64,000 bases of DNA from Desulfurococcales archaeon (GTDB taxonomy: Archaea; Thermoproteota; Thermoprotei_A; Sulfolobales; Acidilobaceae): NCBI GenBank assembly GCA_015521705.1, contig WANR01000050.1, positions 1 through 64,000 of the forward strand, written 5' to 3'. Each line of letters begins with the position of its first letter. Position 1 is the stretch's first letter. Below the pieces are notes generated by a model. That model was not told where the DNA came from and searched no databases. It saw only the letters and a list, made by a program, of their open reading frames with translations. The translations under genes and the position numbers were made by a program. Of the stretch, positions 1-64,000 are shown piece by piece.

Positions 1-611
1 CCCTCCCTTGGCATATTCCATAGTAGCATCATGGTTGCCCAGTCATGCCTCCCAACCCTCTCCCTAGTGACCCCCTCACTGCTAGCTACTAGGACCACTA
101 TCCTATCGTAGTCGCCGGGCGGATACTCGATCAAATTGAGCAAGGTCTTAGTGTAGGCCTCCGCCCTGTCAACACCAACCGCCTGGAACAAGTCGTCCAT
201 CAGGACTGCTACCCGGGGCCTTCTAAGCCTCTTCATCACTAGGCTCGCAGCATTTATAGCAACATCAGCTACCCTAGAGTAAGGCTCGGGGAACAGTTTA
301 AGCGCTTCTCTCACCAAGTCCCTTATAGAAGGCGTGTAAGCCAGGGCTTCCTCTCTGCTCTCGGCTAGGGGGTTGGCATGGATCACGTGGTAGCCGTATT
401 CATCCTCTAGGATCTCCCTTGCCTGCCTGAATAGGGCGGTCTTGCCGCAGCCCTCGGGCCCGTAGATTACGTAGACGGGGTAGGTGCCTCTCTCGGCTAT
501 TTCACTAACCTGTGCTACAGCCCTATCCCTATCAGTAAACTCTACCTCAATGTCTCCGGAGAACTTGAGCTTAACCCTCTTCACACCGGTTCTCTGGAGT
601 GGGTTGTGCAT
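1..611 (-). CDS. AAA-type ATPase (archaeal ATPase family), 3' end outside the window
   Basis: This is the N-terminal part (about 203 residues) of a P-loop ATPase; the C-terminus lies beyond the left edge. A Walker A motif GPEGCGKT sits at residues 51-58. A Walker B-like VAVLMDD follows near residue 140, and a sensor-1-like VVLVASSEG comes about 35 residues later. The ATG at 611 is preceded by GGGAG about seven bases upstream. The gene starts 21 bp after the stop of the small gene at 633-1082, so the two are probably co-transcribed. The layout resembles the archaeal AAA/ATP-binding proteins often found in accessory regions. The cellular role is unknown. The ATPase fold is clear, the family assignment is moderate. 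Confidence 0.75.
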   Translation of the reverse strand, partial: MHNPLQRTGVKRVKLKFSGDIEVEFTDRDRAVAQVSEIAERGTYPVYVIYGPEGCGKTALFRQAREILEDEYGYHVIHANPLAESREEALAYTPSIRDLVREALKLFPEPYSRVADVAINAASLVMKRLRRPRVAVLMDDLFQAVGVDRAEAYTKTLLNLIEYPPGDYDRIVVLVASSEGVTRERVGRHDWATMMLLWNMPRE

Positions 612-632
612 GAGTCTCCCGTATGGAAGCCT

Positions 633-1082
633 CTAGCCACCGCTTATGAGCGGCGAGAAGTAGTTCCTCGTTATTAGGGCGTTTTTACCTAGGTATAGGA
701 TGTATTGTAGCTTCTCCCTCAGAACCCCCAGGACCCTGGCGGGACTAGGGAGCTGGGGTAGGAGCCTCCTGGAGAGAGCATAGGCTAGGCCTGCTGCCAG
801 GGCTAGGCCTCTCGGCGTCTGAGCCTCGATCCTCGCTATGAGCTTGGCGAGCAGCTCCCTCACCCTAGGACTCCTGTACTCGCTAACCCTAGCCCTGGCA
901 GCCGCCCATAAGAGCGCCCTCTCCAGAGGTGCCAGTATCTTCCAGTACAAGCCCAGCCTCCGGGCCCTGTTAAGGGCCCTGGAGACCAGGGCCGGAGTGA
1001 CCCTGGAGGGGACAAGGGCCTGCTCTACGAGGCTTAATAAGTCATCGCTGCCCTCGTCCCCGGGTCTGACTGTGAGCGTCAA
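633..1082 (-). CDS. small helical protein of unknown function, copy 1 of a paralogous pair
   Basis: This 149-residue protein is rich in Arg, Leu and Ala and looks mostly alpha-helical, with no signal peptide or clear membrane span. I do not recognise the family. It is a paralogue of the protein at 12442-12882. Both contain ALVPxRxTPALVSR near residue 22 and an identical block of about 45 residues in the middle (RARVSEYRSPRVRELLAKLI and what follows). They differ at the extreme N-terminus and in the last 45 residues. The start appears to be TTG, and a TATA-like element CATAAATAC lies about 40-50 bp upstream. The gene is followed at once by the ATPase at 1-611. Its paralogue lies at the far end of the glycan cluster, so the pair frames that cluster. 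Confidence 0.7.
   Translation of the reverse strand: MTLTVRPGDEGSDDLLSLVEQALVPSRVTPALVSRALNRARRLGLYWKILAPLERALLWAAARARVSEYRSPRVRELLAKLIARIEAQTPRGLALAAGLAYALSRRLLPQLPSPARVLGVLREKLQYILYLGKNALITRNYFSPLISGG
775..905. repeat. 131-bp direct repeat, copy 1 (one mismatch to 12572-12702)
   Basis: By eye, bases 775-905 match 12572-12702 with one difference (position 876 is g, 12673 is a). The repeat codes for the shared central helices of the two small paralogous proteins. Identity falls off on both sides while protein similarity continues upstream, which fits gene conversion or recent recombination. Confidence 0.85.
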
Positions 1083-1122
1083 AGCAATAGTCGCCTGGTT
1101 TCACTGTAATTAGTGCTATGGA

Positions 1123-1131
1123 GTATTTATG
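1123..1131 (-). promoter_or_regulatory. TATA-like promoter element of the 149-residue gene
   Basis: Read on the minus strand this is CATAAATAC, about 40-50 bp upstream of the TTG start at 1082. The same nine bases occur upstream of the paralogue (12914-12922), which supports a shared promoter. Confidence 0.45.
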
Positions 1132-1311
1132 GATTACCATGCCTTGCAGTGGATTTTAACTTATTAAACCTAAAACGCCAGCAAGCCCTATGACGGGATA
1201 CTAGGGGTTCCAGGAACCCTGCAGAGGCTTCCTAGCCTAGAACCTGCATAGACTGGGGGCTCTTCACGGTTCCACCCTATCACTAGTCATCATACTAGAC
1301 GTGGGAGAGCA

Positions 1312-2211
1312 CTAGTGTGGGGTGCTGAAATCCGTGGCGCGTACATGGCGTGGATCCTGGCTAGTCACTTGTCGGCTCCTGTGTCTATGTTCCCGCACCG
1401 CTCTGGTAAAGAAGTAGTTTGTCTCTTTCTTGTCAGCCAGCGTGAGCCCTGTTCTTGTTATTTCGCTTATTATTTTCTCGTTTCCGGGCTGTATTTCTAT
1501 TATTAGCTTGTCTGTTTTCTCTAGGGTCTTCTTCATTCCTTCTAGGGCTATGGGTTCTGCTCCCTCTATGTCTATTTTTAAGAGATCCACCTTCTCGATG
1601 CCCAGGGCTTCCACTATGTTGTCTAGGGTGTCGGCCTCAGCTTCATATACTAGGTCGCCTCCCTTGACTATGGAGCCCCACCCGGTGGCGTAGTACCTGC
1701 CTATTCTAGGGACCCGAAGCTCGACCCTGCCCGCTTTATGGTAAACGGCCTTCTTCAGTAGCACCACGCTGTGCCTGGCACAGTTGAGCGAAACGTTGCG
1801 CTTCAGCAGCTCGAAGACGTCGGGGAGGGGCTCTATAGCCACAACTAGGTCGGCCCTCCTGCACGCCCTAGCAGTGTAGCCACCTACATTGGCCCCAACA
1901 TCCACGACTATGCCGCTAGCGTTGGGGAGGAACCACTCGTAGAGCTCGTATAGGTCGCCTATTAGAGTAGCCAGGCCTAGGTCCGCGGTTCCCGGCCTCA
2001 CTATGAACCTAAAGCCGTCCCAAGTCCTAACTATTAGAGGCCTACTACCAGGCACGTAAAAACTCAGAACGCCGCCCCTGCCTAGGTGGAGCATGAAATT
2101 GAGAGGGGCCAGCCATAGACGGAGCCTGTCTATAAGGCTCTCAGAAGACAGTCCGAACAGGTAATAATAGGCCTCCCGCAGCGCTTCCACCAGGCCAGAA
2201 TCTCTAGGCAT
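1312..2211 (-). CDS. FkbM family SAM-dependent methyltransferase
   Basis: A protein of 299 residues with the SAM-binding motif VVDVGANVGGY at residues 102-112. An acidic AIEPLPDVFELL follows about 20 residues later, and LLKIDIEGAE lies near residue 215, the characteristic FkbM-family block. Such enzymes usually O-methylate sugars or lipids, and here the likely target is the glycan made by the neighbouring glycosyltransferases. I chose the ATG at 2211 because it overlaps the stop of the upstream 1385-residue gene by eight bases (ATGCCTAG). A start further upstream would overlap that gene by over 70 bp. It is the last gene of the minus-strand glycan cluster. The family is certain, the substrate is inference. 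Confidence 0.88.
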   Translation of the reverse strand: MPRDSGLVEALREAYYYLFGLSSESLIDRLRLWLAPLNFMLHLGRGGVLSFYVPGSRPLIVRTWDGFRFIVRPGTADLGLATLIGDLYELYEWFLPNASGIVVDVGANVGGYTARACRRADLVVAIEPLPDVFELLKRNVSLNCARHSVVLLKKAVYHKAGRVELRVPRIGRYYATGWGSIVKGGDLVYEAEADTLDNIVEALGIEKVDLLKIDIEGAEPIALEGMKKTLEKTDKLIIEIQPGNEKIISEITRTGLTLADKKETNYFFTRAVREHRHRSRQVTSQDPRHVRATDFSTPH

Positions 2212-5200
2212 TGTCCGCGACGGCACCACGACCCACCCCTTGACGGTTCTTCCATGCCCCGGCGAGTACGCGCTCAACCATACCTATAGCGAGCACTGCA
2301 GCAGGAACCCCAAGCGACGCCAGCAATAACGTATACCCTGCCAGGAGAGGCTGGCCCCGGCCCACGTCGATCCTGAAAACTATCTTAGAGCCCGCGCCGC
2401 ACCCACCCTCGATGAAGGGGCTTAGGTTTACCGCAGACATGACGCCATAGGCTGGCATAGGGCTTGCCTCGACGGTCTCGCCGCACCATGTTATCGTGGC
2501 CCTAGAGACCCTAAAGGGCTCCTTTACGAATAGAACCAAAGGTGCCACAGGACTGCCTGAACCGTTAATTACCGAAACCTCCCCCCGATAGGTCTCGCCG
2601 TACGCGCTAACCTCCCTGCCATAGAGTTCAACCCTGTAGCCGACGTCCAGGCCACGCTCGAGCAGGTTCTCAGTATCTGTTGATACAAGAGCGATGGAGC
2701 CCAGAACGAGCCTCCCCTCGCCAATGTTCTCTATGTATATCTCGTGGACACCCTGCCCGAAATCCTGCTCTATCGCCTTGACCCAGCGTGGCCCTGCGAG
2801 GGCACTGCTTATCTCGAGAACCGAGCTATAGTTCCCGATCCTTACGTCGACTACCGCCCCGGGCCAGGCCTCAACAAGGTAAAGCATGAGGGAGGCTCTG
2901 GCGCTCTGCGGCACCAAAACCTTAAGGCCAAGCCCACCGCCGCTGGGCAGGAGAGCGTATGGCGTGTTAAAGACCTGGAGCCCCCCACTGTAATTATATG
3001 CGGCAGCCGCGCCAGCTAGGTACTCGCCCGGGTGTAGAGGGAACACGTTCCTGACAGCTATAAACCCAGGCGCCCCGGAAACGCTCTCGGGCAGCGAGCC
3101 CAGTATCTCCCCATAAGAGTCCTCCTCAACCAGGATCAGGGAGTCTAGAAACACTATAGTGCCAGGCGGCTTCAAGACGCGGATCTCAATGGCGCCTCCC
3201 CTGCCCTGCCTGCCTGCGTCCAGCTCGCCCAAGTCGATCCACGACCTGTATAGCGGCGTGCTACCCGCCACCTCTATAGTCTTGCTATAAACAGCCCCGC
3301 CAAGGCCTGCTACGATCTCTATCGAGGAATTCCTGCCCTCCATGTTCCGGATAGTGGCGCCCAGCAGCACCCTATACCTCTCACCGTCTCTAAGCCTCGA
3401 CTCGTCCACGGCTATGATGACACGCCCTCTCTCCTCGCCGTATGGAACCACTAGCTGGTACTCGCTGAGAGCGGTCGAGCCTAGCGGGTCACTATTAATG
3501 GTTCCGAGGAAAGGCTTCACCCAATAATGCGACCCGAACGCTCTCAAAATAACGTTCTCGCCGGCCGTGAAGTAACGGTAGAGCTTGATAACCTCTAGGC
3601 CGGGCCTGGCCTCGTAGGCCCACAAGTCTATGGGAGACACTATGTCGCTAATCAGTACGGGAGAGCGCCCCAAAATATCACCGTAATAGGCCCTGGCATC
3701 GATGTATGCCTGGCCCATAAAAAGGGGGGCAAAGACAGCGTTAGTATCGAGAGAGGCTAGGGCTATAAGCGCGTTGGCCCCACCATAAGCTACTATAGGT
3801 ACCCTCAACGCGGCCCACTCGAGCAGCCTGGGCGGTAGCGGCTCGACAGAGGCGACGACGCGGATCTCCGGGCTTTCAATAACCCTGCCACCACACTCCA
3901 AGCTCAAGCTAGTACCCGGCTCGAACCCAGAGAGATCATCAGCGCTAGCAAGAGGGTAGCTGATCCTGACCCAGTAATCCCTCAAAACTACGTCGTTACC
4001 GTTCCTTACATAGTAGGTTTGATCCGAGACCCTCCCCACAACAACCTTGCTAGGGTAAGCAAGGCCCGGGTATAGGCTTATGCCAAGTACCTCACCACTG
4101 ATCCGGCCCCCAAGCAACCCGCCAGAGTCCAGGCCTGCCCCCAGCGGGCCTTCAAACAGCTCCCGAGCCCTGATCTCGCCGTCAATGTAGAGCTCGACCA
4201 GCCCCCCATCGAAGATAACCGTGACCTGGTGCACCCTCCACCAGTCACGCACCCAAGCCCTCACAAAGCTCTCTCCGTTGAAGGAGAAATAGACGTACTC
4301 TCCCGAGTAGAAGAGCGCGAAGCCCCCACTCCCCCACGGCTCATTTCTGGTACCAACTATTAATTGCTCGCGACCGTAAGGGGGCTCTGACAGCCTGATC
4401 CATGCATTGAGGGTGAACCTGCCACTCTCCACAACCCTACCGACAAGGCTCCCATCAACCCCTACAACCAGGCCCGACTCTTCGCCGCCACCCCTAGAAG
4501 CTGGAGCAGACGGGGCAGCCTGGCCACCGGGTATAGCGTTGGCGCCGCCGCTTTCCAGGATCTCCACTAAGCAAACCTCTCCCGGAAGCATCTCGGGAAC
4601 CTTGACCCACAACTCAGCCCTGCCAGTAGAAATGGAGAACAAGTACAAGCCGTCGACCTCCGTAACCATGTACAAGTCCTCCCGTAGACCGCTAACCAGT
4701 CCGGGATCCCTGACGAAATACCAGTCTCCAGTATAGTTGCTGACTATGAGAGCGTCGAACCCGTAAGAGGCTAGTAGCTGCCTAAAATAGGGCGACTTGA
4801 TGTAGTAGAGGAGGTCTACCCGCCACGCGTAGCTGAAGGGGAAAGCTTTTTGGCCCACATACAGGTACCTGGGCTCGAAAACCGATAAATCGAGCACCCT
4901 GACAGTAAAGCCCTCCCCATAATACCTGCGCATCTCATCCAGCACCGACTTGTATGTAGAGTATGGCCACTCCATGGACAACGGGGACCTGGGCGCATTA
5001 TGGTAGACTGAGAGCATGGATGGAGGGGCGAAAACAGACACAGCTACTAAAGCCAGGAGAAACGCAAATGACAGGACGTGCCCCGCTCTTTTAGCCAACA
5101 AGTAAAAGGGCCTCCTCACCCTAAGAGAGGCAAGCACGCCATTCAACGAGAGGCCCCAGACAGCCAAGACTAGGGGCAAGAATAATCCGAGAACCCTGCC

Positions 5201-6361
5201 AGGGGTTCTAAATATGTTGGCAACTTCTAGGCCGGAAATCGAGCTAATATACTGGATTATTTCGCCATAGTACTTATTTACTAAATAGGCTAATAGGTAC
5301 GCAATGATCAGCATAGCCGATAAGTAATTAACGTGGTAGGCGCCACTTCTCCTAGGCCTATTACTGGCCGCCAATACTAGGCTCAGCACTATAGGCGTCC
5401 ATACCAGGAGAGAATAGGCTGCGACCCACACGGTATAGATCCTAGAGTAGTAGACTGGATAATTCTTCATTATAGCATAGGTATCAACGTCTACGAAGCC
5501 GAGCCAAAACACGAAATTAGAGACGCTCCACTGCCTATATTCATATATCGTCCTGCTAACCCTCTCCCAGTATAGTTCCTCGTAGAGTTCTCTAACGGAG
5601 ACTACCCCATAGCTATATATTAATACCGGCGGGATAATTAATATTATAAATAAAACAATATATATAATTATTTTATTTATAATATTATTATTTTTTAAGT
5701 TAATAAGAAAAGATACATACAGGGTCAGGGCGAGGAACAAGAGATAGAGGCCAGGCATGAGCCAAGCCAGGATCACTAGTAAGGCTAACAACACTAGGGA
5801 ATCTTTTAGTAAACCCCTGGCAGAAAAGGCCCTCTGCCCTTTGGACAGCTGCACGGATGATAGCTTGAGGACGTAGAGGAGGGCCAGGGGTATTATTGCG
5901 TAGAAGTACTTGACCGTCGGTATGAAATTCAGCCCCAGCATTAGGGGGGAAAGCGCGTAGACTAACCCGCCTATCATGCTTATGGATGCGTGGTTTACTA
6001 TGCTCCTTAATAGTAGGTACATTGATATAAAAGCAATTATTATCGATATAATTTGCATGATTAGTATTAATAATATGAAATTGTCTATGCTGAAGGCCTT
6101 CATCACTAGGTATGGGAGCACCGCCAACACAGGGTTATTCATGTGCAGGATATATGGCGAGGAGTACGAGGGAGAGTAGAAGTGGAGGAGGCTGCCTAGA
6201 TACTCCTTCTCGTGCCAGAGAAACACGTAGCCTCCATTATCAGCCTGGTACCTCGCTATATACTCGAACCCCGTGTAGGTCTTATGGATGACTAGGATCG
6301 ACGCTGCCAGCGTTGAAGCTACTAGGATAACTAGGAGTGCCTCGTAGAGTGTTCTTGCCAC
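2204..6361 (-). CDS. large GT-C-like membrane protein with a LamG-like region and a C-terminal anchor
   Basis: At 1385 residues this is the largest gene here. The first roughly 460 residues hold about a dozen hydrophobic segments in the style of GT-C membrane glycosyltransferases or YfhO-like proteins. A long extracytoplasmic part follows. In it, residues about 640-790 look like a LamG/concanavalin-type jelly-roll (FTLNAWIRLSEPPYG, WWRVHQVTVIFDGG, VELYIDGEIR). Further beta-rich sequence comes next, then one hydrophobic segment just before a short basic tail (GVPAAVLAIGMVERVLAG). The likely role is transfer or surface assembly of sugars from a lipid carrier, with the lectin-like part holding glycan; this is inference. 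The start at 6361 overlaps the upstream GT4 gene by 31 bp. Bases 5641-5700 are almost pure A+T. Confidence 0.75.
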   Translation of the reverse strand: MARTLYEALLVILVASTLAASILVIHKTYTGFEYIARYQADNGGYVFLWHEKEYLGSLLHFYSPSYSSPYILHMNNPVLAVLPYLVMKAFSIDNFILLILIMQIISIIIAFISMYLLLRSIVNHASISMIGGLVYALSPLMLGLNFIPTVKYFYAIIPLALLYVLKLSSVQLSKGQRAFSARGLLKDSLVLLALLVILAWLMPGLYLLFLALTLYVSFLINLKNNNIINKIIIYIVLFIILIIPPVLIYSYGVVSVRELYEELYWERVSRTIYEYRQWSVSNFVFWLGFVDVDTYAIMKNYPVYYSRIYTVWVAAYSLLVWTPIVLSLVLAASNRPRRSGAYHVNYLSAMLIIAYLLAYLVNKYYGEIIQYISSISGLEVANIFRTPGRVLGLFLPLVLAVWGLSLNGVLASLRVRRPFYLLAKRAGHVLSFAFLLALVAVSVFAPPSMLSVYHNAPRSPLSMEWPYSTYKSVLDEMRRYYGEGFTVRVLDLSVFEPRYLYVGQKAFPFSYAWRVDLLYYIKSPYFRQLLASYGFDALIVSNYTGDWYFVRDPGLVSGLREDLYMVTEVDGLYLFSISTGRAELWVKVPEMLPGEVCLVEILESGGANAIPGGQAAPSAPASRGGGEESGLVVGVDGSLVGRVVESGRFTLNAWIRLSEPPYGREQLIVGTRNEPWGSGGFALFYSGEYVYFSFNGESFVRAWVRDWWRVHQVTVIFDGGLVELYIDGEIRARELFEGPLGAGLDSGGLLGGRISGEVLGISLYPGLAYPSKVVVGRVSDQTYYVRNGNDVVLRDYWVRISYPLASADDLSGFEPGTSLSLECGGRVIESPEIRVVASVEPLPPRLLEWAALRVPIVAYGGANALIALASLDTNAVFAPLFMGQAYIDARAYYGDILGRSPVLISDIVSPIDLWAYEARPGLEVIKLYRYFTAGENVILRAFGSHYWVKPFLGTINSDPLGSTALSEYQLVVPYGEERGRVIIAVDESRLRDGERYRVLLGATIRNMEGRNSSIEIVAGLGGAVYSKTIEVAGSTPLYRSWIDLGELDAGRQGRGGAIEIRVLKPPGTIVFLDSLILVEEDSYGEILGSLPESVSGAPGFIAVRNVFPLHPGEYLAGAAAAYNYSGGLQVFNTPYALLPSGGGLGLKVLVPQSARASLMLYLVEAWPGAVVDVRIGNYSSVLEISSALAGPRWVKAIEQDFGQGVHEIYIENIGEGRLVLGSIALVSTDTENLLERGLDVGYRVELYGREVSAYGETYRGEVSVINGSGSPVAPLVLFVKEPFRVSRATITWCGETVEASPMPAYGVMSAVNLSPFIEGGCGAGSKIVFRIDVGRGQPLLAGYTLLLASLGVPAAVLAIGMVERVLAGAWKNRQGVGRGAVADNA
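5641..5700. other. A+T island inside the GT-C-like gene
   Basis: By my count only 2 of these 60 bases are G or C, in a window that is otherwise GC-rich. The reading frame stays open and codes for an Asn-rich loop followed by an Ile-rich membrane segment. Confidence 0.8.
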
Positions 6362-7500
6362 TTTTTCACTCTCTTCTCTGAGGTTACATCCTCGTATAGC
6401 TCTATGAACATGCCCACTATTCTGCTCCAGTCGTGCCTTTTAGCGTATTCCCTCCCTTTGGATCCCATTTCCCTCCTTAGGCTTTCGTTCTCCAAGAGGT
6501 GCTCGATCTTGGCTGCGAGGTCTCTGGCATTATAGGCTTCATAGAGCAGGCCGGCTCCGGATAAGAGCACTGTCATGCTGCCCCCAGCTCTGGTCGATGT
6601 TATGACTGGGCACCCGGAGGCCATTGCCTCTAGCAGGACTATGCCGAAGCCCTCCCTCATTGTTGGAGAGGGTAGTACTAGGATGTCTGCAAGTCGGTAG
6701 AACTTGGGGAGATCCTCCTCGGGCACCTCGCCAAGGAAGAGCACTTTATCCCCCACTTCCAGCCTTTCCGCCAGGGATTTATAGTATCCTAGCAGGGCTC
6801 CTTGACCCACGACTAGCAACGCTACGTTTTCCATGCCCAATATTCTTAGAGCGACCAGTAGTAGGTCGGGCCTCTTGTACAACTGGCCCACTGTGAGGCC
6901 CCCAACGAATAGTAGAACCCTTTTATCACCGAGACCTAGTTTCTCCCTTAGATCCTCGGCAGCTTCTCTTGGAGTGTTCGCGAACCTCTGATAGTCTATC
7001 CCAATCGGTATCACGGCTACCTTACTACAGGGCACCCCCCTCTCACAAAGAACCCTCCTGTACAGGGTTGTCGTCACGATGATTCTATCATAGCGGGGTA
7101 AAAGCCTGGTCTTAAACCTCATATAGGCCCCGGGGAATCCTCTTAGCCTGGCATCGGCGTGGTACGTCGTGACTATGGGCTTTGAGATCCTCTTAGCCGC
7201 GAAGAGCGTTTCGTCCCCTACTATTGACGGATCGTTGGTGTGAACCACGTCAGGGTCTAGACTCTTCAATAGCGTGTAAAGCCTGAACGGGTCTAGCAGC
7301 TGGGTCTGGTACTCTATGTACCCCGTCCTGAACACCTTTACACCATCAATGTTTGAATAGGCCTTGCTGAGGCTCCTGCTGGAAGTGACTACAAAAGCGT
7401 CAACGCCCCTCTTCACCAGGGATCGTGCCAGGCCTAGGGTGTAGCTTATGCCGCCCCCCTTACCGGGGTAGAAGTCCCTAATAGTTAATACCACCTTCAC
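6331..7500 (-). CDS. GT4-family glycosyltransferase
   Basis: A GT-B fold glycosyltransferase of 389 residues. The N-terminal domain opens with a beta-strand and a glycine loop (YPGKGGGISYTLGLA) for acceptor binding. The C-terminal nucleotide-sugar domain contains LLFVGGLTVGQLYKRPDLLL near residue 205 and the EX7E motif EGFGIVLLEAMASG near residue 290. It probably transfers a sugar from a nucleotide donor to a lipid-linked glycan on the cytoplasmic face. Its start overlaps the preceding hydrolase gene by four bases (ATGA) and its end overlaps the GT-C-like gene, so the three are translationally coupled. Donor and linkage cannot be read from the sequence. Confidence 0.9.
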   Translation of the reverse strand: MKVVLTIRDFYPGKGGGISYTLGLARSLVKRGVDAFVVTSSRSLSKAYSNIDGVKVFRTGYIEYQTQLLDPFRLYTLLKSLDPDVVHTNDPSIVGDETLFAAKRISKPIVTTYHADARLRGFPGAYMRFKTRLLPRYDRIIVTTTLYRRVLCERGVPCSKVAVIPIGIDYQRFANTPREAAEDLREKLGLGDKRVLLFVGGLTVGQLYKRPDLLLVALRILGMENVALLVVGQGALLGYYKSLAERLEVGDKVLFLGEVPEEDLPKFYRLADILVLPSPTMREGFGIVLLEAMASGCPVITSTRAGGSMTVLLSGAGLLYEAYNARDLAAKIEHLLENESLRREMGSKGREYAKRHDWSRIVGMFIELYEDVTSEKRVKKWQEHSTRHS

Positions 7501-9065
7501 GCCTTACCCTTCCCTTCCCTAAACAGGGATCTGAGGCGCTTCTTGAGGCTCATGAGCGAGTCGTAGCTAAGGCCTGGCCGGGGCTCTTCCTCAAATATGT
7601 CGCTGATGACCCTCCCATCCATGTAGCTTGGCGGCTTGACTCCATGAATAGCTAGTATGGTTGGAGCCAGGTCAACTATCCTGGCATCTCTCTCATAGCC
7701 CTGCCTAATATTGCTGCCATAGGCCATGAACACGCCGTACAATGTGTGGTAGCCAGTGTTCTCCCTGAACTGTGCAAGCCTGGGCTCGACAATCCTCCTG
7801 GCAAAGGGGTTGGTTTTCACCTTGAAGGGCCTCTCGTTAGACTCGCCGAATAACACGAATACGTCCGGCACCTTGTCAATGTACGGTCCCTCCCTGTAGA
7901 CTTCCCACTTAGGTATCAGCCTGAGAGCCGTGGGTAGTTCAGGGTCCCCGCCCAGCTTCTCGAGGACTTCGCCCACGACTTCCCTGTAGCTGCCGGGATC
8001 CACGGAGCCTCCTGCCTCTCTACCCTTAAGGTTCACGTTTACGTGCCCATCTAGGAAGGCTACGTAGGCCCTTGTCCTGGCCCAGTCTATTAGTCCTAGA
8101 GTGAACTCGTGGGCTCCAAAGCCTGAAGCCTTTAGTGCCTTCTCTTTCAAGCTCTTAGGCAGGTAGCCGTAGACCCTCTTGCCAACCTCCTTGGCTACCG
8201 AGTAAAAGAGGCGCTTAGCAGCCAGTAGCCTGCTCCTTGTAGCCAGGAGGCCGTGCCTCTCCAGCACCGCGTTAAGGTATAGAACCCCATAGTATGGGGC
8301 AAACCCGTGGTCAGACACTATGAAGACGGTATAGTCCCTGCCCAGGCCCTCCAGCAGTTCACCAATATACTTGTCGACTTTTTCGTAGAGGGACCTAACT
8401 ATGTCCTCGTACTCAGGCCTGTACAGTGGGTGCTCAGGGTCTATGAAAGGCGCGTAGTGGTGGTGGAGCATCTCAGTACTCATAACGACCCAGAACAAGA
8501 GGTCCCAGTCACGGTTCTCAGTGTACCACTCCACGAAGCTGTACTGCTTATCCAGGATCTCGTGGGCCTCCTCTACGTATCCCCTGGTACCCGGCCTGGA
8601 CTTTGGGAGGATCTTATACCCCTGCCTGCGCAGCCTCTCCCATACATCCCTGGGGTAAGCGAAGACATGGTCTGTAGAAGGCGTAAGCACGGAGCTCACA
8701 ATGGCCCCGCGCTTAAGAGGCCTAGGCGGGTACGTTACCGGGACATTGACAACGAGACACCTATAGCCCAGCTCGTCGAGTATCTCCCAGAACCTTCTAA
8801 CCCTGACCATGGTAGAGTTCGGAGGCAGGAGTCTAAAGCCTCTCTCATCCATCAAGAGCACATCATAGATACCATGCTTGGGCGGGTAGACTCCTGTGGA
8901 GAGTGATGTCCACGCAGGGAATGAGTGTATGGGCAGAACGGATTCAAGCCTGCCATGAACCCCCTCACGCAGTATCCTGGCCACCGTGGGCAAACGGCCT
9001 TCGCCGGCCCACTTAGTTAACACGTCAAGGCGCGCGCCGTCGAGCCCTATTATAATGGTTTTCAA
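7497..9065 (-). CDS. alkaline phosphatase superfamily phosphodiesterase/phosphotransferase
   Basis: This 522-residue protein belongs to the archaeal alkaline phosphatase/nucleotide pyrophosphatase-like group. It starts with KTIIIGLDGARLDVL, giving the first metal-binding Asp. The nucleophile region is FPAWTSLSTGVYPPKHGIYD at about residue 48-67, with a conserved Thr/Ser. VFIVSDHGFAPYYGV near residue 245 supplies the second Asp-His metal site, and a further conserved His lies in GYHTLYGVF near residue 450. No signal peptide is visible, so it probably acts in the cytoplasm. In this cluster it may hydrolyse or transfer phosphodiester groups on glycan intermediates. The stop overlaps the next start by four bases. 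The exact substrate is unknown. Confidence 0.85.
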   Translation of the reverse strand: MKTIIIGLDGARLDVLTKWAGEGRLPTVARILREGVHGRLESVLPIHSFPAWTSLSTGVYPPKHGIYDVLLMDERGFRLLPPNSTMVRVRRFWEILDELGYRCLVVNVPVTYPPRPLKRGAIVSSVLTPSTDHVFAYPRDVWERLRRQGYKILPKSRPGTRGYVEEAHEILDKQYSFVEWYTENRDWDLLFWVVMSTEMLHHHYAPFIDPEHPLYRPEYEDIVRSLYEKVDKYIGELLEGLGRDYTVFIVSDHGFAPYYGVLYLNAVLERHGLLATRSRLLAAKRLFYSVAKEVGKRVYGYLPKSLKEKALKASGFGAHEFTLGLIDWARTRAYVAFLDGHVNVNLKGREAGGSVDPGSYREVVGEVLEKLGGDPELPTALRLIPKWEVYREGPYIDKVPDVFVLFGESNERPFKVKTNPFARRIVEPRLAQFRENTGYHTLYGVFMAYGSNIRQGYERDARIVDLAPTILAIHGVKPPSYMDGRVISDIFEEEPRPGLSYDSLMSLKKRLRSLFREGKGKA

Positions 9066-9089
9066 CCAGCTGACTCCCCGGGTGCCTGG

Positions 9090-10301
9090 CTAGGCCGTTG
9101 GCAATGTCTTATATAAGCTCTCGTATAGCGGGGCTATGCTGCTCCAGTAGTAGAGCCTTACTTTTTCCAGCAAGAAGCGCCTAGTGCGTTCCCTAGTATC
9201 AGCGTCCAGTAGCAGCTGCGTAATTTTACTTGCCAGCTCTACAGGGTCGCCTGGATCCACCAGGAAATCGTAGGGCTCTAGTATCTCGCGGAGCCCGTCA
9301 ACCTTAGTCGCTACAAGGGGCTTCCCTAGGGCCATGGCCTCTAGGGCCACCAGCCCGAAGGGTTCTATTAGCGAGGGTATAACGACCAGGTCCGAATCGG
9401 CTAGTGCCTCCTTCTTCTCGGCCTCGTCCAGGTAGCCCGGCATGATGACACGTTCTTCTAATCCCAGCCTACGCGCCAGTTCCTCTAGTACCCGCCTATA
9501 AGGGCCTTCGCCAATTATTACTAGGAATGCCTCGGGAACCTCCCTTAACACACTAGGCATGGCCCTTATTAGTGTCTGGAAACCCTTTCTCGGGTGCAGC
9601 CTACCTATAGCTAGTATAATTCTCTCCCGAGGCCCAATGCCGAACCTCCTCCTGAACAACCCGCGACCCACGCCGCCCGCATAGCCAGGCTCTATACCGT
9701 TAGGTATCACTAAAACACGGCCTGGAGCGGCCCCGTACACAACGGCCTCCTTAGCTATAGCCCTAGAGATCGCCGACACCATGGCTGCTCCTCCCAGGGT
9801 TCTTCTTCCCAAGAGTTTGGCGTATAGAGCAAATACTAGCCTAAGCAGCTTGCCGCCAAGATAGGTGGGGCTCCTGGGTATTCCATGCACTGTCAACACA
9901 TACGGCTTCCCATGAAGCATTAGCAGAAGTGCCGCATAGTCCACCAAAAGGTGCCCATACCCGTGAAGGTGGACTATGACCCTCCCCCCGCGGCTCACCG
10001 ACCTGACTATTCTATAGAGCGCCGCCGCCGATGGCAGGTTAGGCGGCATGTACGTCTCTAGGTTAGGCAAGAAGCGGGGCGTGGGCAACAATGGGAGCCA
10101 GACCACATGGACGCCTCCATCAACCTGAACCCATGGCTTATCGAGTAACCCCCTAGATTCGTGGTAGCCAGCAACAACAACCACCCTATACCCTCTTCTA
10201 GACAACTCCCTAGCAAGGCTCCTAACAACGACGCCGCCGCCCCCCACATTGTGAGGGGGGTACTCGGGAGCTATCATTAGCAAAGCCCCAGCCAGAGTCA
10301 A
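9090..10301 (-). CDS. GT4-family glycosyltransferase
   Basis: A GT-B glycosyltransferase of about 403 residues. It has the N-terminal glycine loop APEYPPHNVGGGGVVVRSLA and a HLHGYGH motif. The C-terminal part contains ILAIGRLHPRKGFQTLI, VIIGEGPYRRVLEELA and the EX7E block EPFGLVALEAMALG. I chose a TTG start at 10301 because it overlaps the TGA of the upstream gene in the usual TTGA pattern. The next ATG (10277) is a possible alternative, and a start at 10367 would overlap the neighbour by 70 bp. It forms a pair with the adjacent GT4 gene at 10298-11515 and presumably extends the same glycan. Confidence 0.88.
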   Translation of the reverse strand: MTLAGALLMIAPEYPPHNVGGGGVVVRSLARELSRRGYRVVVVAGYHESRGLLDKPWVQVDGGVHVVWLPLLPTPRFLPNLETYMPPNLPSAAALYRIVRSVSRGGRVIVHLHGYGHLLVDYAALLLMLHGKPYVLTVHGIPRSPTYLGGKLLRLVFALYAKLLGRRTLGGAAMVSAISRAIAKEAVVYGAAPGRVLVIPNGIEPGYAGGVGRGLFRRRFGIGPRERIILAIGRLHPRKGFQTLIRAMPSVLREVPEAFLVIIGEGPYRRVLEELARRLGLEERVIMPGYLDEAEKKEALADSDLVVIPSLIEPFGLVALEAMALGKPLVATKVDGLREILEPYDFLVDPGDPVELASKITQLLLDADTRERTRRFLLEKVRLYYWSSIAPLYESLYKTLPTA

Positions 10302-11515
10302 GGCGGCAGAGCCTCTTCTACCCCGTCTAGGTAAACCTTGAGGTGTAGCCTGGCCATGTTGTCCCACGACAGTAGGCTCTTCAACCTAGTGCTCCTCTCA
10401 CGGCATCTTTTAGGGTTGGACAAGACGCGCTCCACAAGCATGGATAACTCGGCTGGACTATATCTATCATCCAGGTATTTCTTGACGTAGCACCTCTCAA
10501 AAGCTATAGCGAGGGCTTCAGGCCCGCTGGCCCCTATCCTGGCCCTATAGGGGAGCACCACTACATCGGAGGCTGAGAAGTAGAGCCTGATCTTCTCTTC
10601 TGGCAGGTACCCGGCAAGCACTAGGCCGCCCCTATCACTCACCTCGCGGCGGACACGCAGGGCCATTCCAAGGATCCTCCTTAACCATGACCTGTACCAC
10701 CTACTCCTGGCTAGCCTGGGGTGTGGGCCGCCGGCTATGACAAGGACTGTTTCCGAGACCCTCTTACTGAGAATCCTATAAGCCTCGAGTAGCTCCTTGA
10801 TACCCTTGTAGCCAGACAAGTAGCCAAAGTACAGTATAACCCTCCTATCCCGGAGTCCCAGCCTTCGCTTAGCCTCATCCATGGGCAGGGGCCTGGCTTT
10901 CTCGACGCCGTGGGGCACGACCTCTATTTTACCCGGCGGCACCCTGTAGTCTGTTGCCAGGTGCTTCTTCATGAACGCCTCATGCACTATGACTCTGTCC
11001 GAGAACGATGCAAGAAGCCGGGTCACGAGAAGCAGTCCGAGCCTAAGAATAAACGGGGGCCCTCTTAGCCCGTTCTCCCTCCTGAAACCCTCATCGTCAA
11101 GAGCCCTGAGGGGGAATACGCCGTGGTGCATAGTGGTTATGACACGCTGCACCACGAGGCGAGATAACAGGACTAGGAGGGGGGATAGAGCCGACGCCAG
11201 TAGCCCGCCATAGAGGAAGTGCTCATGCTGTATATGGGCTGCTACAGGCCTGATCCTGCACAGCTCCCTGAACACCTGGAAAACATACGAGGCTCTCCTG
11301 CTAAATGACCGTATAACGAAGACGCCGTTCTCACGGTACACCCTGGAAACTTTTGGCAGCCTATCAGCTATAACGAAGACCTCGGCGCCTGGATTCACAG
11401 TCTTCAGAGCCTCGGCCAGGTTCTTCGTATAGGATCCCACCCCGCTACCATAGGCATGAGTCCTATACGGGGGGGCGTATGGCGAAACCAGCGCTATCCT
11501 CAGCCTAGCCTCCAA
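10298..11515 (-). CDS. GT4-family glycosyltransferase
   Basis: This 405-residue protein has the GT-B glycosyltransferase layout. The N-terminal loop is PYAPPYRTHAYGSGVGSYTK, followed by a His-rich HIQHEHFLYGG segment. The donor-binding domain starts near ILYFGYLSGYKGIKELLEAY (about residue 225) and contains VLVIAGGPHPRLARSR. The usual EX7E motif is weaker here (GASGPEALAIAFE), so donor binding may differ. It lies 25 bp downstream of the GT2 gene and is joined to the next GT4 gene by a TTGA overlap. It is likely one step of the same surface glycan pathway; donor and acceptor are unknown. Confidence 0.85.
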   Translation of the reverse strand: MEARLRIALVSPYAPPYRTHAYGSGVGSYTKNLAEALKTVNPGAEVFVIADRLPKVSRVYRENGVFVIRSFSRRASYVFQVFRELCRIRPVAAHIQHEHFLYGGLLASALSPLLVLLSRLVVQRVITTMHHGVFPLRALDDEGFRRENGLRGPPFILRLGLLLVTRLLASFSDRVIVHEAFMKKHLATDYRVPPGKIEVVPHGVEKARPLPMDEAKRRLGLRDRRVILYFGYLSGYKGIKELLEAYRILSKRVSETVLVIAGGPHPRLARSRWYRSWLRRILGMALRVRREVSDRGGLVLAGYLPEEKIRLYFSASDVVVLPYRARIGASGPEALAIAFERCYVKKYLDDRYSPAELSMLVERVLSNPKRCRERSTRLKSLLSWDNMARLHLKVYLDGVEEALPP

Positions 11516-11540
11516 TCCTTCCAGGGCCCCAGAGGACTTC

Positions 11541-12431
11541 CTAACCCCTCTTGTAGAGGGCTACAGCCACATATAGCTTCCTGAAGACGCCGACAACAAA
11601 CCTCTTCCAGCCAGAGACATTTATAGCCGTCGTGAACTCCCGCCCCACAGCATGCACGTTACCCAGATTTATGACACGGCCCACGCCATACCTCCTAAGA
11701 GCCACATGTTTCCCTGCCAGTGTAAGTAGCCTCAGAACCAGCAGGTCAGCCAGCATTGTCAGCAAAGCCCTCAGCGGGGCTATGGTTGACTCTTCCCTAT
11801 TTTCGTTCCAGGCAATATTGACGGTTCCATGCCTCAGCCCATGCTTCTTAGCCCAGACAATAATCTCCGTGTCATAGGCAAACCCGTCAGTCCTGGTCAT
11901 GCCTACAAGAATCACTAGAGCAGCACGCCTACTCAAAACCTTAAAACCCGCCTGATGGTCTCTATAGCCAGTCCTGAACAGTAAGTTAACGACGGAATTG
12001 TAGGCAACTGACAAAAGCTGCCTCAAAACCCCATGACCCCGGCGAGCCCTAGTAGGCACCAAAACGTCAAGCGACGATCTCACAGTTAAAAGAACAGCCC
12101 TATAGACAACCTCGGCAGACACAGGCATGTCGGCGTCCAATAAAACAATGTAGTCACCCATAGAGTACGGCATAGCATTCTTAATAGAGCCACCCTTGCC
12201 TACCCTAGCCGTTAAAAACAAAGCCTTTGACAAGCCACGCTTTGCAAGCCTCATCATAGCCCAGACGGTAGGCCTGTCGTACACATCAGACACACAGAGG
12301 ATCTCGTAAAAGAAGCCGTGTCTCACAGCGAGGTGTCCTAGTTCACTAGCGAAAAGGCTTATCCTATCATAAAGGCTCTCGCCCTCCCTGGCGACGGGAA
12401 CTATAACGCTAAACCTCAACAGCTCCACCAA
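11541..12431 (-). CDS. GT2-family glycosyltransferase, dolichol-phosphate-mannosyltransferase-like
   Basis: A 296-residue GT-A glycosyltransferase. The N-terminus RFSVIVPVAREGESLYDRI is the usual GT2 opening. The metal-binding DxD-like motif is in IVLLDADMPVS near residue 95, and TDGFAYDTEIIVWAKKHG near residue 185 matches the acceptor-side ED-like region. The C-terminus has amphipathic or hydrophobic stretches but no clear paired membrane anchor. Enzymes of this type often make polyprenyl-phosphate sugars, so this one could supply the lipid-linked donor used by the GT-C-like protein at 2204-6361. It ends 25 bp before the next gene. It begins 10 bp after the stop of the duplicated small gene, so it is the first glycan gene of the cluster. 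Confidence 0.88.
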   Translation of the reverse strand: MVELLRFSVIVPVAREGESLYDRISLFASELGHLAVRHGFFYEILCVSDVYDRPTVWAMMRLAKRGLSKALFLTARVGKGGSIKNAMPYSMGDYIVLLDADMPVSAEVVYRAVLLTVRSSLDVLVPTRARRGHGVLRQLLSVAYNSVVNLLFRTGYRDHQAGFKVLSRRAALVILVGMTRTDGFAYDTEIIVWAKKHGLRHGTVNIAWNENREESTIAPLRALLTMLADLLVLRLLTLAGKHVALRRYGVGRVINLGNVHAVGREFTTAINVSGWKRFVVGVFRKLYVAVALYKRG

Positions 12432-12441
12432 CCACCTAACA

Positions 12442-12882
12442 TCACCTAATTATGTAATAATTCTGCATAATCAACAAGTTTCTCCCTAAATATAACAAAT
12501 AATTCATCTTCCTTCTAATAAGGATCAGGACCTGGGAGAAGCCAGGCAACGAGGAAAACAGCCCCCTTGAAAGAGCATAGGCTAGGCCTGCTGCCAGGGC
12601 TAGGCCTCTCGGCGTCTGAGCCTCGATCCTCGCTATGAGCTTGGCGAGCAGCTCCCTCACCCTAGGACTCCTATACTCGCTAACCCTAGCCCTGGCAGCC
12701 GCTCTAAGTATAGCCTTTTCCAGGGGGCTCAGAAGCCAGTAAACGCGTAGCCTCCGAGCCCTATTAAGGACTCTGGAGACCAGGGCCGGAGTAAGCCTTT
12801 CTGGGACCAGAGCTTTCCCCACTAATTCCGCTAGATCCTCCCTGTTTAAGCCATGAAGGGAGGGTTGCTCGTACAAGCACAA
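12442..12882 (-). CDS. small helical protein of unknown function, copy 2 of a paralogous pair
   Basis: This 146-residue paralogue of the protein at 633-1082 has the same ALVPxRxTPALVSR start region and an identical central block. The last 45 residues differ: they are Ile/Leu/Asn-rich and coded by AT-rich DNA, ending QNYYIIR. No ATPase follows it; the next gene is the GT2 glycosyltransferase, 10 bp away, so it may be the promoter-proximal gene of the glycan operon. The likely start is TTG at 12882, with a CATAAATAC promoter element at 12914-12922. The function is unknown. The near-identity of the DNA points to recent exchange between copies. Confidence 0.7.
   Translation of the reverse strand: MCLYEQPSLHGLNREDLAELVGKALVPERLTPALVSRVLNRARRLRVYWLLSPLEKAILRAAARARVSEYRSPRVRELLAKLIARIEAQTPRGLALAAGLAYALSRGLFSSLPGFSQVLILIRRKMNYLLYLGRNLLIMQNYYIIR
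12572..12702. repeat. 131-bp direct repeat, copy 2
   Basis: This copy matches 775-905 with a single mismatch and in the same orientation, about 11.8 kb away. Recombination between the copies would excise or circularise the whole glycan cluster. Confidence 0.85.
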
Positions 12883-12913
12883 GTCGCCAATACCCGAATA
12901 TTCAGGGCAGGAG

Positions 12914-12922
12914 GTATTTATG
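12914..12922 (-). promoter_or_regulatory. TATA-like promoter element of copy 2 and possibly of the glycan operon
   Basis: On the minus strand this reads CATAAATAC. It is centred about 36 bp upstream of the TTG start at 12882, which would place transcription start about 10 bp before the start codon. It is identical to the element upstream of copy 1. Confidence 0.45.
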
Positions 12923-12981
12923 ACTTTGTTTTAAAGCAACTCTGCATCCATCCTATCAAAGAAGAGGGGAGCGAACCTTGG

Positions 12982-13007
12982 TTTTAAGGTTAAGTTTTAA
13001 GGTTAAG
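12982..13007. repeat. perfect 13-bp tandem duplication
   Basis: TTTTAAGGTTAAG occurs twice head to tail. It lies about 25 bp beyond the stop of the membrane protein gene at 13032 and about 60 bp upstream of the copy 2 promoter element. It could be part of a terminator or an operator; nothing in the sequence decides. Confidence 0.7.
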
Positions 13008-13031
13008 ACACAGCCGTCACGTTTAAGGCCT

Positions 13032-14132
13032 CTAATCCCCCTGTACATAGCTTATGAGCAAAATAAGACTACTGGTAAATATAGCGGCTAATAAGAGAAT
13101 GGAAAGCCCTATTATTTCAAAAACTAATAAAACAATAAATAGAAATACTAGAGGAATCGACAAGCCTATGAAGAAAGCCATCCAGTGTACTACCCTAATA
13201 GCTTCAATGCTACTAAGCGATAGAACCATGAGAGGGACCACGTAAGCTAAGGTTACTCCTATCGTAAGGAAACCTGGACTAATTGTAAAAGAGAACCCAA
13301 ACAGTATATTTATAAATCTAAAAGCAATGATAAATATAACAAAAATTAATAGTAGAAATAATATAATTGTGGTTAAGCCTAGCCTCTTCTTGGGTCCCTC
13401 GCTAAAACGATCTGTAATAAAAAATAGAAGCAACGCAAAGGCAATCATTGATATTAGTAGTAGTGATAGTGAGGAAGCATAAACAGGCTCTAAGGGCACT
13501 AGCCTAAATCTAAGCCATAGCGTGATGAATAGCAGTAGTGAAATAATGAAATACGATCCTAGAATGGTTATTACATAGCACCACGAGCTAATCTCGCGCC
13601 TACACATAAAACCCTTAAAGCCAAGGCTTGACACAGAGCCAGCCATGATACTGGCCATTAGTGGTACAAGTAGAAAGGATAACCCGTTTTCCAGCAATTT
13701 GATTATTATTGGCTTGCCTGCGGGCTCTTTAAGGTATATGTAGAACGTGTTGGGAGAGCCTAGGGTTTTCACGTCAAATAGTATGGAATCTACTAGAGCC
13801 GGCGCCGTGGCTACACTCCATTTGTAGACCGTTTTAAGACCCTTACTCTCAATGCTCGATTCTAGATAGTTGAGTATATCTTTTACTGGATCCTGCCTCT
13901 CGCCCATAAGATCCTTCAAAGCTTCATATAAAATGTGGGTATAGTTCTTTTCTAGGTCTCCTGCAAAGGCTATGCTGCCAAGCAGCTCGCCCCCATACAT
14001 GATAGAAACGAAATAAATGTCAGTTCCTAGCACGGATTTCCCAAGTACTCCTAAAACGGCGATCAGAAATAACCCAAATATTCCTAGAAAAGCGAGGCTG
14101 ACGTTTCCTTCCTTCAAGACGCTTCCTCCCAT
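13032..14132 (-). CDS. polytopic membrane protein of unknown function
   Basis: A 366-residue protein with one N-terminal membrane segment (LAFLGIFGLFLIAVLGVLG), an extracytoplasmic stretch of roughly 130 residues, and about six hydrophobic helices in the C-terminal 210 residues. This layout resembles ABC-2-type permeases, with a large loop after the first helix, but no diagnostic motif is visible and no ATPase gene is adjacent. The gene is clearly richer in A+T than its neighbours. It sits between the heme A synthase gene and the duplicated small gene, separated from each by 150-180 bp, so it is probably transcribed alone. I do not recognise a family; the membrane topology is the only firm statement. 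Confidence 0.65.
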   Translation of the reverse strand: MGGSVLKEGNVSLAFLGIFGLFLIAVLGVLGKSVLGTDIYFVSIMYGGELLGSIAFAGDLEKNYTHILYEALKDLMGERQDPVKDILNYLESSIESKGLKTVYKWSVATAPALVDSILFDVKTLGSPNTFYIYLKEPAGKPIIIKLLENGLSFLLVPLMASIMAGSVSSLGFKGFMCRREISSWCYVITILGSYFIISLLLFITLWLRFRLVPLEPVYASSLSLLLISMIAFALLLFFITDRFSEGPKKRLGLTTIILFLLLIFVIFIIAFRFINILFGFSFTISPGFLTIGVTLAYVVPLMVLSLSSIEAIRVVHWMAFFIGLSIPLVFLFIVLLVFEIIGLSILLLAAIFTSSLILLISYVQGD

Positions 14133-14313
14133 ACTCGTGGAGTTTCTTAGTTTTATTAGGCTATTTCCCCTATCCTATACTGCAAGTCTAGGGAGTATAG
14201 CTACCCTAGCAGGGGTGTATGCCTAGTTCAATAGTGTTCTCCGCGTTTCGCGAATTAATACAGAGGCAGCAACTACTGGTGATGGTTAAGGGGTTCTAGA
14301 GTGTTTGGGTGTT

Positions 14314-14775
14314 TTAGTGTGTTTTTTGTGGTTGTACTAGCTTGTCTGCTTTGTACATGGAGTATGCTGTGATTGTGGCTAGTAGTAGTACTGTTACTGC
14401 TAGGGACAGGTGGGCAGCTACTAGGTATGGGTTTAGCATTCTAGCTACGACTTCTCTTCCCAGGAGGATTTGGATCATGAGGGCGATAAACGTGAGTATA
14501 GCCCAGCGCCTGGGGCCTGAGTAGGCATCGTTCCTCAGGGAGACTATGAGCGTGGCCAGTACTAGGAGCCCCGAGAGGGCTGCCACTACTCTGTGGACGT
14601 ACTCGAAGAAGACTTCGGCGCTGACTAGGAGGTCTGAGGGGATCACTTGCTCGTTGCACGTGGGCCAGTCCGTCCCGCACGCCAGGCCTGCCTCTAGCGC
14701 TGTCACTATGGATCCTATCACTATGGTGGAGTAGATGGACCCCACGGAGGCTAGCGCTACCAGGCTCCCCTTCAA
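14314..14775 (-). CDS. ctaA: compact four-helix heme A synthase
   Basis: A 153-residue membrane protein with four hydrophobic helices. This is half the length of the eight-helix bacterial CtaA and matches the compact form known from Aeropyrum. The conserved GSIVTALEAGLACGTDWPTC lies at residues 21-40. One likely haem-ligand His is in EYVHRVVAAL (about residue 62) and the other in LVAAHLSLAV (about residue 122). The enzyme oxidises the C8 methyl of haem O to the formyl group of haem A, for A-type haem oxidases such as the one at 25435-27832. The two cysteines in GLACGTDWPTC resemble the extracytoplasmic Cys pair of some CtaA proteins. The partner haem O synthase (CtaB) is not in this window. 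Confidence 0.9.
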   Translation of the reverse strand: MKGSLVALASVGSIYSTIVIGSIVTALEAGLACGTDWPTCNEQVIPSDLLVSAEVFFEYVHRVVAALSGLLVLATLIVSLRNDAYSGPRRWAILTFIALMIQILLGREVVARMLNPYLVAAHLSLAVTVLLLATITAYSMYKADKLVQPQKTH

Positions 14776-14868
14776 GGCTTCTCCCGCAGCGCCGTCAAAA
14801 ATGTGTATTTAACCGAACATTTAAGGCTTACTTCAAATAAGCAGGAACTCCAGGAGCGGCTACCAGCC

Positions 14869-16896
14869 CTAGCCGCTTACTCTCTGGAGCACCCTGTCCC
14901 TGACAGCTGCTATCTCCGAGAGGGATCCGGGGTTCTCGAGGACTGGCGGCGGTTCGGGCATTTCTCCACTGAGGACTTGGCGTATCAGCCTCCTCATGAT
15001 CTTCCCGCTCCTCGTGCGCGGGAGCTCGCTCACTATCTCCACAGCCTCGGGCCTGAAGGGCTTCCCCATCCTCTCCTCGACGAGGCCAGCTATCTCATCT
15101 TCTACCCCCTGCCTCTTCTCAGCGCCCTCCCTCAGGACGGCGAAGCACACTATAGCCTCTCCCTTGACCTCGTGGGGGACCCCTACGCACGCGGACTCGG
15201 CGACTAGGGGGTGCTCGTTTATCACAGACTCTATCTCTGCCGGGCCTATCCTCCTCCCCGCAACCTTTATCACGTCGTCAGCCCTTCCCAGGACGAACCA
15301 GTGGCCGTCGCTGTCCACCAGGGCCAGGTCGCCGTGGTACCAGACTCCGGGGAACCTGGACCAGTAGGTCTCTATATACCTCTCCGGGTCCCTCCAGAGG
15401 CCCCGGGTCATGCTCGGGGCCGGCTTGGTTGCCACCAGGTAGCCCTGGACCCCCCTGACACTCCTGCCTTCATCGTCGTATACGTCTACACTCATCCCCA
15501 GTGAGGGCCCCCAGAGGGTTGAGGGCTTCAGCTCCACGACGGGGCTTGGCAGGAGGAAGCAGCCGAACAGCTCCGTGCCCCCAGTTATGTTTATGAAGGG
15601 TCTCTCCTCGCCGCCGACCTCCCTCATGACCCAGAGCCACGTGTCGGGATCTATGGGCTCGCCCGTGTTGCCGAAGGCCCTTAGGCTGGACAGGTCGAAT
15701 TCCTCGGGGATCTTGGGGGTCATCCTCTTCAGTATCCTGGCCACGGTAGCGGCGAAGCCGAAGAGCGTGACCCTGTACTTCTCTATGAGGCTCCAGACCC
15801 TGGTCTTGGAGGGGTAGTCTATCGCGCCCTCGACCATCAGGTGGGAGGAGGCGTGGAACTGGGATCCTATGACCTGCCAGGGGCCCATCATCCATCCAAT
15901 GTCGGTGATCCACCACATCCTGTCCCTGCCACCCTCCCAGCCCGGCTTCACGTCGAAGTTGAAGTAGTGCTCCTTGGGAGGCTGCACAAGGGCGCCTATA
16001 TGGCTTATGACTGCCCCCTTAGGCTTCCCGGTGGTGCCTGAAGTGAACAATAGGAGAGCCGGGTGCTCGGGGTCTAGCTCTTCGGGCTCCCTCTGGGGTC
16101 TTTTCCCGCTCACAGCCTCCCCGTAGTAGACGTCCCTGCCGTCGACCCACCCCACTTCTATCCCGAGGCGCCTGGCAACTATTACCGTGTCTACGCCTCC
16201 CGCCAGCTCTATGGCTTCGTCAGCCCTGTCCTTTAGCCTCACGACCCTCCCACGCCTGAGGTACCCGTCAACCGTGACCACTACGCGTGACCCGGCTAGC
16301 CTGATCCTCTCAGCGACGGCCGACGGGGCGAAGCCAGAGAATATGGGGCTCGCTATGGCCCCCACCTTGAAGGCTGCTATCATGGCTATGACTGACTCGG
16401 GCATCATGGGGGCGTATATGGAGACTACGTCGCCCCTGCCGACGCCTATCTCGTCGAAGAACCTGGCGAGCCTGTCCACATCGGCCTTGAGCTCCGCGTA
16501 GGTCAACCTCCTCTCGGACCCATCCTCGCCGACCCAGGTGAACGCTTCCCTGTCTCCAAGTCCTGACTTGACGTGCCTGTCCAGGATGTTATGGGCCAGG
16601 TTAACGAGCCCCCCGCGGAACCACTTGGCCCACTCGACGCCCCGGCTCAGATCCCACAGCTCCCTGGGCTCCCTGAACCACTCCACCCCGATCCAGCCTG
16701 GGAGGTTCCACCAGAACCACTTGTACTCGCTTATCGACCTGGAGACGAAGTCCCTGTAGGAGGGTATGCCGTGCTTCTCCATGAACGACGTGACGTTAGC
16801 GCTGTCAACTATATCCCTCGGAGGCTTCCACCAGTAGGTGGGCAAGAGGGCTACCCAGGTATACCCTAGGGGGCCTAGCCAGAATATAGCTTTCAC
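14869..16896 (-). CDS. AMP-forming acyl-CoA synthetase (acetyl-CoA synthetase-like, larger acid likely)
   Basis: A full-length adenylate-forming acyl-CoA ligase of 675 residues. The phosphate loop TSGTTGKPKG lies near residue 290, the A5 region is NITGGTELFG near 435, the hinge block is WYHGDLALVDSDGHWFVLGR near 550, and the C-terminal catalytic Lys is in PRTRSGKIMRR near 640. It activates a carboxylic acid to its CoA thioester using ATP. In true acetyl-CoA synthetases the A5 motif is WWQTE and the Trp limits the pocket to acetate. Here TGGTE has glycine at that position, as in the crenarchaeal enzymes acting on 4-hydroxybutyrate and longer acids. A role in the dicarboxylate/4-hydroxybutyrate cycle is therefore plausible. 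It is transcribed divergently from the radical SAM gene. Confidence 0.88.
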   Translation of the reverse strand: MKAIFWLGPLGYTWVALLPTYWWKPPRDIVDSANVTSFMEKHGIPSYRDFVSRSISEYKWFWWNLPGWIGVEWFREPRELWDLSRGVEWAKWFRGGLVNLAHNILDRHVKSGLGDREAFTWVGEDGSERRLTYAELKADVDRLARFFDEIGVGRGDVVSIYAPMMPESVIAMIAAFKVGAIASPIFSGFAPSAVAERIRLAGSRVVVTVDGYLRRGRVVRLKDRADEAIELAGGVDTVIVARRLGIEVGWVDGRDVYYGEAVSGKRPQREPEELDPEHPALLLFTSGTTGKPKGAVISHIGALVQPPKEHYFNFDVKPGWEGGRDRMWWITDIGWMMGPWQVIGSQFHASSHLMVEGAIDYPSKTRVWSLIEKYRVTLFGFAATVARILKRMTPKIPEEFDLSSLRAFGNTGEPIDPDTWLWVMREVGGEERPFINITGGTELFGCFLLPSPVVELKPSTLWGPSLGMSVDVYDDEGRSVRGVQGYLVATKPAPSMTRGLWRDPERYIETYWSRFPGVWYHGDLALVDSDGHWFVLGRADDVIKVAGRRIGPAEIESVINEHPLVAESACVGVPHEVKGEAIVCFAVLREGAEKRQGVEDEIAGLVEERMGKPFRPEAVEIVSELPRTRSGKIMRRLIRQVLSGEMPEPPPVLENPGSLSEIAAVRDRVLQRVSG

Positions 16897-17041
16897 GGGC
16901 GCGGGCCGGGATCACTTACGGGAACCCACGTCTTCCTACACTAATCCCCCTCCATGTGTAATTAGGTTCAGCTACTAGTTTAAGCAAAACTTATAGGCAA
17001 CGGCCACTGCTTGGAGCACTGCGGCTGGAGTAGCGATAGAA

Positions 17042-17908
17042 GTGGGAGCCATGGTGCCTCTGAGACCCCTACAGTCCACAATACCCAAGGTTCCCGAGGG
17101 CGTCGAGCAGGGTCTCTACAGGATCTCGCCGCCCCTCATAAAGAAGAGCCCCAGCGGAGGATTCTGGGCGGTAAACTTCGCAGTAGGGTGCCTGCATGCC
17201 TGCCCCTTCTGCTACGCCGATTACTTCAACAAGGAGTACCCCAGGAGGGGGCTGGAGGGCCTGGTCTCCCGGGAGTGGGGCACCTACTTCGCCGCCCCCA
17301 GGAACATTGGGGAGGCGATAGACAAGACGCCGTGGCACAGGTGGAGGGGTGTGGAGGTCTTCATGAGCACCATGCACGACCCCTACCTCCCCCAGGTGGC
17401 TTGGATAGCGAGGAGGATCCTGAAGAGGGCCCTCCCCAGCGGCGTGAGGCTCAGGATCCTCACGAGGAGCACCCTGATCCTGAGGGACCTCGACATACTA
17501 TCGGCATATCCCCATAGGGTAATGATTGGGGTATCCATAGCTACCATGGAGCCAGGCCTCTACAGGCTGATAGAGCCCCGGGCACCGCCGCCGCACAAGA
17601 GGCTACTAGTCCTGGGGGAAGCGGCCTCCAGGGGGATCCCCACGTGGGCCAGCGTAGCACCCATACTCCCCCCTAACCCCCTGAGGCCCGACCCCTACAA
17701 GGACCTCCTAGAGATAGCTAGGGCCCTGTCCAACCTGAGAGTAGCCGAGGTACACGGCGAAAGCCTACACCCGAGAGGCGACAACCTGAGACTCCTAGCC
17801 AAGAGGCTGGGAGCGCCGATAAACATTAAGGGGTGGGATGCGCGGGCCGAGAGAATCTTCTACAAAGCGATGGAAGAGTACGGGCTAAAAGCCCAGTGGT
17901 ACAGATAG
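17042..17908 (+). CDS. radical SAM protein of the SPL-like DNA-repair-photolyase group
   Basis: A 288-residue radical SAM enzyme with the cluster motif CLHACPFC (CxxxCxxC) at about residues 50-57, followed by YADYFNKEYP. Strands such as LRILTRSTLILRDLDIL and MIGVSIATMEPGLYRLIEPR match the spore-photoproduct-lyase-like family (COG1533), common in archaea and of unsettled function. The start is GTG at 17042; an ATG lies three codons later. A TATA-like ACTTATAGG occurs about 50 bp upstream. It is divergent from the acyl-CoA synthetase with a 145-bp shared intergenic region. There is no adjacent gene that points to its substrate. Confidence 0.85.
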   Translation: MGAMVPLRPLQSTIPKVPEGVEQGLYRISPPLIKKSPSGGFWAVNFAVGCLHACPFCYADYFNKEYPRRGLEGLVSREWGTYFAAPRNIGEAIDKTPWHRWRGVEVFMSTMHDPYLPQVAWIARRILKRALPSGVRLRILTRSTLILRDLDILSAYPHRVMIGVSIATMEPGLYRLIEPRAPPPHKRLLVLGEAASRGIPTWASVAPILPPNPLRPDPYKDLLEIARALSNLRVAEVHGESLHPRGDNLRLLAKRLGAPINIKGWDARAERIFYKAMEEYGLKAQWYR

Positions 17909-18058
17909 CTGGCAGCCACCCTTCTAGCGTGAGGCCTACACACTTATGAAGAGCAATAGTAGGCCTTAATAGATGGAAACCCGGAAGCCCTAGTCACCCA
18001 TAGGGTCCGTTCAGCTACTATAGCGCTTCTTGCCAGGTTTTAATCCTAAAGTATACTC

Positions 18059-18334
18059 ATGATACACCGTGGTGTTCCCCCATTGTCTGTAACTGTCTCG
18101 ATCAAGGTGCGCAGGGAGCTAGTCAGTCTTGCCGACAAGATGGTAAAGCTGGGGATCGCTAAGAGCAGGTCCCACGCATTCAACCTTATGATCGAGAAAA
18201 GCCTCGCAAGCATACTCGAGGAGGTTAGGCTATGGGAGGAAGCAGTGAGAGAGGCCGAGGAAATGCTTAGAAAAGGCTATAGTATAAGGCATGGAGGCTT
18301 ATCAAGGATCCTCGGCGAGGATAGAGGATCATGA
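18059..18334 (+). CDS. vapB: ribbon-helix-helix antitoxin, VapB-like
   Basis: A protein of 91 residues. The N-terminal half (SVTVSIKVRRELVSLADKMV, then SRSHAFNLMIEKSL) is a ribbon-helix-helix DNA-binding unit. The acidic C-terminal helix (ILEEVRLWEEAVREAEEMLR) is the usual toxin-binding tail. Its TGA overlaps the ATG of the next gene by four bases, the classic vapBC arrangement. Normally VapB binds VapC and represses the operon. Here the toxin gene is broken, so the antitoxin may be an orphan that still acts on its own promoter or on other VapC proteins; this is inference. The family is clear, the partner specificity is not. Confidence 0.8.
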   Translation: MIHRGVPPLSVTVSIKVRRELVSLADKMVKLGIAKSRSHAFNLMIEKSLASILEEVRLWEEAVREAEEMLRKGYSIRHGGLSRILGEDRGS

Positions 18335-18584
18335 TATACCTGGGCACAAACGTTATAGTCTCTTACGCTCATGAGCTAGACCCCAACCACAGCAAGGCTG
18401 TCGGACTACTCAGAAGCATCGGGGAGGATAGAATAGCTAGTAGGCTGTGATCCAAGCCATAAAACACTCGCCGAGCCTGAGGCTGGAACCTTAGACCTAC
18501 TACCACGTAACGATCGCTAAGCTAGCAGGGGCCAGGGTCTTTGCCACGCTAGACAAGGGTATCGTGTCGAGGAAAGACGTATAG
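18331..18584 (+). pseudogene. degraded VapC (PIN-domain) toxin gene
   Basis: The ATG at 18331 overlaps vapB and opens a PIN-domain N-terminus, MIYLGTNVIVSYAHELDPNH, which stops at TGA 18448-18450 after 39 codons. The frame one base upstream (from 18447) continues the family sequence (VIQAIKHSPSLRLEP), hits TAG at 18492, and then reads on as YHVTIAKLAGARVFATLDKG, a typical PIN C-terminus, to TAG 18582-18584. The gene thus carries a frameshift with internal loss and a nonsense codon. The first metal-binding Asp (usually YLDTNV) is already Gly. The total of about 85 codons is shorter than the usual 125-135. The toxin cannot be active. Confidence 0.8.
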
Positions 18585-18642
18585 AGGGGCTCGGGCCCCA
18601 AGTACTGGCAGAGTAAGGGTCCCCAGGTAGCCGGGTAACTTG

Positions 18643-18650
18643 TTATATAT
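18643..18650 (+). promoter_or_regulatory. TATA box of the thioredoxin-like gene
   Basis: TTATATAT is centred about 29 bp before the GTG at 18676, so transcription should begin at or just before the start codon. It supports the GTG as start over a TTG at 18640, which would lie inside or upstream of the promoter. Confidence 0.55.
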
Positions 18651-18675
18651 TTCCTCGTTTAGAGCCTTGAGAGCG

Positions 18676-19086
18676 GTGCATCCATTGCCGCCCTCTACTA
18701 GGTGCTGTAGCATAGGCGGCGAGGTGCCCCCCGGCTGGGATGTTAGGGGGGTCGACGATATTGACAGGATAGTGGAGGATTGCAGGATAGTCTTCATTCT
18801 CTTCTACTCGGGCAACTGCAAGGACTGCGCCGAGGCCAGCGAGTCCTACATAGAGGTTGCGGAGAAGTACTCTGGTGACGCGGCCTTCGTAAGGGTCAAC
18901 GTGGACCGTCTAGGCGAAGTAGCCACGGCCCTAGGGGTCAGGAGCGTGCCCTCACTCATGCTAGTAATAGACGGCGAGATAGTGGGCTATAGCAACGGCC
19001 ACGTGGATGAAGACGACCTCGAAGACCTGGTTCTCGAGGCCCTGAGAGGGGCCGGGTGCCTAAACAGCTCCTACTACATAGTCTAG
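18676..19086 (+). CDS. thioredoxin-like protein
   Basis: About 136 residues with a thioredoxin fold. The active site is FYSGNCKDCAEASESYIEVA, with a CKDC redox pair in place of the common CGPC. The cis-proline strand is GVRSVPSLMLVIDGEIVG, and a C-terminal helix is followed by GAGCLNSSYYIV. Two further cysteines (RCCSIGG) lie in the N-terminal extension. It is probably a cytoplasmic disulphide reductase or peroxidase partner. I placed the start at GTG 18676 because a TATA box sits 26-33 bp upstream, suggesting a leaderless transcript. It lies between the broken vapBC genes and the HEPN/MNT pair and has no obvious operon partner. Confidence 0.78.
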   Translation: MHPLPPSTRCCSIGGEVPPGWDVRGVDDIDRIVEDCRIVFILFYSGNCKDCAEASESYIEVAEKYSGDAAFVRVNVDRLGEVATALGVRSVPSLMLVIDGEIVGYSNGHVDEDDLEDLVLEALRGAGCLNSSYYIV

Positions 19087-19158
19087 AGAGGACAGCTATG
19101 GGGGGCCAGAACTAGCCCTCACGTCTCCCCGCCAATCACTGAAACGGTAGAGGCAGGG

Positions 19159-19560
19159 CTAGCCCCAAACCAGCCCCCCTATACTGTAGTCGTCGATCAC
19201 CACTATAGCATTCTTTAATGCCTTTCTCCATGCAGGCTTCCTAAGCATGACCCTAGCCTCGCCTGGCGTCCAGGGGATCGGGCTTAGGCCTTCCAGCCCC
19301 TCTGGAGGATCTGGGATCAAGGCTTGCCTCTGAAGGAACCTGCGGCCTTCGAAAGCCTCCGACACTATTATGACGTCGACATCGCTCCACACGTTAAAAT
19401 CCCCGCGCGCATAGCTACCATAGAGTATTACCGTGGCTCTGCCTAAAGCCTGCCTCAGTTCTTCAGCGTACACCCTTAGAAGCCCTATTACCCGTTCCCT
19501 CTCCCTGCGCCTCCTCTCCAGAACCTCCGAGTCTCTCCGCACAGCTCTTAACCCACTCAA
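19159..19560 (-). CDS. MNT-type minimal nucleotidyltransferase
   Basis: A 133-residue protein with the polymerase-beta-type nucleotidyltransferase motif LYGSYARGDFNVWSDVDVII (GSx10SDxD) near residues 46-65. An IPWTPGEARVML region and a third acidic position (VIDDYS) follow later. It is the partner of the HEPN protein encoded just upstream. In characterised pairs the MNT protein is the antitoxin and modifies a Tyr of the HEPN RNase. The TTG start at 19560 gives a 98-bp overlap with the HEPN gene, which is unusually long. An internal GTG at 19542 still overlaps. Either the HEPN frame has lost an earlier stop, or the MNT start lies further in. Confidence 0.8.
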   Translation of the reverse strand: MSGLRAVRRDSEVLERRRRERERVIGLLRVYAEELRQALGRATVILYGSYARGDFNVWSDVDVIIVSEAFEGRRFLQRQALIPDPPEGLEGLSPIPWTPGEARVMLRKPAWRKALKNAIVVIDDYSIGGLVWG

Positions 19561-19954
19561 TTATACTCGTGCTACACTCTTTAGCGTTAACAGCCTCCTC
19601 CAGGGTGTACTGCTCCTCGGGAGATCCTCCCGGGAGAGCGTCTGGATAGCGAGGCGGTATGTACATCTTATTCAAGACGCTAGCACAGACCACAATACTC
19701 CTGTCAGCAGGGCCACACACCCTCACAGCCTCACCGAGTAGGGCTACAAGGTCATGGCCGAAGCGCGGATTACCCACCAAGTGTAGAAGGGCCTTCAAGG
19801 CAAGCTCAGCGGCTTGGTGCGACTTGAAACAAGCCCAAGAATAACCCCCATACTCTATATCGGCGTCAATTAGCTGGCGAGTCCTCTCCGCATACCTAAT
19901 CCACCTCCAATACTCATCCCAGTCGAGCAAAACAGGTAAACCACCAGCACCCAT
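19463..19954 (-). CDS. HEPN-domain protein (toxin partner of MNT)
   Basis: A 163-residue helical HEPN protein. The N-terminal helix carries WDEYWRWIRYAERTRQLIDA, then SWACFKSHQAAELALKALLH, then GNPRFGHDLVALL with the conserved His. The C-terminal signature MYIPPRYPDALPGGSPEEQY is typical of archaeal HEPN proteins paired with MNT proteins. The last roughly 30 residues (GGSGEEAQGEGTG and on) are low-complexity and lie in the part that overlaps the MNT gene, so they may be read-through sequence. The start is ATG at 19954. Members act as RNases or as nucleotide-binding partners. The pair is likely a toxin-antitoxin module. Confidence 0.82.
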   Translation of the reverse strand: MGAGGLPVLLDWDEYWRWIRYAERTRQLIDADIEYGGYSWACFKSHQAAELALKALLHLVGNPRFGHDLVALLGEAVRVCGPADRSIVVCASVLNKMYIPPRYPDALPGGSPEEQYTLEEAVNAKECSTSIIEWVKSCAERLGGSGEEAQGEGTGNRASKGVR

Positions 19955-20006
19955 TATCCATGGAAGCCAGGCCAGTAATTAAGGCTAAACCTGGGACGAA
20001 AAGGCC

Positions 20007-20453
20007 GTGGGAGCGGCGGCGTATTACAATAAAGTCTTGAAGATAGGGGGAGCACCCGTCTATTATATCAGTAGTGTCACGTGGTCCCTTGCTTCTAAGG
20101 GCCACGACCCCTTCATAAGCGGCACCTGCTACGATGCAAAGGTTTACAACTATGTAAGCCCGTCGTATAACGTGCTCGACACTAAAACCGTCAAGCTGAA
20201 CTTCACATCAAGCAACTGGAACCAGCTATCTGCCAGCCTGAGGAGCAGGTTGGTAACGGTTTCAGCCAGCATCACCTGGGGGCCTTCGTGGGTTTACCTG
20301 GAGGTTCCCGTGTCTCTCGAAGAAGTGGTTGATGTCATAACAGTCAAATTCTATACAGGATACGACCCGGTGTTTGGGCTTGGATGCGACAACTGGATTT
20401 ATAGCCACACAAGCTATCCATCAAAGAGCTTTAGCTATATAAGGCTGGGCTAA
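20007..20453 (+). CDS. hypothetical protein, beta-rich, possibly a truncated surface protein
   Basis: A 148-residue reading frame rich in Tyr, Ser, Thr and Val (VYYISSVTWSLASKG, SASITWGPSWVYLEVPVSLE), the sort of composition seen in extracellular crenarchaeal proteins. Two cysteines (GTCYDAK and GLGCDNW) might form a disulphide. It starts with GTG at 20007 but shows no signal peptide or membrane anchor, so it may be the remnant of a longer secreted protein that lost its N-terminus. It is divergent from the HEPN gene and 42 bp upstream of the ABC-type operon. A TATA-like TTATAAG at about 20460 separates it from that operon. I recognise no family. Confidence 0.5.
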   Translation: MGAAAYYNKVLKIGGAPVYYISSVTWSLASKGHDPFISGTCYDAKVYNYVSPSYNVLDTKTVKLNFTSSNWNQLSASLRSRLVTVSASITWGPSWVYLEVPVSLEEVVDVITVKFYTGYDPVFGLGCDNWIYSHTSYPSKSFSYIRLG

Positions 20454-20494
20454 AGGCTGTTATAAGAAGAGACAGTCCTTGGGAAGCCGTCGAG

Positions 20495-21814
20495 GTGCCC
20501 TACTATATGAGCAAAGCCTATGCTGGGGCTAAATATTTTAGGTTTTTTGTTTTCCTCCTATTACTTGCCGCCTCCCTTTCCCTAGCAATGGGTGCTTATA
20601 GTGTTCTCGCCCTGGATCTTGACAGGGTTGAGTATAGGTTCTACGGGTACGCTGTTATAGTGAATAGTACTGGGGAAAGGCTGGAACCCGTTAATGGAGC
20701 GCTCAGCATTTATGGGGTTTTTCCCTTGAGATCTTCCTTTGGGACTAGTGGGGCTGATGCGCGTATCTTCATTAACTGCACTACCACGCCTGTTGACTCT
20801 ACTCTCGTACGCGTGAGGGAGTCCACGGTAGTTGACCCGTTTGGCGAGGAGAGGAAGAATTTCGCGGTCTACTACGATGCTTACTGTGGAAACATAAGAG
20901 TTCCGCTGCTCTTCAGAGTCGTGGAGGGCGTTGTCAGGGCGGAGAGGATCAATAACACCTTTTACTCCCTGAACGTCTCGTTTAGGCTGGAAAGCCTGGC
21001 TAGCCCAAAGATCAGCAATATCCTCGAGGACAAGCTTTCTGGCTTAAGGATAGAGCTCCGTAGCCCCTTAGAGGTTCTTAACGGTAGCGTTGTGAGCTTG
21101 GAGATGCTGGTGGGTAGCGAGAATGGAGTGCTATATAGCGGGGGGCGGCCTGTAGGCTTTAGCACACTCTTCCTACCAGATCCCGGGATCCTGGAGCCGG
21201 GCACTCTTTTAAGCATTGGAGGTGTGAGCGTAGTAGTTACCAGGGTTGATGAGGGAGAGTTCTCCTACGTTTACTGTCTACCAACACCTGGCGGGTGGGG
21301 TAGCTTGGTGTACGATGTTTTTAGCATATATTTCAGTTTAAAACCCTTTAACATCACAATACCAGCCCCTATTGTTAATGGTAGGCCTATTGACAAGTTC
21401 GTCTCTCAAGCGGTATTATCGGCTAAGAACGCGGACGAGCTGGAGAGGGCCCTGGACGGGATAAACGGATCCTTGCTGAGGCTGGACGGGTATATAGTGG
21501 AGAACGCTAACCCCTATATAAGCCTTACAAGCACAGGCTCTTATTGGGGTATAGATAGGCCCTTGTATGTTGCATGCTACGGGCCGTCGGGCATTCCTAA
21601 CGCTAACTATGACCTCTTAATGCTCCTGCCAAGCCCCCTGGCGGGGGACTATATAGTTGTCCAGGTTGTGGGCCTCAAGTACGTGGAGCCAGCTAGCCCC
21701 GAGCTCTTCTATCGGAGGAGCGGGGAGCCCGTCAGGATCGACTACGTAGCGCTGCTAGTGGCGGCTGTAGCGCTGGCCCTAATCTATTATTTAAAGTCTA
21801 GGAGGAGGGGTTGA
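20495..21814 (+). CDS. membrane-anchored extracytoplasmic protein of an ABC-type operon
   Basis: A 439-residue protein with a hydrophobic N-terminal segment (FRFFVFLLLLAASLSLAMGA, probably signal anchor). A beta-rich extracytoplasmic region of about 370 residues with several NxS/T sites follows, and a C-terminal membrane helix (VALLVAAVALALIYYLKSRR) ends in a positive tail. It is the first gene of a four-gene operon with overlapping ends: its TGA overlaps the TTG start of the permease gene. It may present a substrate to, or be regulated by, the downstream transporter. No known solute-binding domain is visible. GTG at 20495 is used as start; ATG at 20507 is possible. Confidence 0.65.
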   Translation: MPYYMSKAYAGAKYFRFFVFLLLLAASLSLAMGAYSVLALDLDRVEYRFYGYAVIVNSTGERLEPVNGALSIYGVFPLRSSFGTSGADARIFINCTTTPVDSTLVRVRESTVVDPFGEERKNFAVYYDAYCGNIRVPLLFRVVEGVVRAERINNTFYSLNVSFRLESLASPKISNILEDKLSGLRIELRSPLEVLNGSVVSLEMLVGSENGVLYSGGRPVGFSTLFLPDPGILEPGTLLSIGGVSVVVTRVDEGEFSYVYCLPTPGGWGSLVYDVFSIYFSLKPFNITIPAPIVNGRPIDKFVSQAVLSAKNADELERALDGINGSLLRLDGYIVENANPYISLTSTGSYWGIDRPLYVACYGPSGIPNANYDLLMLLPSPLAGDYIVVQVVGLKYVEPASPELFYRRSGEPVRIDYVALLVAAVALALIYYLKSRRRG

Positions 21815-22644
21815 GGGCCTTGAGGGTTCCCAGGATCCTCATTCTCTCGCTGCTACCATGGTTCAACAAGTACCTTGTTATATTCGCCGTGTTTCTCTCC
21901 TTTTCCTACGCCTACCTGGCCCTATCGCAGGAGCGCTGCAACTTCTGGATCCCACTAGCCGCGTTACCACTAGGCAACCCTCTGAGGAACCTAGCTGGCG
22001 GCTTCCTCGAGGGAGGCTACTCAGGTGTCTTCGAGGAGTTTTATCGTGAGGTCTACGTCTCTGGCAGGCTCCTGCTGCCAGCCAGCTACGGCCTGCTGGA
22101 GTGCCTAGAGGGGGTTGCTGAGAGGGTTGTCCAGCTGGCTCCCTTCTACGCTGCGATAATGCTGGTCGCTCTTCTAAGGCACTACCAGCCCTCTGAGGCG
22201 GGCCAGTTGCAGGGCGTAGTGGGTTCCCGTCTATCCCTCGTGCTGCCCCTCTTCGTCAACACGCTCGTGGCCTCACTTCTCCTATCAATCCCCTCGGCCC
22301 TAATGGTTTCACTCATGACGTCAGCCTATGGACCCGTGGCTATTAACTTCCTTCTCAGCCTGGCCCTGCACACAGTCGTGGTCCTATTTGTAGCCTCCCT
22401 CTCAATGCTGGCCTTTGCTGCCACGTACTCGCTGATAGCAGTGTTCCTCGCCGCCTTCCTCTGGCTCATATCATTGTCGCTAGAGGAGGTTGCAAAGTTC
22501 TACTCGAGGCCCATCTACGACAGTATACTAGCATCGATAAGCGGGGCCGAGGTCGAGGCCTTGCCACTGCTCGGAATGGCTCTGGCGATCGTAGTCATGG
22601 TCCTAGCGGCTGGAGCCATAATTGAGAGGAGGGATCTGGCTTGA
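21811..22644 (+). CDS. ABC-2-like transporter permease
   Basis: A 277-residue polytopic protein with about six hydrophobic helices: one near the N-terminus, an extracytoplasmic loop of about 75 residues, then five helices in the C-terminal half. This is the usual arrangement for ABC-2 permeases. The N-terminal WFNKYLVIFAVFLSFSYAYL and the late LIAVFLAAFLWLISLSLEEV are clear spans. It is joined by TTGA overlaps to the gene before and the gene after it. The ATPase at 23018-23812 provides the energy, so the complex is probably an exporter or a membrane-remodelling ABC system. The substrate is unknown. Confidence 0.7.
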   Translation: MRALRVPRILILSLLPWFNKYLVIFAVFLSFSYAYLALSQERCNFWIPLAALPLGNPLRNLAGGFLEGGYSGVFEEFYREVYVSGRLLLPASYGLLECLEGVAERVVQLAPFYAAIMLVALLRHYQPSEAGQLQGVVGSRLSLVLPLFVNTLVASLLLSIPSALMVSLMTSAYGPVAINFLLSLALHTVVVLFVASLSMLAFAATYSLIAVFLAAFLWLISLSLEEVAKFYSRPIYDSILASISGAEVEALPLLGMALAIVVMVLAAGAIIERRDLA

Positions 22645-23039
22645 AGAGAGCCGTCCTGAGAGGGGCCGTTTCCATAGTGCTGGTCCTGGCCCTCGCTTCG
22701 GTCGCTGTAGCTGTTTACACTTACCTATCTTACAGTGACTCCCTCTTCACGAGAACCAAGATGCCCCTAGTAGAGAGGAGCGCTATAGAGCTGCTTGGGC
22801 TGTCGCGTGGGGAGCTAGAGGTTAAGGTGTGGGTGGAGGGTGTAGCGTTTGCCGGGCCCGTAGCGTCGGTTAGGCTAGCAGTGGTTGGTAGCGAGGGGGT
22901 GAAGGAGTACCAGGTGACCGTGGACGGCGTCGAGAGGGTCTCGATAGATGCGGGGCGGGGGCCCGTGCTGCTCCTAGTAGTCATAGAGGGCGTCGGGAAT
23001 GTACGGGGTGGGGAGCTTTGGGTGGAGATCCAGTCGTAG
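22641..23039 (+). CDS. small membrane-anchored protein of the ABC-type operon
   Basis: A 132-residue protein with one N-terminal membrane helix (GAVSIVLVLALASVAVAVYTYL) and a beta-rich extracytoplasmic domain of about 100 residues (LEVKVWVEGVAFAGPVASVR, EYQVTVDGVERVSIDAG). It starts at a TTG that overlaps the permease stop by four bases, and its own end overlaps the ATPase gene by about 20 bp, so it is an integral part of the operon. I do not recognise the family. The position suggests an accessory subunit of the transporter. The overlap with the ATPase indicates that one of the two ends could be misjudged. Confidence 0.6.
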   Translation: MKRAVLRGAVSIVLVLALASVAVAVYTYLSYSDSLFTRTKMPLVERSAIELLGLSRGELEVKVWVEGVAFAGPVASVRLAVVGSEGVKEYQVTVDGVERVSIDAGRGPVLLLVVIEGVGNVRGGELWVEIQS

Positions 23040-23812
23040 CGGTTAGGGGAGCCTCTAAGAGGTATGGGCGCGTGAAGGCTCTGAACGGCGTCAGCCTCTC
23101 GATAGGGCGTGGTGAGAAGGTGGTTCTAGCCGGGCCCAATGGTAGCGGTAAGAGCACCCTGATCAAGGTAATGCTGGGCATTGTGAGGCCCGACTCGGGC
23201 GATGTCAGGGTATTCTCACTGAAACCCGGGGAGATACCGGCCTCTGAGAGGCTTAGGAGGATCGGCTACGTGCCGGAGCGCGAGGGGGTCCCAGCTTTCA
23301 TGAGGGTTAGGGACTACCTGGATCTAGTAGCCGCCGTAAGGGGGTGTAGCGAGTGGGGGGAGGAGGCCAGGGCCCTTGGCATTAGGGGTGTTGCCGATAG
23401 GAGGATTGGGGGGTTATCGCAGGGCTACAGGCGTAGGGTTTCTATAGCAGCTGCGGTTATCTGCAGCCCAGAGCTGCTAGTGCTAGACGAGCCCCTGGCA
23501 AACCTGGATCCCGGGTCTAGGATCAGGATTGGGGACTTCCTGGCCAGTATAGGAGGGAGCGTTACAATGGTCATGTCCACGCACATACTGCCGCGAAGCC
23601 TCAAGGCTAGGATCATTGTTATGGACGCGGGATCCGTCGTTGCAGAGATAGAGCCTGGATCCCTGGAGCTCCTGATCCTCAGGTGTGAAGGCGATGTGGT
23701 AGAGGTGCGTGATGTTGCCGAGGCCACGAGGCTCGTGGGCGAGGGCTGCACCATAGAGTCTGTGAGGTGCATGGATCTCGACGATGTCCTGAAGAGGGCC
23801 GTTAGAGCCTAG
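23018..23812 (+). CDS. ABC transporter ATP-binding protein
   Basis: A 264-residue ABC ATPase with Walker A GPNGSGKST near residue 39, a Q-loop region around RRIGYVPEREGVP, signature IGGLSQGYRRRVSIA (LSQGY in place of LSGGQ), Walker B LLVLDEP followed by LANLDPGSR, and the switch His in MSTHIL. It is of the export-type (CcmA/ABC-2) group. The roughly 45-residue C-terminal tail after the H-loop is typical of that group. It is the last gene of the operon begun at 20495 and energises the permease at 21811-22644. Its stop overlaps by four bases the stop of the convergent gamma-glutamyltransferase gene. Confidence 0.88.
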   Translation: MGGDPVVAVRGASKRYGRVKALNGVSLSIGRGEKVVLAGPNGSGKSTLIKVMLGIVRPDSGDVRVFSLKPGEIPASERLRRIGYVPEREGVPAFMRVRDYLDLVAAVRGCSEWGEEARALGIRGVADRRIGGLSQGYRRRVSIAAAVICSPELLVLDEPLANLDPGSRIRIGDFLASIGGSVTMVMSTHILPRSLKARIIVMDAGSVVAEIEPGSLELLILRCEGDVVEVRDVAEATRLVGEGCTIESVRCMDLDDVLKRAVRA

Positions 23813-25350
23813 GGGAGCCCTACTGGTATGCCGTCTCCCCTCAGATCCGTGTGGGCCTCGAGAACTCTACCCCTAACCTTGAGGATCGCCGCTACACCCG
23901 TCCTGCTTGGGTGGGGGAGTCTTCTAATCTCGGCGTCCTCCAGGGTTCCATGCTCGATCCCCTCCTCAACCGTTACAGCCCCTGTTCCGGGGTCTACGAG
24001 GGCCCTGGGCCAGTAGACGGACTCCGCGGGGCTCATGTTGTAGGCTAGCATGTTTGAGAGGATCCAGTAGTGTATCTGAGGCCTATAGTGGCCGCCGGAG
24101 GTGCCCACCACCAGTGTTTCGTCCCCGCAGTCAGCTATGACGGCTGATAGGGTGTGCAGCGTCCTCTTCCCAGACTCCAGCCTGTTAGCGTGTCCCCGCT
24201 CGAGGGTGAATGAGGACCCCCTATTGTTGAGGAAGAACTGGTAGCGGGGCACAGCTATCCTCGAGCCGAAGGGGTGGAAGAGGCTCATGATACCCGCCAC
24301 CAAGCCACCCTCCGAGTCCGCGACCGCGAAGAAGGTCGTGTCACCGCCGGGCCTGGATCCCAGGGGAGCCGCGGAGGACAGGCCGGGGCTCTTCCAGGAT
24401 TCCTCGAGATACTGGAGGATCTCCTGGCTGAGCAAGTCACTGCCGCTAACCTCCATAAAGGAGGGGTCCGTTACGTAAGAGTCCCTAAGCCTATAGACTG
24501 GGAGCGAGAGCGAGTAGAGTAGCCTGACCCTCTCCCAAGACTTGGGGTTAGGCGGGGCCTCGACCCTGTCGAGAGAGTATAGCATGTGCAGCGTGGAGAC
24601 ACCCTGGGTGGGTGGCGGCATCTCGAGGAACGAGCAGCCTGCAGCGTCTAGCCTCAAGGGCGCGCCCAGGCCGGCCCTGTAGGATCTCAGGTCTTCCAGG
24701 CCTAGCACGCCCCCATGACCTGCCAGGGCCTCTACTATGCTCTCAGCTATGGGGCCCTCGTAGAAGGAGCGCGGATCCTCCGCTATCTCCCCCAGAGCCC
24801 TGGCCAACCCCGGGAACCTGGCCTCCTCCCCCGCTCTCGTAGGCAGTGCTCCCAGAAGATCGCCTGGAACGCCGGAGCCTGGGCCCTCTAAGCTCTTCAG
24901 GGAAGACGAGGCCCTGGCAAAGCTCCTTGAAGCAGGGAAGCCCTCGGAAGCGATCCTCCTGGCGGGCTCCACGAGCTCCCTCCACTCAGTGGATCCCAGC
25001 TTCTCCCACATGAGGCGGAGCGCGTCTATGAAGCCTGGCACCGTCACCGTGTGGGGGCCATGGATGGGCATCGAGGAGTAGCCCCTGGCACGCAGTAAGT
25101 CGGCTGTCAGGCCTCTAGGCGACGGGCCCGAGCCGTCAATGAAAACCGTGTCGCCGTTCGGTGTCCTTACTAGGGCGAAGAAGTCGCCGCCTATCCCGCC
25201 TAGGTGGGGGAGAACCACTGAGAGGGTCATGGCCACTGCTACAGAGGCATCTACAGCCGAGCCACCGCCCTCTAGAACCCTGGCTCCCACGTAGGAGGCC
25301 AGCGGGTGCTCGGAAGCCACCATACCCCTCTTGGAGAAGGCGCTGGCCAT
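23809..25350 (-). CDS. gamma-glutamyltransferase family protein (YwrD-like)
   Basis: A 513-residue Ntn-hydrolase of the gamma-glutamyltransferase family. The N-terminal GMVASEHPLASYVGARVLEG and GGIGGDFFALV match the large-subunit region. The autocleavage site and nucleophile is the Thr-Thr in GGDTTFFAVADSEGGLVA near residue 340, and GTSGGHYRPQIHYWIL follows in the small subunit. The residues usually written DxRExAP, whose Arg binds the substrate alpha-carboxylate, are here FIDGSGPSPRGL, as in the YwrD-like subgroup. The substrate therefore may not be a gamma-glutamyl peptide. No signal peptide is visible. The start at 25350 lies 84 bp from the stop of the oxidase operon. Confidence 0.85.
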   Translation of the reverse strand: MASAFSKRGMVASEHPLASYVGARVLEGGGSAVDASVAVAMTLSVVLPHLGGIGGDFFALVRTPNGDTVFIDGSGPSPRGLTADLLRARGYSSMPIHGPHTVTVPGFIDALRLMWEKLGSTEWRELVEPARRIASEGFPASRSFARASSSLKSLEGPGSGVPGDLLGALPTRAGEEARFPGLARALGEIAEDPRSFYEGPIAESIVEALAGHGGVLGLEDLRSYRAGLGAPLRLDAAGCSFLEMPPPTQGVSTLHMLYSLDRVEAPPNPKSWERVRLLYSLSLPVYRLRDSYVTDPSFMEVSGSDLLSQEILQYLEESWKSPGLSSAAPLGSRPGGDTTFFAVADSEGGLVAGIMSLFHPFGSRIAVPRYQFFLNNRGSSFTLERGHANRLESGKRTLHTLSAVIADCGDETLVVGTSGGHYRPQIHYWILSNMLAYNMSPAESVYWPRALVDPGTGAVTVEEGIEHGTLEDAEIRRLPHPSRTGVAAILKVRGRVLEAHTDLRGDGIPVGLP

Positions 25351-25434
25351 GGCTCATACACTGGGATCCTAGGAGTCACTGCTGTTCCTAAAAAGCGTTG
25401 GGGGAAGGAAAAGCCCCGCGCTTCTAGCTAGCGG

Positions 25435-27117
25435 TTACCATATCTCGGGCAGTGATTCGAGCCTTATGAAGCTGGCGAAGTACAGGGATAGGAGCACTAT
25501 GCCCAGGAATATGAATACTATGATCAGGCTGCCAGTCTTCTTTGGTATGGCCCCCTCCTTGACCTCTAGTTGTTCAACCAGGCCACCAACCAGCTCTAAG
25601 GGGTTGGTGGTCTTCTTCCCGGCTAGCACAGTTAGCAGTATGTTGACCAGGTAGAGGACCCCGCTAACGATGAATATGACAGCGCCGATTCCAAGTAAAG
25701 TCATAGGGGTCCACCACTCGCTCCTTACAAGGTTCTCTAGCAGCAGGGTCCTCCTTGGGGCGCCGAGCCAGCCCAGCCAAGCCATTGAAGCGCCTAGTAT
25801 CAGTATGCCTATAAAGGCCAGGTAGATCTGTAGGCGGGCAATGTTGAGGCTGTACAGCTTGCGCAGGGTGAGCAGGGGCACCACGTAGTATGATAGGGCC
25901 ATGAATGCAAGGGTAGTCCCTCCGACAACCGTCCAGTGGAAGTGAGCAGGGACCCACAAGGTGTTGTGGAACAGTAGGTTGGGCTGCAGCGTTGTCTGCG
26001 GCTGCGCAACTATTCCTCCAAGCCCAAAGAGTATCATTGAAAGGATCAGGCCGGAGAACCCAGGGTTCTTCCAGGGGAGCCTCGCTAGCCAGCCGAAGAG
26101 TCCTGTGCGCCCTGTGGCCCTCATAACGGCCTCTGTACCCCCTAGGAGGGCGAAGGCGTGGAGCATTGAGGGTACAGAGAGGAAGTGGGATCCCACGCTA
26201 CCGCTCGCCTGCTTCAGTGCCACGGAGAAGCCGGGGTCTACGAGGATGTGGTGGCCTATGCCTGGCACCACGAATATGGGGTATAGTACGAAGGCTAGCC
26301 TGGCGTACTTCTCGTTTATGAAGTTAGCCGCCACGTAGCCCGAGGCCAGGGTTAGGAGGGCGTACCACACGGCCACCATTGCGACCACGTTGACGTACTG
26401 GGCGTCGTGCCCGAGCCCCCAGAAGAACCACCTGTAGAACATCACGTTGACTGTCTTCAAGACCCCTATGGAGTAGAGGAACACGTAGACCAGCGATATT
26501 ATGCCGTGGACTACAACCGTTATAGCTATTATACCAGCTATGGCGCCGCCCCAGGTAGCCAGGGGGAGGTGGCCCTCGTACCTCTTCTCGGTGCGGGCCT
26601 TGTATAGCGTGGCGAAAAATACTATGACCGCCAGGCCTGCCCCTAGCACGAAGAGTATGTAGCCCACGTAGAACATGGGATGCGCTACCATAGGGGGGTA
26701 CGCTGTGAACATCACGGACGCCTTGCCTGAGAACACGAGGACGTTCATTATGATCTGGCCGAGCAGCATGAGGCCGAACGCTACCCATGCAAGCCTGAGA
26801 CCGTAGAGCGGGGCGTTTATTAGTATAGTGCCCACGAAGTATAGGAGGGCCACCTCGAACCATAGGATCCAGAATATGAGCATGTTGAGGCCGTGGGCTG
26901 TCAGCCATATATAGTACTGTCCAGGGTCCTTGACTAGGATCAGGGAGGACCTGCTGAGGCCCACGAATACAGCCGCGGTGCCACCTATGGCAAGAGATAT
27001 GAGGGACATCACGTAGTTCGCTATAATGAGCCTCTGGCTAGGCAGGTGGCATAGAAGCCCTGTTACCGGGCAGACCCTATAGCCCGGAGGAGCCTCTGTC
27101 CCCATCCTAGCCGCCAC
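25435..27117 (-). CDS. haem-copper oxidase subunit I, B-type-like
   Basis: A 560-residue polytopic protein carrying the haem-copper catalytic core. HGLNMLIFWILW holds the first low-spin haem His. WGLGHDAQYVNV holds the CuB His and a Tyr four residues later, for the His-Tyr cross-link. PGIGHHILVDPG has the two further CuB His, and VPAHFHWTVVGG has the high- and low-spin haem His pair. It reduces oxygen to water and contributes to the proton gradient. The usual GHPEVY motif is replaced by GHDAQY, which is rare. The N-terminal extension contains VCPVTGLLCHLPSQRL with two Cys. The gene follows subunit II by six bases. ATG at residue 5 is an alternative to the GTG start. Confidence 0.9.
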   Translation of the reverse strand: MAARMGTEAPPGYRVCPVTGLLCHLPSQRLIIANYVMSLISLAIGGTAAVFVGLSRSSLILVKDPGQYYIWLTAHGLNMLIFWILWFEVALLYFVGTILINAPLYGLRLAWVAFGLMLLGQIIMNVLVFSGKASVMFTAYPPMVAHPMFYVGYILFVLGAGLAVIVFFATLYKARTEKRYEGHLPLATWGGAIAGIIAITVVVHGIISLVYVFLYSIGVLKTVNVMFYRWFFWGLGHDAQYVNVVAMVAVWYALLTLASGYVAANFINEKYARLAFVLYPIFVVPGIGHHILVDPGFSVALKQASGSVGSHFLSVPSMLHAFALLGGTEAVMRATGRTGLFGWLARLPWKNPGFSGLILSMILFGLGGIVAQPQTTLQPNLLFHNTLWVPAHFHWTVVGGTTLAFMALSYYVVPLLTLRKLYSLNIARLQIYLAFIGILILGASMAWLGWLGAPRRTLLLENLVRSEWWTPMTLLGIGAVIFIVSGVLYLVNILLTVLAGKKTTNPLELVGGLVEQLEVKEGAIPKKTGSLIIVFIFLGIVLLSLYFASFIRLESLPEIW

Positions 27118-27123
27118 CAGGGA

Positions 27124-27657
27124 TCACCCCTCCACTATGATCCTGCCCACCATGCCCTGGTGGCCGAGGCCGCAGAACTCGTTGCACCTTATCTCGTACA
27201 CGCCGGGCTTGTCGAACTTGATGTACATGACGTATGCCATGCCCGGCATGACCATTAGGTTGTAGACGGTCCCGTCATCGCCTATCAGGGAGAAGCCGTG
27301 GAGGACGTCCCCGCTGGATATGACGACCTTGTACGTGACACCTGCCTTGAGCCTTAACTCTTTAGGTATCCAGGCCCACTGCACGGCTGCCAAGTAGATC
27401 TCGGTGCCCTCGGGTATCGTGCTCCCCCGATACTTATCGGCGAAGCTGCTAGCCATCTCCCTGAACTCCGCTGGGGCCACTTCGAACGTCTCTGTAGGCA
27501 CCTGGTGGCTCGGGTCTGCGAAGCTCCATGCAAGCGTTGTGGTGGCCATTACAAGGGCTATGACTACAGACGCCGCTATCCAGGTCTTGTCAACACTGGC
27601 CAGGGGCTTGTACCACTCCTCGAGCTTCCTGGGGAATATCGCCATGGCCTGTTGCAC
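27124..27657 (-). CDS. haem-copper oxidase subunit II with CuA site
   Basis: A 177-residue protein with one N-terminal membrane helix (TWIAASVVIALVMATTTLAW) and an extracytoplasmic cupredoxin domain. All CuA ligands are present: the His in DVLHGFSLIG and the Cys-x3-Cys-x3-His-x2-Met set in IRCNEFCGLGHQGMVGR. It accepts electrons from a small blue copper protein or cytochrome and passes them to subunit I. The domain is short, as in ba3-type oxidases with one membrane span. The start follows within two bases of the stop of the small subunit at 27659-27832, so the three form one operon. Confidence 0.92.
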   Translation of the reverse strand: MQQAMAIFPRKLEEWYKPLASVDKTWIAASVVIALVMATTTLAWSFADPSHQVPTETFEVAPAEFREMASSFADKYRGSTIPEGTEIYLAAVQWAWIPKELRLKAGVTYKVVISSGDVLHGFSLIGDDGTVYNLMVMPGMAYVMYIKFDKPGVYEIRCNEFCGLGHQGMVGRIIVEG

Positions 27658-27658
27658 C

Positions 27659-27832
27659 TCACGCAGGCACTGGGGGGATCTCCTGCGGCGAGTGCATCGT
27701 TAGGGCCTCTATAAGAGCCCAGGCGCCGTACACGAACATTATAACCAGGGTAACGGCGAGCCATATCCACAGGTTGTCGAGTATGTAGGCGCCCAGCCCG
27801 GGCTTGGCCTGCTTAGACACCCCGACACTCAC
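27659..27832 (-). CDS. small single-helix subunit of the terminal oxidase
   Basis: A 57-residue protein starting at GTG 27832. It has a polar N-terminus (SVGVSKQAKPGLGAYILDN), one membrane helix (LWIWLAVTLVIMFVYGAWAL) and a short tail ending PQEIPPVPA. The stop lies two bases before the subunit II start. Small single-span subunits (the IIa type) are known from ba3 oxidases of Thermus and Aeropyrum-like archaea, where they help stabilise the complex. The gene context rather than sequence similarity supports this role. GTG at 27820 is an alternative start. Confidence 0.75.
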   Translation of the reverse strand: MSVGVSKQAKPGLGAYILDNLWIWLAVTLVIMFVYGAWALIEALTMHSPQEIPPVPA

Positions 27833-27886
27833 CCCATTATAGGGCTCGCTAGAAGGCCGGACTCGATGATTTTTGTATCACGAGCC

Positions 27887-27900
27887 AAAATCTAAATAGG
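27887..27900 (-). promoter_or_regulatory. TATA/BRE-like promoter of the oxidase operon
   Basis: The minus strand reads CCTATTTAGATTTT, about 55-68 bp upstream of the GTG at 27832. It lies within 10 bp of the palindrome at 27907-27916. Confidence 0.4.
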
Positions 27901-27906
27901 TGCCTC

Positions 27907-27916
27907 GAACATGTTC
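27907..27916. promoter_or_regulatory. perfect 10-bp palindrome GAACATGTTC
   Basis: This palindrome sits just upstream of the oxidase operon's promoter element, in the 254-bp region shared with the divergent Bat-type regulator. It is a candidate operator. Confidence 0.45.
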
Positions 27917-27930
27917 TAGGGGGAACGGCT

Positions 27931-27950
27931 TGTAAACTCCCCGGTTTACA
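27931..27950. promoter_or_regulatory. 7-bp inverted repeat TGTAAAC-6-GTTTACA
   Basis: The arms are perfect (27931-27937 and 27944-27950) with a six-base spacer TCCCCG. It lies midway between the oxidase operon and the regulator and is a candidate binding site for a dimeric regulator, possibly the one encoded at 28087. Confidence 0.5.
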
Positions 27951-27996
27951 CGGTAGCCCTTCAGAGAAGCCTCCGAGGCACTGCCTAAAACCTATT

Positions 27997-28030
27997 TAAA
28001 CATATTGTAAGATATTCATCTAAACATATT
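27997..28030. promoter_or_regulatory. direct repeat TAAACATATT, 24 bp apart
   Basis: The copies are at 27997-28006 and 28021-28030. The first overlaps a TATA-like CTATTTAAA (27992-28000) on the plus strand and the second falls near the expected transcription start of the regulator gene, an arrangement that would suit autoregulation. Confidence 0.45.
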
Positions 28031-28086
28031 AGTCCTTTTACCGCTCTTGCTTACAAGGGGTAGAGGAGCCCCAAAGGTGCCCGTAG

Positions 28087-28641
28087 GTGAGGGTTCTTAG
28101 GCTACACATCAAGCTGTGCCCCACCATTGGGGAGCTTAACAAGCACGCGTCTTACCTAGGCTACAAGCTGTCTAGGGACACCGTATACCACCTATTCCAG
28201 CTCAGGGAAAGCGCTAAGCTCGGGAAGAGCTTCTACGAGACACCGCACACGAAGGTGTTCCTAAACAAGAAGACAAGGGTTCTAGTGCTATGCTCAGGAG
28301 CCTGCATACTCAGGCTCCTCCTAGAGAACTTCCACGTCATATCGCTACGCGTCTACGCTGACAGGATAGTAGCGGTTGTAGCAGTCGAGAACAATAGGAC
28401 CGAGGAGAGCCTCAACACCCTCAGGAACAGTCTCCTACTAGTAGAGGAAGTGAACCCGGCGGAGATAGAGCTGACCAGGACAGACATAGAGACCCTGATG
28501 TCCCTAAGATCCCTGGGACTACTAGACTACCCTAAAAGGATTAAGCTGGAAGACCTAGCCAGGCTCGTGGGTAGATCCAAGTCAACAATATCTTACAGGC
28601 TCAGAAGGGCAATTAAGAAGGTTATAGAAGCCGCCGTATAG
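28087..28641 (+). CDS. Bat-type (HTH_10) transcriptional regulator
   Basis: A 184-residue protein. The C-terminal 55 residues (LTRTDIETLMSLRSLGLLDY, then LEDLARLVGRSKSTISYRLR) form the helix-turn-helix typical of bacterio-opsin-activator (Bat/HTH_10) regulators of archaea. The N-terminal roughly 120 residues are a beta-rich sensor-like part with two Cys in VLCSGACILRLL, which could sense redox state or metal; this is inference. It is transcribed divergently from the terminal oxidase operon, and the intergenic region has several operator-like repeats, so it probably controls that operon and itself. The start is GTG at 28087. Confidence 0.82.
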   Translation: MRVLRLHIKLCPTIGELNKHASYLGYKLSRDTVYHLFQLRESAKLGKSFYETPHTKVFLNKKTRVLVLCSGACILRLLLENFHVISLRVYADRIVAVVAVENNRTEESLNTLRNSLLLVEEVNPAEIELTRTDIETLMSLRSLGLLDYPKRIKLEDLARLVGRSKSTISYRLRRAIKKVIEAAV

Positions 28642-28646
28642 TCTGG

Positions 28647-29273
28647 CTAGTAGCCCTTATACGCATGGATTACCACGAGCTTCTCCATGAAGAACACCGC
28701 GGAGGCCAGTATCCTATACTCGAAACCCCTCGATACTAGGACTGCTTCTGGACTCGTGGGGTAGAGGCTCGAGTGAATGGCCAACACCTCGCGGGCTAAA
28801 CGAGAAGCCTCGTGCAGGAGTTTCTCGTAGACTCCCAGGCCGCTCCAGGAGGCTTCAAGCATCTCCCTACAAGTATAGGGCTCCTTAATCGCTGGTAGCG
28901 GGAGGTAGGGTGGATTGACTACTGCTAGATCCCATGAACCACTTAGACAGGATGCCCCGTAACACCTCGACACAATAACTTCCCCTGCTAGGTTGATGCG
29001 TGCAGACAGAACAGAGCATGGAGAAATATCTACTGCAACCAGCCGCCTGGGCTTGAAGAGCAAGTAGGCTACAAGGGCCAACACACCGCTTCCAGTACCT
29101 ATGTCAACTATGCTCTCATACTTCCTCCCCTCGGCACGTAGCTTGCCCAAGGCCTCAGCTACTAGGAAGGAGTCGTCCGAAGGCTCATATACACAGTCAT
29201 TAATGGACAATACAATCTCTCCTACAGGGCCCACGTTTAGCCTTATGGCGCGCGTCTCTCCGCACTCCTGCAA
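28647..29273 (-). CDS. HemK/Mtq2-like N5-glutamine methyltransferase
   Basis: A 208-residue class I methyltransferase. The SAM site is IVDIGTGSGVLALVAYLL near residue 54, LVAVDISPCSVLSARINLAG follows, and the catalytic NPPY tetrapeptide is in AVVNPPYLPLP near residue 118. An N-terminal substrate stretch YEPSDDSFLVAEAL is typical of the archaeal/eukaryal HemK2 group. This group methylates the Gln of the GGQ motif of release factor aRF1 together with Trm112. The short size fits archaeal members. It starts 13 bp after the stop of the MerA-like gene and probably shares its transcript. NPPY enzymes include other amide or base methylases, so the substrate is likely rather than certain. Confidence 0.83.
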   Translation of the reverse strand: MQECGETRAIRLNVGPVGEIVLSINDCVYEPSDDSFLVAEALGKLRAEGRKYESIVDIGTGSGVLALVAYLLFKPRRLVAVDISPCSVLSARINLAGEVIVSRCYGASCLSGSWDLAVVNPPYLPLPAIKEPYTCREMLEASWSGLGVYEKLLHEASRLAREVLAIHSSLYPTSPEAVLVSRGFEYRILASAVFFMEKLVVIHAYKGY

Positions 29274-29285
29274 AACACAGCACCG

Positions 29286-30659
29286 CTATAGGAGGCAGCA
29301 AGGCATCTTCCTTACATCCCTGAAGAAGGAGAGCGCAGCGTACTTTATAGACTCGGCCATGGTTGGGAACACATGTACAGTGTCTATAAGCTCTTCGAGC
29401 GTGACCCTCTTCTTCACCAGCCACACGGCCTCGTGTATAGCCTCAGACGCGTGGGGGGCCACAAGGTGGACCCCCACTATAGCGTGGGTCTTTGGATCCA
29501 CAACGATCTTAGCGAACCCCCTGCGCTCTGCCACTATCTCAGCCCGGGGGACGACTGTCAGGGGGGCTATCCTGCATGCGCAATACCCCGTCTTGCTGGC
29601 GAACTCTCTCTCAGTATAACCGACCCTGGCGAACTCGGGATCCGTGAAGACGGCCCGGGGGACAACCGTGTAATCCATTACACGGGTGTCGCCCTCAATA
29701 GCGTTGAGAGCGGCAACGTAGCCCTCCTTGGCTGCAACGGGCTCCAGCATGGGCTCTCCTATACAGTCGCCGGCCGCATAGATCCCAGGGGCTGCCTTCA
29801 GGTGCCTGTCAACAACTATGAATCCCCCGCGAACCTCGACGCCGACTCTTTCCAGGCCGAGCCCCTCGAGGACGGGCCTCCTACCCGTAGCGAAGAAGAC
29901 CAGGTCAGCCCTAGCCTCTCTGGGGCCTGAACCGGTCTCATACCTAACGCTGACACCGCCGTTGCCAGACTTGAAGGCTAGGAGCCTTACACCTGTCACA
30001 ACCTTTACGCCGTCGTCCTGCAGAATCCCCTTAATAGTGGCTCCTACTTCCGGCTCTTCTGTGGGCAAGAGACTGGGGCTTCTCTGGAGGAGTAAAACCT
30101 CGACCCCGGATCTTGCCATTATCTGCGAGAATTCTACCCCCTGGGCCCTGCCGCCAACTACCACGACTCTCTCGGGATCCCTGTCTAGGCCCATTATTGA
30201 CTCGTTGTCCAAGCCCTTACTGCCGAGCTCTTCCACCCCTGGTATTCTGGGCCTCACGGTTCTAGCCCCCACTGCTATAACTGCCTTATCGTATTCCACA
30301 TGCCTGCCGTTAACCTCCAGTACTCCCTTTTCCTTGAAGCGCGCCGATCCTCTGATGAAGTCCACGTCGAGGGACTCCAGTAGATCCTCGTAGCGCTCCC
30401 TTCTAAGCTTCTCTGATACCCTGGCAGCCTCTCCTATCACCTGGGAGAGTGACACCTTGAGTCCAGACACTTTAGCGCGGGATAGTGCAGTGAGCATGTA
30501 CTTGGTGGGGACACAGCCGTAGTTGACACAGGTGCCACCCAGGGGGCCCTTAGAGACCAGGGCCACTCTAGCCCCTTTCTCGGCAGCCACTGTTGCAGCC
30601 GAGAAGCCAGCAGCCCCGCCACCTACAACAACGAGGTCATACCTGGCCATGAATGTCAC
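29286..30659 (-). CDS. merA: mercuric reductase-like pyridine nucleotide-disulphide oxidoreductase
   Basis: A 457-residue flavoprotein. FAD binding is by DLVVVGGGAAGFSAATVAAE, the redox pair is in GGTCVNYGCVPTK near residue 43, NAD(P)H binding is by VVVVGGRAQGVEFSQIMARS near residue 168, and the second FAD contact is GIYAAGDCIGE near residue 293. The C-terminus ends MPCCLL; a vicinal Cys pair there is the mark of mercuric reductases, which pass Hg(II) to the active site. No N-terminal metal-binding domain or other mer gene is present. A lipoamide dehydrogenase is less likely because of the CC tail. The ATG at residue 4 is an alternative start. Confidence 0.82.
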   Translation of the reverse strand: MTFMARYDLVVVGGGAAGFSAATVAAEKGARVALVSKGPLGGTCVNYGCVPTKYMLTALSRAKVSGLKVSLSQVIGEAARVSEKLRRERYEDLLESLDVDFIRGSARFKEKGVLEVNGRHVEYDKAVIAVGARTVRPRIPGVEELGSKGLDNESIMGLDRDPERVVVVGGRAQGVEFSQIMARSGVEVLLLQRSPSLLPTEEPEVGATIKGILQDDGVKVVTGVRLLAFKSGNGGVSVRYETGSGPREARADLVFFATGRRPVLEGLGLERVGVEVRGGFIVVDRHLKAAPGIYAAGDCIGEPMLEPVAAKEGYVAALNAIEGDTRVMDYTVVPRAVFTDPEFARVGYTEREFASKTGYCACRIAPLTVVPRAEIVAERRGFAKIVVDPKTHAIVGVHLVAPHASEAIHEAVWLVKKRVTLEELIDTVHVFPTMAESIKYAALSFFRDVRKMPCCLL

Positions 30660-30698
30660 CCTCTCCTAGCCTCCACCGAAGGATGGGCACCGCAGACG

Positions 30699-30706
30699 TT
30701 ATATAC
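30699..30706 (-). promoter_or_regulatory. TATA box of the MerA-like gene
   Basis: GTATATAA on the minus strand is about 43 bp upstream of the ATG at 30659. The same bases read TTATATAC on the plus strand, so transcription could also run rightwards. Confidence 0.5.
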
Positions 30707-30896
30707 TGGACCAGGAAAAAGAGTTATGGATCCCTTTCCGCGTGGGGTAAATAGAGCAACAACTCTAAACCCAGGCGACATAATAGCCACGCGACGCCTG
30801 ACCAGTAGGGACCTTTAGTGGCGGCCTAGGAGGCGTGGCGGTAACCAGATAACCTAGCCCGTCCCACATGTATTCAGGGACAAGGGTGCATAGGCT

Positions 30897-31892
30897 CTGA
30901 GGGTCATAGTCACTGGAGGGGCTGGCTTTATAGGGAGCCACTTGGTTGATAGGCTGGTTGAGGAAGGCTATCGAGTAACGGTTCTCGACAGCCTGGCGCA
31001 TAGCGTCGTAGAGCCCGAGGAGTACTGGAAGGGGCTCGGGGAGGTATCGTTTATCAAGTGCGACCTGAGAAGGCCCAGAGGCGAGTGCCTTAGATCCTTC
31101 AGGGGAGCATTCGCCGTGTTCCACTTCGCCGCGGATCCCGAGGTTAGAGCAGCCTATAGGAGGCCGGGGCAGCAGTTCGAGAACAACTTGGTTGCCACGT
31201 GGAGGGTTTTGGAGGCTTCAAGGAGGGCGGGTGTCGAGGTGTTCGTGTTCGCGAGCTCGAGCACGGTTTACGGGGATCCCAGGGAACTGCCCACGCCCGA
31301 GAGCCACCCTCTAGAGCCGATAAGTGTTTACGGGGCGACAAAGGCTGGCGGGGAGCAGCTTGTGAGAACCTACTCGCTGCTCTACGGAATGAGGGGGGCC
31401 TCACTGAGGTACGCCAACATAGTGGGGCCCAGGCTGAGGCATGGGGTTATATGGGACTTCATAGCGAAGCTGAGGAGGGATCCGCGGAGACTGGAGGTCC
31501 TGGGCGATGGGACCCAGAGGAAGAGCTACCTCTACGTGGGCGACGCTGTAGATGCAACCATGGCCGTTTACAACAAGCTGGTGCAAGAAGAGGCTGGCAA
31601 CTACGCCGTGTATAATGTAGGTAATAACGACTGGATAACGGTGAACGAGATAGCCGACATAGTGGCTAAGGTTCTCGGCCTGGAGAAGGTTGAGTACGTG
31701 TACAAGCCGTGGGGAAGGGAGGGGAGGGGATGGCCGGGAGACGTGAAGCTCATGCTCCTAGACATAAGGAAGATAACGGGAGAGACAGGCTGGAGGCCCA
31801 CGCTCACGAGCAGGGAAGCGGTTGATCTAGCAGCCAGGCACATGGCGCTGGAGGCTGCCGGCCAGCGTGGCCCAGGCCCCTCTTGGCGGTGA
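30897..31892 (+). CDS. NAD-dependent nucleotide-sugar epimerase (GalE-like) with a CTG start
   Basis: A short-chain dehydrogenase/reductase-type epimerase of about 331 residues. The dinucleotide motif TGGAGFIGSH begins four codons after a CTG at 30897. An in-frame TAG lies two codons before it, and no ATG, GTG or TTG lies between, so CTG is the most likely start. A TTG at 30942 would remove the NAD-binding loop. The catalytic YxxxK is in SVYGATKAGGEQL near residue 155, with the Ser-Thr element FASSSTVYGDP before it. It converts UDP-glucose-type sugars and may feed the glycan pathway. Its stop overlaps the start of the copper ATPase gene (GTGA). Confidence 0.85.
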   Translation: MRVIVTGGAGFIGSHLVDRLVEEGYRVTVLDSLAHSVVEPEEYWKGLGEVSFIKCDLRRPRGECLRSFRGAFAVFHFAADPEVRAAYRRPGQQFENNLVATWRVLEASRRAGVEVFVFASSSTVYGDPRELPTPESHPLEPISVYGATKAGGEQLVRTYSLLYGMRGASLRYANIVGPRLRHGVIWDFIAKLRRDPRRLEVLGDGTQRKSYLYVGDAVDATMAVYNKLVQEEAGNYAVYNVGNNDWITVNEIADIVAKVLGLEKVEYVYKPWGREGRGWPGDVKLMLLDIRKITGETGWRPTLTSREAVDLAARHMALEAAGQRGPGPSWR

Positions 31893-34135
31893 TCCGGTGT
31901 TTAACAAAAATTTTTGAACACGAGACAACATGGTACACCAAGGGATGCCTAGTGGAGGACAGTGAAAGGTATAGGGTACTCGTAGGCAAGCTCGAGGGCC
32001 TGCAATGCTCTTTCTGCGTTTCGACGATCCAGAACGCTCTCTCAAAGATACCTGGAGTCGAGGAGGTTAACGTCAGCCTGGCCCACGAGGAGGTCTACGT
32101 CAGGTATGATAGCAGGGTTGTTAGCAAGGCAAGGATCGAGGGTATCCTGGAGAAGCTGGGCTTCAAGCTTCTCGCGGGAAAGAGCGGGGCCGATAGGGAG
32201 GAGCTTCTCAGGGCTGAGAGGTCGAGACTGGTAAAGTCGGCCCTTATAAGCCTGGTTGTGGGGTCGCTGATGGCTTATATGAAGCTCTACGACGCGCCCC
32301 AGCAGGTATCCATCGCAATAGGGGTTCTGGCATTCGTAAACCTGGTAGTTCTGGGAGGCAAGTACCTCTCAATGTCACTTAATGCACTGAGAAGAGGAAT
32401 ACTTAACCAGCACGTCCTAATGACTGCAACGGCTCTCGCAGGCCTAGCCGGGGGGACTCTGGGCCTGCTCACGGATCCCGGCAGTTTTCCCCCAGGAGAG
32501 TTTTACGGCGTCACGTCGTTCGTCACCACATACCATATACTGGGGGGTTACGCTGCTGGCTACGCAAGGAAGAAGGCGTCAGACGCTATAGAGAGGCTTA
32601 GGGGGCTCCAGCCGCTCACGGCACGTGTAGTGTCAGGGGGCAGGATTGTGGAGAAGGATGTAGCCAGTGTAAGGCCTGGGGACTTGATCCTAGTCAGGCC
32701 AGGCGAGAGGATCCCCCTAGACGGGGTCATAGTTGATGGAGAGACTAGTATTGATGAAAGCATAGTGACCGGGGAATCCATGCCCGTGGATAAGAGGCCG
32801 GGTGACAGGGTTCTCGCGGGCTCCATAAACGTTACGGGAGCCGTCGTGGTAAGAGTCTCCAGGCCCCTGGGCGAGTCGTTTATAGCGAGGATAGCCCGCC
32901 ACATGGAGGAAATGAGAGGCCTCAAGCCACCCATACTACAGCTCCTAGACAGGGTTCTAGCAGTCTACGTCCCTATGGTTCTAGCAGTCTCGCTGGCGGC
33001 CCTAGCATACTGGGTAGTAGTGCCCTGGGTGCTCGGGGAAGGGCCCGAAGTTACCAGGGCTGCATTCGCATCACTCACGGTCCTCGTGATGGGTTACCCG
33101 TGCGCCTTGGGCATGTCTGTGCCCTTATCAATGATCCGGGGCGGGCAGGCAGCAGCCTTACGGGGTATACTCTTCAGGAGTAGCGAGGCATTCCACGTGC
33201 TCAGTAGCCGCGGCACCATACTCTTCGACAAGACTGGCACTCTCACTGAAGGGAGGCCTAGAGTGGAGATAGTCAGGGCCCTCGACGGCTACAGTGAGGC
33301 CGAAGTCCTGAGGATAGCAGCCTGCCTGGAGGTGTTCTCAAACCACCCCCTGGCAAGGAGTATTGTGGATGAAGCCTACGAGCGCCTGGGAATCATTGAA
33401 TGCAGGAACGTGGGTAACGTGGTTGAGCGCAGGGGGATGGGAGTTGTCGGCACGATAGAGGGCAGGAGAGCCCTTACTGGGAGAAGGGAGCTCGTAGAGG
33501 AGGAGGGCTTCACCTGGCCGGGCAAGGGCTTGGAGGATCCAGGCTTTAGGGGGTTGACAACTCTCTTCGTAGGCTTTGACGGTAGAGTTATAGGCGTTAT
33601 AGGGCTAAGCGACGGGCTCAGGAAGGGCGCTAAGGAAGCTGTCAGAGAGTTGGAATCCATGGGGTTCAGGGTGGGGATGCTGACCGGAGACTCGGAGGCC
33701 GCGGCCTCGAGGATAGCAGGGCTTCTGGGCATAGGCTTCTACAGGGCAGGGCTACTGCCAGACGGGAAGACAAGCCTTATAAGAGACCTGCAGAGAAGGG
33801 GTGAAAGAGTCGTCATGGTCGGGGACGGGATCAATGACGCTCCCTCGCTGACAGTCGCCGACATAGGCATAGCCATGGGGACGGGAGCTGATATAACGCT
33901 TGACGCCGCAGACATGGTCATAACTGACAGCAACCCCTACAAGGTCGCCGTGGCCGTTAGGATGGCTAGGAGGATGTACAGGCACACAAAGCAGAACCTG
34001 GGGATCGCTTTCAGCCTCAACGGGCTCGGCGTGCCGCTAGCATCCACGGGTCTACTACAACCCTACTGGGCAATGATCGCCATGATACTGAGCGTCACCA
34101 TGATACTGGCCAACACTTTCCTGCGAAAAATCTAG
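31889..34135 (+). CDS. copA: copper-transporting P1B-type ATPase
   Basis: About 748 residues. An N-terminal heavy-metal-associated domain holds LEGLQCSFCVSTIQNAL with the metal-binding CSFC. Membrane helices come next, then the actuator TGES block (SIVTGESMPVDKRPGDR), the transport-site YPCALGMSVP in helix 6, the phosphorylation site FDKTGTLTEG, and the hinge VGDGINDAPSL. It exports Cu+ (or Ag+) from the cytoplasm. The GTG start at 31889 overlaps the epimerase stop in the GTGA pattern; a later GTG at 31952 preceded by AGGGAT is possible. Two polar residues in the last helices support Cu specificity. Copper is needed by the oxidase in this window. Confidence 0.88.
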   Translation: MIRCLTKIFEHETTWYTKGCLVEDSERYRVLVGKLEGLQCSFCVSTIQNALSKIPGVEEVNVSLAHEEVYVRYDSRVVSKARIEGILEKLGFKLLAGKSGADREELLRAERSRLVKSALISLVVGSLMAYMKLYDAPQQVSIAIGVLAFVNLVVLGGKYLSMSLNALRRGILNQHVLMTATALAGLAGGTLGLLTDPGSFPPGEFYGVTSFVTTYHILGGYAAGYARKKASDAIERLRGLQPLTARVVSGGRIVEKDVASVRPGDLILVRPGERIPLDGVIVDGETSIDESIVTGESMPVDKRPGDRVLAGSINVTGAVVVRVSRPLGESFIARIARHMEEMRGLKPPILQLLDRVLAVYVPMVLAVSLAALAYWVVVPWVLGEGPEVTRAAFASLTVLVMGYPCALGMSVPLSMIRGGQAAALRGILFRSSEAFHVLSSRGTILFDKTGTLTEGRPRVEIVRALDGYSEAEVLRIAACLEVFSNHPLARSIVDEAYERLGIIECRNVGNVVERRGMGVVGTIEGRRALTGRRELVEEEGFTWPGKGLEDPGFRGLTTLFVGFDGRVIGVIGLSDGLRKGAKEAVRELESMGFRVGMLTGDSEAAASRIAGLLGIGFYRAGLLPDGKTSLIRDLQRRGERVVMVGDGINDAPSLTVADIGIAMGTGADITLDAADMVITDSNPYKVAVAVRMARRMYRHTKQNLGIAFSLNGLGVPLASTGLLQPYWAMIAMILSVTMILANTFLRKI

Positions 34136-34230
34136 CACGGCCAGGGGACAAGAGCCGCCACGACCATCGAAGAGCTTGGGGGATGCTAGACGCTGTAGCC
34201 AAAAACTGGTGGCTGCGGAGCCCGTTCTTC

Positions 34231-36651
34231 CTAGGGCTCGACCCCCTTCTCTAGGAGAATCCTTCTCTCAACGCTGGCCACGAGTCTCCTAACGTTTATC
34301 ACGGCATCCGGGTTCACGCTTATCGAATCAATACCCTTCCTTACAAGGAACTCTACTATCTCGGGATAGATGCTTGGCGCCTGCCCGCAGATGCTAGAGG
34401 AGATCCCGTGCCTCTTGGCTGTCCTGATAACCGTCTCTATGGCCCTGAGAACAGCCGGATCCCTCTCGTCGAAATAGCCCATCTTCGCCAGCAACCCGCT
34501 GTCCCTGTCTGCCCCTAGGACTAGCTGGGTCAGGTCGTTTGAGCCTATACTGAAGCCGTCGACCATCTTAGCGAACTCGTCAGCGAGGAAGACTGTGCTG
34601 GGCACCTCCACCATGATCCAGACCTTGAAGTCCTGGTTCCTCTTGAGTCCCTCTTCCTCCATTATCCCCAGGGCCCTCTCTAGCTCCCACGTCGTCCTGA
34701 CGAAGGGGAACATTACCCACACATTCTTGAGCCCCCACTCTTCCCTAACCTTCCTGACAGCCCTGACCTCGAGCCTGAACGCCGGCTCGTACTTGCCCGA
34801 AATGTAGCGTGAGACACCCCTCCAGCCTATCATGGGGTTCCTCTCGTCTATCTCGTACTTCTCGCCGCCTCTCAGCTTCCTGTACTCATTGGTCTTGAAA
34901 TCGCTGAACCTGACAACTACAGGCCTTGGGTATATGGCCGAGGCAACTCTGGCTATGCCCTCGGCTAGCTTGTCTATGAAGTAGACGCCCCTCCCCTGGT
35001 CTATCAGATATAGGGGGTGATAGCCTATCCAGCTGGATATGATGAACTCTATCCTCATTAAGCCTATGCCGTCAAAGGGTAGCGTGGAGTACCTGTCTAT
35101 CTCCTCTGGCTGGCCAAGGTTCATGTAGATCTTTGTGGCTGTCACGGGGTACACGTTCAGCAGTAGCTCCGCCGGGGCGCCGACGCTTCTCGCGGGCTCC
35201 TCCTTCTTAGCCTCCACTTCTCCATAGTAGACGACGCCTTTGGAGCCGTCAACCGTTACAACCATGCCGTCGCCCAGCTTCTTGGTGGCCTCACCTGTTC
35301 CTACGACAGCGGGTATGCCTAGTTCCCTGGCTACAATAGCTGCGTGGGCCGTCACGCCTCCTTCATCGGTTACTATGGCTGAGGCTAGCTTCATGTAGGG
35401 GACCCAGTCTGGATCCGTCATTCTAGTGACTAGCACGTCCCCCTTCTCCATCTTAGAAGCGGCCTCCTCCACAGATAGGGCCACCTTTACCCTACCCCTA
35501 GCTGTACCGGGGCTCGCTGGTATACCTCTCACGAGAACCTCTCCGACAGACGGCTTCTCTCTGGGCTCCTCCCTTCTCTCTACCTCAGTCCTCGACCACA
35601 CTGTCTCGGGCCTGGCCTGCACAAGGAATATGTTGTTGGGAGGCTTCACGTCAGCGTCGATCGCCCATTCTATGTCGACGGGCTTGCCGAAGCTCTCCTC
35701 GACTCTAAGAGCGAGCTTCGCCAGGGCCTTAACCTCTTCTGCAGCCAGCGATGGCTTATCTGGGCTTATGCCGTGCTCCCGGATCAGCTTTGCTATAGAG
35801 GGATGCCTCTTACCCAGCTCCTCCAGCTCTTCCTCGGTTTCCGGGATGACTACCTCGACGTTCGAGGCTGCTTGTGCATCGTAGAAGAGGGCCTTCCTCT
35901 TCCTGGCTATCTTTTCCTCGAGGATCTCTAGGGACTCCTTGGACACGACGAACGTGTCCGGGGTGATCCTGCCAGCTACTACGAGCTCCCCCAGCCCCCA
36001 CGAGGACTCTATAATGATCTTGTCCTTCTCGCCCGTAACAGGGTGTATTGTGAAAGCCACACCGCTACTCCTGCTATTAACCATTTTCTGGACAACAACA
36101 GCCATGTAAGCGGCCTCGTGATCTATGTTCATAGAGTCCCTATAGCTGAGAGCCCTTGCCGTCCAGAGGCTGGCCCACGCAGACTTTATGCTCTCCAGAA
36201 CCTCCTCCACACCGCTAACGTTCAAGAAGGTTTCCTGCTGCCCAGCAAAGCTCGCCTCGGGCAAGTCCTCCAGCGTGGCGCTACTCCTTACAGCCACTCT
36301 GGGACTACTTATTCCAATTAACCCCTCTAATTTCCTATATGCAGATTCTATCTGTGACCTAATCTTATAGGGGATAGAAGCCCTCTTAAACTTACTCCTA
36401 ATAAGCTCGCTGGCCCTCCTATACTCCTCAGGGCGCCCACTCTTTATCTCCTCCTCAAGCACGTACTTAATATAACCCGCTATGCCAGTCTCCAACACGA
36501 ACTGAGCGTAAGCCTCGCTGGTTACAACAAAACCGGGAGGCACAGGTATCCCGTTCCTAATCATTAGGGCCAAACCAAGGGCTTTGCCACCCACGAGCGA
36601 GTGCATCTCAGGAGTAATCTCGTCTAGCCACAAAATGAACTTCTGCGCCAA
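34231..36651 (-). CDS. ppsA: phosphoenolpyruvate synthase
   Basis: An 806-residue enzyme with the three PEP synthase parts in order. The N-terminal ATP-grasp-like domain has GGKALGLALMIRNGIPVPPG and RSSATLEDLPEASFAGQQET. The central mobile phosphohistidine domain has TDEGGVTAHAAIVARELGIP with the catalytic His. The C-terminal PEP/pyruvate barrel has FSIGSNDLTQLVLGADRDSG and the SSICGQAPS Cys loop. It makes PEP from pyruvate, ATP and water for gluconeogenesis. The direction is uncertain in some hyperthermophiles. Length and motifs are normal. An AT-rich TATA-like CTATTTAAAT on the minus strand about 40 bp upstream probably drives it. Confidence 0.93.
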   Translation of the reverse strand: MAQKFILWLDEITPEMHSLVGGKALGLALMIRNGIPVPPGFVVTSEAYAQFVLETGIAGYIKYVLEEEIKSGRPEEYRRASELIRSKFKRASIPYKIRSQIESAYRKLEGLIGISSPRVAVRSSATLEDLPEASFAGQQETFLNVSGVEEVLESIKSAWASLWTARALSYRDSMNIDHEAAYMAVVVQKMVNSRSSGVAFTIHPVTGEKDKIIIESSWGLGELVVAGRITPDTFVVSKESLEILEEKIARKRKALFYDAQAASNVEVVIPETEEELEELGKRHPSIAKLIREHGISPDKPSLAAEEVKALAKLALRVEESFGKPVDIEWAIDADVKPPNNIFLVQARPETVWSRTEVERREEPREKPSVGEVLVRGIPASPGTARGRVKVALSVEEAASKMEKGDVLVTRMTDPDWVPYMKLASAIVTDEGGVTAHAAIVARELGIPAVVGTGEATKKLGDGMVVTVDGSKGVVYYGEVEAKKEEPARSVGAPAELLLNVYPVTATKIYMNLGQPEEIDRYSTLPFDGIGLMRIEFIISSWIGYHPLYLIDQGRGVYFIDKLAEGIARVASAIYPRPVVVRFSDFKTNEYRKLRGGEKYEIDERNPMIGWRGVSRYISGKYEPAFRLEVRAVRKVREEWGLKNVWVMFPFVRTTWELERALGIMEEEGLKRNQDFKVWIMVEVPSTVFLADEFAKMVDGFSIGSNDLTQLVLGADRDSGLLAKMGYFDERDPAVLRAIETVIRTAKRHGISSSICGQAPSIYPEIVEFLVRKGIDSISVNPDAVINVRRLVASVERRILLEKGVEP

Positions 36652-37072
36652 GAGGACACACCACTACTATAAGTTGTTGAGGGGTAATTTAAATAGATCC
36701 ATTGAAACACCTATATACTCACATACCAAACCTAGCCATAAGCGTCGCTAGGCCAAAGGGAAAGAGAATCTTTACAGCACGGAGAAACAAGTTAAACAAT
36801 AGAGTGAAGAAAAGGCAGAAGACATGTGAGGTATTGTCCTGCTTTATGACTATAGCTCTATAAAGTGGTACAAGGAGAGATCCACAGCTAGGCCAGGCTA
36901 TTACACGAATGACACGACGCCAGGCACGGGTCATTCAGGAGCGGCCAAGACTTGGAGGTAGTCCTTCCTTTTAACGGTTTAAATTTGGTTTAAATTTAAG
37001 ATAAAAACCGTATGCGGCATAGTACAGTGCCGTGGAGCCTTTATAGCACAGTAGCTGGCGGGTGCAGCTGCT
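36652..37072. other. 421-bp intergenic region between ppsA and thrC
   Basis: It holds the divergent promoters: a TATA-like stretch for ppsA near 36683-36695 and, near the other end, the tandem repeat at 36976-36997 followed by an AT-rich element before thrC. A 71-codon frame at 36719-36934 (minus) has no support. No RNA gene or mobile element is visible. Confidence 0.6.
36976..36997. promoter_or_regulatory. tandem 11-bp repeat GGTTTAAATTT upstream of thrC
   Basis: Two perfect copies (36976-36986, 36987-36997) spaced exactly 11 bp lie 76-97 bp upstream of the thrC start. One helical turn apart, they would face the same side of the DNA, as for an operator; the TTTAAATT core may also serve as TATA box. 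Confidence 0.5.
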
Positions 37073-38080
37073 ATGCCGTGGAGGCTTCGGTGCCCTAAAT
37101 GTGGCTATGCCAGCCGGGAAGAAAGCTATGTCCATAAATGTCCACAGTGCGGCAGTCCTATGGATCTGGAGGGCGAGCTACCGTCGCCCGGAAGCCCCCT
37201 TCTAGGAGAAGGCAACACGCCTCTAGTCGAGGAGGAGTATAGAGGGTCTAGGGTCTTCCTTAAGCTGGAATACTTGAACCCCACTGGCAGCTTCAAGGAT
37301 AGGGGATCTAGCCTCTCGGTGTACCTGGCTAGGATGCTTGGGTATAGGTGTGTGGTGGAGGATTCCAGCGGGAATACCGGCATATCGGTGGCGGCGTACT
37401 CTTCCCACATGGGCTTGAACCCTGTAATAGTGGTGCCCAGGCACGCCTCGCCCTCTAAGAAGTCGCTGATAAGGCTGCTCGGAGCCGAGGTGGTTGAGGC
37501 CGGTGATAGGGCTGAAGCCGCTGTCACGGCTGAAGGTAGGGCTTCTGAGTGCTTCTATGTATCCCACGCCACGAGCCCCGTATTCATCGAAGGGGTCTCG
37601 AGCCTGGCCCTAGAGATCCCGGAGCACCTGAGAAAGCTCCCCATAATAGTCCCCGTCTCTAGCGGCACGCTACTCCTCGGGCTGGCGCGTGGCCTAGAAA
37701 GGCTGGGTGAGAAGCCAAACCTTATAGCCGTCCAATCCAGCGAGGCTGCCTCGCTAGAAGGCAGAGTCCCGGTGCTGGGCAGGATAGGGGGTCCCTCGTC
37801 CAGGCTCGCCGATGCCCTGGTTTACAAGGATCCGCCGAGAATAGAGGAAATGGGGGGCGTAGCCTCGGGGCTCGTGATCGTGGGTGACAAGGCTATAATA
37901 GAGGCCCTGAGGGATCTCCTAGGTAGGGGCTACATAGTCGAACCTTCCTCGGCAGCGGCCTGGGCTGCTTACAAGCACCTCAAAGAAAGAGGAGTCGTGG
38001 GGGACGCTATCGTGCTACTGACAGGGTCTGGCCTGAAATATGTGGGAGAGCTGGGCACAATCGTGGGAGGGCAAGCCTAA
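37073..38080 (+). CDS. thrC: threonine synthase-like PLP enzyme
   Basis: A 335-residue fold-type II PLP enzyme. A zinc-ribbon-like N-terminus (LRCPKCGYASREE, then HKCPQCGSPMDLEG) holds four Cys in CxxC pairs. The PLP Lys is in LNPTGSFKDRGSSLSV near residue 74, VEDSSGNTGISVAAYSSHMG has the Asn-containing loop, and VSSGTLLLGLARGLE the glycine loop. It converts O-phosphohomoserine to threonine. The size is close to that of the short archaeal threonine synthases, although related enzymes such as cysteate or cysteine synthase cannot be fully excluded. An ATG start at 37073 follows the repeat-containing promoter. The next gene is a TatD-like hydrolase about 40 bp downstream. Confidence 0.85.
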   Translation: MPWRLRCPKCGYASREESYVHKCPQCGSPMDLEGELPSPGSPLLGEGNTPLVEEEYRGSRVFLKLEYLNPTGSFKDRGSSLSVYLARMLGYRCVVEDSSGNTGISVAAYSSHMGLNPVIVVPRHASPSKKSLIRLLGAEVVEAGDRAEAAVTAEGRASECFYVSHATSPVFIEGVSSLALEIPEHLRKLPIIVPVSSGTLLLGLARGLERLGEKPNLIAVQSSEAASLEGRVPVLGRIGGPSSRLADALVYKDPPRIEEMGGVASGLVIVGDKAIIEALRDLLGRGYIVEPSSAAAWAAYKHLKERGVVGDAIVLLTGSGLKYVGELGTIVGGQA

Positions 38081-38123
38081 TCACGCTTCCGGCCCTCCAT
38101 ACTGCAAGGGGGAGGCTTCAGGC

Positions 38124-38861
38124 ATGGTGCCCGTAGTAGACATGCATGCACACCTTTACGAGTTCGGGGAGACCGAGGTTGCTAGAATCCTCGAGGCTGA
38201 CAGAGGCATGACTATAGTAGCTGTCAGCGACGACCTTGAATCGCTCGAGAAGACCATAACGCTACACGAGAGGTTCGGTGACAGGATCATACCATGCGCG
38301 GGCTTCCATCCCTGGAGTATAGGGGAGAAAAGCCTCTCTGAGATAGACGAGATCCTAAGAGCAGCCTCGCGCTACGGGGTGAAGTGCGTGGGGGAGGTGG
38401 GGCTGGATAGGAGATTCGTGGACCACACACGGTGGAACACACAGATCTTCGTTTTCTCGAGGTTCCTTGAAACCGCTAGGGAACTTGATGCCATGGTGAA
38501 CATACACTCGGTCGACGCCTGGAGGAAAACCCTCTCCATGCTGGTAGAAGCGGGAGTTACAAGGGCCGTGTTCCACTGGTACACGGGGCCCGCGGACCTT
38601 CTCCCCCTGATGAAGGAGCATGGCTACATGGTGTCTATAAACCCGGCTGTTAGGATCCAGGAAAAACACATGCGCATCGCTCTGGCCGTCGACGGGGACC
38701 AGGTAGTTTTCGAGAGCGACGGCCCATATAACTATAGAGGGCTAAAACTGAGCCCACTCATGGTGAGGGAAACCATCAGGCTGGTAGCTGAAAAGAGGGG
38801 AGAAGACCCTCAAATACTGGCGGAAAAGGCTCTGAGTAACAGTTGGAAGCTGCTACGGTAG
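38124..38861 (+). CDS. TatD-like metal-dependent hydrolase
   Basis: A 245-residue TIM-barrel hydrolase. The metal-binding HxH is in VVDMHAHLYEFG near residue 7. The Glu of GEVGLDRRFVD is near residue 89, HSVDAW and HWYTGPADLL supply further His, and FESDGPYN the final Asp. This set is the TatD DNase/amidohydrolase pattern. I chose the ATG at 38124 because AAGGGGGAGG lies just upstream and a longer form would overlap thrC. TatD proteins act as 3'-5' exonucleases, but some archaeal relatives may have other hydrolase roles. The gene follows thrC by 43 bp and probably shares its transcript. Confidence 0.82.
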   Translation: MVPVVDMHAHLYEFGETEVARILEADRGMTIVAVSDDLESLEKTITLHERFGDRIIPCAGFHPWSIGEKSLSEIDEILRAASRYGVKCVGEVGLDRRFVDHTRWNTQIFVFSRFLETARELDAMVNIHSVDAWRKTLSMLVEAGVTRAVFHWYTGPADLLPLMKEHGYMVSINPAVRIQEKHMRIALAVDGDQVVFESDGPYNYRGLKLSPLMVRETIRLVAEKRGEDPQILAEKALSNSWKLLR

Positions 38862-38922
38862 CCTGCAAGAAGCCCTATAACTGGTAGCGTGCCACGTTGC
38901 GCCCCTAAATATGGAATAATGC

Positions 38923-38928
38923 TTTTAT
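38923..38928 (+). promoter_or_regulatory. TATA box of the trpB2 gene
   Basis: TTTATA in the context GCTTTTATACCC lies about 60 bp upstream of the ATG at 38985. It falls inside any longer reading frame starting at 38889, which argues against that start. Confidence 0.5.
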
Positions 38929-38984
38929 ACCCCCAGGCATTCCAACCAATAGCGTGTCTCGTAGGTGGGCGTGATGGAGCGCCA

Positions 38985-40343
38985 ATGGATGTAGGGGGGC
39001 TCAGGTTTGATCTGAGCCCTGAAGAGGTTCCCCGTTCCTGGTACAATATACTCCCAGACCTCCCCGAAAAGGTTCCTCCACCCCTCGACCCCAAGACTAG
39101 AGAGCCCGTGGATCCCAAACTCCTGGAGAGGCTCTTCGCCCGAGAGCTGGTTAGGCAAGAGGTTTCCATGGAGAGGTATATAAGCATCCCGCCGGCCATC
39201 GTCAGGGGCCTCGTGGAGTTCGCCAGGAGGCCGACCCCGCTCTTCAGAGCTAAGAGGCTTGAGAAGTACCTAGGAACGCCAGCCGAGATCTATTATAAGT
39301 ATGAGGGGGCAACAGTGACTGGAAGCCACAAGATAAACACAGCCCTAGCACAGGCGTACTATAACAAGGAGCAGGGCGTGGAGAGGCTCGTAACAGAGAC
39401 TGGGGCCGGCCAGTGGGGGTCCGCCCTCTCGGCAGCGGGGGCCTACTACGGGCTGAAGGTTAGGGTCTTCATGACACGTAGTAGCTATAGGCAGAAACCG
39501 TACAGGCGCACCCTTATGGAGCTCTATGGAGCGGAGGTCTTCGCTAGCCCGAGCGATAAGACTAGAGTCGGGAGGACGTTCCTGAAGGAGGATCCAGAGC
39601 ATCCGGGGAGCCTGGGTATAGCTATAAGCGAGGCCATAGAAGACGTGCTCTCCGACGAAAAGGCTAGATACTCTCTGGGAAGCGTTCTAAACCACGTGCT
39701 ACTCCACCAGACGGTTATAGGGCTAGAGGCCAAGAAGCAGCTCGACGAGGCCGGAGTGTATCCTGACGTGTTGATTGGGTGCGCAGGAGGGGGCAGCAAC
39801 TTTGCAGGCTTCACTTACCCCTTCGTCGCGGACAGGCTAACTGGGAGAAGCAACTCCAGGTTCATAGCAGTAGAGCCTAAAGCCAGCCCCTCGATGACCC
39901 GAGGCCTGTACACGTACGACTACGGGGACACAGGCAGGCTGACACCTCTCATAAAGATGCACACGGTGGGCCACGAATACAAGGTGCCACCCATACATGC
40001 TGGCGGCCTCAGGTACCATGGCATAGCGCCGACGCTTAGCATCCTGGTGAACCATGGAGTGGTGGAGGCCAGGGCCTACCACCAGACTGAGGTCTTCGAA
40101 GCAGCCAGCCTCTTCGCTAGAATAGAGGGAATAGTCGTGGCCCCGGAGACTGCCCATGCCGTGAAGGCAGCCATAGACGAGGCCCTGAAGGCGAAGGAGG
40201 AGGGTAAGAGGACTGTTATAGCGTTCAACCTGAGCGGCCACGGCCTACTGGACCTCCAGGGCTACCAGGAGTACCTAGACGGTAGGCTCGAGGATTACGA
40301 GCCTAGCGAGCTACCCATTTATAGGCACGCGAGGGATAGCTAG
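38985..40343 (+). CDS. trpB2: tryptophan synthase beta chain, TrpB2 type
   Basis: A protein of 452 residues, longer than TrpB1 (about 400) and typical of TrpB2. The N-terminal extension ([20 protein letters not shown]) is a TrpB2 hallmark. The PLP Lys is in [19 protein letters not shown] near residue 115, [12 protein letters not shown] has the catalytic Glu, and [15 protein letters not shown] binds the cofactor phosphate. It condenses indole with serine to make tryptophan. TrpB2 enzymes often work without a TrpA partner, and none is nearby. The start was taken at ATG 38985, downstream of a TATA box. It lies 30 bp before a serA-type gene, which links it to serine supply. Confidence 0.92.
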
Positions 40344-40373
40344 AATCGCGGCTGCAACGCTGAAGGGATAGCC

Positions 40374-41327
40374 ATGGGTACTGGCAGGCTTGGAGGAGTC
40401 AGGGTACTAGTAGTAGAGCCTGTAAGCGAGAATCTAAGGTTTTTACTGGAGAGAGAAGGGGCCCTAGTCGATTATAAGCCTGGCATGGATAGGGAGGAGC
40501 TGCTACGAGCTATACGGGGCTACGACGTGCTAGTTGTCAGGGGTAGGACGCGCGTCGACGAACCCCTCATAGCAAGGGCTGTAAGGCTAAAGGTCGTAGC
40601 TAGGGCCGGATCTGGGCTAGACAACATAGACGTCGAGCGCCTAGCCAGTAGGGGCGTTAAAGTCGTCAACACCCCCGAAGCAGTTGCTGAGAGCGTGGCA
40701 GAGCTCGCCATAGGCCTCATGATAGCAGCCTCGCGGAGCATGGTTCAGGCCGCTTCCAGGGTCAAGGAGGGCGGCTGGGAGAGGGTTATGGGTAGAGAGC
40801 TCCATGGAAAGACACTCGCCATAGTGGGCTTTGGCAGGATAGGGAGAAGAGTGGCCGAGATCGCTGTCAAGGCGTTTCACATGAGAGTCAGGGCCTACGA
40901 CATCGCCGACGTAAGGGACCATGCCAAGAGGATCGGCGTGGAAGTTGCCGGGTCGCTTGAGGAGGCCTTGAAAGGCGCGGACTACCTATCTCTCCACGTC
41001 CCACTCACGCCGTCCACCTATAGGATGATAGGGTGGGGCGAGCTACAATTGCTTAGAGACGGCGCCGTTCTGGTCAATACCGCGCGCGGGAGCGTTGTGG
41101 ATGAAGAGGCCCTGTTAAGGGCCCTGGAGGAAGGCAAGCTAGGCGCTGCAGCGCTCGACGTCCTGAGCGAGGAGCCCCCCCAGAGCCCCGTCCTGAAGAA
41201 ACTGGTGGAGCACCCACGGGTCATAGTGACGCCCCATATTGGGAGCACTACCAGAGAGGCCCAGGAGAGGGCTGCAGCCATGCTGGCCTCTAAAATAATA
41301 GAGGCACTCGCGGGCCCGGGTGAGTAG
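40374..41327 (+). CDS. serA: D-3-phosphoglycerate dehydrogenase
   Basis: A 317-residue D-2-hydroxyacid dehydrogenase. The substrate domain is RVLVVEPVSENLRFLLEREG, and the NAD-binding loop is LAIVGFGRIGRRVAEIAVKA near residue 145. The catalytic Arg lies in VLVNTARGSVVDEEALLRAL, the Glu in LSEEPPQSPV, and the His in VIVTPHIGSTTREAQERAA. It lacks the C-terminal ACT domain of long SerA, as in many archaea. It oxidises 3-phosphoglycerate in serine synthesis. Other hydroxyacid dehydrogenases are related, but the aminotransferase gene 2 bp downstream supports the serine role. The operon context with trpB2 also fits because tryptophan synthesis consumes serine. Confidence 0.88.
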   Translation: MGTGRLGGVRVLVVEPVSENLRFLLEREGALVDYKPGMDREELLRAIRGYDVLVVRGRTRVDEPLIARAVRLKVVARAGSGLDNIDVERLASRGVKVVNTPEAVAESVAELAIGLMIAASRSMVQAASRVKEGGWERVMGRELHGKTLAIVGFGRIGRRVAEIAVKAFHMRVRAYDIADVRDHAKRIGVEVAGSLEEALKGADYLSLHVPLTPSTYRMIGWGELQLLRDGAVLVNTARGSVVDEEALLRALEEGKLGAAALDVLSEEPPQSPVLKKLVEHPRVIVTPHIGSTTREAQERAAAMLASKIIEALAGPGE

Positions 41328-41329
41328 CG

Positions 41330-42427
41330 GTGAGGAGGATCCTGCTGACGCCAGGCCCTGTTGAGGTCAGCGAGCAAGTGTTACACGCTATGGCGAGGCC
41401 CCCTATAAGCCATAGGTCGCCAGAGTTCTCCGAGCTGCTAGAGGCAATTGTGGAACGTCTAAAAGACATCTACTCGACACAGGGGCATGTTACAGTGCTC
41501 CCAGGGGGAGGAACCACAGCTGTTGACGCTATGGTTCACTCATTCGTTGGCAGGAATAGTAGGGTTCTCGGGGTGGCTGCAGGCGAGTTCGGGGAGAGGA
41601 TGGCCGAGTCTGCTAGGAGGACGGGAGCCCTAGTGGATGTGGTCTCCTTTAGCTGGGGTGACCCGGCCAGCGTAGGTGTTGTAGAGGAGAGGGTTGACGC
41701 TGGGGCTTACGATGTAGTCCTAATAGTACACAATGAGACCAGCACTGGGATGCTACAGTCAGACCTGGAAGAGCTGGCTAGAAGGCTGTGTGGCAGGGTC
41801 GGAGCTATACTCGTAGATGCTGTTTCTAGCCTGGGAGCGGCAGAGATCAGGGTTGATGAATGGTGCCTGGACGCCGTCGCCTCGGCCTCTCACAAGGCCC
41901 TGGGCTCAGTCCCCGGGGTCTCATTCGTCGCTGTGGGGGAGGATTCCCTCGGCAAAATGAGGGGATCACCGGCCCTAGGGATGGATCTTAGAACATTCAT
42001 AAGGTTCTACGAGGAAAGGAGGCAGACACCCTATACGCCCGCGATAAATGCTCTCTACGCCCTAGACAAGGCACTCGAGATCGTGGAGGAGAAGGGCATA
42101 GACGCCTGGATCAGAATGTACAGGGAAAGGGCTTCAATGGTTTACCGTGAGGCCACGAGGCTGGGCGTTAAACCGCTTGTCAGCCTAGAGCAGTATCGAT
42201 CCCCCACAGTTGCCGTGTTCAAAACGCCTCCAGGGGTGGACGCTGGGAGGATCGTAAAGGGGTTGGCGGATAGGGGCTTCATTATCGGCCGAGGGATGGG
42301 CCCCCTAAGGGATAAGACTGTCAGGATGGGCCTAATGGGGGCCATTAGTAGCGAGTCGCTGGTTGAGGCCGTGAGGAGCATGGCTGAAATAGTCCACAAG
42401 CTATCACAAGAAGCCAGAACGCCTTAA
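41330..42427 (+). CDS. class V aminotransferase (serine/alanine-glyoxylate type)
   Basis: A 365-residue fold-type I PLP aminotransferase of the alanine-glyoxylate/serine-pyruvate group. The N-terminus LLTPGPVEVSEQVL and SHRSPEFSELLE are diagnostic. PGGGTTAVDAM holds the PLP loop, VDAVSSLGAAEI the cofactor Asp, and SASHKALGSVPGVSF the Schiff-base Lys near residue 190. It starts with GTG two bases after the serA stop. In archaea lacking SerC this enzyme is thought to supply the aminotransferase step of serine synthesis, or to convert glyoxylate. I infer the phosphoserine or serine role from its operon. The family itself is certain. Confidence 0.9.
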   Translation: MRRILLTPGPVEVSEQVLHAMARPPISHRSPEFSELLEAIVERLKDIYSTQGHVTVLPGGGTTAVDAMVHSFVGRNSRVLGVAAGEFGERMAESARRTGALVDVVSFSWGDPASVGVVEERVDAGAYDVVLIVHNETSTGMLQSDLEELARRLCGRVGAILVDAVSSLGAAEIRVDEWCLDAVASASHKALGSVPGVSFVAVGEDSLGKMRGSPALGMDLRTFIRFYEERRQTPYTPAINALYALDKALEIVEEKGIDAWIRMYRERASMVYREATRLGVKPLVSLEQYRSPTVAVFKTPPGVDAGRIVKGLADRGFIIGRGMGPLRDKTVRMGLMGAISSESLVEAVRSMAEIVHKLSQEARTP

Positions 42428-42481
42428 CCCAGGGCCTACTGAAATAACCTGGACCCACACTGGATCAGCCTGGGGATCAGC

Positions 42482-43036
42482 GTGGCCGCGAGGCCCGTGT
42501 TCGGGCAGGGGGTCTACTACGTGACTAGTAGAGGCACCATATTCCACACAGTAATATATGAATACTACGATGAGGAAGAAGAGTACTACTCGCTCCTAAA
42601 ATCGGGGCACCATAGGGGAGAGGAGAGAAGGCTGAAGAAGACAATGCAAGAACTGCTCTCAAACGATAGGGTCGTAGTAAACGGTAAACAAGTCACTCCG
42701 CAAGTCATAGATGCAAGGATAGAAACGAGGGGATACAAGAACCTTTCTAGCACAACATTCCACATAGTGATGAATTACGAGCCGCTCGAGGGAAGAAACG
42801 TTCTAGAAGTATTCTACGCGCCCGTGAAAACCGAGTACGGCTACGTGATAGACTGGGTCCTCGACGAGTGCATGGAGATAATAGAGGTAGAGACCGATGG
42901 GATAGTAGAATCCTCGAAGAAGACGGCTAGAGTCAGAGTAAAGAGGGGGGAGAGACTGAAAGGCTACGAGAGCCTGGTCTTCAAGATAGGGAAGTGCCGT
43001 AAAACCGGTGAGACCGCCACGAGCCAGATGTCTTAA
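42482..43036 (+). CDS. conserved hypothetical protein
   Basis: A 184-residue protein that I do not recognise. It has no signal peptide or membrane helix and is rich in charged and aromatic residues (EYYDEEEEYYSLLKSGHHRG). A Lys/Arg-rich middle (RRLKKTMQELLSNDRVVVNG) is followed by alternating strands (TFHIVMNYEPLEGRNVLEVF). A C-terminal strand-rich region ends with KIGKCRKTGE. It starts at GTG 42482, 54 bp after the aminotransferase gene, and is followed by a convergent gene, so it could be the last cistron of the serA operon. A cytoplasmic soluble role is likely but no activity can be proposed. Confidence 0.6.
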   Translation: MAARPVFGQGVYYVTSRGTIFHTVIYEYYDEEEEYYSLLKSGHHRGEERRLKKTMQELLSNDRVVVNGKQVTPQVIDARIETRGYKNLSSTTFHIVMNYEPLEGRNVLEVFYAPVKTEYGYVIDWVLDECMEIIEVETDGIVESSKKTARVRVKRGERLKGYESLVFKIGKCRKTGETATSQMS

Positions 43037-43144
43037 ATGGGTAGTCGGGCTGGAGAGCCGCGTCGTGTCCGGTGGAGGGTCTTCATCGCCTTATAAGGGC
43101 TCTGAGACGTGCAAATGTCTTCATCCACTATTTGGCTAGGATCC

Positions 43145-44761
43145 CTAGATGGGTATTATTCTTATGTCGAAGCCGTGCTTCTCTGCTAGCCTTTTAGCTC
43201 TTTTGAGCTTTTTAGCCGTGAGCTTGGTGCTGTACCGCGGTATCTTGAGTATAACCCTCATATCCTCGAACTCTATCTCGGCGTCTGGCAGTAGCTTCTT
43301 TAGCTGGGTCTCCAGGGCTCCTTTCTGGGCTTCTCTTGTTTTGCCCTTGACGGGAACCACCATGGTTTGCTCGCCAAAGGTGTATATCTCATATTCGAGC
43401 TCGCCTGTCAGGAAGTCCCTCACCTCCACGACCGGCCTCGACAGTTCGGCCTCCTTTAGGCCGGTGGGTAGCTTGACCGTCATGGCTAGCTCGTAGACCT
43501 TGCTTATAGAGCCCTCATGTATGAATATCATTGTGTCTATGATCGAGGGTATCATTCCCAGCTCCACCCTACGGATGAACCTTTGTATGGCGTCTATGGG
43601 CTCTGTCGCGTGGACTACTCCTATCATGCCTATGCCCGCCAGCCTTAGATCCACGTATAACTTGAAGTCTTCGTCGGTCCGGAGCTCGTCGAATACGGTG
43701 TAGTCAGGCCTCGACAGTAGCAAGATGTCGTGAAGCTCTCCTAGATCCGCGTAGCTCTTGGAGTACTGCGTTATCTCCGGCGGAAGCCTCATATCCCTGG
43801 GGGACTCTATAGTCTTCACTATCTTCCCCCTTTCCGAGTAGAATTCCGCCAGTGCCTGGGCGAACGTCGTCTTGCCCATGCCCGGCGCTCCTGCTATGAG
43901 GATCCCCTCGGCCCTCTCGAGGAACCTTTTCAGGAGCTTCTCAGGGACATTATAGTCTGAAAGCTTTAGCTTGACTATGGGCCTAACAGCTGTCACCTCC
44001 CAGCCATCGCTCAGCGGAGGCCTCGTTATCACTATCCTGTAGTCCCTCAGCTGTATAATTGTGGATCCCATCCTGTCTATCTCTATGAATCCATCCTCTG
44101 CCAGAGAGGCTGCCTCGATTATCTCCCGAGCTATGTCCTCTATGTCGCTCCTCTTCAACGGCTTATCGCTTATGGCCACGAAGGCCCACCTCCCAGGTCT
44201 ACCGACCTTGGCTATGGGTATGACGCCCTCCTTCAAGTGGACGCTCATTGTCTTGTCCGTGAAGAACTCTTCGATACCCAACTTTCCGGGGCCCACTTTG
44301 CGCGAGAGAAAGACGCTGACACCCATGGCTCTAGCAGCCCTTGCAAGTAGAGGATCGCTGGTGACAAGCACCGCTCCAGACCTCCACGCATAGGATAGGA
44401 GGGTCTTCTTTACCTGGTCAACGTCCACGTCTTTGGGGTACAACTTCTCCTCTTCTATAATAGTGAACTCAGCCGAGCCCCTAGGTGCCGCCTCTCTTAT
44501 CTTTGACAGCTCCTCGAGACCCGTGAAACCCGCGGATCTCCCAACCCTCGCCTCTCTGTAGAAGTAGTCGATCACGATCCTGTGGATCAAAATCCTCCCG
44601 GACAGGGATCCCTCGACTATCAGCCTCCGGGCACTCCCATCCAATATAGAGTCGACGTCCAGCACGTAAGTGCCGTCAGCCAAGCTGTTAGCACCACTCT
44701 TCAGAGTCAAGAATGAGAGAGGCGCTCTAAAAGGTATATGTTTATGGATCCCATAGGCCAC
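43145..44761 (-). CDS. pina: PIN-ATPase-KH protein (PINA-like)
   Basis: A 538-residue protein with three parts. An N-terminal PIN domain (YVLDVDSILDGSA near residue 33, VLVTSDPLLARAARAM near 135) is followed by a PilT-type ATPase with Walker A GAPGMGKTTFAQAL near residue 292 and Walker B-like YTVFDELRTDEDFK near 355. A C-terminal KH-like domain (LKIPRYSTKLTAKKLKRAKR) closes the protein. This layout matches archaeal COG1855 proteins. In Sulfolobus the PINA protein forms a hexamer that migrates Holliday junctions with Hjc and Hjm. The GTG start at 44761 faces the amidohydrolase-like gene with only 22 bp between the two start codons, so their promoters must overlap. Confidence 0.9.
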   Translation of the reverse strand: MAYGIHKHIPFRAPLSFLTLKSGANSLADGTYVLDVDSILDGSARRLIVEGSLSGRILIHRIVIDYFYREARVGRSAGFTGLEELSKIREAAPRGSAEFTIIEEEKLYPKDVDVDQVKKTLLSYAWRSGAVLVTSDPLLARAARAMGVSVFLSRKVGPGKLGIEEFFTDKTMSVHLKEGVIPIAKVGRPGRWAFVAISDKPLKRSDIEDIAREIIEAASLAEDGFIEIDRMGSTIIQLRDYRIVITRPPLSDGWEVTAVRPIVKLKLSDYNVPEKLLKRFLERAEGILIAGAPGMGKTTFAQALAEFYSERGKIVKTIESPRDMRLPPEITQYSKSYADLGELHDILLLSRPDYTVFDELRTDEDFKLYVDLRLAGIGMIGVVHATEPIDAIQRFIRRVELGMIPSIIDTMIFIHEGSISKVYELAMTVKLPTGLKEAELSRPVVEVRDFLTGELEYEIYTFGEQTMVVPVKGKTREAQKGALETQLKKLLPDAEIEFEDMRVILKIPRYSTKLTAKKLKRAKRLAEKHGFDIRIIPI

Positions 44762-44783
44762 CTAAAACTCGGGGGTGGGGTGA

Positions 44784-45692
44784 GTGGTTGACATACTCGC
44801 CTATGGATCCCTAGTGTTCACGGGATCAGAGGTTCTTAGAGAGGGCTACGTCTACATCAGGAACGGTAGGATCGTGGACTACGGCGAGCAGCCCACGCCA
44901 GAAGAGTATACATACGCCGCGCTAGTCCTAGGCGGCGAGGGGAGAGTAATAATGCCTGGGCTCACAGCCATAGTGGCATCAATAACCTACCCCTTCAGAT
45001 ATAAGAGGCTTGGCGTGGATGACAGGCTGAAACTCTACAGGTCCATGAGCAGGGAGGAGTCCATAGCGCTTTCCCTGCCGGCCATCCACGAGGCCCACTT
45101 ACACGGCATAACAACTGTTGCTGTCGAGGCCCTAGACTACTCAGTACCAAAAGCCCTGGAGGAGTCTATCGGCGGGTCTTACGCGCTAGCCCTACCCCTA
45201 TGCTCCACCGACAGTCCTGAAGCCAGGCCTCCGGGCATTGCCGGCCTGGTTAAGATACGTAGCAGTGAGTGCAAAAATGGAGACATAGTTGAGGGCAGCG
45301 ACGGGTTCGGCTACCTCGACGGGGACAGGGTCCTGGCATTCCTCGCCAGGCCCACCATAAGCCTGGCCAATATTGAGGGCGCCTATAGGGCCAGCAATGC
45401 CCTGAGAAAGGCGATGGGTCTGGGCGAGTCCAGGATAGAAAAAGGCAGCAACGCGGAACTAGCCATATTCGACGCCACTAGGCCGCCTAGCTTCTTGCTA
45501 GACAGGGCTGGCGATGAAGTAGTGGAAGCCCTTTATTCTACTGGGGCTCGAGCAGAGACCGTTGTCGTGGGCGACCACGTCCTGGTAGATGGAGGAGAGC
45601 ATCTATACATAGTGGAGAAGCACTTCAAAGAGGCTAGAAGAGCCGCCCTCAGGATAGTGGAAAAGTGGCCGATAGGAGGCTTCACTGCTTAA
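44784..45692 (+). CDS. amidohydrolase-like protein without catalytic metal ligands
   Basis: A 302-residue protein of the amidohydrolase family. The beta-sandwich opening (LVFTGSEVLREGYVYIRNGR) and closing (IEKGSNAELAIFDATRPP) are intact. The barrel is shortened to roughly 130-150 residues. Where family members read MPGFVNTHTH, this one reads MPGLTAIVAS, so the HxH metal ligands are missing. No other His of the active site is evident apart from EAHLHGITTV, which lies in a helix region. The frame is open and codon use is normal, so it is more likely a repurposed protein than a pseudogene. The GTG at 44784 has a G-rich site before it. A binding or regulatory role is a guess. Confidence 0.72.
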   Translation: MVDILAYGSLVFTGSEVLREGYVYIRNGRIVDYGEQPTPEEYTYAALVLGGEGRVIMPGLTAIVASITYPFRYKRLGVDDRLKLYRSMSREESIALSLPAIHEAHLHGITTVAVEALDYSVPKALEESIGGSYALALPLCSTDSPEARPPGIAGLVKIRSSECKNGDIVEGSDGFGYLDGDRVLAFLARPTISLANIEGAYRASNALRKAMGLGESRIEKGSNAELAIFDATRPPSFLLDRAGDEVVEALYSTGARAETVVVGDHVLVDGGEHLYIVEKHFKEARRAALRIVEKWPIGGFTA

Positions 45693-45856
45693 ACACTGTA
45701 TGGCTGGGCCACGACAGTAGTCGCTGATCGAGGGCTTCCTCATAGCTTGAACGCTCGGGCCCGCTTTCGAGCTCATCCCTGCCATGCATGCTTGTGCCTG
45801 GCAGAGCTAATATCTCATCGGCTTCACGAGAACTCTGGTAGCTGGTGGGAGGGCCT

Positions 45857-46993
45857 CTAGACCTCTACAATCCTGGCTGGGAGCTTTATGTCGGCTAGCT
45901 CTTTCACCTTCTCGTACTCTCTCCAAAACTCCCTGATCCCTGCTCTAGGCGCGGGGCTTGGGGCTTGACCGCATAGCTCAACCTGCTTGCTTACTATGTC
46001 ATATAGCCCTATCCTGCGGGACTCCTCTACTATCTCGTCCTTGTCGGCGCCAGCCAGAGGTCTAATCACTGGTAGCTCTAGGCCCGAGCTTATAAGGAAC
46101 AGGTTCCTCACAGTCTGGCTAGCCACCTGGCCGATAGACTCCCCTGTTGCCAGGGCTTCTATCCCAAGGCTCTTAGCTATCCTGACTGCCTGTTCCAGCA
46201 TTAGCCTCCTCATGACAAGTACCCTGTAGGGGGGTGACACGAGCCCGGAGATCAGCATTAGGGGCCCCCTGAAGTTGACCACGACCACTCTAAGCCTGTG
46301 GCCAAAGGACCAGTCAGCGGCGAGCTTCCTGGCCGCTTCCAGCGCCGTGTTAAGGGCGTACTCGCTCCCCAAGTCATAGTAGAGCAGGGTCACAGGGCAC
46401 CCCCTCTTCATGAGCCTCCACGAGGCGACAGTAGAGTCGAAGCCCCCGCTAAACAAGACCAGTACGGGATCCTCGCTCCCTAGGGGCAGGCCTCCGGGGC
46501 CGGGAACCAGGGTGTCATACATGTAGACGTCGTCATCCCTTATCTCTATGAATGCCGTGTACTCCGGGTTCTCGAGGTCTACCCCGCGGGAGTGATCAAG
46601 GAGGGAAGCACCCACAAGCCTCTCAACATCCTTGCTAGTGAATGGGTGGCTGCCGACCCTCCTCACCCTAACCATGAAAACCTTGCCCCTGACCCTGTCC
46701 CGGAAAAAGCTGTGAGCCATCCGGACTATCTCGTCAAGCCCTCTGGCCTTGTAGTGGACCGCAGGCGAGGCCGACTTGACGCCGAAAACCCGAGACACAG
46801 CCTTAAGCGCCTGGTCAACCCCTGAGACTTCTCTCAGGATCACCCTGCCTGGCACAATGCTTATCTTAGCCTTGACCCCAAACCTGTCTAAAGCCTCAGA
46901 TATATTGGATGCTAATAGCTTCTCCATCCGGGACCTGGTACCTCTACCTTTTACAGCTATCTCACTGTACCTTACTAGAATTGCCTGTTCCAC
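45857..46993 (-). CDS. thiI: ThiI-like tRNA 4-thiouridine synthetase
   Basis: A 378-residue protein. It has an N-terminal ferredoxin-like domain and THUMP domain (RYSEIAVKGRGTRSRMEKLL, then FMVRVRRVGSHPFTSKDVER) and a PP-loop ATPase (VLVLFSGGFDSTVASWRLM near residue 183). The conserved IRPLAGADKDEIVEESRRIG follows further on. It adenylates U8 of tRNA for sulphur insertion. It lacks the rhodanese domain of bacterial ThiI, as is usual in archaea, so sulphur must come from another carrier. The start is ATG 46993 and the gene is convergent with the amidohydrolase-like gene, with a 164-bp gap between them that shows no clear feature. Confidence 0.92.
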   Translation of the reverse strand: MEQAILVRYSEIAVKGRGTRSRMEKLLASNISEALDRFGVKAKISIVPGRVILREVSGVDQALKAVSRVFGVKSASPAVHYKARGLDEIVRMAHSFFRDRVRGKVFMVRVRRVGSHPFTSKDVERLVGASLLDHSRGVDLENPEYTAFIEIRDDDVYMYDTLVPGPGGLPLGSEDPVLVLFSGGFDSTVASWRLMKRGCPVTLLYYDLGSEYALNTALEAARKLAADWSFGHRLRVVVVNFRGPLMLISGLVSPPYRVLVMRRLMLEQAVRIAKSLGIEALATGESIGQVASQTVRNLFLISSGLELPVIRPLAGADKDEIVEESRRIGLYDIVSKQVELCGQAPSPAPRAGIREFWREYEKVKELADIKLPARIVEV

Positions 46994-47113
46994 TAGGCTC
47001 CCTCCCCTGATACTCTATTACCATCCCCGGGTTTTGTTTATTTGCAGGCCTTAAAGCAAAAACCCTTAAGCCTCTTTTCCCCCCGACCCAGTACTTATCC
47101 CTGGTAGCTGGGG

Positions 47114-47578
47114 TTGGCTGCTACTATCATGTTTGCCTGGTACTCCGGGTATATCACTGCACGCGTCGTCGCGGAGGGTCTAGAGCTCCGAGGCTCCAAC
47201 TTCTCTCTCAGGCTAGGGCCTAGAGAAGTATCTATTAGAGGGCCCTTCGAGTCCCTCAGAGAGGTAGAGCTAGGGCGCCTGGAACCTGGAAAAGTCGTCT
47301 ACGTAGACTTCGCTTTTACCCTTAAAGGCTTCAAAGAGAAGCGTAGTGGAGACACGGTTGATAGGAACACGGACTCCAGCCTGGGGCCCTATGGTGTTTC
47401 TTATACAAGGCTTAAAGGGGCATCTCTGGACGTCTTCTACCTGGTAGTCTATGCGCCAGCAGGTAGCCTTTACGAGCACGCCGTTCTCTCAGGCGACAGG
47501 CTGGCTCTCTTCACTATTAGGAGGAGGAAGGTGTATATGATGGCTGAGGAGGGTTTTAGGAGAATATACCTGGTGTAG
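47114..47578 (+). CDS. hypothetical protein
   Basis: A 154-residue soluble protein, probably beta-rich (LRLGPREVSIRGPFESLREV, VVYVDFAFTLKGF, LDVFYLVVYAPAGS), that I do not recognise. It could be a small regulatory or structural protein. The TTG start at 47114 is uncertain; ATG at 47129 is the next choice. It ends four bases before the next gene, so the two are probably co-transcribed and may cooperate. An AT-rich stretch (AAAAACCCTTAAG) about 50 bp upstream could be its promoter. There is no signal peptide, membrane helix or catalytic motif. The start is the least certain part of the call. Confidence 0.55.
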   Translation: MAATIMFAWYSGYITARVVAEGLELRGSNFSLRLGPREVSIRGPFESLREVELGRLEPGKVVYVDFAFTLKGFKEKRSGDTVDRNTDSSLGPYGVSYTRLKGASLDVFYLVVYAPAGSLYEHAVLSGDRLALFTIRRRKVYMMAEEGFRRIYLV

Positions 47579-47582
47579 CGCC

Positions 47583-48590
47583 GTGATGGTGGGCATAGAT
47601 AGCGGAGCTATAGACAAGATGGCCGGCACTCTCAGGCTGGTTAAGAAGGGAATCCGCGTGGACCGCTTCGACGACGAAAGATATTACCCACCAGCCAACG
47701 CGCCAAGACGCGATGTAACGTTATACTTTCTAGTGATGGTTGCCATGGATCACAGGCTTAGCAGGCCTGGAAAGCCCTACGAGGCCGTGGTAGATGGGGA
47801 AGTCCTCCATGGGGCCGACCTCCTCTACTATAAGGGGGCCGAGGCTTACAGGCAGGATCCCTCGTTTTTCGACCCAGAGAACCTGGCGAAAGCTACTGTC
47901 AAGACCGTGATAGAGTGGCTAAGTGTGGAGTCTAGAGGAAGCCTGGTGAAGCCCCCGGACCCGGATGTCAGGGCAGAGCTGCTCCGGGATCTGGGATACA
48001 AACTGGTACAACACTATGGCGGGGACGCCTACAGGCTGGTAATGGAGTCTAAGGGCTTTTTGAGGCTAGGAGTGGGCGAGGGCTTTATAGACAGGGTTAA
48101 AGTGTTTAAGGCCTACCAAGACCCCGTGGAGAAAAAGGCGTTCTTGCTGGCTAAGTTCCTCGAGAGAAGGGGCGTCTTGGAAGTGAAGGATCACCACAAC
48201 AAGGAGGTCCCAGTCGACAACCACCTAGTCAGGATAGCGCTCAGAACAGGGATCATAAGCGTTGATCAAGAGACACTAGAAAAGATCTCGCTGGGGGTAG
48301 AGTTCAGCGAGGAGGAAGACGTTATGATAAGGTACGCCACAAGAATAGCATACAAGGAGGTAGCCAGAAGAGCTGGAATAGACCCCTTCGTGCTAGACGA
48401 CTATTTGTGGAGCTTCGGGAGGAAGTGCTGCACTCCAGTAAGCCCTACATGTAAAACCTCGTGTAGAGAGGGCTGTGCTAAAAGCCTTGGATGCGTTAAC
48501 GAGAAATGCGTCTTCCAGGAGTGGTGCAGGGCCTCCTCTAATCCCCTCTTCATGGTGGGAGAGCATAGATTCTTCAAGTGGTGGTACTAG
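47583..48590 (+). CDS. HhH-GPD-like protein with a Cys-rich C-terminus
   Basis: A 335-residue protein. The segment VPVDNHLVRIALRTGII near residue 213 recalls the VDTHxxR element with the catalytic Asp of HhH-GPD DNA glycosylases. The helices that follow (RYATRIAYKEVARRAGIDP) also fit, but the Lys-bearing LPGVGRKTA hairpin is not recognisable. The C-terminal 50 residues hold eight Cys (KCC, PTCKTSCREGCAKSLGC, EKC, WC), enough for a metal or iron-sulphur cluster. Conserved N-terminal YFLVMVAMDHRLSRPGKPYE is unfamiliar. The gene follows the hypothetical gene by four bases. A DNA repair or nucleoside-cleaving role is possible but unproven. Queuosine-salvage-type proteins share a similar fold. Confidence 0.68.
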   Translation: MMVGIDSGAIDKMAGTLRLVKKGIRVDRFDDERYYPPANAPRRDVTLYFLVMVAMDHRLSRPGKPYEAVVDGEVLHGADLLYYKGAEAYRQDPSFFDPENLAKATVKTVIEWLSVESRGSLVKPPDPDVRAELLRDLGYKLVQHYGGDAYRLVMESKGFLRLGVGEGFIDRVKVFKAYQDPVEKKAFLLAKFLERRGVLEVKDHHNKEVPVDNHLVRIALRTGIISVDQETLEKISLGVEFSEEEDVMIRYATRIAYKEVARRAGIDPFVLDDYLWSFGRKCCTPVSPTCKTSCREGCAKSLGCVNEKCVFQEWCRASSNPLFMVGEHRFFKWWY

Positions 48591-48684
48591 AACTACAATA
48601 CTAATACTAGGTGGCAGGAACACTAGTATCCACGCTTGTTTCAGGAGATGGGAACAAACCATAGTGGCTATGGGAGGGATCCGC

Positions 48685-50703
48685 CTAGTATTTCTCTATT
48701 ACTATGTTTCCGTACTTATCTATTTTCGCCACGTCCTCCTCGTAAAGGATGGTAGTCGACGTGGCTTCCTCTATTATCGCAGGGCCGCTTATCCTGTTGC
48801 CAGCTAGGAGCTTCTCCCTCTCGTATACTGGAACCTCTATTCGCCCTTTACCTTCATAGAGGGCCTCCCTCCGGCCTTTAAGTGCCTCAACTGGGGGTTC
48901 CTCGGCTCCCTCCTTGATCCTGGGTAGCGGCGGCTTCCTCGTCCTACCTATAACTGCTAATCTATAGTTGACGAGCTCTATCTCGTATTCTGGCAGCTTG
49001 TAGCCATAGGTCTTCTCGTGCTGCTCGTGGAATATCCTTCTAATCGTGTCCACGTCGTAGCTTGATGGTACCAGTATTGTTATGGTGTGCTCCTGGCCCT
49101 GATACCTTAGATCCATGTAACGCACCAGAGCGTATTCTTTGATCCCGATCTTTTCCAGCCTAGAGACTCCCTCGCTAGCCATCTTGGCGTAGACGCTTTC
49201 AGCCTCCTCCACCGTCAGCCTCGATAGGGGGGTCACCTTGGTCTGTACATAGTCGTACCTTATATCGGCTGTCAGCATTCCCCAGGCGGAGAAGTATGCT
49301 GGGTAGACAGGTATTATTATCTTGTTTATCTTCAGCTCCCTAGCTATCATCGATGCAAACAGGGGGCCTGAGCCCCCATAGGCTATCATGGTGAAGTCGC
49401 GCGGGTCATACCCCCTCTCTATACTGACGCTCCTTATGGAAGCAGCCATGGATACTGCGGTGAGCTCGGATAACTTCTCCAGTCCATCATCCATGTCCAT
49501 TCCCAGTCTATCCATGACTCTTCTCAGAGCCCTCTCGGCGAGGTCTGGGCGAAGCTTCATTTTCCCTCCCAGGAAGTAGTCCGGGTTAAGCCTGCCCATA
49601 AGGAGCAGGGCGTCAGTGACTGTGGGCTCTTCTCCGCCGAGGCCGTAGCAGGCGGGCCCAGGCATGGATCCGGCGCTCCGCGGCCCTACCCTGATCCTGC
49701 CCATCTCATCTATCCATATGATGCTATTGCCGGCCACGCCTACCTCTGAGATGTCGAGTGAGGGGACCAGTATTGGCCATCCCCTGACATAGCCGCCCAC
49801 ATGGTATATGGCCTTGAAGCTGGGGAGGCCCTCGTGGACTAGGGAGGACTTTGTAGTGGTGCTACCCCCGTCTATGGTCGCTATATTGCTTATCCCGAGC
49901 TCTTTGGCTAGGGCCATGGATCCGAGGACACCAGCGACGGGGCCCGACTCTATCAGTTTTATTGGGGCCTCCCTGGCGTCGTCGGCCGATATTATGCCGC
50001 TAGCCGATTGTAGTAGTAGGAGCTTCTCCCTGAAGAACTCCTGTAGCCTATCTATGTAGCTCACGGTTCTCGGGGCCACGTAGGCGTTAAGGACCGTTGT
50101 GATGCTTCTCTCGTATTCCCTGTACTCTCTAGTTATCCTGTTGGACACGGATATGTATGCCTGGGGAAGGACTTCTCTCAGGATCTTAGCCGTCGCCTCC
50201 TCGTGGCTGGGGTTCGCATACGAGTGTATATATGTCACGGCCACTGCCTCTATATTCTCCTCTTTGAGTATAGAAGCTATCTTTCTGACCTCGTCAATGT
50301 TTATGGGTTTTACCACGCTACCATCGCTCCTAACCCTCTCTGTCACCTCGAATCTAAGCTTTCGGGGGACCACGGGGTCGGGTTTTTTATAGTGGAGATT
50401 GTACATGTCTGGCCTATTGGTACGGGCTATCTCCACCACGTCCCTGAAGCCCCTTGTTGTTAACAGTGCAGTCTTGGCCCCCTTTCTCTCGACAATAGTG
50501 TTTATGACAATGGTAGTTCCATGAATCACTGCCTGGACGTCTTCCAGGCCTATCCCGGCTTCTTTAAATGCCTTAACAACGCCCTCGCCTATGTCTGGGT
50601 ACGTCGTCAGGACCTTGGACTGCCTAGTCTCTCCAGTGGCCGTATTATACGCTATGAGGTCCGTGAACGAGCCTCCAATATCAATGCCTACGAGCCACTT
50701 CAA
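48685..50703 (-). CDS. hyuA: HyuA-type hydantoinase/oxoprolinase subunit
   Basis: A 672-residue ATP-dependent hydantoinase/5-oxoprolinase subunit A. The N-terminal ATP-binding part has WLVGIDIGGSFTDLIAYN, AVIHGTTIVINTIVERKGAK and GFRDVVEIARTNRPDMYNLH. The middle has NIATIDGGSTTTKSSLVHEG and VGPRSAGSMPGPACYGLGG. The C-terminal beta part ends with GPAIIEEATSTT. With HyuB it hydrolyses hydantoin- or 5-oxoproline-type rings using ATP. TTG is the likely start. HyuA and HyuB genes are divergent here rather than in tandem. The adjacent Opp system suggests imported peptides or their cyclic derivatives. The exact ring substrate cannot be told. Confidence 0.9.
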   Translation of the reverse strand: MKWLVGIDIGGSFTDLIAYNTATGETRQSKVLTTYPDIGEGVVKAFKEAGIGLEDVQAVIHGTTIVINTIVERKGAKTALLTTRGFRDVVEIARTNRPDMYNLHYKKPDPVVPRKLRFEVTERVRSDGSVVKPINIDEVRKIASILKEENIEAVAVTYIHSYANPSHEEATAKILREVLPQAYISVSNRITREYREYERSITTVLNAYVAPRTVSYIDRLQEFFREKLLLLQSASGIISADDAREAPIKLIESGPVAGVLGSMALAKELGISNIATIDGGSTTTKSSLVHEGLPSFKAIYHVGGYVRGWPILVPSLDISEVGVAGNSIIWIDEMGRIRVGPRSAGSMPGPACYGLGGEEPTVTDALLLMGRLNPDYFLGGKMKLRPDLAERALRRVMDRLGMDMDDGLEKLSELTAVSMAASIRSVSIERGYDPRDFTMIAYGGSGPLFASMIARELKINKIIIPVYPAYFSAWGMLTADIRYDYVQTKVTPLSRLTVEEAESVYAKMASEGVSRLEKIGIKEYALVRYMDLRYQGQEHTITILVPSSYDVDTIRRIFHEQHEKTYGYKLPEYEIELVNYRLAVIGRTRKPPLPRIKEGAEEPPVEALKGRREALYEGKGRIEVPVYEREKLLAGNRISGPAIIEEATSTTILYEEDVAKIDKYGNIVIEKY

Positions 50704-50770
50704 TTAGAACACCTTTATAGTGCCCTACAATAGTGATAAGATACGTTGAAGCTGGTTTAAAAGCTTTAAT

Positions 50771-50802
50771 GAGGGGCCCGAGACGCCTACAGGCCCCTCG
50801 GG
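50771..50802. promoter_or_regulatory. overlapping inverted repeats between hyuA and hyuB
   Basis: GAGGGGCC (50771-50778) pairs with GGCCCCTC (50792-50799). The alternative pair CCCGAG (50777-50782) with CTCGGG (50797-50802) overlaps both arms, so the two stems exclude each other. Six T bases follow at 50813-50818. It may be a protein-binding site or a terminator-like hairpin in the shared 169-bp promoter region. Confidence 0.45.
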
Positions 50803-50872
50803 AGGGAAACGCTTTTTTACACAGTAGCTCCAACTATTATTGTATAAATGTCAGCATTTAAGGGATGGGATC

Positions 50873-52795
50873 ATGGGTAGAAGTGTCGATCCCATAACTG
50901 TCGAGATAATAAGGAAGTCGCTCCTAGCCATAGCCGATGAAATGAAGATAACGCTCACAAGGTCCTCGCACAACCCGATAATCTACGAGGTCCTGGACTT
51001 TTCTGTGGGACTCTTCGACGCGAAGGCCCAGACACTGGCCCAAGCTCCGGGGCTGCCTATATTCATCGCTAACCTGGGGGCCGCGATAGAGGATGGCTTA
51101 GAGGTTATCGGCGAGGAGAACTTCGAGGACGGCGACGTAGTGATAACGAATGACCCCTACACTACTGGCACCCACCTGCCCGACATAACGATCTACGCCC
51201 CCATAATCCATAACGGGAGGCTCGTGGGCTTCGCAGGGTCCAGGGCCCACTGGGTTGACGTCGGGGGCAGGGCTCCTGGAGGATGGTTCACTGACACGAG
51301 CGAGGTTTACCAGGAGGGTATAAGGTTTAGGTCGGTGAAGCTGGTGGAGAGGGGCAAGTTCAACGATGGCGTAGTGAGGATCATAACACACAACGTCAGG
51401 TACCCCCAGTCGATATACGGTGACATGAGGGCCCAGGTGGCCGCCATAAATACTGGAGTCAGGAGGGTCAAACAGCTCATAGAGAAATACGGGCTTGACA
51501 CGTACCTGGAGGCTATAGACCTGATGATGAAGCAGACCGAGGAGTATGTCAGGGGAGAGATCAGGAAAATGGAGGAGGCCGAGATAGAGGAGACCGGATA
51601 CCTCGAGAGGATTTCGTCGGAGGAGCCGATAAGGCTGGCTGCAAAGATAAGGGTAGACCCCGAGAAGGGAGAGGTTACCGTAGACCTGTCTGACACATCG
51701 GACCAGATACCCGAGCCCCTTAACTGTGGAAGCGCCGCTGCAGTATCCGCTGTGAGAGTGGCGTTTAGAGCTGTTGTCAGGCCCGACCTGCCCACGGACG
51801 AGGGTGCCTACAGGCCCTTAAAGATAGTACTCCCGCCGGGTAAAGTGATAAGTGCCCAGCCCCCTGCACCCGTATCCCTCTACGGCCTCCCCCTGATGAC
51901 TCTGATAGACATAATAGTTAGGGGGTTCACCAAGGTTAAGCCAGAGACCACTATAGCTGGCATGTACGACGACGTAGACGCCACCTTTATTTGGTCAATT
52001 GACCCGAGAACCAAAGCGCCGTACATACACATAGAGCCCCAGGCCGGGGGGTGGGGGGCCAAGCCCCACGAGGACGGGGAGAACGCTCTCATAGCCATAG
52101 CAGACGGGGACACCTACAATGTTCCTGTCGAGGTGGTAGAGAATAGGTATCCATTACTGCTGGAACAGTACAACCTAGTGGGCAATAGTGGTGGGCCAGG
52201 CAAGAACAGAGGAGGCCTGGGACTGGTCAGGGTATACTACCTAGACCACGAGGTCCACACAACTTTCACGTTCTTCAGGCACAAGTACCCGGCTTGGGGC
52301 GTCTTCGGAGGCTTCCCAGCAGGAGCCGTAAACACAGTGGTCCTACTAGAGCCCGAGGGGACACTCAAGAGCATGCAGATGGCTACGAGCCTCAAGCTGA
52401 GGCCTGGGACTAGAATGGTGCTTATAACGGGTGGGGGAGGAGGCTGGGGGGATCCCATAGAAAGGCCCATAGAAAAGGTTGAGGAGGACCTCCGCAACGG
52501 CTACATAGACGAGGATCAGGCGAGAACCGTCTACGGCGTTGTGGTCAAAAATGGTAGAGTTGACCTAGAGGAGACTGTAAGGCTGAGGGAGAAGATGAAG
52601 AAGGAGGGAAGGAGAACGCCCCAGTATTGTCCCCATGATAAAAGATGGATAGACCCTGTAACGAGTGTAAAGCCTTCCTTGGTAGAAGAGGGCGGCGGCA
52701 AGCTAGTCGAGGTAGAGTTTAGCTATAGGTGTCCTCTCTGTAACGCTACACTCTGGACTAATAGGGTAAGAATAGATGTGCCAGGGGTCTTTTAG
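50873..52795 (+). CDS. hyuB: HyuB-type hydantoinase/oxoprolinase subunit
   Basis: A 640-residue hydantoinase B/oxoprolinase subunit. The N-terminus SVDPITVEIIRKSLLAIADE, the block GDVVITNDPYTTGTHLPDI near residue 88, GFAGSRAHWVDVGG with a conserved His, and the late GGGGGWGDPIERPIEKVEED are all diagnostic. A C-terminal zinc-ribbon-like tail (PQYCPHDKRWIDP, YRCPLCNATLW) with Cys pairs follows. I chose the ATG at 50873, which has GGGATGG upstream. A TGTATAAATG promoter lies about 25-30 bp before. It forms the partner of HyuA encoded divergently. The terminal Cys residues could bind metal, a point seen in some archaeal members. Confidence 0.92.
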   Translation: MGRSVDPITVEIIRKSLLAIADEMKITLTRSSHNPIIYEVLDFSVGLFDAKAQTLAQAPGLPIFIANLGAAIEDGLEVIGEENFEDGDVVITNDPYTTGTHLPDITIYAPIIHNGRLVGFAGSRAHWVDVGGRAPGGWFTDTSEVYQEGIRFRSVKLVERGKFNDGVVRIITHNVRYPQSIYGDMRAQVAAINTGVRRVKQLIEKYGLDTYLEAIDLMMKQTEEYVRGEIRKMEEAEIEETGYLERISSEEPIRLAAKIRVDPEKGEVTVDLSDTSDQIPEPLNCGSAAAVSAVRVAFRAVVRPDLPTDEGAYRPLKIVLPPGKVISAQPPAPVSLYGLPLMTLIDIIVRGFTKVKPETTIAGMYDDVDATFIWSIDPRTKAPYIHIEPQAGGWGAKPHEDGENALIAIADGDTYNVPVEVVENRYPLLLEQYNLVGNSGGPGKNRGGLGLVRVYYLDHEVHTTFTFFRHKYPAWGVFGGFPAGAVNTVVLLEPEGTLKSMQMATSLKLRPGTRMVLITGGGGGWGDPIERPIEKVEEDLRNGYIDEDQARTVYGVVVKNGRVDLEETVRLREKMKKEGRRTPQYCPHDKRWIDPVTSVKPSLVEEGGGKLVEVEFSYRCPLCNATLWTNRVRIDVPGVF

Positions 52796-52797
52796 TT

Positions 52798-52828
52798 GCT
52801 AAACACTCTACTATTAAAAATTTTTAGC
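52798..52828 (+). terminator. terminator-like inverted repeat after hyuB
   Basis: GCTAAA (52798-52803) pairs with TTTAGC (52823-52828), the second arm lying in an A5T5 stretch just after the hyuB stop. A T-run on either strand suits archaeal termination. Confidence 0.4.
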
Positions 52829-52965
52829 ACAGCGTCATAGCCTGTTGAGTATGCACGGGCAACACCCTTCGTGCTCAGCTGCAAGGAGTTCTAGAAGCCG
52901 CTAGGCCCTCATGTTCAATTCACATTAACGAGTTCTCCTTAATTTTTTTAAACCCGAAAAGACAC

Positions 52966-52977
52966 ATATATTTATAA
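52966..52977 (+). promoter_or_regulatory. TATA box of oppA
   Basis: The stretch ATATATTTATAA lies about 25-36 bp before the ATG at 53002, so the transcript is probably leaderless or has a very short leader. Confidence 0.6.
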
Positions 52978-53001
52978 TCGCTTTACCCGGGTGACCTGTA
53001 T

Positions 53002-54783
53002 ATGGTAAACAGGATATTAGTGGGGGGAGTAATCCTAGTAATCCTGGTAGTAGCTATAGCCGCCATAATGGCTACCAGACAGCCAGCACCCCCACCAGAG
53101 GAGGAGACACCAACAACCAGTCCCACCCAAACCGAGACAACACCCGCACAGACAACTCCGGCTGAGACAACACCAGCGACAGAAAAGCCCCCAGAAGCTA
53201 AAAGAGTCCTTAGAGTAGGCTTTGCGTGGCCAACATACATAGACCCGGCTGTAGGCTCCGATTTCTCGAGCACCCACGCCATTTCAAACCTCTACGACCC
53301 CCTAGTATACCCGACCCCTGAGGGAGGAGTGATGCCCTGGGTAGCTGAGAGCTGGGAGGTAAGCGAAGACGGCAGGGTCTGGACCTTCAAGATTAGAGAG
53401 GGGATCAAGTTCCACAGTGGGAGAGAGCTAACTGCAGAAGATGTAGCCTTCAGCTTGAAGAGAATGCTGACAATAGGAGAGGGCTTCTCCTACCTCTGGG
53501 CCCCCTACATAGACCCCGACACGGGCATCAAGGTTATAGACGAGTATACCGTACAGTTCATACTAAACAAGCCCTTCGGGCCCTTCCTCATAACCCTCGT
53601 AAGACTCTACATAGTAGACCAGGAAGAGGTCATGGCAAACATTAAGACCCCAGGGCCGTACGGCGAGTACGGCGACTTCGCTAAGGAATGGCTACTAACA
53701 AACGACGCTGGCTCGGGACCCTACAAGGTGAAGGAGGTCAAGCTAGAGGAGTTCATCAGGATGGAGAAGTTCGAGGATTACTGGGCATGGAAAATGGGGG
53801 TGATACCGCCAAACCCTGAGGCACCCGACGAAATAGTATTCCTGGCACTAGCCGTACCCCCAACCGAGAGAACCCTGCTACTAAACAGGGAGCTAGAAAT
53901 ATCATCACAGTGGCTGCCCGAGGAGGTTTTGGACGCCCTGGCAAAGGAGGAGGGCATCTCTATAGCCCAGGTGGCTAGCGGCACTGGCTTCTACCTTATG
54001 CTTAACACTAAGAAGCCGCCGCTGGACGACGTCTACGTTAGGAGGGCCCTCTCATACGCCTTCGACTACGATACCGTGATAAAGCAGATCTACAAGGGAA
54101 TGCCAAGAATGTACGGGCCAGTGCCACCCTCTGTACCTGGCTACTGCGAGGTCGAGGGGTACGAGTTCAACCCGGAGAAGGCTAAAGAGGAGCTGAGCAA
54201 GTCCAAGTACTACCCGGACATAGTCAACAACCCCGAAAAATACGTTATAGAATACCACTGGGTCGCCGAGGTTCCTGCAGAGGAGAAGGTGGCCCTGCTC
54301 TTCGCTAAGAACGTTAAGGAGGTCCTGGGCCTAGAGGTCAAGGTGGTCAAAATACCGTGGCTAAAGGCTGTAGAGGAGATGGCGAAGCAGGAGACAAGCC
54401 CCCACATAATATCGATATTCGTGGCGCCCCACTACCCTGAGGCCGGATCCCTGCTAGAATCAAGGTACCACTCCAAGTCTGCAGCCTCATGGGAGCAGAA
54501 CGAGTGGCTACTCAACGAGACTATCGACCAGATGATAGAAGACGCGCTTTCGACTCTAGACAAAGATGAGAGGTTCGCCAAGTACTGCGACATACAGAAA
54601 CTGGTAGTTAAGGAGGCGTATTCCCTCTTCCTCTTCGAGCTCATATCAAAGTTCGCCTACCAATCCACCTATGTCTACTGGCCAGCCGCCGAGGGCAAGG
54701 CACCCATAGTCATGGGCTACCAGATAGACGGCAGGTTCATCAAGGTATTCCCAGAGAAGCGTCAGGAGCTCCTAGGAGAGTGA
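53002..54783 (+). CDS. oppA: peptide ABC transporter substrate-binding protein
   Basis: A 593-residue solute-binding protein of the Opp/Dpp (SBP_bac_5) family. A signal-anchor helix (GGVILVILVVAIAAIMA) is followed by a Pro/Thr/Glu-rich linker of about 40 residues, a likely O-glycosylated stalk as in other crenarchaeal binding proteins. The binding domain has RVLRVGFAWPTYIDPAVGSD, WTFKIREGIKFHSGRELTAE and AEDVAFSLKRM. It captures peptides or related solutes outside the membrane. It is the first gene of the opp operon, downstream of a strong TATA box. A stem-loop separates it from oppB. The natural substrate may be a cyclic or modified peptide, given the adjacent hyu genes. Confidence 0.93.
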   Translation: MVNRILVGGVILVILVVAIAAIMATRQPAPPPEEETPTTSPTQTETTPAQTTPAETTPATEKPPEAKRVLRVGFAWPTYIDPAVGSDFSSTHAISNLYDPLVYPTPEGGVMPWVAESWEVSEDGRVWTFKIREGIKFHSGRELTAEDVAFSLKRMLTIGEGFSYLWAPYIDPDTGIKVIDEYTVQFILNKPFGPFLITLVRLYIVDQEEVMANIKTPGPYGEYGDFAKEWLLTNDAGSGPYKVKEVKLEEFIRMEKFEDYWAWKMGVIPPNPEAPDEIVFLALAVPPTERTLLLNRELEISSQWLPEEVLDALAKEEGISIAQVASGTGFYLMLNTKKPPLDDVYVRRALSYAFDYDTVIKQIYKGMPRMYGPVPPSVPGYCEVEGYEFNPEKAKEELSKSKYYPDIVNNPEKYVIEYHWVAEVPAEEKVALLFAKNVKEVLGLEVKVVKIPWLKAVEEMAKQETSPHIISIFVAPHYPEAGSLLESRYHSKSAASWEQNEWLLNETIDQMIEDALSTLDKDERFAKYCDIQKLVVKEAYSLFLFELISKFAYQSTYVYWPAAEGKAPIVMGYQIDGRFIKVFPEKRQELLGE

Positions 54784-54822
54784 TCCTGGAAAAACCCACA
54801 CAGAGTTTTATTTTTAAATTCC

Positions 54823-54848
54823 GAAACACGCTATTTTCATAGTGTTTC
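54823..54848 (+). terminator. stem-loop between oppA and oppB
   Basis: GAAACAC (54823-54829) pairs with GTGTTTC (54842-54848) around a 12-base loop, preceded by a T-rich stretch (GAGTTTTATTTTT). It could be a partial terminator or an RNA stabiliser that raises oppA expression above the permease genes. Confidence 0.45.
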
Positions 54849-54905
54849 CCCCTACCAAGCTAGCTCTAATTAAGTAAGGCCTGGCAATGGGCGGTGTGAA
54901 GCCGG

Positions 54906-55925
54906 GTGAGGATGGCCCAGTATATACTAAGGAGGGTAGTGTTCGCAGTATTCACGCTCTTCGGGCTATCAGTGATCATCTTTGTAATGGCCAGGGTACT
55001 ACCTGGGGATCCCGCTAGGATGGCCGCGGGCCCCAGGGCTCCTGAATGGGTGGTAGAACAGATAAGGGAGCAGCTCAACCTAGACAAGCCCCTCCACGTA
55101 CAGTACTTTCTCTGGCTCCGCGACGTTTTCAACGGGGATCTAGGGTATTCTATCTTCACTAAGAGGAGCGTCACGCAAGACGTTATAGAATACCTGCCTG
55201 CCTCCCTGGAGTTGATAGCAGTAGCCGCTGTTTTCCAGATCCTAGGAGCCTTCGCCCTGGGAGTACTAGCCGGGATGTACGCTTACAGATGGGTCGATAA
55301 CGCTATAAGGCTATTCGCCTACATAGGTATATCCATCCCAGCCTTCGGCTGGGCCGTGATCTTCCAGCTAGTGTTCGCCTGGAAGCTGGATCTCTTTCCC
55401 GTTCAAGGCATGCTTTCCGTGGAGGCGCCCGAGAGGATAACGGGCTTCGTCACCATAGACTCTCTCATAACTGGCAGGTTCGACGCCTTCACCGACTTCC
55501 TGAAGCACGCAGTGCTGCCAGCCATGGCCCTGGCAATAGGCCCGATGGCCCAAGAGGCCAGGCTTATACGATCTGGTATGATCGATAACAGGTACAAGGA
55601 CTACATCCTCCTCATGGAATCCCACGGGGTCCCTAAAAGGAAGCTCATGTTCAAGTATCTGCTAAAGCCTTCGGCAATACCAGCCGTGACAGTTATGGGC
55701 ATGGACATAGCGTCGCTCTTGGGCAACGCCTTTCTCGTGGAGATCGTGTTCAACTGGCCGGGATTCTCCAGGTACGCTATAAGCGTTATGCTGAACAAGG
55801 ACCTAAACGCCATAGTAGCGGTTGTCATGGTTATCGGCGTCATATTCATCATAGCTAACATCATCGTCGACATCATAGCAGCATACCTAGACCCGAGGAT
55901 ACGGTACGTGGAGCGGGGTGAGTGA
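54906..55925 (+). CDS. oppB: peptide ABC transporter permease
   Basis: A 339-residue permease with the DppB/OppB N-terminal signature RRVVFAVFTLFGLSVIIFVM and VLPGDPARMAAG. Six membrane helices follow, and the EAA loop for ATPase contact reads KDYILLMESHGVPKRKLMFK. It forms half of the membrane channel for peptides. Start is GTG 54906; the ATG two codons later is possible. Its stop overlaps the oppC start as GTGA. The length and helix count are normal for OppB. It lies 122 bp after oppA, with the stem-loop at 54823-54848 between them. Confidence 0.92.
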   Translation: MRMAQYILRRVVFAVFTLFGLSVIIFVMARVLPGDPARMAAGPRAPEWVVEQIREQLNLDKPLHVQYFLWLRDVFNGDLGYSIFTKRSVTQDVIEYLPASLELIAVAAVFQILGAFALGVLAGMYAYRWVDNAIRLFAYIGISIPAFGWAVIFQLVFAWKLDLFPVQGMLSVEAPERITGFVTIDSLITGRFDAFTDFLKHAVLPAMALAIGPMAQEARLIRSGMIDNRYKDYILLMESHGVPKRKLMFKYLLKPSAIPAVTVMGMDIASLLGNAFLVEIVFNWPGFSRYAISVMLNKDLNAIVAVVMVIGVIFIIANIIVDIIAAYLDPRIRYVERGE

Positions 55926-56809
55926 ACCCCATGGCGATAGCTGGTAGGGTCACACGGCGCCAACTCGTCATGGAATCCCTTAGGAGGTACTGGTTCAAGT
56001 TCTCCAGGAGCAAGCTCTCCGTGGTAGGCCTGGCAATATCGCTCTCCACAATAGTCATAGCAGTCTTCGCCGAGTACCTGGCCCCCTACCCCGAGCACGC
56101 AGGTTTCTATATCAGCTTCGAGGACGCCCTCCAACCCCCCTCCTGGGAGCACCCCTTCGGCACCGACGAGTACGGCAGGGATGTTTTCAGCAGGGTTCTC
56201 TTCGGGTTCAGGTTCTCGCTCAAACTGGCCGGCGTGGTTCTCTCTATAGTGATCCCGGTGGGGGTCCTGCTGGGCCTTGTGGCTGGATACTATAGGGGCA
56301 GAATACTGGACATGGCTATCATGCGTGTCGCCGACATATTCATAGCAGTCCCCCCTCTAGTACTAGCCCTGGCGATTACAAGCCTGCTCGGGCCCAGCCT
56401 TGTGAACGCGATGATAGCCGTGACCCTCATGTGGTGGCCCTGGTACACCAGGCTCACCTACAACGTTGTTTCATCCGTGAGGAACGAGCCCTTCGTGATA
56501 GCAGCGGAGCTAGCCGGGGCTAAGCCTTTGAGGGTCATGTTCCGCGAGATCCTCCCAGTAATAGTCGGCCCTATCCTGACAAAGGCCACCCTAGATGTTG
56601 GGTGGGTAATACTGATAGGGGCTGCGCTCAGCTTCGTAGGGCTCGGAGCGCAGCCGCCTACGCCAGACCTGGGCACGATGGTCGCCGAGGGGATAAAGTA
56701 CATGCCAGAGTACTGGTGGATCAGCATATTCCCGGCCCTGGCAATAGCATACATCATACTAGGCTTCAACCTGCTTGGAGACGGTGTCAGAGACATGTTC
56801 ACAGAATAA
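55922..56809 (+). CDS. oppC: peptide ABC transporter permease
   Basis: A 295-residue permease with six membrane helices. The DppC/OppC features are WFKFSRSKLSVVGLAISLST at the N-terminus, HPFGTDEYGRDVFSRVLFGF near residue 78, and the EAA loop IAAELAGAKPLRVMFREILP near residue 190. It pairs with OppB in the inner membrane. The start GTG overlaps the oppB stop (GTGA); an ATG three codons later is the alternative. It is followed after 13 bp by oppD. No oddities are visible, and the long loop after helix 1 is as usual for OppC. Confidence 0.92.
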   Translation: MNPMAIAGRVTRRQLVMESLRRYWFKFSRSKLSVVGLAISLSTIVIAVFAEYLAPYPEHAGFYISFEDALQPPSWEHPFGTDEYGRDVFSRVLFGFRFSLKLAGVVLSIVIPVGVLLGLVAGYYRGRILDMAIMRVADIFIAVPPLVLALAITSLLGPSLVNAMIAVTLMWWPWYTRLTYNVVSSVRNEPFVIAAELAGAKPLRVMFREILPVIVGPILTKATLDVGWVILIGAALSFVGLGAQPPTPDLGTMVAEGIKYMPEYWWISIFPALAIAYIILGFNLLGDGVRDMFTE

Positions 56810-56822
56810 GGGGGTGCACTGA

Positions 56823-57809
56823 GTGGCTGGAGAAAAGAAAGAGGCCCTGCTTGAGATCAGAGACCTAAAAGTCAACTACAAGGTTTACAAGGGCACACTG
56901 AAGGTTCTAAATGGGGTAGAGCTCAGGGTAGGTAAGGGCGAGAGAATAGGGCTAGTAGGTGAGTCGGGCAGCGGCAAGACGACCACGCTAAAATCGATCC
57001 TACGCATACTCCCCTACAACGCTAGCATAGAAGACGGGAGGATACTCTACAAGGGGATAGACCTGCTAAGGGCCGATGAGAGGGTATTGAACGAGGTTAG
57101 GAGAAGAGAGATCGCCATGATCTTCCAGGACCCGATGGCGGCTCTTAACCCCGTCTTTAAAGTTAGGGACCAACTGTACGACATCATCAAGGAGTCTGCG
57201 CGCGGGAAGCTGGCAAAGGAGGAGATAGAGGAGATAGCTTACAGGCTGCTGAAAGAGGTGAGACTCCCCGACGTTGAAAGGGTTATGGATAGCTACCCCT
57301 TCCAGCTGAGTGGCGGCATGAGGCAAAGAGTGGTTATAGCCATGGCGCTGGCATCGGCTAGGGAGCTCCTGCTGGCAGATGAGCCCACGACAAACCTTGA
57401 TGTCACTATACAGGACCAGATACTGAGGCTGCTCGCGGATCTAACCATGAAGAGGAACCTGTCAGTGATCCTCGTTTCACACGCTCTAGGGATGGTTAGG
57501 AAGATGACCGACAGGACCTACGTCATGTATGCGGGCGACATAGTAGAGGAGGGCGACTCGGGCGAGATTTTCGAGAACCCGCTACACCCCTACACTCAGC
57601 TACTCGTAGAGACTGCTCCCAAGCTAACGGGTAACTGGAACCCTAGGGGCGTTCCAGGGAGGATACCGGACTACTTGAACCCGCCGCCAGGATGCAGGTT
57701 CCACACACGGTGCCCCTTCGCGGAGCAGATATGCAGGGAGAAGAAGCCGCCCATGATAGCTGTTGAAGGAGGCAAGAGGGTGAGGTGCTGGCTTTACTAT
57801 AAGAGGTGA
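56823..57809 (+). CDS. oppD: peptide ABC transporter ATPase
   Basis: A 328-residue ABC ATPase. Walker A is GESGSGKTTTL near residue 41, the Q-loop is AMIFQDPMAALNPVF, the signature is FQLSGGMRQRVVIAMALA near 160, Walker B is LLLADEPTTNLDVT, and the switch His is in VSHALG. The C-terminal oligopeptide-transport motif NPPPGCRFHTRCPFA with three Cys continues to RCW. A second motif Cys lies in EQICRE. It energises the OppBC channel with OppF. A 45-base stretch (57676-57720) is identical to oppF. GTG is the start and the gene ends a single base before the oppF start codon. Confidence 0.93.
   Translation: MAGEKKEALLEIRDLKVNYKVYKGTLKVLNGVELRVGKGERIGLVGESGSGKTTTLKSILRILPYNASIEDGRILYKGIDLLRADERVLNEVRRREIAMIFQDPMAALNPVFKVRDQLYDIIKESARGKLAKEEIEEIAYRLLKEVRLPDVERVMDSYPFQLSGGMRQRVVIAMALASARELLLADEPTTNLDVTIQDQILRLLADLTMKRNLSVILVSHALGMVRKMTDRTYVMYAGDIVEEGDSGEIFENPLHPYTQLLVETAPKLTGNWNPRGVPGRIPDYLNPPPGCRFHTRCPFAEQICREKKPPMIAVEGGKRVRCWLYYKR
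57676..57720. repeat. 45-base identity with oppF, copy in oppD
   Basis: By eye, 57676-57720 is identical to 58655-58699. It covers the conserved NPPPGCRFHTRCPF motif including synonymous positions, while the flanks diverge at once, which hints at gene conversion between the two ATPase genes. Confidence 0.8.
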
Positions 57810-57810
57810 T

Positions 57811-58800
57811 ATGCCAGTGGCTGGGAGAGACCCTATATTGAGGGTGGAGAGGGTTAAGAAGTATTTCAAGCTCTCGGTAGGGACCGTGAGGGCTGTGGAT
57901 GATGTGAGCTTCGATGTAAGGGAGGGAGAAACATTTGCCTTGGTGGGGGAGTCTGGCAGTGGCAAGACTACTACTGGGTACATGATAATGGGGATCTACG
58001 CGCCCACCAGCGGCAGGATCCTGTATAAGGGCACAGACATCTCGGTCCCGGCCCATAAGAGGCCTGCATGGGTTAAGAGGGAAATCCAGATAGTATTCCA
58101 AGACCCAGGCACTAGCCTAAACCCTGCCAAGTACGTTAAAGACATAGTAGCACTTCCGCTCGTGGTCAACCGCTTAGTCGAGGATAGCAGGGAGATCGAG
58201 GAGAGGGTTGCAAGGCTCCTGGAAGCCGTGGAGCTGCCGCCAGACATCATGTATAGGAAGCCGAGGGACCTGGGGGGAGGCGAGAAACAGGCAGTAGCCA
58301 TAGCCCGGGCTCTCGCGGCAGAGCCCAGGTTCATAGTACTAGACGAGCCAACCTCGGCTCTAGACGTGAGCGCCCAAGCAAAAATAGTCTCCCTACTAAT
58401 GAGGCTCCAGAGGGAGAGGAGGCTCTCATACCTACTAATAACCCACGACCTAAGCATAGTGAGGAACATAGCCACGCGGGTAGCAGTAATGTACCTGGGG
58501 AAAATAGTCGAGATAGGGCCCGTCGAGAAGATATTCAAAAACCCCCTACACCCATACACGAGAATGCTCCTAGCAGCGGCACCAGTCATTCTAAGAGAGG
58601 AAGAAGAGCTACTGCCACGAGACGTAATACCTGTAGGCGAAATACCGAGCGCCATGAACCCGCCGCCAGGATGCAGGTTCCACACACGGTGCCCCTTCGT
58701 AATGGACGAATGCAGGAAAATAGAACCAAAACTACTAGAAGCAGAACCGGGACACTACGTCTCATGCCATCTATATAAGGAACAACCAGTAAGCCAATAA
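57811..58800 (+). CDS. oppF: peptide ABC transporter ATPase
   Basis: A 329-residue partner ATPase. Walker A is GESGSGKTTTGYM near residue 47, the Q-loop is IVFQDPGTSLNPA, Walker B is FIVLDEPTSALDVSAQ, and the switch His is in ITHDLS. The signature region reads PRDLGGGEKQAVAIARAL, with LGGGE in place of LSGGQ, so the signature Ser is Gly. The C-terminal NPPPGCRFHTRCPF motif is present. The oppD partner keeps LSGGM, so the two ATP sites may be unequal. The final 30 bases contain the TATA box of the tRNA gene downstream. It ends four bases before the tRNA. Confidence 0.92.
   Translation: MPVAGRDPILRVERVKKYFKLSVGTVRAVDDVSFDVREGETFALVGESGSGKTTTGYMIMGIYAPTSGRILYKGTDISVPAHKRPAWVKREIQIVFQDPGTSLNPAKYVKDIVALPLVVNRLVEDSREIEERVARLLEAVELPPDIMYRKPRDLGGGEKQAVAIARALAAEPRFIVLDEPTSALDVSAQAKIVSLLMRLQRERRLSYLLITHDLSIVRNIATRVAVMYLGKIVEIGPVEKIFKNPLHPYTRMLLAAAPVILREEEELLPRDVIPVGEIPSAMNPPPGCRFHTRCPFVMDECRKIEPKLLEAEPGHYVSCHLYKEQPVSQ
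58655..58699. repeat. 45-base identity with oppD, copy in oppF
   Basis: Identical to 57676-57720 across 45 bases, 979 bp apart in the same orientation. Confidence 0.8.
58771..58780 (+). promoter_or_regulatory. TATA box of tRNA-Arg inside oppF
   Basis: CTATATAAGG lies about 25-34 bp before the tRNA 5' end and inside the last codons of oppF. It is a textbook crenarchaeal TATA box at the expected distance. Confidence 0.65.
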
Positions 58801-58804
58801 CTAG

Positions 58805-58883
58805 GGGCCCGTAGCTCAGCCAGGACAAGAGCGCCGGCCTCCGGAGCCGGAGGACCCGGGTTCAAATCCCGGCGGGCCCGCCA
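58805..58883 (+). tRNA. tRNA-Arg, anticodon CCG, CCA encoded
   Basis: The full cloverleaf can be folded. The acceptor stem GGGCCCG pairs with CGGGCCC, the D stem is GCTC/GAGC, the anticodon stem is CCGGC/GCCGG around loop CTCCGGA (anticodon CCG at 58841-58843), and the T stem is CCGGG/CCCGG around TTCAAAT. The discriminator is G and the CCA tail is encoded at 58881-58883. There is no intron. It reads the arginine codon CGG. Confidence 0.96.
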
Positions 58884-58945
58884 CTTTTCATTGTGAATAC
58901 TGTATGAAACATAAAGACGGCAACAATATGCAGCATCTCGACAGC

Positions 58946-59077
58946 ATGGTGTGGAGCTGTCGTGGTGGGAAATTCATGGCTATACGTATTGCGATGTTTA
59001 GTGGCACTAGTAGCTTCTCGAGAGGCCTTAGTTATTCTATAGAGAGGGAACCCGGTGAATATCTGGATGATCCTTGA
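58946..59077 (+). other. possible 43-codon reading frame downstream of the tRNA
   Basis: The frame starts with ATG GTG and codes for MVWSCRGGKFMAIRI and further residues to EYLDDP. It lies in the 263-bp gap between the tRNA and the pfkB stop. There is no clear ribosome site or family, so it may be chance or the remnant of a longer gene. The rest of the gap, from 59090, is very AT-rich. Confidence 0.2.
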
Positions 59078-59146
59078 TTTATGTAGGAACTAACTTGTTT
59101 TAAGGGATATGTTTAGAAAAAATTAATATATTTATTTATATTTATA

Positions 59147-60103
59147 TTAATTGTAATTGTATTTTTTATTTGTTGTTTTTGTTGTTGGTAGTTTGTTTAG
59201 CATGTTTTTGACTTCGGTTATGCTGGGCATGTTGCTGCTACCTTTCAGCATTATTTTTGCTGTTCCTGCGGCTACTGCCCATCTTAATGCTTCTAGAGGG
59301 TCTCTTTTTTCTATCATTATTATGTTGAATGCTGCGTCGAAGGCGTCTCCTGCTCCTGTCACGTCTAGGGGTTTTATGTATGGTGGTGGGTCTTGTGACG
59401 CTATTAGTTTTCTTGATACAATGCTTGCTCCTCCTCTTCCATGTTTGACTACTACTATGCTTGTTCTCCCTTTTAGGAGGTTTGTGGCGCTTTCAATGTT
59501 GGGTGTTCCTGTTAGTGATTCTAGTTCTTTTTCGTTTAGGAGGATCGTGTCTACTAGTTTTGCTGCTTTGAGGATTGAGTCGGGGTCTCTATGGGCTTCG
59601 CCCCCGGGATCATAGCTGGTAGTCCTTGTTGGGTGTTCCTGGTTTTTTAGGGCTTCTTCTACAACGTTGCCTTTGACGCTGGCAAAGTGTACGTGGTCTC
59701 CTATAGATGGTACGTGGGAGCCCTTTAGTAACCTATTAGCACCTCGTATGGTCACCATAGCCCTGTAGCCTCCTGGAGTTAGGAGTACGACGACTTTGCC
59801 CGTGTCTATGCTGTTTTCCAGCTTTACATGGCTCGTGTCGACCCCAGCATTTTCTAGCTCCTTTATGAGCCCCAGAGACGCAGAATCTTTACCAGCTACC
59901 GCTACCAGGCTGGATCTGTGGCCCAGCCTCGACACGGCTATTGCATAGTTCGAAGCAGCGCCTCCCAGCCCTATCCACGAGTCTGTGGCGAATATGTTGT
60001 CGTCGGGCCCTGGTAGCCTGGGGATCACCAGTGTGACATCTAAGTTTATATTGCCCACGGCGAGGTGGTGCTGCCTCTTCATCTCTGACCACGTGGATCC
60101 CAA
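59147..60103 (-). CDS. PfkB-family sugar/nucleoside kinase
   Basis: A 318-residue ribokinase-family kinase. The N-terminus HLAVGNINLDVTLVIPRLPG and the GLGGAASNYAIAVSRLGHRS block bind the sugar. The C-terminal PfkB signature DVTGAGDAFDAAF near residue 245 has the catalytic Asp. TSYDPGGEAHRDPDS and LNEKELESLTG are also family-typical. It lies 22 bp downstream of uridine phosphorylase in the same direction. Candidate substrates are ribose-1-phosphate, nucleosides or ribose; ribose-1-phosphate fits the context best, as inference. The 3' third is coded by unusually T-rich (plus-strand) DNA and the tail (TTKTTNKKYNYN) is low-complexity. Confidence 0.85.
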   Translation of the reverse strand: MGSTWSEMKRQHHLAVGNINLDVTLVIPRLPGPDDNIFATDSWIGLGGAASNYAIAVSRLGHRSSLVAVAGKDSASLGLIKELENAGVDTSHVKLENSIDTGKVVVLLTPGGYRAMVTIRGANRLLKGSHVPSIGDHVHFASVKGNVVEEALKNQEHPTRTTSYDPGGEAHRDPDSILKAAKLVDTILLNEKELESLTGTPNIESATNLLKGRTSIVVVKHGRGGASIVSRKLIASQDPPPYIKPLDVTGAGDAFDAAFNIIMIEKRDPLEALRWAVAAGTAKIMLKGSSNMPSITEVKNMLNKLPTTKTTNKKYNYN

Positions 60104-60125
60104 CAGGTTCTCAGTATCTCCTTTA

Positions 60126-60974
60126 TTACAGCTTGGCTACAAGGCGTGGATACACTATTTTCTTGCCGGCCTCTTCTTTTAGCTTATCCCACCTGTAAAG
60201 CTTTGCCACAGCCTCCGAGGCCACCTTTATGGCTGCCTCGACGCCAGCATTGACCACGAACTCGTCCTTCACCCTATTAGCGACCACGGCGCACACGGCT
60301 CCCCCTCTAGCACCGTAGATCCATGAGAGTGTTAATATGACGCTGGCTTCCATCTCAAAGCCTATAACTCTCATTGACTGCAGCCTCTCAACCAGGGTTC
60401 TAGACTCGGGCGTCGAATACCCTCTGAACCCAGGCCTCCCCTGGCCCAGGTAGAAGCTGTCAGAACTGGCTAGTATGCCTACGTGGTACCTAGCGCCCAG
60501 CTCTTCCGCTGCTTCTATGAGAGCCATGACTATCTCCGGGTGGGCTATGGCGGGGTATCCCGGCGGTGCATAGTAGTTACTTGTGCCCTCCATCCTAACA
60601 GCGCCCGCTGCTATGACTATGTCCCCAACGTTAACGTCTGCCTGGATAGAGCCCATAGTGCCCACTCTTATGAACGTGTCGGAGCCTACCCTCAAGAGCT
60701 CCTCGAGGGCAATAGCTGTGCTGGGAGCCCCTATACCCGTGCTTGTAGTCGATATGGGAGCCCCCTTGTAGTGGCCGGTGAAAGTCCTATACTCCCTGTG
60801 CGAAGCCACGAGCCTAGACTCGTCCCAGAAGGAGGCTATGAGATCCGTTCTCTCCGGGTCGCCCGGAAGCAGTACATACCTCGACACCTCTCCAGGAGCC
60901 ACCCCTATATGGTACTGCCTACCCTCACCCGATTCAGGGACTGCAGCGCTCTTTAGTTTCTCGCCTTTCCGCAA
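60126..60974 (-). CDS. udp: uridine phosphorylase family protein
   Basis: A 282-residue nucleoside phosphorylase of the PNP/UDP family. The phosphate and ribose sites are in VLLPGDPERTDLIASFWD, STGIGAPSTAIALEELL and FIRVGTMGSIQ. The base and ribose block MRVIGFEMEASVILTLSWIY holds the Glu-Met-Glu that contacts ribose. It cleaves uridine with phosphate to uracil and ribose-1-phosphate. The likely start is TTG at 60974. A perfect palindrome lies 33-53 bp upstream, so it is probably repressed by a nucleoside-responsive regulator. It is followed after 22 bp by the PfkB kinase. A MTA- or purine-specific enzyme would usually have other motifs. Confidence 0.88.
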   Translation of the reverse strand: MRKGEKLKSAAVPESGEGRQYHIGVAPGEVSRYVLLPGDPERTDLIASFWDESRLVASHREYRTFTGHYKGAPISTTSTGIGAPSTAIALEELLRVGSDTFIRVGTMGSIQADVNVGDIVIAAGAVRMEGTSNYYAPPGYPAIAHPEIVMALIEAAEELGARYHVGILASSDSFYLGQGRPGFRGYSTPESRTLVERLQSMRVIGFEMEASVILTLSWIYGARGGAVCAVVANRVKDEFVVNAGVEAAIKVASEAVAKLYRWDKLKEEAGKKIVYPRLVAKL

Positions 60975-61006
60975 AGTGGGACACCGTAAAGCATTGATTA
61001 GCCCTA

Positions 61007-61027
61007 ATGCTTAATAACATTAAGCAT
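61007..61027. promoter_or_regulatory. palindromic operator ATGCTTAAT-AAC-ATTAAGCAT
   Basis: Two perfect 9-bp arms (61007-61015, 61019-61027) flank a three-base spacer, upstream of the uridine phosphorylase start. A third half-site GCATT lies at 60991-60995, which can also pair with the AATGC at 61006-61010. This is a strong candidate for a dimeric regulator's site. Confidence 0.65.
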
Positions 61028-61156
61028 GCGGTAAAGCCAAAACACTGTAAACTCTTTCAGGCTGTATGGCCGGGGCGTCTTAGATGGGCCGTAGTATAGC
61101 CAGGATCAGAGTTGTAGAGTCCAGGGGTTGAGTGTATAGGTACGAGTAGCGGAGAC

Positions 61157-62329
61157 CTACAAGCTTCTGGTAGGGTTTGAAAAGCGTTTTCCCTGTTTAA
61201 GGTATAATCCCAGCATTATTAGCGATAACGACTCAACCAGTACCACGAATAGGGTCTGAGACCCGGGGTCTTTCATATAGGAGAGAGATAGGTTACCCAG
61301 GCTCCATCCAACACCCATCATGAAATAAAGGATCCCGAAACCGAGGCCTCTAAGCCCAGGGCTTAGATCATCAGCCACGACAGACCTGTATATAGACTCG
61401 AAGCCCCCCATAGCTATGCCCCACGCTATGGCAAAGTACACGGGCCCAGCCTCCCAGGCTATGAGGATCGTCGAAGCCCCAGCTACTAGCGGAACCACTA
61501 GCACTACGCTTCTCCCAATCCTGTCGTAAGACATGCCTAGTACTAGGGCAGCGAGGGCGTCTACGAGCATTGCTAGCGAGTAGTAGAGAGCTATGTATGA
61601 GGGGCCTAGGTATGATAGCCTATAAGATGCATGGATCCAGTGTATGAAACCTGCCATCGACGCCATCGCAGAGACCGCGAAGACCCAGAATCTCCTCGGT
61701 AGGCCGTGGCCCGTAGATGGGGCTCTAGCCTCCTCAAGGGTCGGGTAGACTAGGATGGAGGCTAGCAGTAGGAGCATGGATATGGCTGCAGGGACTGATA
61801 GGGCTAAGAACGCTTCTCGGTACCCATAGTCCCCCACACTCATAGCAATCCCTACAGCCAGTGGGCCTGCAACCGCTCCAACCTGGTCTAGGGCCTCGTG
61901 GATCGAGTAGGCTAGCCCTCTACCGATGCCCTGTGAAACCTCAGCCAATATAGCGTCTCTTGCAGGGGCTCTCACACCCTTACCAGCCCTCTCAAGGATG
62001 ACTAGGGCAAAGGCGAGCTGCCAGTTTCCGGCGAACGCGAGTAGAGGGACTGCAACCAAGTTTACTGCATAGCCGAGAAAGACAAGGCCCCAATAGGCTC
62101 TACTAGACCTTGCTAGGTGCGCTATAAACCCGCCGAAGAGCCTGGCAGTGTAGGAGACGAGATCGCCCAAGGACACGGCAGCTGCTACCACCAGAGCCGC
62201 GTCCAAGTACTTAAAATACGGGCCCACAACGCTCCTAGCCCCCTCATAGGTTATGTCAGCGAACAATGACACGAGCCCTAAAAGGATAAACACTGAGAAA
62301 CGCCTAGACGCTACAAGAGCCTTCGACAT
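61157..62329 (-). CDS. MFS transporter
   Basis: A 390-residue polytopic protein with about 11-12 membrane helices in the major facilitator layout. The conserved loop ERAGKGVRAPARDAILAE near residue 113 is typical of a subgroup of archaeal and bacterial MFS drug/solute exporters. MSYDRIGRSVVLVVPLV near residue 265 is the second repeat of motif A. The N-terminus starts at ATG 62329. The gene stands between the nucleoside genes and the ABC-class ATPase gene, both on the same strand, but its end is 182 bp from the uridine phosphorylase start, so it is not part of that operon. The substrate is unknown. Confidence 0.85.
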   Translation of the reverse strand: MSKALVASRRFSVFILLGLVSLFADITYEGARSVVGPYFKYLDAALVVAAAVSLGDLVSYTARLFGGFIAHLARSSRAYWGLVFLGYAVNLVAVPLLAFAGNWQLAFALVILERAGKGVRAPARDAILAEVSQGIGRGLAYSIHEALDQVGAVAGPLAVGIAMSVGDYGYREAFLALSVPAAISMLLLLASILVYPTLEEARAPSTGHGLPRRFWVFAVSAMASMAGFIHWIHASYRLSYLGPSYIALYYSLAMLVDALAALVLGMSYDRIGRSVVLVVPLVAGASTILIAWEAGPVYFAIAWGIAMGGFESIYRSVVADDLSPGLRGLGFGILYFMMGVGWSLGNLSLSYMKDPGSQTLFVVLVESLSLIMLGLYLKQGKRFSNPTRSL

Positions 62330-62373
62330 TTGTATCCCTCAGAGCCTGCCCTCCCCCGTATCCCCAATGAAGA

Positions 62374-64000
62374 CTAGCACCTTTCACGGCAATACCTCGA
62401 ATGGCAAACCTTCAGCCCGGGCAGCCTGTTTACTACGAAGAGGATCTCGAAGGGCCTTACATAAGATATGTCGGGCCCGGGAGCTCCGGGCAGAAAGGAG
62501 TAGTCCCATTCCCATAGCCTCCTAGAAGCCTCCCAGGCCTTCTCCACTAAATCCACACACCTCCCGTCAGCAATGCTAGCGGCTACCCTTACTGCGGTAG
62601 TTGCTTGTTGCTCTTCCATTATCTGCCTCATTGGCCTCAGATCCGGCCTGTCTCTGAGTGATCTCGACTCTAGCATGAAACCCCTGACTTTGGGCTTTTC
62701 TATCCTGAAAGGCTTCTCCAGGATCCTCCTTGCCGGCCTCGAGTACTTCCCGGCTATCCTGGCATAGCCCATCTCTCTTAAAACCCTCTCAGCATCACTC
62801 CTCTTGAAAGTAGCGTCCCTGGCCCTGAATTCGTCCATCACGACGATCCTGTCGCTAGAAGCTAGGAGTGGGAGGGCGCCACTAGCCACTATGACGAGGC
62901 TGATCCCTGCCTCTGAGAGCCTTGGCGCCATTTCGCTTAACGGGTTCAGAGTCCTCTTCCCTGTTATCTCCTCGGCCCAGGCGTCTCTGTGCAACATGTT
63001 AGTGGCAGCCTGGTCTTCGTCTATTATGAAGCCCGAGGCCCCGGCCTCGGCATATTCCTGGACGCTAGCCGCTATACTCGTGGCCCCGCTGGCGTCACTG
63101 GTGGAGAAGCACCCGGTGTCAGAGTGGCCCGGTAGGTGCTCGATGAAGGGTGAGACATCGACACATGAAACCCATCTTCCATTCTCGCTCTCTACATAGA
63201 CCAGGGCCGAGTCGCTCACCACAAGCTCTCTTCCATCACCAGGCACATGGTTCCAAACACCGGAGGCCAGGGCTTCGGCCAGCGTCGTCTTGCCATGGAA
63301 CGCGGGCCCGGTAATTGTTGTAACGCCCCTAGGCACGCCCATGCCGGCGACAATCCTTCCCGTAGGCAGTTCTATTTCAACCCTGAGGCTTGGAGGGCTC
63401 TCGAAGGGCACTGCATTCTCCAAGGGCTCCCAGCAGCCCCCACATCTCCTCGGCAATATGCTCCCGTCACCTATGAACCCGACAAGCCCGAGGCTGGGAA
63501 GCGTTTTCCTTATAGACTCCTGCTCTACCCAAGCCATAGCGTGCTCTCTAAGCCTCCCACTATCCCTCTCCAAGCTCTCAACCACGCCCAAGACAGCCCT
63601 GGGGAGCCTCCTGAGGAGGAGCTCTTCCGCCACATCGCCCAAGACCTTCCTACCCCTACTGGGAAGGCCCACCCATGCCCTGAAAAGCAGGTTACACCTG
63701 CCATCACGGCCTCTCCTAGCCTCGACAGCACTCCTGGGTATAACTATCGGCGACGGCCTCGGGACCTGCAGCTTCCCACTATTACCCTCACCCACATGGC
63801 TCATACTATGCATGGGCACAGTTTCAGCCATAAGCCTGTGTAGGTAATCAGCTAGAGGGACAGGGTCCGTCTCGACGGGGACACGGGCCCCTCTAACCTC
63901 AACCTCTAACACGCTGGGAGGTGCGAAAGGGTCGCCCTGAACCCTGGCAACCCTGACCCATAGATTACCTAGGGGCTCTACAGCACCCACTAAGCTCTTG
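62374..64000 (-). CDS. ABC-class ATPase of the COG3044 type, N-terminus outside the window
   Basis: The visible part has about 541 residues and the frame stays open to the right edge, so the true start lies beyond it. The earliest visible start codon (GTG, 63990) would leave out the usual N-terminal stretch. RVQGDPFAPPSVLEVEV near the beginning is the family signature. The P-loop-like GPAFHGKTTLAEALASGVW (altered from GGGYHGKST) and the FIIDEDQAATNMLHRD block with the Walker B Asp are also typical. The protein belongs to a predicted ABC-class ATPase family found in archaea and bacteria whose function is unknown. It ends with a Cys pair region (KVCHSRYCRERC). Confidence 0.85.
   Translation of the reverse strand, partial: KSLVGAVEPLGNLWVRVARVQGDPFAPPSVLEVEVRGARVPVETDPVPLADYLHRLMAETVPMHSMSHVGEGNSGKLQVPRPSPIVIPRSAVEARRGRDGRCNLLFRAWVGLPSRGRKVLGDVAEELLLRRLPRAVLGVVESLERDSGRLREHAMAWVEQESIRKTLPSLGLVGFIGDGSILPRRCGGCWEPLENAVPFESPPSLRVEIELPTGRIVAGMGVPRGVTTITGPAFHGKTTLAEALASGVWNHVPGDGRELVVSDSALVYVESENGRWVSCVDVSPFIEHLPGHSDTGCFSTSDASGATSIAASVQEYAEAGASGFIIDEDQAATNMLHRDAWAEEITGKRTLNPLSEMAPRLSEAGISLVIVASGALPLLASSDRIVVMDEFRARDATFKRSDAERVLREMGYARIAGKYSRPARRILEKPFRIEKPKVRGFMLESRSLRDRPDLRPMRQIMEEQQATTAVRVAASIADGRCVDLVEKAWEASRRLWEWDYSFLPGAPGPDISYVRPFEILFVVNRLPGLKVCHSRYCRERC

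Follow-up and report, generated by a model that had tools for sequence, protein, structure and literature searches.

The analysed window is a 64,000-nt stretch of contig WANR01000050.1 (C50) from the draft genome of a Desulfurococcales archaeon (GCA_015521705.1), an assembly of 55 contigs that is 82% complete. Two small genes, named here the leader genes, lie in the same orientation around seven glycan-related genes (Table 1), and both ORFs are found at the coordinates and on the strand given by an earlier sequence-only reading. By sequence the two are paralogues, and they are the only copies in their own genome. The TATA-like 9-mer CATAAATAC is common to the upstream regions of both copies and of the homologue in the relative G008.

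Table 1. Leader genes and neighbouring features in the window
Feature	Position	Strand	Remark
Leader gene, left copy	633..1082	-	149 aa, basic, predicted all-helical; heads a PF01637-ATPase block running off the contig
Leader gene, right copy	12442..12882	-	146 aa; heads the seven-gene glycan block
Left copy core	775..905	-	131 bp; differs from the right core at one base
Right copy core	12572..12702	-	near-identical to the left core
TATA-like CATAAATAC	1123..1131	-	upstream of the left copy
TATA-like CATAAATAC	12914..12922	-	upstream of the right copy
GT2 glycosyltransferase	11541..12431	-	directly behind the right copy; 60% identity to the gene that comes next after the leader in G012
GT4 glycosyltransferase	10298..11515	-	
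GT4 glycosyltransferase	9090..10367	-	
Type I phosphodiesterase/nucleotide pyrophosphatase family protein	7497..9065	-	
GT4 glycosyltransferase	6331..7500	-	
1385-aa membrane protein	2204..6361	-	weak laminin-G-like domain, below the Pfam cut-off
FkbM-type methyltransferase	1312..2277	-	closes the right block
PF01637 archaeal ATPase, N-terminal part	1..611	-	21 b downstream of the left copy; truncated at the contig end

The glycan-related assignment is least certain for the 1385-aa product, which is probably a membrane glycosyltransferase or a surface protein. Between the left copy and the FkbM gene that closes the right block lie 229 b, in which a promoter-like element is found. Upstream of the right copy, an ORF at 13032-14132 (-) encodes a 366-aa membrane-protein-like product without a Pfam match; its GC of 0.40 and GC3 of 0.41 are those of a possible recent acquisition. 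Elsewhere in the window, overlapping nucleotidyltransferase (PF01909) and HEPN (PF05168) genes at 19159-19954 (-) form an MNT/HEPN toxin-antitoxin-like pair, and a 22-bp match of the left copy within a 2-hydroxyacid dehydrogenase gene (41108-41129) is taken as chance.

The left copy stands 632 b from the contig end, which is why the block that it heads was missed by the sequence-only reading. A second contig, C41 (L121, 1-5727), overlaps the end of C50 by 24 exact bases with the ATPase reading frame intact, and adds two PF01637 ATPases, which makes three in tandem, a fused Polbeta-HepT gene and a GT2 gene, all on one strand. The block of the left copy likely continues from C50 into C41. This join is likely rather than certain because the 24-b overlap lies within a repeat that is also present in ATPase no. 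3; C50 leads into C41 whichever way the overlap repeat is paired. ATPases no. 1 and no. 3 are near-identical over some 200 bp, including two exact runs (79 and 95 bp), and otherwise diverged, and the break of C50 coincides with the end of this tract.

A contig that stops exactly at a near-identical tract of a neighbouring ATPase, in a fragmented and incomplete metagenome-type draft, brings to mind an assembly artefact, by which the layout would come from a chimeric join or a collapsed repeat. This explanation is very improbable. A misjoin presupposes a repeat and cannot make one, and both copies have long unique flanks within one contig. Moreover, if the flanks were exchanged at the repeat, the outcome would be a deletion and a circle, and no other linear order that keeps the cluster. 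Comparable same-strand tandem leaders also occur in two relatives, 15.9 kb apart in G107 and 12.1 kb apart on a 1.2-Mb contig of G174.

In the repeat between the two copies a single mismatch separates 101 exact bases from the following 29. No other repeat in the window comes close to it in length, the second longest having 45 bp. All 43 amino acids and 42 of the 43 codons of the core are identical between the copies. Of the 101 flank residues, 56 are identical, and the codon is the same for 25 of these (Fisher p = 3e-9). The longest run of identical codons, 33, was reached in 0 of 20,000 shuffles. Against the G008 homologue 19/45 residues are identical in the core and 48/100 in the flanks, the corresponding values between the window copies being 45/45 and 53/98 (about 54%). 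The core exceeds the flanks in the window pair and does not in relatives. Since the synonymous sites match as well, recent recombination is indicated rather than selection. Both the near-identical core in otherwise diverged genes and the gene conversion proposed in the sequence-only reading are thus upheld, the former by the repeat and codon comparisons and the latter by codon identity, the comparison with relatives and the shuffle test alike.

Selection on the protein, or on a DNA or RNA element inside the core, would be the alternative source of this identity, and the core does hold the E, T, RG and G residues that are invariant in the family. Selection is nevertheless left with next to no probability, and was rejected, given the agreement at synonymous sites and the ordinary conservation of the core in the G008 homologue. 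An Rfam search for a structured RNA in the core also gave no match.

In a tree built without the core the two window copies are still sisters (support 95/92), which makes them paralogues of one lineage whose core was exchanged afterwards. The GC content of the right core (0.64) is nearer to that of the 5' part of the left copy (0.62) than to that of its own flanks (0.53 and 0.38). This base composition faintly suggests that the exchange went from left to right. A 45-bp exact repeat with 14 identical codons (57663-57720 and 58642-58699) also joins two oligopeptide ABC-transporter ATPase genes that are neighbours and otherwise diverged, and looks like another conversion patch. As tracts occur in both the PF01637 and the ABC-ATPase pairs, short-patch conversion is probably general in this genome. 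Consequently, the leader tract by itself is no evidence of a special boundary function. Among the five two-copy leader pairs tested, a 3' tract covers 17 identical codons in the pair of G174 (p = 0.0012), and those of G107, G105 and G087 have no significant tract.

Of the 214 genomes of the order, 51 gave a leader in a profile search, mostly as a single copy. The share within the family is 6 of 48, and one genome of the class has a leader outside the order. Since most genomes of the order do without it, glycan islands do not require the gene. The window protein alone had no match in a collection of named genomes; a ten-member alignment found 15 loci there, and the named relatives with a leader are Desulfurococcaceae, Thermogladius, Thermosphaera, and Sulfolobales or Thermoproteota. 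Family-wide shared positions are A, W, R, E-x-x-T-x-R-G, G and L-G, and the median pI is 10.6. The AlphaFold2 model is all-helical (pLDDT 82). A second member was modelled at pLDDT 77, and its model had no fold match.

No curated family covers the leader, as shown by searches of Pfam, NCBIfam, PHROG and PDB sequences. Foldseek found no match among PDB and viral structures, a type of search that small helical proteins can escape. A known family or fold was rejected on these searches, and the sequence evidence places the leader in an undescribed protein family. A viral or plasmid origin was likewise rejected, no relative being present in the viral contigs and plasmids searched. Three homologues (G057:C1:142581-143009, G093:C119:3343-3639 and G099:C1:558680-559028) have an in-frame stop or are split in two, and are apparent pseudogenes or assembly errors.

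At about 40 loci the leader stands mostly ahead of glycan genes on its own strand, as the first of the run, and in some cases it heads PF01637-ATPase genes instead. With the curated PF00534 model, 43 of the 95 GT4 genes in 11 genomes lie within 20 kb downstream of a leader, where 1.3 are expected; these genomes are related to one another, which makes the p value inexact, but the asymmetry is plain. All 43 are on the strand of the leader. The seven GT4 genes upstream of a leader all belong to G174, which has two leaders. A Pfam tally of the next four genes gives 32 GT2 and 18 GT4 of 106 downstream and 4 GT2 of 104 upstream; FkbM and epimerase genes are also found downstream. No integrase or transposase is among the most frequent Pfam families of the neighbours (top 25 of each tally). 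In seven other genomes (G059, G066, G107, G123, G127, G160 and G174) leaders are followed by PF01637 ATPases.

An operon-like gap upstream of the leader occurs at 1 of 39 loci, the next gene is on the same strand at 37 of 39, and a TATA-like site precedes the leader at 26 of 44 (background 11%). The leader is thus predicted to start a transcription unit with its own promoter. Many contigs of relatives (loci L059, L061, L066, L067, L074, L077 and L080) stop within a few kb of the leader, as is expected if the neighbourhood is repetitive or strain-variable.

Given that the leader is often directly upstream of a GT2 gene, it may be a passenger or an enzyme partner of that first GT2, for example a glycan-enzyme subunit, with no part in regulating or organising the island. 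The relatives G047 and G109, which belong to different families, have as their only continuous common stretch the segment from -53 to +1310, that is, promoter, leader and GT2, and the 60% identity of the G012 GT2 points the same way. Such a partnership is a serious possibility, though a rather unlikely one, because the leader also heads exosortase/MoxR and PF01637-ATPase blocks that have no adjacent GT2. It concerns the role of the protein and is compatible with the leader being the head gene of an island.

The content behind the leader changes among relatives. Homology between the loci G107a and G105a reaches through the leader as far as +501, where an 8.4-kb exosortase/MoxR segment follows in G107a and not in G105a; the junction carries an imperfect short direct repeat. 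The loci G107b and G105b agree to +577 and then differ in downstream content. The relatives G075 and G098 agree to about +896, followed by an 8.4-kb difference, and G075, G095 and G098 have similar leaders with different downstream content. In the locus L070 (5451-13925) an exosortase/archaeosortase-like (PF09721) and MoxR-type AAA block lies right after the leader, and the sister genome is without it. The leader of G106, a single-copy genome beside two-copy relatives, is a mosaic with a-type sequence in the first two thirds and b-type in the last third (p < 5e-5). No clean deletion between tandem leaders is claimed for G106: the mosaic is clear, but the genes upstream of the leader resemble neither parent locus. 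The island swapping near the leader that the sequence-only reading had supposed is therefore supported in relatives, by content that changes at the 3' side and by one mosaic leader.

That reading had further taken the two window copies as the frame of one island, boundary repeats between which recombination would excise, amplify or swap the cluster. The direct orientation and the 131-bp near-identity agree with this, as do the mosaic leader of G106 and the content changes adjoining leaders in relatives. On the other hand, most relatives have a single copy, at the 5' end only, and the left copy leads an ATPase block of its own, which likely runs on into C41. Boundary repeats around one island are accordingly quite unlikely. 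What stands of the framing is that, across the order, the gene marks one boundary of surface-glycan islands, the 5' one. The pair does not form the left and right borders of a single island, each copy being the first gene of its own block.

The leader is probably the head gene of replaceable surface or glycan islands in the order, present here as two tandem heads with a later short-patch exchange. This interpretation builds on the position of the gene, the strand bias, the tandem layout, the conversion tract, the 3'-side content changes in relatives and the one mosaic leader, all read from sequence. Each head gene, with its own promoter, would usually be followed by same-strand GT2 and GT4 genes and sometimes by PF01637 ATPases. 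In the present genome two such genes, sister paralogues, would each lead their own block in tandem. About 131 bp would later have been copied, probably from left to right, in a nonreciprocal short-patch exchange that followed duplication or acquisition. Because every island begins with a related head gene, the head offers homology for island replacement. It is likely used as a crossover point, and island content would be replaceable there by ordinary RadA-type recombination that leaves mosaic heads.

The role of the protein is less clear than that of the gene. The basic helical product may act in cis on the expression of its own block, as an expression or elongation factor, a tentative proposal that falls somewhat short of even chances; an enzyme subunit, a scaffold, a DNA-organising protein or something else are the alternatives. 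The bolder version, in which the leader would be the first known archaeal island-specific expression factor, with a new fold and a cis-acting role, which every surface-glycan island would carry to drive its own long operon, a functional counterpart of UpxY and RfaH whose gene doubles as the crossover point, is decidedly doubtful.

Several known systems resemble this arrangement. The leader islands are a variant of the replacement flexible genomic islands for surface structures (Lopez-Perez et al. 2014, PMC4033161; for the cell-wall island of Haloquadratum walsbyi, PMC4535781), which are blocks of surface genes, known in bacteria and in an archaeon, whose content varies from relative to relative and is swapped through homologous recombination. 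As in those islands, the functional role is the same while gene content varies among related genomes after similar leaders, the genes downstream are for exposed structures (GT2, GT4, FkbM and epimerases), and boundary recombination has left its signal, as tracts or a mosaic leader, in the window pair and in some of the relatives. The leader islands differ in that their 5' boundary is one defined, sometimes mosaic, family across a hyperthermophile order, and in that the leader can stand in tandem copies heading successive blocks.

UpxY, a NusG paralogue encoded within the capsular polysaccharide operons of Bacteroides, and RfaH (PMC7593976) offer a second comparison: small proteins encoded in surface-glycan operons, with several copies in several operons per genome. 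In position, the leader at the head of its glycan block fits a factor that would act on its own operon. The UpxY and RfaH proteins are of the NusG family, whereas the leader is predicted to be all-helical and matches no NusG model, neither an N-terminal NusG nor a KOW-type C-terminal domain being found by Pfam, NCBIfam or Foldseek. The VARTIG modules of Thermococcales (PMC8416519) likewise pair a conserved upstream gene with a variable set of genes downstream, and show recombination inside the former. Their head gene, however, encodes a large Ig-domain protein, in contrast to the 145-aa leader (146 and 149 aa in the window), basic and predicted to be helical, and the cargo behind the leader is mainly glycosyltransferases. 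By analogy, the leader would work like the island head genes of both systems and belong to neither family. Short-patch gene conversion is reported in Sulfolobus acidocaldarius (PMC4471258), with nonreciprocal short tracts of the kind that a 131-bp tract between diverged paralogues needs; there it was shown with transforming DNA, and here it is inferred between paralogues about 11.8 kb apart.

Surface glycans of archaea have roles in virus attachment and in species-specific cell recognition. To our knowledge, the organisation and exchange of surface-glycan islands in hyperthermophiles are hardly described. The 131-bp tract would add a naturally occurring example of short-patch conversion, here with diverged paralogues as partners. 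One family that marks the 5' ends of islands across the order gives a handle to find these islands and to date their swaps, and it allows testing whether the islands carry their own expression factor.
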